From the IMG/VR virus record IMGVR_UViG_3300010375_000060, positions 1 to 20,051 of that record: DNA of 20,051 nt, one strand, 5' to 3'. Source of the DNA: a virus. The position numbers and the translations under genes are program-made. Of the stretch, positions 1 to 20,051 are shown one piece after another. How positions within the stretch are numbered: position 1 is the stretch's first letter; the number at the start of each line of letters is the position of its first letter. The notes below the pieces were generated by a model. That model worked only from the letters and a program-made list of their open reading frames with translations. It was not told the origin of the DNA and did no database searches.

Positions 1-1
1 C

Positions 2-136
2 TACGCGATCAACGAGCTCCACTGGGTACTGGGCGAGGAACTGCTCGACGCGGCATTTGACGAGACGAACTGGGACACCGGGTCAGCCCTGAACGCTAGC
101 CGTACATCTTCCAGTTCTGTTCCGGGGTCCGAGTGA
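2..136 (+). CDS. C-terminal fragment of an unknown protein
   Basis: An open frame enters from the left edge and ends at TGA 134-136, giving 44 residues. The fragment begins with an acidic, probably helical stretch (INELHWVLGEELLDAAFDE) and ends in a Ser-rich tail (SRTSSSSVPGSE). The stop overlaps the GTG of the following methyltransferase gene, the tight coupling seen throughout this window, which supports it as a real gene end. The start and most of the protein lie outside the window, so no function can be assigned. Confidence 0.6.
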   Translation, partial: YAINELHWVLGEELLDAAFDETNWDTGSALNASRTSSSSVPGSE

Positions 137-972
137 GCAAGCTCACTAAGGCCGAAGCGAAAGCTCACGGTGACGCGCTGGCCCTGCTCGAGAAGGACGA
201 ACTTACCGACGACGACCGGATCTTCATCATGGAGAACTGGCAAGAGTCCGCGAACCACATCAACTCCGTAGCAGGTGCGTTCTTCACCCCGTGGAGGCTT
301 GCCAGAGACGCCGCGCTCGATATCTACAACGAGGGGCGCATCATCGACCTGTGCGCTGGCATCGGCACCCTGTCCCTCGCTGCGTTCTGGCGCGGCTACT
401 ACGACCGCCGAGACTCGGGCAAGACCCTCGAGATCGTGTGCGTGGAGATGAACCCCGAGTACGTCGAACTCGGCCGCAAGATGCTGCCCGAAGCGGAGTG
501 GATCTGCGGATCAATCTTCGACCTGCCCGACCTGGGCCACTTCGACCAGGCCATCAGCAACCCGCCATTCGGGACAATCAAGGCGGGTGGCGATTGGCGA
601 GGCAAGTATACGGGCTCGAAGTTCGAGTACCGCACCATCGAGGTTGCCTCGCGCATCGCTGACTACGGCACGTTCATTGTCCCGCAGCAGTCGGCGGGAT
701 TCCGATACTCCGGTGCGCCCTACTACATGCACAGCGAGAGTGGCGAGTATGCCACCACCCGCGAGTACGCGAAGTTCTCAGAACAGACGGGGATCCGCCT
801 TGACGCGGGCGTGGGCGTCGATACCACTGTCCACCAGGACGATTGGCATGGCGTCTCGCCCACGGTGGAGATCGCATGCGCCGACTTCACCGAGCTCGAG
901 AAGGTGGCCCCGGTGACTGAACTTCCGCAAGGCGACGCTCTCGACTTCGGCGACTGGAAGGCCAGCGCATGA
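133..972 (+). CDS. N6-adenine-type DNA methyltransferase
   Basis: A 279-residue class I SAM-dependent methyltransferase. Residues 72-80 (DLCAGIGTL) form the SAM-binding motif I, an acidic CVEMNP segment follows at 103-108, and NPPF at 143-146 is the catalytic motif IV typical of amino-methyltransferases that modify adenine N6. A motif-X-like FFTPW segment lies at about 50-54. The rest (about 150-279) would carry target recognition. The GTG start overlaps the previous stop, indicating translational coupling. No restriction endonuclease is visible beside it, so it is probably an orphan methylase that protects phage DNA from host restriction or acts in regulation; that role is inferred. N4-cytosine or RNA specificity cannot be excluded, because NPP[FY] is shared by these enzymes. 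Confidence 0.85.
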   Translation: MSKLTKAEAKAHGDALALLEKDELTDDDRIFIMENWQESANHINSVAGAFFTPWRLARDAALDIYNEGRIIDLCAGIGTLSLAAFWRGYYDRRDSGKTLEIVCVEMNPEYVELGRKMLPEAEWICGSIFDLPDLGHFDQAISNPPFGTIKAGGDWRGKYTGSKFEYRTIEVASRIADYGTFIVPQQSAGFRYSGAPYYMHSESGEYATTREYAKFSEQTGIRLDAGVGVDTTVHQDDWHGVSPTVEIACADFTELEKVAPVTELPQGDALDFGDWKASA

Positions 973-993
973 TCCGACAACTATCCATCCATT

Positions 994-1011
994 CTGTCCC
1001 GACCAAAGGAG
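994..1011 (+). repeat. Start-associated repeat, copy 1 (contains the RBS)
   Basis: CTGTCCCGACCAAAGGAG precedes the TTG start at 1018 by 6 nt and recurs with two changes at 5195-5212. Its right end is a strong Shine-Dalgarno sequence, but the left 10 bases are conserved too, which ribosome binding alone does not require. Start-associated sequences of this kind are known in some mycobacteriophages; that parallel is inference. Confidence 0.5.
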
Positions 1012-1017
1012 TCGACG

Positions 1018-1317
1018 TTGGCGATCAATGAATGCCCGAGCTGCGGGCGGTATCCGCACCTGGCGAACTGCCCCCACGCGCGGGGCATGAGCGTTGCCTC
1101 ATGGCCCCTTGCCAGCATCCACCCGACAACCCCCGAGGGCGTCTGGGCGCTCTGCGACCGCGATTACAACGAGACGATCACAGCCGTCTACGCCACAGAG
1201 GTAGAGGCACTGAGGGCCATCAACGGTCGCGGCTACGGCGACTCCATGGGTCGAAGATCGCCGGCACCTACATACCGCTATCACACGATTCACGACCAAG
1301 GAGGAGCGAATGACTGA
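1018..1317 (+). CDS. Small CxxC zinc-binding-like protein, unknown function
   Basis: A 99-residue protein not recognised as a named family. The N-terminus has C6-x2-C9 and C18-x-H20, which could bind one zinc ion. The remainder is a mixed alpha/beta sequence with WALCDRDYNETITAVYATEV in the middle, resembling small phage proteins that fold around a short sheet. A TTG start was chosen because AAAGGAG (1005-1011) sits 6 nt upstream; the ATG codons just downstream (1028, 1032) are in other frames. It overlaps the next gene by 8 nt, so both are probably made from one operon. No function is inferred. Confidence 0.7.
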   Translation: MAINECPSCGRYPHLANCPHARGMSVASWPLASIHPTTPEGVWALCDRDYNETITAVYATEVEALRAINGRGYGDSMGRRSPAPTYRYHTIHDQGGAND

Positions 1318-1768
1318 CTGGATTGAGCGAGACACGATGACGCCTCAGGATGTCTACCGAGATGCTCCAACCCGGCAGGTCGAGGAGAAGGTGCTTCCCG
1401 CTGCCGTGATGGACCCGATCGCCTCGGAGTTCTGGCGAGCGCGGGAGATCATCTCGGACATCACCGGAGCCGAGGGCTCGACAGGCCTGCACAACGACGG
1501 CGGTGTGCGCATGACCATCGGCGAGTATCGCAGGCTGGCCCGCTCTCTTCGCGGCGAGCGGGCAGAGATAGGTCGGCTGCGCCGTTGGGCTGAGGACGCC
1601 GCATCCGCGATTGACGCCGCCTCCATCATCGGACAGAAGCGTCTACCCGATGGGATTGGGCTCAACTACGGCGACCACGACCGCCTTCTGCGCGCCGCGT
1701 CGGACATGCTCGGAACGCTGCCCTACCGATCCGTCGAAGCATCTCAGGATAGTGAGCCTGCCTCGTGA
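1310..1768 (+). CDS. Hypothetical protein, 152 residues
   Basis: A charged, mostly helical protein with no recognised domain. Residues about 70-105 (GEYRRLARSLRGERAEIGRLRRW and on) are rich in Arg, Leu and Glu and could form a coiled coil. The tail is Ser/Glu-rich. The start is well supported: AAGGAGG (1298-1304) lies 5 nt before the ATG, itself inside the end of the upstream gene. Its own stop overlaps the GTG of the cytosine methyltransferase by 4 nt, so its expression should be coupled to it. It could be a small accessory protein of the methylation genes, but only position suggests this. Confidence 0.75.
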   Translation: MTDWIERDTMTPQDVYRDAPTRQVEEKVLPAAVMDPIASEFWRAREIISDITGAEGSTGLHNDGGVRMTIGEYRRLARSLRGERAEIGRLRRWAEDAASAIDAASIIGQKRLPDGIGLNYGDHDRLLRAASDMLGTLPYRSVEASQDSEPAS

Positions 1769-2451
1769 GGATCCTCGATCTCTATTGCTGCCAGGGCGGG
1801 GCGTCGCGCGGATATGCCGACGCCGGCCTCTCGGTCGTCGGCGTGGACATCGATCCGCAGCCGCGTTACCTCTTTCCGTTCGTGCAGATGGACGCCCTGG
1901 TCGCTCTCAGCACGCTCATTGCTGGCGGTTCTATTGGTGAGTGGTCGCTCGAGGACTTCGACGTGATCCACGCCAGCCCGCCGTGCCAGCTCTACTCGCT
2001 GACGCACCGGATCAACAAGTCAGACTTCCCCGACCTGATCGGCCCGACGCGGACGCTTCTCGAAGAGACCGGGTTGCCCTACGTCATCGAGAACGTGGTT
2101 GAGGCTGCGCCGGAGCTCCGCGACCCGATCATGCTATGCGGAGCGATGTTCGGTCTCGAGACCTACAGGCACCGGCTGTTCGAGACCGGACGCTGGCAGT
2201 CGACCGTTCCAGAGCATCCGGCTCACGTTGCCAAGACCACGAAGATGGGCCGCGCCGTGAAGGCCGGCGAGTTCATGCACGTAGTCGGCAACTTCACCGG
2301 AGTCGACAAGGGCCGCGAGGTCATGGAGATGCCGTGGGCGAACCGCAACGGCCTCCGCGAGGCAGTACCGCCGCGCTACACGTGGTGGCTCGGTCTGCGC
2401 CTCGTGACGCTGAGCCCTACATCGCACAGTTCTGGGAAAGAGGAATCGTGA
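1765..2451 (+). CDS. C5-cytosine DNA methyltransferase
   Basis: A 228-residue SAM-dependent enzyme. Residues 4-12 (LDLYCCQGG) are motif I, followed by an acidic GVDIDPQP segment at 26-33. PPCQ at 72-75 supplies the catalytic Cys74, ENV at 109-111 is motif VI, and RHRLFE at 135-140 resembles motif VIII. The protein is shorter than bacterial C5 methylases (usually over 300 residues), as is common for phage orphan enzymes with reduced target-recognition regions. The terminal motif (AVPPRYT, about 203-209) is followed by a sequence that does not look conserved and could reflect a late frameshift. The start is a GTG overlapping the previous stop. Probable role: self-methylation to evade host restriction. 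Confidence 0.87.
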   Translation: MRILDLYCCQGGASRGYADAGLSVVGVDIDPQPRYLFPFVQMDALVALSTLIAGGSIGEWSLEDFDVIHASPPCQLYSLTHRINKSDFPDLIGPTRTLLEETGLPYVIENVVEAAPELRDPIMLCGAMFGLETYRHRLFETGRWQSTVPEHPAHVAKTTKMGRAVKAGEFMHVVGNFTGVDKGREVMEMPWANRNGLREAVPPRYTWWLGLRLVTLSPTSHSSGKEES

Positions 2452-2696
2452 GCGTCAAGACCGAGATGAGCTACTGGGTTATCTGTGACGGGTGCGGCTA
2501 CCGTGTCGGAGAGGACGAGGATTATCTCCCCGTCTACTCAACCCGCGCTGAGGCCGTGGCTCTCGCGCTCGAGGGCGACTGGTACAGGGTCGGCCGCTAC
2601 CAGCACGCCTGCGCTCGGTGCGTCGACTGGGATATCAACGATGCCCCGTTTATACGCAAACCCGTTGATTTGGCACTAAAGGAAAGTGACACATGA
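2448..2696 (+). CDS. Small zinc-ribbon-like protein, 82 residues
   Basis: This protein has two cysteine pairs, C13-x2-C16 (CDGCG) and C55-x2-C58 (CARC), spaced as in a four-cysteine zinc ribbon. Between them is an Ala/Glu-rich helix (STRAEAVALALEG). The GTG start at 2448 was chosen because AAAGAGG (2437-2443) lies 4 nt upstream and the codon overlaps the methyltransferase stop. Further upstream the same frame is only a shadow of the methyltransferase gene. Such proteins are common in actinophage accessory regions; DNA, RNA or protein binding are all possible. No specific function is claimed. Confidence 0.72.
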   Translation: MSVKTEMSYWVICDGCGYRVGEDEDYLPVYSTRAEAVALALEGDWYRVGRYQHACARCVDWDINDAPFIRKPVDLALKESDT

Positions 2697-2698
2697 TG

Positions 2699-2728
2699 TT
2701 GCGCATGAGTGTCTCGCCGTGTTACGGT
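2699..2728 (+). promoter_or_regulatory. Candidate leaderless promoter
   Basis: TTGCGC (2699-2704), an 18-nt spacer and TACGGT (2723-2728) place the expected transcript start at about 2735, exactly the A of an ATG. The same -10-to-ATG distance of 6 nt occurs at the stronger promoter before 4498. The -35 and -10 matches are moderate, so this call rests mostly on spacing. Confidence 0.4.
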
Positions 2729-2734
2729 CTCGGT

Positions 2735-2995
2735 ATGGAAAACAACACGGACCTGAAGGTCGGACAGCACATCACCCGCAAGGTCATCCTCGGACGCTCG
2801 AGCGGCCCCGAACTCATCACCGAGACCATCGAGGTCGTCGCGATCGAGAACGGTAAGACCGTCGCACTCGGTCGCATTGTCGAGTCGGCAGACAACCATT
2901 CGGTCGGGCGGCACGCCCCGGTGTTCTTCACCGAGGCAGAGCGCGCGACTGGCGATGCCCTCGTGGAGGCGCAGTTCGAGGCTCTGGCGCGGTGA
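2735..2995 (+). CDS. Hypothetical protein, 86 residues
   Basis: No family recognised. The sequence alternates hydrophobic and polar residues (ITRKVILGR, TIEVVAIENGKTVALGRIVE), suggesting a small beta-sheet protein, and ends in a helix (TGDALVEAQFEALA). ATG 2735 is preferred over ATG 2693, although the latter has an upstream AAAGGAA and overlaps the previous stop. The extra 14 residues from 2693 (MMLRMSVSPCYGLG) do not look like protein and are encoded by what appears to be promoter sequence. Both starts could be used: the longer by coupling, the shorter from a leaderless transcript. The stop overlaps the next GTG start. Confidence 0.7.
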   Translation: MENNTDLKVGQHITRKVILGRSSGPELITETIEVVAIENGKTVALGRIVESADNHSVGRHAPVFFTEAERATGDALVEAQFEALAR

Positions 2996-3186
2996 GCGAC
3001 GTCTTGGCGGACCTTCGCCGTAATGCCAAGAAGCGCGGCGACCTCGCCGCAGAACGTGACGCCCTGATACTGCGCGCCAAGAGTGAGCGGATCCCGGTCG
3101 TGCGGATCGCGTCGGCGGTCGGTCTCACCCGTCAGCAGGTGCACCGAATCATCACAGAATTAGCGAATAGTGAGGTAAGCAAATGA
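2992..3186 (+). CDS. Small helix-turn-helix DNA-binding protein (copy A)
   Basis: A 64-residue protein. An N-terminal charged helix (about 1-32) precedes a helix-turn-helix at about residues 34-56 (IPVVRIASAVGLTRQQVHRI), with the usual Ala in the first helix, Gly at the turn and a recognition helix starting at TRQQ. It resembles the protein at 5007-5189 over its whole length and, more weakly, the one at 9117-9308. It may act as a small transcription regulator of this phage; the palindromes before 4498 are a candidate target, by inference only. The GTG start overlaps the upstream stop and the TGA overlaps the next ATG. Confidence 0.78.
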   Translation: MSDVLADLRRNAKKRGDLAAERDALILRAKSERIPVVRIASAVGLTRQQVHRIITELANSEVSK

Positions 3187-3455
3187 CGACCGACGCTGAC
3201 ATCCTGCGCCGAATCGCAGACGACTCGGACCTCCGAAAGTGGTCCGACGACGCTGAGACCCTGCGCGCGATTGCCGACCGCCTGGATGCAATCGACTCAA
3301 CGTTCGTGGACCCTGACCCCTGGTTCCGCTACTGCGACAGCGAAATGCCCGGTGCTCCATCATGGGAGCGTTACGCGACCGAGAGCAACGGCACCGAGTA
3401 CAGGCCGCGCACCAAGGCCGAGTGGAGCCGACAGAACGGTGCCGTTCGTGCTTAG
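3183..3455 (+). CDS. Hypothetical protein, 90 residues
   Basis: Not recognised. The first 40 residues are strongly helical (ADILRRIADDSDLRKWSDD, AETLRAIADRLDAID). The second half is rich in aromatic and polar residues with no clear motif (DPDPWFRYCDSEMPGAPSWERY). GAGGTAAG lies just upstream of the ATG, and the start overlaps the stop of the HTH gene in an ATGA junction, so co-translation is likely. Composition and codon choice match the neighbours. Function unknown. Confidence 0.65.
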   Translation: MTTDADILRRIADDSDLRKWSDDAETLRAIADRLDAIDSTFVDPDPWFRYCDSEMPGAPSWERYATESNGTEYRPRTKAEWSRQNGAVRA

Positions 3456-3491
3456 CCGCAAATGTGGGAATGCCGGTCCGAAGGAGGAAGC

Positions 3492-3728
3492 ATGATCGAG
3501 ACGGGCGAGGGAACGCCGGGGGTCGCACAGAGTCGTCTTGGCGAAGAGTTCTCGGTCGACCTCATCCGCGAGATCGACGCCAGCGGGGGATTCCCGCAGG
3601 GTGCGTTCCTGTTCCGCCTCGGGGAGGACTATCCCTACGAGAAGTGGCGTGGAGATCGGCGCTGGTTCGATAAGCGCGACTTCGGATTTGTGCCTACACG
3701 CGAGAGTGTAGGGCCAACTGATGACTGA
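3492..3728 (+). CDS. Hypothetical protein, 78 residues
   Basis: An acidic, aromatic-rich small protein of unknown function (DLIREIDASGGFPQGAFLF, then DYPYEKWRGDRRWFDKRDFG). The start at 3492 was preferred over an in-frame ATG at 3462 because AAGGAGG (3481-3487) lies 4 nt upstream of it. The last codons contain a perfect 7-bp inverted repeat (3693-3712) just before the next gene, and the stop lies within the next coding region by 8 nt. No transmembrane segment or signal peptide is visible. Confidence 0.65.
   Translation: MIETGEGTPGVAQSRLGEEFSVDLIREIDASGGFPQGAFLFRLGEDYPYEKWRGDRRWFDKRDFGFVPTRESVGPTDD
3693..3712 (+). promoter_or_regulatory. RNA hairpin over the next gene's ribosome-binding region
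   Basis: CCTACAC (3693-3699), loop GCGAGA, GTGTAGG (3706-3712) form a perfect 7-bp stem. The 3' arm holds the only AGG-like Shine-Dalgarno element ahead of ATG 3721, so folding could dampen initiation unless ribosomes translating the upstream gene open it. That coupling role is inferred. Confidence 0.4.
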
Positions 3729-4092
3729 CACGATCGAAAGCCTTCGAGCTCGACTGGACGAAGCCGAAGAGAAGATCACCTTCCTTGAGGCGGGCTGCAT
3801 GAACCTCACCCGCGACGAACTGATCCAGCGCATAACCGCGGTGGGTCCAGCCCGTTGGAAGGCCGGGGTCTACTGGCAAGAGCGAGATGACAAGCAGCAT
3901 GCGGCAGGGATGCAGACGGAGCGCGATCATGCGGCATACCTGCTCGAACGGCGTTCAGCCATGGAAGCACCCAACGCTGCGGAAGCCTTGCGATTCATGG
4001 CATCGGTCATCCGCGAGAATCGAACGCTGCCACCGATCATGCTCGGAAAAGCACGGTCAATTTCTGTCCCGGGGGGGGGGGGGCATCGATGA
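3721..4092 (+). CDS. Hypothetical coiled-coil protein ending in a poly-G-encoded tail
   Basis: A 123-residue protein of unknown function. Residues 3-25 (DTIESLRARLDEAEEKITFLE) look like a coiled coil; the middle is helical and rich in Glu, Arg and Ala, with QERDDKQHAAGMQTERDHA. The last residues, PGGGGHR, come from a run of 13 G (4071-4083). One extra G, or a -1 ribosomal slip on the run, would carry this frame straight into the next gene with no intervening stop. One G fewer would give a short alternative tail. The upstream hairpin covers its weak ribosome-binding site. Confidence 0.65.
   Translation: MTDTIESLRARLDEAEEKITFLEAGCMNLTRDELIQRITAVGPARWKAGVYWQERDDKQHAAGMQTERDHAAYLLERRSAMEAPNAAEALRFMASVIRENRTLPPIMLGKARSISVPGGGGHR
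4071..4083 (+). repeat. G13 homopolymer tract
   Basis: Thirteen consecutive G after CTGTCCC, at the 3' end of one gene and 5 nt before the ATG of the next. No run of comparable length was noticed elsewhere in the window. It sits where a Shine-Dalgarno sequence would be, and G-runs can pair with the CCUCC of 16S rRNA. Length changes would alter the upstream gene's C-terminus and could fuse the two genes. A sequencing or assembly error is the main alternative. Confidence 0.9.
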
Positions 4093-4457
4093 GTGACCTA
4101 ACGACCCTGATGGTCAAGACCGGTCACGTAACGAGCGCCGAGTCCGAGGAACGATTCGACCGCTGGATCGCCAGCGTTGAGGCCGGCGCGCTCCGCGGCT
4201 ATGCCGACTACCTCGAGGCGACCATCCACTCGCTCTCCAACATGGCAGACGAGGAAGATCGACGGCAGACCGCGCTCGAAGTCGACTGCATGCGGAACTA
4301 TGCCGATTACGTCGAATGCCGCGGCGGGCGTTGGGCCACATACAGGGTGGGCGACCCGGCTCCCTGCACCAATCAGTCAACGCTTGGCGAGCTCGACCCG
4401 CTCATCGGCAAACGAATCCCCCTATCCCCTGGTAAAGAGCTAGGAAAAGATGTGTAA
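4089..4457 (+). CDS. Hypothetical protein, 122 residues
   Basis: An acidic, largely helical protein (EERFDRWIASVEAGALRGYA, ADEEDRRQTALEVDCMRNYA) with no recognised family. Two similar segments, RGYADYLEATI and RNYADYVECRG, may be an internal repeat of about 45 residues. The C-terminus is polar and probably loose. The only ribosome-binding candidate is the G13 run 5 nt upstream of the ATG, so expression could depend on run length. It is followed by a 40-bp gap holding the promoter and operators of the next gene, so it probably ends the first transcription unit. Confidence 0.65.
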   Translation: MSDLTTLMVKTGHVTSAESEERFDRWIASVEAGALRGYADYLEATIHSLSNMADEEDRRQTALEVDCMRNYADYVECRGGRWATYRVGDPAPCTNQSTLGELDPLIGKRIPLSPGKELGKDV

Positions 4458-4467
4458 CCGAGTTGCA
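4453..4467. promoter_or_regulatory. Operator-like site 1 (imperfect palindrome)
   Basis: TGTAACCGAGTTGCA matches the perfect palindrome at 4484-4498 in 12 of 15 positions. It lies 31 bp upstream of it, close to three helical turns, so proteins bound at the two would face the same side of the DNA. Its right edge covers most of the -35 element. Confidence 0.55.
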
Positions 4468-4491
4468 CAATCACGAGAACGGGTGTAACTT
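4463..4491 (+). promoter_or_regulatory. Leaderless sigma70-type promoter
   Basis: TTGCAC (4463-4468), a 17-nt spacer and TAACTT (4486-4491), preceded by TG, make a good extended promoter. The expected start point, 6-7 nt after the -10, is the A of ATG 4498, so the transcript should have no leader. There is no Shine-Dalgarno sequence before this gene, which fits. The GTGTAACTT at its -10 recurs at the 12145 promoter. Confidence 0.65.
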
Positions 4492-4498
4492 AGTTACA
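4484..4498. promoter_or_regulatory. Operator-like site 2 (perfect palindrome)
   Basis: TGTAACTTAGTTACA is a perfect 7+1+7 palindrome spanning the -10 element and the expected transcript start. A repressor dimer here would block initiation directly. The related copy at 4453-4467 covers the -35. The binding protein is not identified; a phage repressor or one of the small HTH proteins in this window are candidates. Confidence 0.65.
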
Positions 4499-5010
4499 TG
4501 ACCACACAGACTGACTACCCCGCATTGAAGCCCGAGCTGTTCCTGTCCCGCGGGACCACCAACGGCATCGAGTGGGTGATCGCCCGCGGACCCGAGGGCA
4601 CCTTCCACATCAACGGCTACGTCCGGATCCCCGAGGGGAACCCGTGGCGTGGAATCGGCATCGACCGCATCCACGGTACGGGCGCACCCTTCGGCCTGTC
4701 GTTCGAGGACGACAACGGCTGGATCGGTTTCGACACCGAGAACATCAGCGCCTACTGGCCTGGACAGGATCGCGCGTCGAAGTTCCACGACTACAAGGAG
4801 TGGACGCTTGAGGATGTCGTGGAGGCGACCAAGAGTCTCGCACGCAAGGTCGCGGCTGCGCCCGAGGGCGACCGACTCCCGGTCTACCCCGATCCCGTGC
4901 AGGCGGCGAAGGATGCCGCCCACGAGGCGTGGGAGAACGGCAACGTGTTCAGCGACGAGGCGTTCGACAAGGTGTGGGACGGCTATCGCGCGGGGCTGGC
5001 AGATCGGTGA
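4498..5010 (+). CDS. Hypothetical protein, 170 residues, own leaderless promoter
   Basis: Unknown family. The first 90 residues look like a beta-rich domain (FHINGYVRIPEG, GLSFEDDNGWIGFDTENIS) with many Gly, Trp and Asp. The second half is helical (TLEDVVEATKSLARKVAAA, AAKDAAHEAWENGNVFSDEA). It is the first gene of a transcription unit whose promoter is overlapped by two palindromes and whose RNA should start at the ATG. That tight control suggests a product the phage needs at a defined time, for example in lysogeny or early infection; this is inference. The stop overlaps the GTG of the next HTH gene. Confidence 0.75.
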   Translation: MTTQTDYPALKPELFLSRGTTNGIEWVIARGPEGTFHINGYVRIPEGNPWRGIGIDRIHGTGAPFGLSFEDDNGWIGFDTENISAYWPGQDRASKFHDYKEWTLEDVVEATKSLARKVAAAPEGDRLPVYPDPVQAAKDAAHEAWENGNVFSDEAFDKVWDGYRAGLADR

Positions 5011-5189
5011 GTGTCCGTGAGGATCTCGCCGCTCTGCGAGCCGAGCAGGAGTCATACCCAGCCCGTCGCGCAGCCCTGGTCGAGAAGGCGCGGGCGGAGG
5101 GAATGACATGGCTCGAGATCGCGAACGCGCTCGGCATGACCCAACACGGTCTACTGAAATCCCAAGCCCGCATCAAAGACAACATCTGA
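5007..5189 (+). CDS. Small helix-turn-helix DNA-binding protein (copy B)
   Basis: A 60-residue protein: an N-terminal helix rich in Arg, Glu and Ala (EDLAALRAEQ, ARRAALVEKARAEG), then a helix-turn-helix at about residues 34-55 (MTWLEIANALGMTQHGLLKS). It matches the protein at 2992-3186 in layout and in key residues (RxALxxxAKxE, xxIAxALGxT), so the two probably arose by duplication. It follows the operator-controlled gene with a GTGA overlap, so it could be an autoregulator of that unit; this is inferred from position. The GTG start gives a typical size for the group. Confidence 0.77.
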   Translation: MSVREDLAALRAEQESYPARRAALVEKARAEGMTWLEIANALGMTQHGLLKSQARIKDNI

Positions 5190-5194
5190 GCATG

Positions 5195-5212
5195 CTGTCC
5201 CAACCGAAGGAG
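5195..5212 (+). repeat. Start-associated repeat, copy 2 (contains the RBS)
   Basis: CTGTCCCAACCGAAGGAG differs from the copy at 994-1011 in two of 18 positions and sits 5 nt before the GTG at 5218. CTGTCCC alone also precedes the G13 run (4064-4070), as if that junction once held a third copy. Confidence 0.5.
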
Positions 5213-5217
5213 AAGAA

Positions 5218-5418
5218 GTGATCAAGACTCTTTGGTACTCGCTCTACGTGTTACTGGCGCTAGTGGTCATCGTGTGCGCCGCGTCCATAGTTCTGGCAAT
5301 CGTCGCGGCGTTCACGTTCTCGCCGTGGTGCGCGCTCGCTATTCCGGTCACGATCGTACTGACGGTCACGGCTGCTCGCGCCGCTGGCTGGGCGGCAGTC
5401 AATGGCATTGACGCCTGA
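5218..5418 (+). CDS. Small two-helix membrane protein
   Basis: A 66-residue hydrophobic protein with two predicted membrane segments, about residues 6-31 (YSLYVLLALVVIVCAASIVL) and about 38-58 (CALAIPVTIVLTVTAARAAG), separated by a short turn with Trp and Pro. A Lys near the N-terminus suggests an N-in orientation. The GTG start is supported by GAAGGAG 5 nt upstream. Function unknown: small phage membrane proteins may be superinfection-exclusion factors, holin-like proteins or membrane anchors, and nothing here decides between these. It is far from a lysis cassette, which argues against a holin. Confidence 0.72.
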   Translation: MIKTLWYSLYVLLALVVIVCAASIVLAIVAAFTFSPWCALAIPVTIVLTVTAARAAGWAAVNGIDA

Positions 5419-5421
5419 GCC

Positions 5422-5787
5422 ATGACGAGCATCTTCGAAGTCTCTGGCGGATTCAGCGCCAAGCAGGTCGCTGAACTCGACTCGCTGTCGCGCGACTGGG
5501 CGTTTCTCACTAATCAGCCGATCGCGGATGCCGCCACGGAAATCGCGATGGCCTATTGGTCGACGCCTGGTAGTCGTCGCCGGCTGAGGACGATCGAGCG
5601 CCTCGGTGCCGACCCGTTTGCCGGTACCCCAGATGAGTTGATCGATGATCTGCGCGAGCGGGTTGGCGGTGCAGCGCCAGCCTGGTACGGCAACTCGCTA
5701 TCGCCATTAGACCATGCCGTCAAAGCGCTGGCTGACGATCTCGCTCGTCCGCTCACTTGGCTGGCGAACAAAATCAGCCGCAACTAG
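5422..5787 (+). CDS. Hypothetical protein, 121 residues
   Basis: A helical protein with no recognised family. FSAKQVAELDSLSRDWAFLT opens the protein; the middle has TPGSRRRLRTIERLGADPFAG, and the C-terminus (LDHAVKALADDLARPLTWLA) could be an amphipathic helix. There is no clear Shine-Dalgarno sequence before the ATG, which lies 3 nt after the preceding stop, so translation probably depends on coupling. Codon use matches its neighbours. Confidence 0.62.
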   Translation: MTSIFEVSGGFSAKQVAELDSLSRDWAFLTNQPIADAATEIAMAYWSTPGSRRRLRTIERLGADPFAGTPDELIDDLRERVGGAAPAWYGNSLSPLDHAVKALADDLARPLTWLANKISRN

Positions 5788-5849
5788 CCCTGAACGTTCC
5801 GATATACGACAAAGGCGTGCAGCGACCGGACTGCGCAGCAAGAGCATCC

Positions 5850-6365
5850 ATGGAAAAGACCGGTCGCCCTGACGGTGGGCAGGACTCGGAGTCGCGCTCG
5901 TACAAGCGCCCCACCACCCGTTCTGCCGAGGCGGCTGACGAGATTGACCGTCTGCGCGCCCAGATCACGGAACTTCACGAGCGTCGTCGTGCCGCTCAGG
6001 CTGGCATTGCTGAACGTGACGCCCAGCTCGCGGAGGCGCTGGCCGTGCTAGACCCGGCGCACTGGCTTCCCGAGAAGATCGCTCAGGCGTTCCATGAAGC
6101 GTATGAGCGTCTCGCACCTCAGTTCGGATACGAGACTCGCGAGGCGTCCGCTGTGGCATGGGAGAACGTGCCTGCCCAGAACAAGGCGCTGATGACCGCC
6201 ACGGTTGCCGCTCTGCTCGCGTCGGGTGTGCTCGGTGCCCCCGCCGACCAGATACGCGCCGAAGTCTGGGACGAGGCTCGCGCGGCAACCCTGGATGACG
6301 TGATCAGCGCTGACGGTTACGCCGAACGCGCCAACCCCTACAGGGGGGAGGCGACAGGCGCGTAA
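5850..6365 (+). CDS. Hypothetical coiled-coil protein, 171 residues
   Basis: Residues about 28-65 (DEIDRLRAQITELHERRRAA, then IAERDAQLAEALAVL) form a likely coiled coil, followed by a helical domain with an Ala-rich core (KALMTATVAALLASGVLGAP). ATG 5850 was chosen because GCAAGAG lies 6 nt upstream. An in-frame TTG at 5757 would add 31 residues but would overlap the previous gene, and the added sequence does not look protein-like. The gene ends the left accessory cluster and is followed by the inverted repeat and integrase. Function unknown; similar charged coiled-coil proteins are frequent in actinophage accessory regions. Confidence 0.65.
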   Translation: MEKTGRPDGGQDSESRSYKRPTTRSAEAADEIDRLRAQITELHERRRAAQAGIAERDAQLAEALAVLDPAHWLPEKIAQAFHEAYERLAPQFGYETREASAVAWENVPAQNKALMTATVAALLASGVLGAPADQIRAEVWDEARAATLDDVISADGYAERANPYRGEATGA

Positions 6366-6391
6366 AGCGTCACTACATGCACCCATTGGGG

Positions 6392-6430
6392 TACATCCCT
6401 AACTAAGCACTCCCGTTAGTTAGGGATGTA
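6392..6430. repeat. 15-bp perfect inverted repeat upstream of the integrase
   Basis: TACATCCCTAACTAA (6392-6406) and TTAGTTAGGGATGTA (6416-6430) are exact reverse complements separated by GCACTCCCG. The position just before an integrase gene, the core-site-like layout (two inverted arms around a short spacer) and the lack of a T-run favour an attachment-site core or an operator over a terminator. The right arm could also serve as a -35 (TTAGTT, 17 nt, TACAAC at 6439-6444), which would make it an operator for integrase. Confidence 0.85.
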
Positions 6431-6439
6431 GCCACACCT

Positions 6440-6459
6440 ACAACTGAATAACAACTGAA
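6440..6459 (+). repeat. Two direct repeats one helical turn apart
   Basis: ACAACTGAA occurs at 6440-6448 and again at 6451-6459, an 11-bp period. The second copy runs into the integrase Shine-Dalgarno sequence GAAGGAG (6457-6463). A protein bound here would cover the ribosome-binding region; arm-type integrase sites are an alternative reading. Confidence 0.55.
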
Positions 6460-6468
6460 GGAGTCCAC

Positions 6469-7284
6469 ATGCCGTGGAACACAATCGATCCCGCTTACCT
6501 CAAATATCTCAAGGCGGCAACGAGATCACCGCGCACCATCGAACTGCGCACCTACCAAATCCGCAAACTCCGCAACGCACACCCCGGCCTCGAAGCGGAA
6601 GACATCACCGACGACATCCTCGTCGACTACATGGGAAACCCCGACTGGGCACCAAACACCAAAGGTGTCGTCCGCAGCTCGCTCACCGGCTACTTCGGGT
6701 TCGCGTTCCGCAAAGGATTCCTCCCCGACGACCCGACCAAAGACCTGCCAGCCGTTCGCGTGCCGCACGGTGTACCGAAGCCGGCCACCCTCGAGGCCGT
6801 CAACGCCGCACTAGACAAAGCCAGCCCCCGTGTCGAGCTGATGGTCATCATCGGAGTACGCATCGGTGCCAGGGCAATGGAAATCGCACAAGTCCACGTC
6901 CGCGACATCGAAGGGATACCGGGGCGATACTCGTTGCGCATCGTCGGCAAGGGATCCAAGACCCGCCTCGTGCCAATCTCCGACGAGACCGCCGATCTAC
7001 TGCGCGTCGACCGCGAAGGCAACGAACGAACCGGCTACATATTCCCCGGCCGCGACAACGGACACACCGCCCCCGCAACCGTCAGCCGCTACGTATCCAA
7101 GGTTCTGCCGCCCGGAGTGACGTGCCACAAGCTGCGGCACCGGTTCGCAACCCAAGTCATCAAGTCCGGTGGTGAACTGCTTGCCCTTCAGCGACTCATG
7201 GGACACGCCTCAGTCGCAACCACGCAAGGGTACGTAGGCATTGATGATGACCAGCTCCGCGACGCCGCAATGGGCGCGTGGTGA
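6469..7284 (+). CDS. int: Tyrosine recombinase (phage integrase)
   Basis: A 271-residue site-specific recombinase that would integrate and excise the phage genome. Residues 8-95 form the SAM-like core-binding domain (SPRTIELRTYQIRKL, VVRSSLTGYFGFAFRKGFL). The catalytic domain carries Arg135 (GARAMEI), a beta-hairpin Lys (161 or 164, GKGSKTR), H220-x-x-R223 (CHKLRH), His246 (MGH) and the nucleophile Tyr255 (TTQGYVG), so the active site looks complete. There is no N-terminal arm-binding domain, as in XerC/D-like enzymes. GAAGGAG lies 5 nt before the ATG. Unusually, its stop overlaps the start of a nuclease gene, placing integrase at the head of the recombination operon. Codons here favour C/A in third position. 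Confidence 0.93.
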   Translation: MPWNTIDPAYLKYLKAATRSPRTIELRTYQIRKLRNAHPGLEAEDITDDILVDYMGNPDWAPNTKGVVRSSLTGYFGFAFRKGFLPDDPTKDLPAVRVPHGVPKPATLEAVNAALDKASPRVELMVIIGVRIGARAMEIAQVHVRDIEGIPGRYSLRIVGKGSKTRLVPISDETADLLRVDREGNERTGYIFPGRDNGHTAPATVSRYVSKVLPPGVTCHKLRHRFATQVIKSGGELLALQRLMGHASVATTQGYVGIDDDQLRDAAMGAW

Positions 7285-7646
7285 CCCGCTCAAGATCGTC
7301 AGCGAGGGCAGCCGGAAGTAGTCACGAACGCAACATCGCTGACTACCTCGCGTTGCATGTTGACGACCGCATCGACCGTCGTGTCAAGACCGGTGCGAAG
7401 GATCGGGGCGACATCGGCGGGCTACGTGTCCTCGACAACCGCATCGTGATTGAAGCGAAGGACTACGGCGGCAGGATTCTCGCCGCCGAGTGGATCGCTG
7501 AGGCCGAGCTTGAGGCCGGCAACGACGACGCGACAGCGGGCATCGTCATCGCAAAACGTAAAGGCGTCACAGCACCCGGCAAACAGTGGGTGCTCATGGA
7601 CGTCGACACCCTCATCACCCTCATCACAGGACAGAGACCCGAATGA
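7278..7646 (+). CDS. Hjc-like PD-(D/E)xK nuclease (possible Holliday-junction resolvase)
   Basis: A 122-residue protein with the layout of small archaeal-type Holliday-junction resolvases: Glu17 in a helix (SHERNIADYL), Asp45 in RGDIGG, and E59-x-K61 in VIEAKDY, the core of a metal-dependent PD-(D/E)xK active site. A helix (AAEWIAEAELEA) and a final strand (GIVIAKRKG) complete the fold. Beside a YqaJ-type exonuclease it could resolve recombination intermediates or trim branched DNA before packaging. GTG 7278 and GTG 7281 are both possible starts; the second gives the usual 4-nt overlap with the integrase stop. The fold assignment is fairly secure, the exact substrate is inferred. Confidence 0.75.
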   Translation: MVTRSRSSARAAGSSHERNIADYLALHVDDRIDRRVKTGAKDRGDIGGLRVLDNRIVIEAKDYGGRILAAEWIAEAELEAGNDDATAGIVIAKRKGVTAPGKQWVLMDVDTLITLITGQRPE

Positions 7647-8323
7647 CCCTGACAATCCTCAACGACATAGAACAGGGATCCGCAGAATGGTACGAGGCAC
7701 GCCTCGGAATCGTCACCGCCAGCACCGTAGGTCGACTGATCACCGCGAAGACAATCACGCCTGCCTCGAACGTGGAATCGCGGTCTCTCGCCGCAACCCT
7801 GGTTGCCGAGCGACTCAACGGGTGGGCTGACGACAACTACGTCTCTTTCGACATGGCCCGCGGGCACGAAGTCGAACCCATCGCTCGAGCGTTGTACAGC
7901 GAGCATTACGCGCCAGTTGAAGAGGTCGCGTTCATGATCCGAAACGACGGCGGGTACGAGATCGGCTACAGCCCGGACGGTCTAGTCGGCATCGATGGGC
8001 TTATCGAAATCAAGTCGAGGAGACCCAAGGAGCATCTGTTCGCGATCCTGGCCGACGCAGTGCCCGACGAGAACATGTCGCAACTTCAATGCGGGTTGCT
8101 GGTATCGGGCCGTTCGTGGATCGATTACGTGTCGTACTGCGGCGGGATGCCGTTGTGGGTGAAGCGCGTGTACCCGGATGCGGACTGGTTCGCGGCGATC
8201 AAGAAGGCTGTCGAGTCGTTTGAGCGGGCCGCGACTCACATGATGTCCACCTACAGGATGGCGACCGCTGGGCTCCCCGCAACGGAGCGTGCCGTTGCGG
8301 TCCTCGAAGAGATGAGGTTCTGA
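7643..8323 (+). CDS. YqaJ/lambda-exonuclease-type recombinase nuclease
   Basis: A 226-residue member of the PD-(D/E)xK viral exonuclease group. QGSAEWYEARLGIVTAS (11-27) is the family's N-terminal signature, Asp112 lies in SPDGLVG, E122-x-K124 in IEIKSRR, and Gln147/Gln149 in QLQCG matches the usual Q-x-Q end of the active site. Such enzymes degrade the 5' strand of linear double-stranded DNA to prepare it for single-strand annealing. The next gene is therefore a natural place to look for the annealing partner. The ATG start overlaps the nuclease stop. Codon choice shifts inside the gene, from C/A-ending early to G/T-ending later. Confidence 0.9.
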   Translation: MTLTILNDIEQGSAEWYEARLGIVTASTVGRLITAKTITPASNVESRSLAATLVAERLNGWADDNYVSFDMARGHEVEPIARALYSEHYAPVEEVAFMIRNDGGYEIGYSPDGLVGIDGLIEIKSRRPKEHLFAILADAVPDENMSQLQCGLLVSGRSWIDYVSYCGGMPLWVKRVYPDADWFAAIKKAVESFERAATHMMSTYRMATAGLPATERAVAVLEEMRF

Positions 8324-8874
8324 TGGATCTGTCCCAAAGCATTGTTCCGAAGAGTGACCAACTCAACGCAGACGATCTGATCGCAGGCCCGGTGACTGTC
8401 ACGATCGAATCGGTAACGGCCGGCACAGACGAACAGCCGGTGAACGTGAACCTGGTTGAGTTCCCTGGCCGCGCGTACAGGCCGTCCAAGTCGATGCGTC
8501 GAGTGATGGTCGCGGCGTGGGGTCCGGAGACGTCAACGTATGGTCGGCGTCGGATGACGTTGTTCCGCAACCCGGATATCCAGTTCGGGGGGCGGGCCGT
8601 TGGTGGGATCGAGATCGCGGCCATGAGCGACATCGAGAAGCCGTTGACGATCGCGTTGACTCGCACGCGTGGAAGCCGGAAGGACTTCACGGTGAAACCC
8701 CTCGAGAGTGTGCCCGACGCAGCGGGTGAGTGGCTAGCGGCGATCGGTAAGGCGGCAACGATGGGACAGCTCGAGGCGGCTTGGAGGGGAGCTGCGTCAG
8801 ATGGGGTCGCTTCGGATCCGCGTGTGACGGCGGCGAAGGATGCGAAGAAGGCCCTGCTGGGCAAAGAAAACTGA
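8323..8874 (+). CDS. Unknown protein paired with the YqaJ exonuclease
   Basis: A 183-residue protein of no family I can name. Residues about 20-110 look like a beta-rich, possibly OB-like domain (GPVTVTIESVTAG, NVNLVEFPGRAYRPSKSMRR, KPLTIALTRTRGSRKDFTVK), followed by an Ala-rich helical tail ending AAKDAKKALLGKEN. The basic segment RPSKSMRRVMVAAWGPETS could contact nucleic acid. Its start touches the exonuclease stop, so the two are made together, and exonuclease-annealase pairs are common in phages. A role in annealing or as an exonuclease cofactor is therefore a fair guess, but no Erf, RecT or Redbeta signature is visible. It is the last gene before the non-coding origin-like region. Confidence 0.75.
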   Translation: MDLSQSIVPKSDQLNADDLIAGPVTVTIESVTAGTDEQPVNVNLVEFPGRAYRPSKSMRRVMVAAWGPETSTYGRRRMTLFRNPDIQFGGRAVGGIEIAAMSDIEKPLTIALTRTRGSRKDFTVKPLESVPDAAGEWLAAIGKAATMGQLEAAWRGAASDGVASDPRVTAAKDAKKALLGKEN

Positions 8875-8881
8875 CGCCAAT

Positions 8882-9003
8882 CCGTCCACAGGCACTTCGC
8901 CCTTTCACATGCCCGGGTGTCGGCGATGACTGACAGGCTTTTGCACTGAGTTGTCCACCGAAATGCGGACAGAATGCACTTTCGAATCACAGGGTTGTCC
9001 ACA
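8882..9003 (+). other. Cluster of DnaA-box-like sites (possible origin region)
   Basis: Three same-strand sites resemble the actinobacterial DnaA box TTGTCCACA: CCGTCCACA (8882-8890, two mismatches), TTGTCCACC (8951-8959, one) and TTGTCCACA (8995-9003, exact). They lie in the largest gene-free stretch of the window (8875-9116), just before the replication genes. Known DnaA boxes bind the host initiator; that the phage recruits it here is inference. Confidence 0.6.
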
Positions 9004-9023
9004 GGGCAGCTTGCCGAACGAAC

Positions 9024-9037
9024 GTTCCACGTGGAAC
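9024..9037. promoter_or_regulatory. parS-like palindrome (ParB-binding site candidate)
   Basis: GTTCCACGTGGAAC is a perfect 14-bp palindrome. It equals the chromosomal parS core GTTTCACGTGAAAC except for one symmetric T-to-C / A-to-G pair, a variation tolerated in actinobacterial parS sites. It lies 20 bp after the exact DnaA box. No ParA or ParB gene is seen in the window. A different protein recognising CACGTG is the alternative. Confidence 0.65.
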
Positions 9038-9050
9038 ATCAATACGAACG

Positions 9051-9085
9051 AAGCGGCCCAAAGGTGTTGGCGCACCGGGCCGCTT
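9051..9085 (+). terminator. Large GC-rich hairpin, probable terminator or origin structure
   Basis: AAGCGGCCC (9051-9059) pairs with GGGCCGCTT (9077-9085), and within it GGTG (9063-9066) pairs with CACC (9073-9076) around a 6-nt loop. This gives 13 pairs with a single 3-nt bulge. It ends the intergenic region 32 bp before the next start. The T-run is poor (TTCT), so rho-independent termination is only probable; a structured origin element is the alternative. Confidence 0.6.
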
Positions 9086-9116
9086 CTGATCCACCCACCT
9101 TGCAATGGAGGACTGA

Positions 9117-9308
9117 TTGTCGACCCTATCTGCCGCAGCCGATCATCTGCGAATGCTGCGCCTCGAACGCGACCCCAAGCAGGACGCCCTCTACGTTCGC
9201 CTCGCCTTCACCTACGGGATCCCGGTTGACGAGATCGCATCCATCTCCGATCTGCCTCTTCAGCGCGTGAGAGCGATCCTCGACCCGAATAGTTGTGCCC
9301 GTGGCTAG
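9117..9308 (+). CDS. Small helix-turn-helix-like protein (copy C)
   Basis: A 63-residue protein. After a charged helix (ADHLRMLRLERDPKQDAL) comes a probable helix-turn-helix at about residues 31-54 (FTYGIPVDEIASISDLPLQR), ending VRAIL. The layout follows the small HTH proteins at 2992 and 5007, though the turn Gly is replaced by Ser or Asp. A TTG start is well supported by GGAGG (9107-9111) 5 nt upstream. As the first gene after the origin-like region, it may bind that region or regulate the replication genes; this is inferred from position. It overlaps the initiator gene by 14 nt. Confidence 0.7.
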   Translation: MSTLSAAADHLRMLRLERDPKQDALYVRLAFTYGIPVDEIASISDLPLQRVRAILDPNSCARG

Positions 9309-10044
9309 GAAAAGGATGATCAGCCCCGAGCTCAGAACATCCGAGAAGGTTGCCCAATGGCCGCGCGAGGTCCGCTACTTCTGGGTGCTACTACTCGGCT
9401 ACCTGGACGACTACGGAAAGGGGAAAGACAACCCGCAGCTCATCAAGTCCGACTGCCTCCCCCTCGACGATGACGTGACCGCTTCGAAGGTGGACGAGTG
9501 GCTTTGGATCATCGCTGGGGCCGGCGTGATCGTCCGATACACGGCCGATGGCGTCAATTACATCGCCGCGGTGAACTGGAGAGAGCATCAGACGATCCAG
9601 CATCCTACCAACAGCAAAATCCCTGATCAGGAAGGGAATGAAATCCGCGTGAAAGGCTCACGAAAGATTCGTGAAAGCCTCACTCCTAGTTTAGTTAAGA
9701 GTAATTCAATAGAAGCGTCACGCGGGCGCGTGACGGACAGTGACTTTCTTGTCGCCTGGACGCACTGGCCGAAGAAGACAGACCGAACCAAATCGTTCGA
9801 ACGGTTCGCCGCCATCGCCAAGTCTCGAGGCCTCGAGACAATCACCGCAGAAGTGATCAAGTTCGGCGACGCATACGCACGAACGACCGAGAAGAAGTTC
9901 GTGCCGGCCCTTGCCGCTTGGCTAAACCGGGAACGATGGACAGACGAACTGCCCACGGCTGGCGGAGCAGCGCCGGCATACGTTCCAGAAGCCAAAGCTC
10001 CCGCAGGTAAGAAGTGGGCCGTCGATGTGATGGACGACTTCTGA
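9295..10044 (+). CDS. Replication initiator / replisome-organiser-like protein
   Basis: A 249-residue protein with two regions joined by a polar linker. Residues about 8-105 look like a winged-helix DNA-binding domain of phage replication proteins (PELRTSEKVAQWPREVRYFW, then LLLGYLDDYGKG and VIVRYTADGVNYIAAVNWRE). Residues 149-217 (SDFLVAWTHWPKKTDRTKSF, KFVPALAAWLNRERWTDE) are a C-terminal domain often seen in such proteins and thought to engage the helicase or its loader. The linker (about 106-148) is encoded by DNA with direct repeats, an AT-rich segment and an inverted repeat, as in phage lambda gene O, which contains its own origin. GTG 9295 or GTG 9301 may be the start. The downstream ATPase would be its helicase partner. 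Confidence 0.8.
   Translation: MPVARKRMISPELRTSEKVAQWPREVRYFWVLLLGYLDDYGKGKDNPQLIKSDCLPLDDDVTASKVDEWLWIIAGAGVIVRYTADGVNYIAAVNWREHQTIQHPTNSKIPDQEGNEIRVKGSRKIRESLTPSLVKSNSIEASRGRVTDSDFLVAWTHWPKKTDRTKSFERFAAIAKSRGLETITAEVIKFGDAYARTTEKKFVPALAAWLNRERWTDELPTAGGAAPAYVPEAKAPAGKKWAVDVMDDF
9649..9735. other. Candidate replication origin inside the initiator gene
   Basis: Two 13-mers, GTGAAAGGCTCAC (9649-9661) and GTGAAAGCCTCAC (9671-9683), differ at one base and are 22 bp apart, two helical turns. An unusually AT-rich stretch follows (about 9686-9712), then a perfect inverted repeat CGTCACGCG-GG-CGCGTGACG (9716-9735). Iterons beside an AT-rich unwinding segment are the standard form of an initiator-dependent origin. 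Confidence 0.6.
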
Positions 10045-10313
10045 TGCCCGCTATCGGCGCCTCGGTTGAAAAGTCCCTCGACGACAGCCTCCACAAGCTG
10101 CTGGCTGGGGAGATCGAACTATCCGACCTGACACCAGCCCTTCAAGGCTGGTACGTTGCCGGGTTTGTCAACGGGCAGCAGATCCTCCCCGAAGACGCTC
10201 ACCTCCGCTGGGAAGCCGACCTCTGGTACTTCGTCGCCAACAACCGTGGCAAGACCGCATCTGACTTCTACGCCGGCATCACAACAAGGCTCTGGGAGGA
10301 GGCAAGTGAGTGA
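10044..10313 (+). CDS. Small protein between initiator and helicase-like ATPase
   Basis: An 89-residue acidic, helical protein (SLDDSLHKLLAGEIELSDLT, ALQGWYVAGFVNGQQILPED) of no recognised family. Its start overlaps the initiator stop and its stop overlaps the ATPase start, so all three are translationally coupled. A helicase-loading or replisome adaptor role would fit the position but is inferred. There are several Trp residues (WYVAGF, LRWEADLWYF) and a conserved-looking end, ITTRLWEEASE. Confidence 0.72.
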   Translation: MPAIGASVEKSLDDSLHKLLAGEIELSDLTPALQGWYVAGFVNGQQILPEDAHLRWEADLWYFVANNRGKTASDFYAGITTRLWEEASE

Positions 10314-11184
10314 CGACTTCGAGAGCGCCGTCGAACAGCAGCGGTTCCGAACCGCTGTCTTCGAGGAAGCCAAGAACCGCGACAGAGAAGAGAGCGCAGC
10401 AAAGGTCGGAACGAAACTCGCCCCCAAACCGCTCGGAGAGATTCTGGCGGACGAGCCGACATGGGATTGGCTTGTCCCGGATCTGCTCGAGCGGAAAGAC
10501 CGACTCGTCGTAACCGGTGCTGAAGGTCTGGGCAAGTCACACTTCCTCCGCCAGATTGCGATCAGCATGTCTGCTGGTGTTCACCCGTTCAAGATCCGCG
10601 AGAAGGTCATCCCATCGAGGGTTCTGGTCATCGACGCAGAGAACACCGAACAGCAGTGGTCGCGTGGTGCACGGTACGTCACCCGACTCGCCGAGCAGCA
10701 CGGTTCGGTCAGTCCTCGCCGGATGGTGCAAGTGTCGGCGGGGGTTCGCATCGACTTGACGTTGCGGGCTGACGTCAACCAGGTCCGCGCGCTGATCACA
10801 AACATGCGACCCGACGTGCTGTACATCGGACCGTTGTACAAGCTGCTGCCGAAAGCGTTGAACACCGACGACGACGCAGCGCCCGTCATTGAAGCCCTCG
10901 ACAGCTTCCGAGAGCTCGGCGTGACGTTGCTGATGGAAGCGCACGCCGGCCACGCCCGCAACAGTGCTGGCGAACGTGACCTGCGCCCGCGTGGCGCATC
11001 AGCTCTGCTCGGCTGGCCCGAGTTCGGTCTCGGTCTGGCGCCAGTCGACGAATCGGATCTGTCGATGGTGCGGTTGGCGCAGTGGCGCAACGGGCGTGAG
11101 CAACGTGATTGGCCGAAACATCTTAGGCGTGGGCAGGTCGGTGAGCTTCCCTGGGAGCCGGCTTTCCCCGATTCGAATCTGTAA
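10306..11184 (+). CDS. RepA-like / AAA_25-type hexameric ATPase (probable replicative helicase)
   Basis: A 292-residue RecA-fold ATPase. Walker A is GAEGLGKS at residues 71-78. A strand VLVIDAEN (106-113) matches the conserved acidic strand of RepA/KaiC-like proteins. The Walker B strand is VLYIGPLYKLL (171-181), in which the usual Asp is Gly. EAHAGHARN (211-219) is the sensor region. An N-terminal helical segment (1-40) precedes WDWLVPDLLERKDRLVVTG, the usual lead-in of this family. It would unwind DNA or load the replisome at the phage origin with the upstream initiator. GTG 10306 was chosen: GGAGG lies 3 nt upstream and the codon overlaps the previous stop. Starting further upstream would overlap the small gene fully. 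Confidence 0.83.
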   Translation: MSDDFESAVEQQRFRTAVFEEAKNRDREESAAKVGTKLAPKPLGEILADEPTWDWLVPDLLERKDRLVVTGAEGLGKSHFLRQIAISMSAGVHPFKIREKVIPSRVLVIDAENTEQQWSRGARYVTRLAEQHGSVSPRRMVQVSAGVRIDLTLRADVNQVRALITNMRPDVLYIGPLYKLLPKALNTDDDAAPVIEALDSFRELGVTLLMEAHAGHARNSAGERDLRPRGASALLGWPEFGLGLAPVDESDLSMVRLAQWRNGREQRDWPKHLRRGQVGELPWEPAFPDSNL

Positions 11185-11213
11185 TACCCCTACCCGAAAA
11201 GGAATGAAAGCAA

Positions 11214-11519
11214 ATGGCAACGATCAACATTCAGAACGCGACCGTCCAGTTCGTGAACAACGGCAAGGGGTTCAAGGTACTTGAGGAGACCACATCTGGT
11301 GGCCGCACGTTCAAGCAGCAGTACACAGTGTGGGCTGAGCCGGGTCATGGGTATCAGGTCGGAGACACGGTGTCTGTTTCGGGTTTCCTGGGTGCGAAGG
11401 TTGGGAAGCCCTGGACGGGTAACGATGGTGTCGAGCGGGCTTCGGTGGAGTTGTCGGTGAACTCGCCGACGTTCACGAAGTCGCCTGCTTCGGTGAACGA
11501 GGCTGAGGTTCCGTTTTGA
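11214..11519 (+). CDS. SSB-like OB-fold protein
   Basis: A 101-residue beta-rich protein (MATINIQNATVQFVNNGKGF, TFKQQYTVWAEPGHGYQVGD, TVSVSGFLGAKVGK, RASVELSVNSPTF) with the strand pattern of a single OB fold. It ends in EAEVPF, close to the DDDIPF tail by which bacterial SSBs bind partner proteins. It is shorter than bacterial SSB (about 150-180 residues) and lacks the long Gly/Gln linker. Its place after the helicase-like ATPase fits single-strand protection during replication. AAAGGA (11198-11203) precedes the ATG by 10 nt. The fold is inferred from pattern, not a signature motif. Confidence 0.75.
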   Translation: MATINIQNATVQFVNNGKGFKVLEETTSGGRTFKQQYTVWAEPGHGYQVGDTVSVSGFLGAKVGKPWTGNDGVERASVELSVNSPTFTKSPASVNEAEVPF

Positions 11520-12148
11520 GCGCTGATCCTGAACTTATCGATCTCATCAACGAACTCACCCAACCCATCCGTGTCGACGTCTGGCAAGGCATGACGAAGC
11601 ACGTCAGAACCGACCCGCCGCTACTCGACCAACTCAAAGCTGCCGTGACATCGAACGTGGGCGGTGCGGGCGGCGGATCCAAGGCAGCCCGCGAACGAAC
11701 ACCGCTCGACGTCATCGCGTTCACGCTGCTCGAGCAGATCGACGGGCAAGTCAGGGCGTGGTTGAAGGATGCAGGCGAACCGTGGGCCGGCGACATCAGC
11801 CCGTTGCTGCGGGCGTGGTACGTGATGCACACCCGATATGAACGACCTAAATCTGATCGTCACTTCGGGATCGTCGCCAGGTGGGTGGCATCCATCCATG
11901 ACCTGATCGACCCACCCACCAGGCAGGAGATCACGTCACCGTGTCCGAACTGTGGGCAGACGTGGGTGACCCGAGGGCAGGGCAACGATGCTGAGTCGTT
12001 GCGTGCGCTGTGGGCGTTGTGGCGTGGCAATGCGGAAGACTCCGCAGCTCACTGTGAGGGTTGCGGGAAGACATGGAAGGGCGTGTCTCAGATGCGGTCT
12101 TTGCGTATCGCGATCGATGATGCTGAAAAACTTTCGGAACCCGCTTGA
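11516..12148 (+). CDS. Zinc-finger protein, conserved in actinophage replication regions
   Basis: A 210-residue protein. The first 130 residues are helical (LIDLINELTQPIRVDVWQGM, LEQIDGQVRAWLKDAGEP, PLLRAWYVMHTRYERPKSDR). The C-terminal 70 carry two cysteine pairs, CPNCG and CEGCG, about 40 residues apart, forming a split zinc ribbon, with a WALWRGN segment between. The last part (VSQMRSLRIAIDDAEKL) is a helix. Similar proteins occur in actinophages after SSB-like genes, but I know of no proven function; DNA binding is likely. The TTG start overlaps the previous stop. It is the last gene before the 12145 promoter and may be ended by the terminator at 12235. Confidence 0.75.
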   Translation: MSADPELIDLINELTQPIRVDVWQGMTKHVRTDPPLLDQLKAAVTSNVGGAGGGSKAARERTPLDVIAFTLLEQIDGQVRAWLKDAGEPWAGDISPLLRAWYVMHTRYERPKSDRHFGIVARWVASIHDLIDPPTRQEITSPCPNCGQTWVTRGQGNDAESLRALWALWRGNAEDSAAHCEGCGKTWKGVSQMRSLRIAIDDAEKLSEPA

Positions 12149-12174
12149 CAGATCGAACTACACTCGTGTAACTT
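12145..12174 (+). promoter_or_regulatory. Strong sigma70-type promoter ahead of the HTH-terminase region
   Basis: A consensus TTGACA (12145-12150), an 18-nt spacer and TAACTT (12169-12174) preceded by TG. An inverted repeat TACAC-TC-GTGTA (12159-12170) overlaps the -10, and GTGTAACTT is identical to the -10 region of the 4463 promoter. Transcription should begin near 12181. Confidence 0.7.
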
Positions 12175-12180
12175 TGACCC

Positions 12181-12260
12181 CGCGCTGGATACCCCTGACT
12201 CAAAAACAGGGTGACGCGCCTGTATCAGTCCACTAAGGCTCACCTGCGGGTGGGCCTTTT
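12181..12260 (+). ncRNA. Structured leader or small RNA between promoter and terminator
   Basis: The predicted transcript from the 12145 promoter to the terminator is about 80 nt and has no sensible reading frame. CCCTG (12193-12197) pairs with CAGGG (12207-12211), enclosed by GATAC (12188-12192) with GTATC (12222-12226). GCGC at 12182-12185 could instead pair with GCGC at 12216-12219. It could be a free small RNA, or a leader where antitermination decides late expression. Confidence 0.45.
12235..12260 (+). terminator. Rho-independent terminator
   Basis: AAGGCTCACC (12235-12244), loop TGCG, GGTGGGCCTT (12249-12258) form a 10-bp stem with one G-U pair and end in TTTT. It lies downstream of the 12145 promoter and before the next gene, so it can end both read-through from the replication operon and transcripts from that promoter. 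Confidence 0.8.
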
Positions 12261-12281
12261 GCGTGGGCGGAACGGAACACA

Positions 12282-12521
12282 TTGTCATCGCTCGCAGCCG
12301 CACTCGCGGCACAGAAACCAGTTGGCAAAGGCACCAGATGCGGTGTCGGAACCCTGATCGAACAGCTCGACGACATCGACCGCAAAGCGCTCATCAACGC
12401 ACTCGAGTCCGACATGTACGCCACCGACATCAGCCGGGCGCTGTACTCGGAAGGCCACAAGATCGGCGGAGGAACCGTCGCACGTCACAGGAAGCATGAG
12501 TGCAACTGTGACCGTGGCTGA
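12282..12521 (+). CDS. Small HTH DNA-binding protein upstream of the packaging genes
   Basis: A 79-residue protein with an N-terminal Ala-rich segment (LAAALAAQKPVGKG), then LIEQLDDIDRKALINALESD and a helix-turn-helix-like region at about 48-72 (ATDISRALYSEGHKIGGGTV, followed by ARHRKHEC). Proteins of this form are common near terminase genes of actinophages and may bind packaging or promoter DNA; the target is unknown. A TTG start was used with only a weak GGAAC upstream, so initiation may be poor. The gene overlaps the next by 26 nt, indicating co-expression. It is the first gene after the terminator. Confidence 0.7.
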   Translation: MSSLAAALAAQKPVGKGTRCGVGTLIEQLDDIDRKALINALESDMYATDISRALYSEGHKIGGGTVARHRKHECNCDRG

Positions 12522-13632
12522 CGCGCTCACGGGACGCGACATTCCCGAAGAGTGGCGAGCTCGGCGTGTTCTGAATGGCGACGAAGGCGAGACCGTCACC
12601 GGTCTCATCAAACCCGTCGACAAAGACGAAGACATCCTCCGCGAAGTTGGCTACGACCCCGACACCATCGAGATCGTCGGCAACATCATGCAATGGCAGA
12701 AGCAGCAACCGGACGGCACATGGCGCGTCTCGTACCGGTTCTCGCATCGGCCAAAATCTGCATCCCTGAATCTTCCCGCGCTGTACGCAGCCGCGAGCAG
12801 GAAACCGCGTCAACAACTGAAGCCAGCCTTGAGCGGCCATACGACGGTGGTTGTCCTCTCCGATGTGCAGGCCGGGAAGGTGGCAGCTAGAGGTGGGACG
12901 CCCGAGTTGATCGACCGGCTGGTCGAGAAGCGGGCGAAGTTGACCTCGTTGCTGTCACAACGCAAACCGCAACGCACGGTGCTACTCGAGGCTGGTGACC
13001 TTTTCGAAGGTTTCGAATCTGGCGGCAATCCGATGTTCACCAACGATTTGTCGTTGGCTCAGCAGATGGATCTTGCGGGCACTGAGGTGTACCAGTTCGT
13101 TGAACTGATGCACCGCTTCGGGCATGTCGATGTGGTTGCGGTGACGTCGAATCACACTGCCTGGCGTCGCGGTAAGCAGCAGCTTGGGCGACCATCCGAT
13201 GACCTCGGACTGTTCGTTCACAAGCAGGTTGAGAAGGTCGCCAACGCGGCTGGCATCGACGCCGCTTGGACATTCCCTGCGCCTTACGACGAGTCAGTGA
13301 CCCTGACCATCGATGGGACCGTGATCGGTCTCGTCCACGGGAACCAGTTCGGTGCAGGCAAGGCGATCGACTGGTGGGCAAAACAAACCCACGGCGGCCA
13401 ACCTGTCGGTGCTGCTGACATTCTCGTCACCGGCCACTACCACCACCTGACCGTCATCCCGACCGGACGCAACCCGTACTCCGGTCGCACGAAATGGTGG
13501 CTACAAGCACCGACCGTCGACAACGGGTCTGACTGGTTCCGCAATCAAGCCGGCGACGACTCAGACCCCGGACTCATGGTGTTCGACATAGACGACAACG
13601 GGTTCAACCTGCAATCCCTGACAGTCCTGTAG
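12496..13632 (+). CDS. Calcineurin-like metallophosphoesterase
   Basis: A 378-residue protein. After an N-terminal region of about 115 residues (possibly a separate domain) come the metal-binding blocks of the family: SDVQ (122-125, Asp with Gln in place of the usual His), GDLFE (167-171), SNH (218-220, for GNH), HGN (281-283) and GHYHH (313-317). It could act on DNA, as Mre11-like nucleases do, or on phosphoesters; the location between an HTH gene and HNH/terminase favours a DNA role, but this is inferred. AGGA precedes the ATG by 3 nt. Third-position codon choice switches twice inside the gene: C/A-ending, then G/T-ending (about 12850-13340), then C/A again. Confidence 0.83.
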   Translation: MSATVTVADALTGRDIPEEWRARRVLNGDEGETVTGLIKPVDKDEDILREVGYDPDTIEIVGNIMQWQKQQPDGTWRVSYRFSHRPKSASLNLPALYAAASRKPRQQLKPALSGHTTVVVLSDVQAGKVAARGGTPELIDRLVEKRAKLTSLLSQRKPQRTVLLEAGDLFEGFESGGNPMFTNDLSLAQQMDLAGTEVYQFVELMHRFGHVDVVAVTSNHTAWRRGKQQLGRPSDDLGLFVHKQVEKVANAAGIDAAWTFPAPYDESVTLTIDGTVIGLVHGNQFGAGKAIDWWAKQTHGGQPVGAADILVTGHYHHLTVIPTGRNPYSGRTKWWLQAPTVDNGSDWFRNQAGDDSDPGLMVFDIDDNGFNLQSLTVL

Positions 13633-13635
13633 ACA

Positions 13636-13663
13636 CCCCAGCGTTCACGACGGTGACGTGGGG
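13636..13663 (+). terminator. Hairpin after the metallophosphoesterase gene (weak terminator candidate)
   Basis: CCCCA-g-CGT-t-CAC pairs with GTG-ACG-TGGGG around GACG, eleven pairs with two single-base bulges, starting 4 nt after the stop. There is no T-run, so it may be an RNA-processing or stabilising element instead. The rest of the 13633-13736 gap holds nothing else convincing. Confidence 0.35.
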
Positions 13664-13736
13664 ACAACCGAATCAAGTGCTCGTTCGCCGGAGACGCATA
13701 CGGCCCACTCTCACCCACACCAACAGGCGGTGACGT

Positions 13737-13916
13737 ATGCAACGTCGCATCATCACCATCACCTTGCAAACTGCTGCCCTCATCGCATGCATGACCGCAG
13801 GCTGGCACACCATCCCGCTCGCACTCATCCTCGGTATCTGGGTCGCCGGCTTCCGCATCGTTGAAGACCAACTCACACTCACCGACCGCGACCTCAAGAA
13901 ACTGCTCCGAGGATGA
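13737..13916 (+). CDS. Small membrane protein, 59 residues
   Basis: A basic N-terminus (MQRRI) is followed by one or two hydrophobic segments (ITITLQTAALIACMTAGWHT, then IPLALILGIWVAGFRIV, residues 5-42) and a charged C-terminus (EDQLTLTDRDLKKLLRG). This fits a short membrane hairpin or a single-pass protein facing the cytoplasm. The weak GGCGG upstream is the only ribosome-binding candidate. The TGA overlaps the next ATG by 4 nt. Codons are strongly C-ending, as in the whole 13380-14660 stretch. Function unknown; position close to HNH and terminase does not by itself suggest one. Confidence 0.65.
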   Translation: MQRRIITITLQTAALIACMTAGWHTIPLALILGIWVAGFRIVEDQLTLTDRDLKKLLRG

Positions 13917-14068
13917 CCGACGTCGGCAAACGCGAAGACCGCCTACTCGACGCCATCAGCTTGCTCGTCCACAAACGCGACGACACACTCCGCCAGATCG
14001 AACTCTGGCGCGAAACCGACCCAGACCTATCCGAGATCCTGAACGACTTGGAGCTACACCTACGATGA
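13913..14068 (+). CDS. Small acidic helical protein, 51 residues
   Basis: A short protein of charged helices (TDVGKREDRLLDAISLLVHK, RDDTLRQIELWRETDPDLSE, then ILNDLELHLR). No family recognised. ATGA overlaps with the genes on both sides suggest translation as part of a tight cluster of four tiny genes ahead of HNH. The heptad-like Leu/Ile spacing could form a coiled coil for self- or partner-binding. Confidence 0.6.
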   Translation: MTDVGKREDRLLDAISLLVHKRDDTLRQIELWRETDPDLSEILNDLELHLR

Positions 14069-14250
14069 CCGACCCGGCTTGGGTTCCAGAAGCACGCGAC
14101 GTACCAGCCGAACTCGACGAAAAGTTCGATCCAGCACGATACGAACAAGTCACATGGTCAACGGTGCAAGACAAACTCGACCACGCATCCCTCGCCGTGC
14201 TCCGCGAGATCATGCGCGGTGGAATCGGAGAACCCGATGATCGTCTCTGA
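14065..14250 (+). CDS. Small hypothetical protein, 61 residues
   Basis: An acidic protein (TDPAWVPEARDVPAELDEKF, DPARYEQVTWSTVQDKLDHA, SLAVLREIMRGGIGEPDDRL) of no known family. ATG 14065 is in an ATGA junction with the previous stop. The frame stays open far upstream, but that part is a shadow of the two small genes before it. It overlaps the next start by 14 nt. Confidence 0.58.
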   Translation: MTDPAWVPEARDVPAELDEKFDPARYEQVTWSTVQDKLDHASLAVLREIMRGGIGEPDDRL

Positions 14251-14353
14251 CCAATACGCCGGCATGACCGACAAGGACCGAGACGCCACCATCAACGCAT
14301 GCGAGTTAGCCATCGCAGCCATCAACGCACTCATCGACAACGATCAAGCCTGA
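14237..14353 (+). CDS. Tiny hypothetical protein, 38 residues
   Basis: A 38-residue helix-rich peptide (MIVSDQYAGMTDKDRDATIN, then ACELAIAAINALIDNDQA). The start ATG lies inside the end of the preceding gene, with GGAGAACCCG upstream giving GGAG 8 nt away. It is weakly supported because it is so short, but it fills an otherwise empty gap in a tightly packed cluster and keeps the local C-rich codon style. Confidence 0.45.
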   Translation: MIVSDQYAGMTDKDRDATINACELAIAAINALIDNDQA

Positions 14354-14360
14354 AGAAAAC

Positions 14361-14663
14361 ATGGGCGGCAAGAAACCCAAAGGCCACCCCGCCTACGCAG
14401 ACCCACGCTACCGAGCAGCACGCCTCGAACTACGCAAATGGGATCACATCTGCCACGCACCCGACTGCCGCCAACCAATCGACATGCAACTCAAATACCC
14501 ACACCCGCTGTCATGGTCAGCCGACCACATCGTGCCCAAGTCAATGCTCAAACCAGGCGACGCCCGACTGTGGCACATCAGCAACCTTCAAGCCATGCAC
14601 CTGACCCACAACCAGTCACGCGGCAACAAGACGATGCCGAAGACAAGACCGCTCGACTGGTAG
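14361..14663 (+). CDS. HNH endonuclease (packaging-associated)
   Basis: A 100-residue HNH nuclease. Residues 55-59 (DHIVP) hold the first His of the beta-beta-alpha-metal fold, ISNLQAMH (73-80) supplies the central Asn75 and a His, and NQSRGN (84-89) is the final motif. Cys31 and Cys36 may add a structural zinc. Many cos-type phages encode a small HNH protein beside terminase, which works with TerL to cut the cos site; this gene lies directly before TerS and fits that role, which is inferred. The ATG has only a poor GAAGAAAAC upstream. It is the last gene in the C-rich codon block; the next genes are G/T-rich. Confidence 0.87.
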   Translation: MGGKKPKGHPAYADPRYRAARLELRKWDHICHAPDCRQPIDMQLKYPHPLSWSADHIVPKSMLKPGDARLWHISNLQAMHLTHNQSRGNKTMPKTRPLDW

Positions 14664-14753
14664 GGGCACGTCAAATCTCGGCAGTCTCAACATGCTTCGG
14701 ACCCGCCAGCAGAAAAAATCTCCCTCCGTCGTTTTCCCAAAGGTCGTGATCTT
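14664..14753. other. HNH-TerS junction, candidate cos region
   Basis: Ninety bases without a gene lie between the HNH stop and the TerS start. They contain AAAAAATCTCCCTCC and CGTTTTCCC, A- and T-runs unusual here, and the coding-strand composition flips from C/A-rich to G/T-rich across them. In cos phages the packaging site is often beside TerS and HNH. No overhang sequence can be named. Confidence 0.35.
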
Positions 14754-15032
14754 GTGGCTGCGAAGTTGCGGGCGGTTGGCGTGGATGAGCGGGCTGACCC
14801 GAAGTCGATTACTGAGGCTGCGGATCATGGGACGCGGCGTGAACTGTTGGTGGCGACTCGGGCTCGGGTTGCTGCGGCGGTTGAGGACAAGAACACGCCG
14901 GCTCGTGATTTGGCGTCTTTGACGATTCGGTTGATGGCGATCGCGAACGAGATTGAGGCGATTGACGCCAAGGAGGCCGGAGATTCCCGCGCCGAAGTCA
15001 CCGACCAGCCATTCAACGCCGAAGCTATCTGA
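14754..15032 (+). CDS. terS: Terminase small subunit
   Basis: A 92-residue protein placed directly before TerL. Residues 22-92 (EAADHGTRRELLVATRARVA, DLASLTIRLMAIANEIEAID) form the long helical region typical of small actinophage TerS proteins, which oligomerise on packaging-site DNA and hand it to the large subunit. The sequence PARDLASLTIRL also follows known small TerS proteins. The GTG is the only in-frame start after the HNH stop, with AAAGG (14739-14743) 10 nt upstream. The short N-terminus carries little DNA-binding sequence, unusual for TerS. The assignment rests on context and the helical region. It overlaps the TerL frame. Confidence 0.78.
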   Translation: MAAKLRAVGVDERADPKSITEAADHGTRRELLVATRARVAAAVEDKNTPARDLASLTIRLMAIANEIEAIDAKEAGDSRAEVTDQPFNAEAI

Positions 15033-16461
15033 GGTTGCTCGGCATGTTGTGATCCCTGAGGGGATTGTGACGACTGCTTGGCCTCGGGTGGTTGCTCAGT
15101 GTGCTGAGGTCGGTGTGACCTTTGATGCCTGGCAGCACGGTATCGGGTCGATCGCTTTGGGTAAGCGTGCTGATGGGAAGTATGCGGCCACGGTCGGCGG
15201 GGTTGTTTTGTCGATTCCGCGTCAGGTTGGGAAGACGTTCCTGATCGGGATGATCGTGATCGCGTTGTGCATCCTGACGCCGGGGTTGACGGTTCTTTGG
15301 TCGGCGCATCGGACTCGGACGGCGACTAAGACGTTTGGTTCGTTGAAGGGCATGACTTCGCGGAAGAAGATCAAGCCGTTCATGTTGGATCCGCGTAATA
15401 CGAATGGCGAGCAGGAGATCCGTTTTCTGAACGGGTCGGTGATTATGTTCGGGGCTCGGGAGCAGGGCTTCGGTCGTGGTTTTGATGAGGTCGATGTCGA
15501 GGTGTTCGACGAGGGCCAGATTCTGACGGAGAAGGCTCTCGAGGATATGGTTCCGGCCGCGAACCAGTCGCGGCAGCCGACCGGTGCGTTGTTGTTCTTC
15601 ATGGGTACGCCGCCTCGTCCGAATGATCCGGGTGAGGAGTTCACCAACCGGCGCAACAAGGCTTTGTCGGGAAAAGCGAAGAACATGGTTTACGTCGAGT
15701 TTTCGGCGGATGACGATGCGCATGTTGATGACCGGAAGGCTTGGGCGAAAGCTAATCCGTCGTTTCCTGCTCGGACTCCTGTGGAGTCGATGGAGCGGAT
15801 GCGGGAGAACTTGACCGATGAGGATTCGTTCAAGCGTGAGGCGTTGGGCATTTGGGATGACCTGGCGTTGTCTAACTCGGTCATTCCTGCTGCTGAGTGG
15901 GGTTCTGCGTTTGATCCGCATTTGACGGTTTCCGACTCGGCTTTGTCTGCCGGCCTGGCGATGTCGCCGGATCGTGAGTGGTCGTCTGTGGTTTGGTCTT
16001 GGCGGGTTGGCGATCGTTCTGCGGTGGATGTTGTTCGTCGTTCTGGGACGGATTGGGTTCTGCCGTATCTGGCGGATGTTGCTAGTCGTCGGCGTATTGG
16101 TTCGGTTGCTGTAGATCAGTCTGGGCCGGCCGGAACGATGTTGCCGGCGCTTGGGTCGGCTGGTCTTCCTGTTCGTGTTGTGGATACGGCTGCGTACAAG
16201 GCGGCGTGTGCAGTGCTGGTTGATGAGGTTCGTTACGGACGGTTCGCCCATCGCGGCGATACGGCCTTGTCGACTGCTGCCGCTCGGGTGAAGTGGCGCA
16301 AGGTCGGTGATGGTCAGGTTTTTGCTCGCCGGGACTCTGGTGTGCCTATCGATCCCCTTGAGGGGGCTGCGTTGGCTGTTTGGGGTTTGACCCCGGAGAA
16401 GCCGAAAAAGGAGTTCTTCTTGGCGAACCTCAACGATTTGGTGCCGTCTTCTGATGATTGA
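14953..16461 (+). CDS. terL: Terminase large subunit (packaging ATPase/nuclease)
   Basis: A protein of up to 502 residues. It has the actinophage TerL hallmark segments RHVVIPEGIV (30-39) and DAWQHGIGSIALGKRADGKY (58-77). Walker A is SIPRQVGKTF (87-96), and Walker B VEVFDE (182-187) is followed by GQ where DEAQ is usual. The C-terminal half has the acidic RNase H-type nuclease positions (AMSPDREW, VAVDQSG). It drives DNA into the prohead and cuts concatemers. TTG 14953 is the furthest start used here, but ATT 14983 lies 6 nt after AAGGAGG (14970-14976) and may be the true one. Codons are strongly G/T-ending (ttg, gtt, gcg), unlike the HNH block. Confidence 0.93.
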   Translation: MRRLTPRRPEIPAPKSPTSHSTPKLSEVARHVVIPEGIVTTAWPRVVAQCAEVGVTFDAWQHGIGSIALGKRADGKYAATVGGVVLSIPRQVGKTFLIGMIVIALCILTPGLTVLWSAHRTRTATKTFGSLKGMTSRKKIKPFMLDPRNTNGEQEIRFLNGSVIMFGAREQGFGRGFDEVDVEVFDEGQILTEKALEDMVPAANQSRQPTGALLFFMGTPPRPNDPGEEFTNRRNKALSGKAKNMVYVEFSADDDAHVDDRKAWAKANPSFPARTPVESMERMRENLTDEDSFKREALGIWDDLALSNSVIPAAEWGSAFDPHLTVSDSALSAGLAMSPDREWSSVVWSWRVGDRSAVDVVRRSGTDWVLPYLADVASRRRIGSVAVDQSGPAGTMLPALGSAGLPVRVVDTAAYKAACAVLVDEVRYGRFAHRGDTALSTAAARVKWRKVGDGQVFARRDSGVPIDPLEGAALAVWGLTPEKPKKEFFLANLNDLVPSSDD

Positions 16462-16609
16462 GCGGATCTTGTCTTACGTGCTTGAGGCGATGGGCGTGAC
16501 TGTCCTTGCTCTTGTGGTGTGGGGTTTGACTGGTTCGGTCTGGTGGGCGTTGATTCCGGTCGCCGCGTATCTGGTTTTCGTTTCCTACAATCTCGGGGGT
16601 AAGCGGTGA
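16454..16609 (+). CDS. Small membrane protein between TerL and portal
   Basis: A 51-residue protein with two predicted membrane segments (LEAMGVTVLALVVWGLTGSV, and WWALIPVAAYLVFVSYNLGG) and a positively charged end (KR). Its ATG lies inside the end of terL and its TGA overlaps the portal GTG. Tiny membrane proteins between terminase and portal recur in actinophages; their function is not known. A holin or head-membrane factor is possible but unsupported. Confidence 0.72.
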   Translation: MIERILSYVLEAMGVTVLALVVWGLTGSVWWALIPVAAYLVFVSYNLGGKR

Positions 16610-17829
16610 GCGTCCTCCGTCGTGCACTCGAGGCCAGGCAAGCGTTTGATCCGTCCGCGTTGACCCCGTACAGGTGGGGTGCTGGTCGCGGGTCGAGCTC
16701 GGGTGTGACGGTCAACGATCGTGCCGCACTGTCGGTCATCGATTTCTTCGCCGGGGTGCGGATCATCTCGGATGCGGTGTCGTTGACGCCGTTGCAGGGG
16801 TTCACGCAGGACCCGTCTGGGTTGCGTGTCCCGGTTGTGAACAAGCCGGTGCAGCTCATTGACCCGTTCATGGACTTCAATCTGCAGCAGGGTCTTGGGC
16901 AGATTGTGACGTCGCTGATTCTGCGCGGTAATGCGTATGGGATCGCGGTTGGTTTTGATCGTTCTGGGACCGCGAACAAGTGGCGGATCTTGAACCCTGA
17001 CCAGGTTGCTGTGACGTGGGATGCGTATGGGTTCCGCCAGTACACGGTGAACGGTGAGCTGCGCGACACGGCGCTGATGTGGCACGTTGCGTCGAACATG
17101 CTCCCGAACGATGTCAAGGGCATGGGCATTGTTGAGTATTGCCGCAACGCTATCGGTCTGGGTATTGCTCTGGATGAGGTTTCGGGGTCGTTCTTCAAGA
17201 ACGGCATCATGTCGACGGGCATTATCTCGACTGATGTGCCTCTCACCCAGGATGAAGTGAAGGCGACTGCTGAGCAGTTCATCCAAAACCATGCCGGCGT
17301 GGGTCGTTCATCGTTGCCGATCGTTATCGGTGGTGGGGCGAAGTACACCCCGATTTCGTTGACGCCTGAGGATTCCCAGTTTCTTCAATCGCGCGAGTTT
17401 CAGCGTGGCGAGATCGCGACACTGCTCGGTATTCCCCCGCACCTGCTGGGCATCATCGATCGCACCACAAGCTGGGGAACCGGCATTGAGGTGCAGGGTC
17501 GTGCGTTCGTCGATTACACGCTCCGCGCCTACTTCGTTCGTCTCGAGTCGTTGTTCTCGTCGTTCCTGCAACCGGGAACGTATGCGGCGTTCGACACTGA
17601 CGCGATCACGAGGGCGACAACTCAGGAGCGTTACCACAACTGGAACACGGCCATTCTGTCCGGGTTCCTGAACGTGGATGAGGTTCGCCGCCGCGAGGGC
17701 CTGCCGCCACTGCCCGACGGTGACGGCGAAAAGTACTACACCCCGATTCAGGTTCAGACGGTCCCCGACCCCGAGTCTTCCGCGCCGGCCGCTGCGGTGC
17801 CCACCAACGATCCTGCAACAGACCTCTAG
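16606..17829 (+). CDS. Portal protein, HK97 family
   Basis: A 407-residue HK97-type portal (dodecameric head vertex through which DNA passes). Recognisable segments are the N-terminal DRAALSVIDFFAGVRIISDA, the middle SLILRGNAYGIAVGFDR and VTWDAYGFRQYTVNGELRD, and the characteristic REFQRGEIATLLGIPPHLLG, then LRAYFVRLESLFSSF. About 400 residues is the usual family length. The C-terminus is Pro/Ala-rich (SSAPAAAVPTNDPATDL). The GTG start overlaps the preceding stop, with GGGGG 6 nt upstream. It is placed between terminase and protease, the canonical order. Confidence 0.94.
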   Translation: MSVLRRALEARQAFDPSALTPYRWGAGRGSSSGVTVNDRAALSVIDFFAGVRIISDAVSLTPLQGFTQDPSGLRVPVVNKPVQLIDPFMDFNLQQGLGQIVTSLILRGNAYGIAVGFDRSGTANKWRILNPDQVAVTWDAYGFRQYTVNGELRDTALMWHVASNMLPNDVKGMGIVEYCRNAIGLGIALDEVSGSFFKNGIMSTGIISTDVPLTQDEVKATAEQFIQNHAGVGRSSLPIVIGGGAKYTPISLTPEDSQFLQSREFQRGEIATLLGIPPHLLGIIDRTTSWGTGIEVQGRAFVDYTLRAYFVRLESLFSSFLQPGTYAAFDTDAITRATTQERYHNWNTAILSGFLNVDEVRRREGLPPLPDGDGEKYYTPIQVQTVPDPESSAPAAAVPTNDPATDL

Positions 17830-17837
17830 GAGTCCTA

Positions 17838-18671
17838 ATGCCAGTGACTAACACTCGTCGCATGGTCACCGATGGTGGCCTTGAGTGGCGCTCGGACTCG
17901 TCCGGGATCACCCTCGAGGGACACGCATCGACGTTCAATCAGCCCTACAGCATGGGTTGGTACACGGAGACGGTTGCTCGCGGTGCGTTCACGAAGACGC
18001 TCGCCGGTAAGCCTGACGTGCGTCTGTTGATCAACCACGAGGGACTTCCTCTTGCCCGTTCCGCTTCGGGGACACTGGATCTTGCGCAGGATGATTCGGG
18101 CCTGTACGTGCGCTCGGTGCTTGACCCGTCCGACCCAGACGTTCAACGGATCATGCCGAAGATGAAGCGCGGTGACCTGAACGAGATGTCGTTCGCGTTC
18201 GGAACCGTCAAGGATGACTGGTCGCCGGATCGCACCGAACGCACCCTCCGCGAACTTTCGCTCGCCAACGGCGACGTGTCCATTGTCACTTACCCGGCGA
18301 ACCCGAACGCTACGTCGTCGATGCGGTCGAGGATTCTCGAATCTGTTGGCCCGGATCGTCTCCGCGAAATCTACATGGAGATCACTGAGGGGCGTGCGGG
18401 TGCGAAGTTCTCATCTGCCACGACGTCGCAACTGACTGCGCTGCTCGAGTCGTTGGCCGTAGCGGACACCCATCTTGACTCGTCCCTGGTGGCGCTGTCG
18501 GATCTTCTCGGCGTGGCAAACCCTGACGATGACGAATCGGCCGCTGAAGACGCTGCCGAGGGTGGCGAAGATACGGGTCGTTCAGCCGACGCTGAGGCGG
18601 AAGACGTGACGCTGCGTGCGGCCCGCGAGGTTCGCGCTGCGCGTCTGCGTCTCGAACTGCTCCGTCACTAA
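17838..18671 (+). CDS. Prohead (capsid maturation) protease, HK97 family
   Basis: A 277-residue serine protease. The N-terminal domain has the family pattern LEGHASTFNQPYSMGWYTE (26-44), His67 in INHEG, and Ser118 in NEMSFAFG, the likely catalytic His and Ser. SLANGDVSIVTYPANPNA (141-158) is the conserved end of the domain. The region after about 160 is helical, then very acidic (NPDDDESAAEDAAEGGEDTG), then basic and helical, which may be an assembly tail removed on maturation. The portal stop codon lies within AGGAG, the Shine-Dalgarno sequence 5 nt before the ATG. It cuts the capsid delta domain after prohead assembly. Confidence 0.92.
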   Translation: MPVTNTRRMVTDGGLEWRSDSSGITLEGHASTFNQPYSMGWYTETVARGAFTKTLAGKPDVRLLINHEGLPLARSASGTLDLAQDDSGLYVRSVLDPSDPDVQRIMPKMKRGDLNEMSFAFGTVKDDWSPDRTERTLRELSLANGDVSIVTYPANPNATSSMRSRILESVGPDRLREIYMEITEGRAGAKFSSATTSQLTALLESLAVADTHLDSSLVALSDLLGVANPDDDESAAEDAAEGGEDTGRSADAEAEDVTLRAAREVRAARLRLELLRH

Positions 18672-18801
18672 CCCAAATACCACCCGCAGGATGCGGGTAG
18701 CACAAGCCGAACAAGCCGGGCACTCCCGAGAGGGAGCCGTCCACTTGGAACCACTTGGGCATCGGAAAGAAACACCCAACCGATGAACCCAGGAGGTTCC
18801 C
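18672..18801 (+). other. Structured leader before the capsid gene
   Basis: This 130-bp gap has no gene. It contains a perfect hairpin ACCCGCA-GGA-TGCGGGT (18682-18698), another hairpin CTCCC-GAGA-GGGAG (18723-18736) and a direct repeat of CCACTTGG (18741-18748 and 18751-18758). Without T-runs the hairpins are unlikely to be strong terminators; they may protect the abundant capsid mRNA or allow processing. Confidence 0.55.
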
Positions 18802-20051
18802 ATGTCTCTCATTGAGACCCTTGAGGCCCGCAAGGCCGAGATCGAGCAGGAGCTCGACACCCTCATTACCGCCGCCGAGACGGAGAGCCGCGCGTTCTCT
18901 GACGAGGAAACCACCAAGCAGGACGAGCTTGTTGCTGAGCACCGTTCCGTCGTCAGCAAGATCGAGTCGCAGAAGGCTGCCGACGAGGTTCGCAAGCAGA
19001 TGGGCGTTCAGCTCGGTTCTGCTGGCCCGACCGCGAAGGTTGTGTCTGAGGCGAACCCGGTCTACCGCAAGGGTGACCTGTCGACGTCGTACTTCCGTGA
19101 CCTTTTCGAGGCAGGCACCGGTGACCCCGAGGCCCGTAATCGGATCATCAAGTCGCAGGAATCGCGCGCCGGCATGACCACCGTCGCAGCCGCGGGTGGA
19201 ACTTTCGCGCCCCCGGAGTGGATCGTCGATGAGTACGTGAAGCTGGCCCGCACGGCCCGCGTCACCGCCGACCTGATGACCCACCAGGAACTGCCGCAGG
19301 GCATTTCCTCGGTGAACCTTCCGAAGGTGTCGACCGGTTCGACTGTTGCGGTCGTGCAGACGCAGAACACGCAGATCAGTTCGACCGACATCACCACCAC
19401 GTCGCTTGCCTCGAGCATCACCACGATCTCGGGCGGTCAGACCGTCGCGATCCAGCTCATCCGTCAGGGGGGCACTCCGATCGACGACGTTGTGCTGTCG
19501 GACCTGGCGCTCGCCTACGCATCGCAGCTTGACCTTCAGGTCATCGCTGGTACCGGTGCCAACGGTCAGCTCAAGGGTCTCGTCTCGTCGGGAACCGTGG
19601 TCACCTTCACGACCACGACCCCGGCGTTCGTTTCCTCGACCGCTGCCGCGTCGTTCTACAACAAGCTGATGTCCGCGATCTCGGCAGTCAACACGACCCG
19701 CTACCTGCCGGCTGACACGATCATCATGCACCCGGCGCGTTGGGCATGGATCCTCGAGGCTCTGGACACGCAGAACCGTCTGCAAGTCTCGCCGTCGTCG
19801 CCGTTCTTCAACGCTGGTGGCGCTCAGAACGATGCGGTTGCTCAGGGTGCGGTAGGCGCGCTGGGTGGTCTGCCCGTTTACATCGACCCGAACATCGCCC
19901 AGAACCTGGGTGCGGGCACGAACCAGGACCAGGTGTACGTCCTGCGTCGTGGGGACAACTGGCTGTGGGAGTCGCCCATCGAGGCGGCGTCGTTCGATGC
20001 GACTTACGCCAACCAGAACTCGGTCTTCTTCCGAGTGCTGGGGTTCAGCGC
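18802..20051 (+). CDS. Major capsid protein, HK97 fold (3' end outside window)
   Basis: The first 416 residues of an HK97-type capsid subunit. Residues 1-70 (SLIETLEARKAEIEQELDTL, then DELVAEHRSVVSKIES) are a coiled-coil delta domain, which acts as internal scaffold and is cut off by the upstream protease. The mature shell sequence begins near the segment VYRKGDLSTSYFRD, and TVAAAGGTFAPPEWIVDEY marks the N-arm/E-loop. Later segments (LDLQVIAGTGANGQLKGLV, LPADTIIMHPARWAWILEAL, GLPVYIDPNIA) are characteristic of the fold. AGGAGG (18791-18796) lies 5 nt before the ATG. No separate scaffold gene is needed. The gene stays open to the window edge. Confidence 0.94.
   Translation, partial: MSLIETLEARKAEIEQELDTLITAAETESRAFSDEETTKQDELVAEHRSVVSKIESQKAADEVRKQMGVQLGSAGPTAKVVSEANPVYRKGDLSTSYFRDLFEAGTGDPEARNRIIKSQESRAGMTTVAAAGGTFAPPEWIVDEYVKLARTARVTADLMTHQELPQGISSVNLPKVSTGSTVAVVQTQNTQISSTDITTTSLASSITTISGGQTVAIQLIRQGGTPIDDVVLSDLALAYASQLDLQVIAGTGANGQLKGLVSSGTVVTFTTTTPAFVSSTAAASFYNKLMSAISAVNTTRYLPADTIIMHPARWAWILEALDTQNRLQVSPSSPFFNAGGAQNDAVAQGAVGALGGLPVYIDPNIAQNLGAGTNQDQVYVLRRGDNWLWESPIEAASFDATYANQNSVFFRVLGFS

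Follow-up and report, generated by a model that had tools for sequence, protein, structure and literature searches.

A putative leaderless promoter with paired palindromes before a small accessory operon in a probable temperate actinophage

The early region and its genes

The stretch of DNA analysed here (the window) is the 20,051-base IMG/VR virus record IMGVR_UViG_3300010375_000060 (positions 1-20,051), with a G+C content of 61%. The gene order of the window runs from early/accessory genes through an integrase, a RusA-like resolvase and replication genes to the terminase, portal, protease and capsid genes. The terminase is closest to that of Arthrobacter phage Pitbull (57%), and a short stretch of the window matches Microbacterium phage Footloose; for these reasons the host is probably an actinobacterium. 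A comparison of the terminase with genome contigs found no prophage, and no lysogeny repressor was recognised within the 20-kb window. The phage, from soil, is probably a temperate actinophage, and the segment studied here, 4453-4498, would lie in its early region. The function and regulation of the accessory genes found in such regions of actinophages are mostly unknown.

Upstream of this segment lies an ORF (4089-4457) for whose product no relatives were found. Just 5’ of its ATG, inside the 3’ end of the preceding ORF (3721-4092), there is a run of about 12-13 G residues (4072-4084) that is either a slippery tract or a sequencing or assembly artefact. Farther downstream, shortly 5’ of the integrase ATG (6469), an 18-nt inverted repeat (6389-6433; 94% complementary, 9-nt loop) is a possible terminator or recombination-related element.

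The gene that follows the segment (4498-5010, plus strand) is the predicted leaderless first gene of an operon, and encodes a 170-aa protein of unknown function assigned to phrog_2164. This protein has no match in Pfam, NCBIfam or PADLOC, its structure model is of low confidence, and no toxin that would point to a type II toxin-antitoxin operon was recognised in it. In the related record G001 and in most annotated phages having a phrog_2164 gene, its start lies a few bases within the 3’ end of the gene before it; a promoter of its own thus appears to be a special trait of the window. The second gene overlaps the end of the first, starts at a GTG (5007 or 5010) and extends to 5189 on the same strand; it encodes a helix-turn-helix (HTH) protein of 59 or 60 aa that matches phrog_686 (E=2.4e-6) and, weakly, Sigma70_r4 and HTH_23. 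Its AlphaFold model consists of four helices (mean pLDDT 80); a fold search with this model gave no significant PDB match, and no homologues of the protein were found. A third gene on the plus strand (5218-5418), with its own ribosome binding site, encodes a predicted membrane protein of 66 aa, 80% identical to the product of the gene located 3’ of an analogous promoter in the relative G010; it is a possible member of the operon.

The putative promoter and its two palindromes

A candidate − 10 element, TAACTT, which conforms to TANNNT, is located at 4486-4491 on the plus strand, 6 nt 5’ of the ATG at 4498, and is preceded at 17 bp by a candidate − 35 element, TTGCAC (4463-4468), that is a weak match to the consensus. 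Each hexamer agrees with the E. coli consensus in three of six positions, and a generic sigma-70 scan called no promoter at 4453-4498. An in-frame TAA (4486-4488) rules out a start codon farther upstream, and there is no Shine-Dalgarno sequence at a usable distance from the ATG. Among 39 start positions examined in the window, only 4498 has a TANNNT motif 5-8 nt upstream, and it combines the sequence features of a leaderless promoter, i.e. a TANNNT that lies 6-7 nt 5’ of the initiation codon and no Shine-Dalgarno sequence. In M. tuberculosis the usual promoter signature is TANNNT without a conserved − 35, and this motif alone often suffices for actinobacterial promoters; leaderless messages are common in that species and predominate among toxin-antitoxin pairs (PMC3898074). 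Given the position of TAACTT, the in-frame TAA and the lack of a usable Shine-Dalgarno sequence, the best reading is a leaderless mRNA, which we grade only as likely because of the weak TTGCAC and the negative generic scan.

Two operator-like palindromes lie on this promoter. The downstream one, TGTAACTTAGTTACA (4484-4498), is perfect, with 7/7 arm positions complementary around a single central base, and covers TAACTT and the A of the ATG; the TAA mentioned above falls inside it. The upstream one, TGTAACCGAGTTGCA (4453-4467), is imperfect (5/7 arm positions complementary), is identical to TGTAACTTAGTTACA in 12 of 15 positions, overlaps all but one of the bases of TTGCAC, and contains the TAA stop (4455-4457) of the ORF 4089-4457. 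Their centres are 31 bp apart, and the direct repeat that they form can be read over 23 nt (74%). A preliminary description of this DNA had reported a perfect 15-bp palindrome that takes in the − 10 and the start point, as well as a 12/15 relative over the − 35, with this same spacing, and both are present.

Lone perfect 15-bp palindromes are unremarkable, given that the window has four and a shuffled window 1.9. Matching pairs are rare: the window contains one, and a pair of any kind appeared in 1 of 300 dinucleotide shuffles (0.0033 per shuffled window). Other high-GC loci used for comparison had no matching pair, save two retrieved with the motif itself. A broader scan, covering 213 kb of sequence from the family, found six pairs where shuffles predicted 1.5; those located at start codons were three, in the window and in two relatives (G010 and G011). 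When 1277 ATG starts of ORFs of at least 60 codons, on both strands of 18 records, were ranked by pair score, the top three were G011 21505, G010 19333/19342 and, in third place, window 4498, and the start at 3177 of locus L064 (G012) was one of ten with a score of at least 7; these ranks measure rarity and are no clean test, because the scan was devised after the window had been seen. G010 and G011 had been selected without regard to pairs.

The site itself was also used to search databases. In IMG/VR, the exact single site followed by ATG had 11 matches, mostly of low or moderate GC and none resembling a related phage; in all but one of them the ATG opens a frame of at most 17 codons. The paired pattern retrieved 14 IMG/VR stretches, two of them (L039 and L043) in or beside replication-type genes rich in GTAAC repeats and the remainder from unrelated contexts, and both sets were set aside. 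In these two loci, which come from unrelated phages, TGTAAC repeats form iteron-like clusters (L043 1884-1933 and L039 8585-8644) near or within the putative replication genes. Compared by BLAST with phages and plasmids, the promoter gave nothing better than E=6.

Paired palindromes in related phages

Six related IMG/VR records were identified, G001 and G009-G013. The DNA of G001 is 97-99% identical to the window over 7323-16172; upstream of this sharp module boundary (window 7323), G001 has an unrelated region (L020 1-4400, compared with window 1-7323), in which an HNH endonuclease gene (3697-4206) takes the place of the integrase. In contrast, G009-G013 carry an integrase 81-99% identical to that of the window, and in three of them (G010, G011 and L064 of G012) a leaderless-type promoter with paired palindromes lies 1.5-4.1 kb 5’ of it, as compared with 2.0 kb in the window. 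In G011, GTGTCATGACAC occurs twice (21474/21500), 26 bp apart, and the ATG at 21505 opens a gene for a ribbon-helix-helix (RHH) protein. In G010, GATGTAGGTACATC and GGTGTAGGTACACC (19287/19311) are separated by 24 bp on a promoter of the form TTGACG-N17-TAAGAT-N7-ATG, and in L064 two copies of GTATATAC (3138/3162), also 24 bp apart, accompany TATACT-N6-ATG; in both cases the RHH protein is encoded by the second gene. All three RHH proteins match phrog_6506, annotated as Arc-like repressor, and an HMM built from them found clear members solely in G010, G011 and L064 among the records scanned. In G009, G013 and G001, no comparable pair was found at a promoter, and no RHH protein either. The layout is thus common to three relatives with operon-encoded RHH proteins, and the relatives without RHH protein lack the pair.

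Beyond these records, Mycobacterium phages Majeke and Seagreen carry pairs of the GTATATAC type, with a spacing of 12 bp, before operons that include an annotated Arc-like repressor; the promoter palindromes are two copies of GGTATATACC in Majeke and GTATATAC/GTATGTAC in Seagreen. In these two phages and in L064, pairs of this type (L080 1261/1273, L079 778/790 and L064 3138/3162) occur despite RHH proteins that are only distantly alike. The same scan found no such pair in GMA1, Phistory, Holliday and MrSmee, which have related RHH genes.

Four relatives (G009, G010, G011 and G013; loci L067-L074) possess two tyrosine integrases, the early-region one in common with the window and a second one beside a gene for a repressor-like DNA-binding protein, in an immunity-type locus. 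In G009-G011 the repressor-like protein is of the XRE type and its gene is accompanied by a divergent MerR/Xis-like gene; the repressor locus of the relatives lies elsewhere in their genomes. A leaderless geometry goes with regulatory genes in the relatives: it precedes the XRE repressor genes of G009, G010 and G011 and the divergent MerR/Xis-like gene of G009 and G010; in G013 both divergent genes for DNA-binding proteins show it, and in one case the TAACTT of the window recurs.

Proposed control of the accessory operon

We propose that a small autoregulated accessory operon is controlled at 4453-4498, an operon whose repressor is most likely the 59/60-aa HTH protein, a model to which we give roughly even chances. 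A SigA-type promoter with TAACTT as its − 10 would start the transcript at the ATG (4498) or no more than two bases from it. A dimeric repressor would bind both palindromes, about three helical turns apart; with one bound site over the − 35 and the other over the − 10 and start, RNA polymerase would be excluded and the operon kept off or low. The likeliest repressor would be the HTH protein of the second gene (5007/5010-5189), and the unit would therefore be autoregulated. The sequence shows the palindromes and their excess over chance, the spacing of − 10 and ATG, the lack of a usable Shine-Dalgarno sequence and of an upstream start, and a like layout in three relatives; operator-like sites overlap the candidate promoter of an operon that encodes a DNA-binding protein. 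That the promoter is active, that its transcript is leaderless, that it is repressed and which protein represses it are points that we infer. The link between the HTH protein and the TGTAAC sites is likewise one that we infer, from position and analogy, since no HTH homologue with TGTAAC sites of its own was found. Against the model count the regulator family (HTH in the window, RHH in the relatives) and the different operator sequence, the spacing (31 bp in the window, 24-26 bp in the relatives), the weak − 35, the negative generic scan, and the related RHH genes without a pair in other actinophages. The view of the preliminary description that a repressor-operator design lies on a leaderless promoter, in front of an accessory gene whose function is unknown, agrees with the sequence and with the analogous sites in three relatives.

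The same description had suggested that this may be a lysogeny-controlled unit; in that case, a CI-like repressor of the phage would bind the pair and silence the accessory unit in the prophage. The presence of an integrase in the window is compatible with this idea, as are the XRE repressors with leaderless promoters of the relatives, and the repressor locus of the window phage itself falls outside the 20-kb fragment. However, no close copy of CTAGGTATACCTAG, the single clear operator at the repressor locus of G009 and G010, exists beyond that locus, which argues that the accessory pairs of this group are not sites of the immunity repressor; motifs picked at this locus in G011 and in G013 gave no promoter-linked copy either, and the accessory pairs of the relatives differ in sequence and go with operon-encoded RHH proteins. 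The search for similar sites that the description recommended yielded the single pair in the window and, with TGTAACNNNGTTACA at up to two mismatches, one GC-rich match in G009-G013. Lysogeny-repressor control thus found no support in this analysis; we regard it as unlikely while still granting it some weight, and by analogy with the relatives autoregulation of the operon fits better, with control by the small protein of each operon as the simplest model for all of them. The pair might instead be bound by another regulator of the phage, encoded in the missing part of the genome or by the gene at 2992-3186, whose product is a small HTH protein with weak similarity to the 5007 protein. That gene, however, lies upstream of and outside the operon, whereas three relatives encode the DNA-binding protein within it, and we consider this rather improbable.

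Promoter-overlapping palindromes of 15 bp are characteristic of TetR-type operators, and a host regulator, for instance a TetR-like protein, could act through a host-type operator. Nevertheless, when a collection of 84,980 species was scanned for two such sites with 12-22 bp between them, 11 stretches were found, and none bore an actinobacterial label; we consider this explanation very improbable. A chance pair, or a palindrome that serves some other purpose, on a promoter without regulation at these sites is also quite improbable. The expectation of lone 15-bp palindromes in shuffled windows, and the fact that the support comes from sequence alone, speak for such a coincidence; the scarcity of pairs in the shuffles, the exact fit to the − 10 and ATG, the similar pairs in three relatives and the rank of the start at 4498 speak against it.

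Returning to the autoregulated operon, a broader idea may be put forward tentatively, as a possibility that we think more likely wrong than right. The slot 5’ of the early-region integrase of this group of soil actinophages could receive interchangeable self-repressed cassettes in which regulator family and operator are swapped together; each cassette would consist of a leaderless promoter with two matching palindromes, at least one small cargo gene and the gene of a small DNA-binding protein of either the RHH or the HTH family. As regulator and operator would be exchanged together, each accessory operon would be insulated from the lysogeny switch of its own phage and from co-resident relatives. 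If this were true, the recurring promoter-operator-regulator design would mark autonomous units, possibly expressed from the prophage, such accessory genes could be found from sequence alone, and the cassettes would be a source of compact orthogonal repressor-promoter pairs for actinobacteria.

Comparison with known systems

In lambda-type immunity operators and in the stoperators of cluster A phages, repressor sites overlap promoters, as the operator-like palindromes do in the window. In contrast to these systems, the window has a single promoter with the site, and the immunity operator of G009 and G010 is unlike the accessory sites. Closer in layout are the operons gp57-gp56 of Majeke and gp71-gp69 of Seagreen, which are small, include an overlapping gene for a DNA-binding protein and have two like palindromes over the promoter; however, the protein of the window is HTH and not RHH, and the palindromes of the window, at 15 bp, are longer and have a spacing of 31 bp as against 12 bp. 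An RHH HMM detected no RHH protein in the window, which speaks against an Arc-like RHH accessory operon there, and no paper on the regulation of operons of the Majeke/Seagreen type was found.

Rv2827c of M. tuberculosis represses the promoter of its own toxin-antitoxin operon, Rv2827c-Rv2826c, through two sets of inverted repeats that match the consensus unequally (PMC7319586). The window resembles this operon in having an operon-encoded DNA-binding protein and two inverted-repeat sites, with repression being proposed in our case; it differs in that its protein belongs to another family and that no toxin was recognised (PADLOC negative). In the cluster K mycobacteriophage Adephagia, the ESAS and P90 are intergenic SigA-like promoters of 46-47 bp with an inverted repeat, and the antitoxin gene 90 has a putative leaderless transcript (PMC11373665). 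The ESAS motif is repeated in the genome and has a 17-base imperfect inverted repeat, whereas the element of the window is present a single time and comprises two palindromes. For Sbash, genes 30-31 are described in PMC6426606 as accessory genes transcribed from a lysogenic promoter of their own. Autorepression through two sets of inverted repeats and putatively leaderless or lysogenic accessory promoters are therefore already known, and the part worth pursuing is the possible common slot with its exchanged regulators and operators.

Follow-up and report, generated by a model that had tools for sequence, protein, structure and literature searches.

A probable replication origin within the linker codons of a phage initiator gene

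In phage lambda, and in the Stx lambdoid phages, the origin lies midway along the initiator gene, where the initiator binds four repeats, and an AT-rich region required for unwinding comes after them (PMC7466680). In the pSK41 rep gene, of the RepA_N type, the winged-helix N-terminal domain of the protein binds four Rep boxes located centrally in the gene that encodes it, the amino acids specified at these boxes form a dispensable linker, and the N-terminal domain and origin of pPR9 differ from those of pSK41 as a single block (PMC5703833). The oriL of SPP1, in gene 38, has direct repeats inside the initiator gene together with an AT-rich region, and this phage illustrates that a second site may exist alongside an in-gene origin (PMC6316719, PMC8965321). 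Direct-repeat origins are also found inside the rep genes of TP901-1 and Tuc2009 (PMC8965321). We analysed a stretch of viral DNA of 20,051 nucleotides (IMG/VR record IMGVR_UViG_3300010375_000060, positions 1 to 20,051; called the window below) encoding an initiator for whose family no origin description or experimental mapping was found in the open-licence literature. Judging from its sequence, the linker codons of the initiator gene very probably double as the replication origin of the phage, in a lambda-like arrangement.

The initiator gene and the element in its linker codons

The replication initiator gene (9295..10044, + strand) has a GTG start and encodes a protein of 249 amino acids matching the "replication initiation protein" profiles PHROG 2149, 1408 and 270 (E values of 9e-24, 2.5e-22 and 6e-16, respectively), but no Pfam or NCBIfam model. 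In an AlphaFold model built with 51 homologues, residues 118–140 (pLDDT <50) form a disordered linker between two confidently predicted domains, confirming the location given in an earlier interpretation of this DNA (the sequence-only reading), which had placed a possible origin in the codons joining two protein domains. The N-terminal winged-helix domain (codons 1–110; 9295..9624, + strand), with pLDDT values mostly above 95 over residues 21–90, gave winged-helix matches in the PDB with Z scores of up to 8 and is the putative iteron-binding domain. The C-terminal helical domain (codons 148–222; 9736..9960, + strand) has its helices at residues 148–211 and a pLDDT of 81 when modelled alone; it may contact the helicase or a helicase loader. 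Searched alone against the PDB, it gave no significant fold match, and DnaD-like folds were absent among the matches listed. The same replication module contains a gene for a DnaB-like/AAA_25 helicase (10306..11184, + strand; Pfam AAA_25, E value of 2.9e-23), separated from the initiator gene by a small gene, and in Hum25, Dardanus and Schmidt the gene immediately following that of the initiator is a homologue annotated as "DnaB-like dsDNA helicase" or "DNA helicase". The gene following that of the helicase in the window (11214–11519), in the position of an SSB gene, had no Pfam or PHROG match.

The whole element is best bounded at 9637–9735, entirely within the disordered-linker codons, and consists, in this order, of four repeat units, the easiest-melting stretch of the window and a 9-bp inverted repeat. 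A direct repeat of 14 nt with one mismatch, CGTGAAAG[G/C]CTCAC, is present at 9648–9661 and 9670–9683, with the two copies 22 bp apart, start to start; no other 14-mer pair (≤1 mismatch, spacing ≤30) occurs anywhere in the 20-kb window. As 22 is not a multiple of 3, the reading frame differs between the copies, which rules out a repeat at the protein level. The two copies belong to an array of four 11-bp units on the + strand, in helical phase (9637–9647, AATGAAATCCG; 9648–9658, CGTGAAAGGCT; 9659–9669, CACGAAAGATT; and 9670–9680, CGTGAAAGCCT), with GAAA at positions 9640, 9651, 9662 and 9673. The sequence-only reading was thus correct in reporting direct repeats with this spacing, but described them as two 13-mers and missed two of the four units, which are the putative iterons. 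The 11-bp phasing at the array is the highest in the window, and a dyad (TCACGAA-AGA-TTCGTGA, 9658–9674) lies inside it. A search of the window for another array of these units found none.

The adjacent AT-rich segment (9681..9715), a candidate DNA unwinding element, is the GC minimum of the window at every size tried, from 30 to 60 bp, and contains its least stable 30-mer (9686–9715; −31.3 kcal/mol, z of 5.1). It is followed, immediately before the C-domain codons, by a perfect 9-bp inverted repeat with a loop of 2 nt (9716..9735; CGTCACGCG-GG-CGCGTGACG), and 9-bp inverted repeats of this kind are present at just 5 places in the window. Both features had been recognised in the sequence-only reading. 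In synonymous-codon shuffles of the initiator gene (n = 5000), which keep the protein and its codon usage, the observed value was reached in one shuffle for the 14-mer pair, 12 for the GC dip, three for the 11-bp phasing and one for the number of 9-bp palindromes, a count that includes one at 9822. The latter is a perfect 18-bp palindrome, GTCTCGAGGCCTCGAGAC, at 9822–9839, within the C-domain codons. GC skew showed no switch at the linker site and was uninformative.

By analogy with lambda, SPP1 and the RepA_N plasmids, we infer a sequence of binding, melting, helicase loading and initiation. The N-terminal domain would bind the four units at 9637–9680, which all lie on the same face of the helix; initiator assembly on these units would strain and open the adjacent weak duplex (9686–9715), and the C-terminal domain would deliver the downstream-encoded DnaB-like helicase onto the opened strands. 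The protein segment encoded by the element would be only a flexible tether, leaving the DNA free to evolve as a binding site.

Conservation of the element among homologues

A scan of IMG/VR with the single initiator protein yielded one nearly identical contig (L001) as its sole match. This contig cannot test conservation, because it does not differ from the window between 7575 and 10007. Most of its differences (51 of 68) are packed into 7332–7574, with none thereafter up to 10007, a pattern placing a recombination boundary shortly before the replication module. At the DNA level, the phage collection yielded matches only to the upstream exonuclease and neighbouring genes.

The unit-by-unit comparison was based on one relative, the closest independent homologue (L093; 44–45% identity), the only one close enough for this purpose. 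The linker of L093 (AATGAAACCCT CATGAATGTTT CACGAAACCCT CATGAAACCCT CACCCCTGAGTTAAATAG) could be aligned, each unit and each codon matching, with its counterpart in the window (AATGAAATCCG CGTGAAAGGCT CACGAAAGATT CGTGAAAGCCT CACTCCTAGTTTAG), and the four units are kept in the same codons despite the linker protein being only 32% identical. A lack of the repeats in close relatives, which the sequence-only reading had named as counter-evidence, was thus not observed. Over the 20 codons of the array, amino-acid identity was 45% and third-codon-position identity was 70%, versus 63% and 41%, respectively, for the N-domain (Fisher p of 0.026). With a matrix derived exclusively from the four units of L093, the window array came out as the top 4x11 array in the 20 kb (38.1), with ranks 2 to 5 occupied by shifts overlapping this site or by its opposite strand, and none of the best five located elsewhere.

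Homologues were obtained by scanning IMG/VR and GTDB and from phage records. The scans were performed with a tighter alignment (A3) and a two-sequence alignment (A5), another alignment (A2) being too diverse for use as a query. At 85% identity, 180 homologues were left, 152 of which had the N-domain and 76 both domains. They originated from phages of Actinomycetota and from the genomes of Proteobacteria and Verrucomicrobiota. The initiators of Gsput1, Bernal13, PFR1 and PapayaSalad (PHROG 2149 / 1408 / 270) are direct homologues and have repeats in this linker too. Short direct repeats covered 36.3% of the linkers and were present in 75 of the 76 loci (non-redundant homologues), versus a coverage of 3.3% for the N-domains, 2.8% for the C-domains, 2.2% for the flanks and 1.2% for shuffled linkers. 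The most repeat-rich 100 nt fell in the linker in 61 of 71 loci (3.3 expected), and linker repeats were found in 30 of 32 non-Actinomycetota genomes. Among the 76 homologues, the repeats thus keep their place in the linker without conservation of the protein sequence encoded there, and this comparison, which the sequence-only reading had itself proposed, supports its placing of an origin in the initiator linker, with the layout of lambda gene O. Out-of-frame repeats were detected in only 6 of 32 disordered SSB tails from the same loci (2.4% coverage), versus 72 of the 76 linkers (29.7%), indicating that tolerance by a disordered segment is not enough in itself to account for them.

With short tandem arrays masked, the autocorrelation of the linkers peaked only at 11, 22 and 33 nt (0.357, 0.328 and 0.314, respectively, versus about 0.24–0.29), and significant 11-bp phasing was obtained for 103 of the 152 linkers, with about 6 expected. 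The phased repeats were followed by a tandem array, mainly of 8-, 7- or 5-mers, in 122 of the 152 linkers; this array was G-rich on the coding strand in 114 of these 122 and, in 83 of the 84 linkers for which its position could be tested, it was on the 3' side of the phased repeats. Arrays of this G-rich kind (GGGGAACA, GGGAACA, GGGAA) are located directly after the iterons in L013, L022, L101, L004, L009 and most relatives, and are perhaps involved in opening, helicase loading or priming. The window and L093 are among the 30 of the 152 linkers with no tandem array, and the window has the AT-rich segment instead. An AT-rich dip was rejected as a feature of the family, the GC minimum of the gene lying in the linker in 43 of 152 cases (34 expected). 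Because this dip is not family-wide and most relatives carry a G-rich array, it is the analogy with lambda and duplex energy alone that suggest an opening element in the window. Of the 76 relatives, 11 had inverted repeats of 7 bp in the last 30 nt preceding the C-domain (2.1 expected).

Some relatives have a second set of repeats within the region encoding the N-domain, some 200 nt ahead of the array in the linker, as in PFR1 (L011), in which 11-bp TCTCGCGAG repeats occupy gene nt 177–212. The family as a whole displays a repeat peak about 150 nt before the end of the N-domain.

The repeat words of the linkers tracked N-domain identity (partial rank correlation, rho of 0.30; Mantel p of 0.002), with a partial correlation of −0.002 for C-domain identity. 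The association with the N-domain may partly reflect physical linkage, as the repeats adjoin the N-domain codons, and such linkage is itself to be expected, given that the N-domain and origin of pSK41 and pPR9 differ as one block (PMC5703833). We consider it rather probable that this group of phage initiators shares a cassette in its linker codons, consisting of 11-bp phased iterons and, in about 80% of cases, tandem 5-, 7- or 8-mers replacing the opener and nearly always G-rich on the coding strand, and that this cassette moves with the N-domain as an exchangeable unit.

Other readings of the repeats and the 8882–9085 region

Binding sites for a protein inside its own gene can serve control, and the fold matches of the winged-helix N-domain include repressors, Fur and PerR among them. 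The repeats might then be an operator through which the initiator controls the transcription of its own gene, with the origin elsewhere, but this seems unlikely: the sites lie some 340 nt into the gene, no promoter-like site was found in 8700–10100, and an operator would leave unexplained both the adjacent least stable duplex and the tandem arrays following the phased repeats in 83 of 84 relatives. The two functions are, moreover, partly compatible, as initiator-bound origins can also be operators.

A slightly poorer case can be made for the noncoding region 8882–9085 being the real origin, driven by host DnaA, with the linker repeats incidental. In this region, similarity to actinobacterial DnaA boxes is seen at 8995 (TTGTCCACA) and 8951 (TTGTCCACC), the region having one perfect copy of TTGTCCACA and another with a single mismatch, and a parS-like perfect palindrome, GTTCCACGTGGAAC, is present at 9024–9037, in a noncoding stretch. 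However, the window contains 7 TTGTCCACA-like matches (≤1 mismatch), versus 3.7 expected, and the best melting stretch of the region has a value of −39.6 kcal/mol, versus −31.3 kcal/mol in the linker. Neither the DnaA-box-like site nor the palindrome is conserved at this place beyond the near-identical contig: the palindrome is absent from the loci of all other relatives and a perfect TTGTCCACA box was found in only four others, and the combination of box and palindrome is restricted, among IMG/VR contigs, to this phage and the near-identical contig. The parS-like palindrome itself is common in IMG/VR (at least 119 stretches), and the sites at 8951–9037 are possibly a host ParB or DnaA site. 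The sequence-only reading had considered the linker to be a second potential origin besides 8882–9085. This order of priority appears to be backwards, as 8882–9085 has no iteron array, weak duplex or conservation in relatives; the region is not needed to explain the origin of the phage, although it may be a second site, as in SPP1. The best reading is that the linker element is the main origin candidate, not a spare.

It is highly improbable that the linker merely tolerates functionless repeats made by slippage in an unconstrained disordered segment, for, although linkers evolve rapidly and the tandem 5-, 7- or 8-mers of many relatives could come from slippage, the disordered SSB tails are nearly devoid of out-of-frame repeats, imperfect units have been retained in phase in both the window and L093, their third codon positions being better conserved than those elsewhere, the 11-bp phasing persists with tandem arrays masked, and the order of iterons and then array is fixed.

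Implications and comparison with known in-gene origins

The repeat pattern suggests that almost all members of this large and little-studied phage initiator family have an in-linker origin. From this pattern, the origin can be predicted for considerably more than a hundred phages and prophages, among them the cultured Gordonia phage Gsput1 and Mycobacterium phage Bernal13. The pattern also suggests a simple rule, that the origin should be looked for in the initiator linker; incompatibility groups might be predicted from the repeat words. If the G-rich arrays are an opening or loading element, they would constitute a variant of the usual AT-rich one.

The likeness to the lambda origin extends to the position of the repeats, which the same repeat measure places at the same distance into the gene: gene nt 354–389 in the window initiator (GC minimum at 385) and 355–470 in lambda O (GC minimum at 438), the annotated lambda iterons being recovered. 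This measure also recovered the repeat-rich centre of TP901-1 rep (repeats at 310–397, GC minimum at 356). The lambda units are, however, 18-mers 20–24 bp apart, whereas those of the window are 11 bp long and in helical phase, and neither the window initiator nor any of 51 homologues matched the lambda O Pfam family.

The fold matches to the N-domain included plasmid Rep proteins (4pql, Z of 7.5, rmsd of 3.7 over 90 aligned residues; 4pt7, Z of 7.0; and 5kbj, Z of 6.8), tied with Fur-type proteins, and the block difference between pPR9 and pSK41 matches the association between repeat words and N-domain in the window's family. In contrast to the RepA_N plasmids, the window comes from a phage encoding a DnaB-like helicase of its own, and its initiator has no match to the RepA_N domain in Pfam. 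No Pfam, NCBIfam or solved-structure sequence match links the window initiator to those of SPP1, TP901-1 and Tuc2009, and only one array of these units was found in the window. Within the family itself, most of the PHROG 2149 / 1408 / 270 relatives carry a G-rich tandem array after the iterons, whereas the window and L093 do not. On sequence grounds, the element appears to work like an origin embedded in an initiator gene, while belonging to neither the lambda O nor the RepA_N family, and it differs from known in-gene origins in two new features: the 11-bp phasing of its units and the G-rich arrays of its family.
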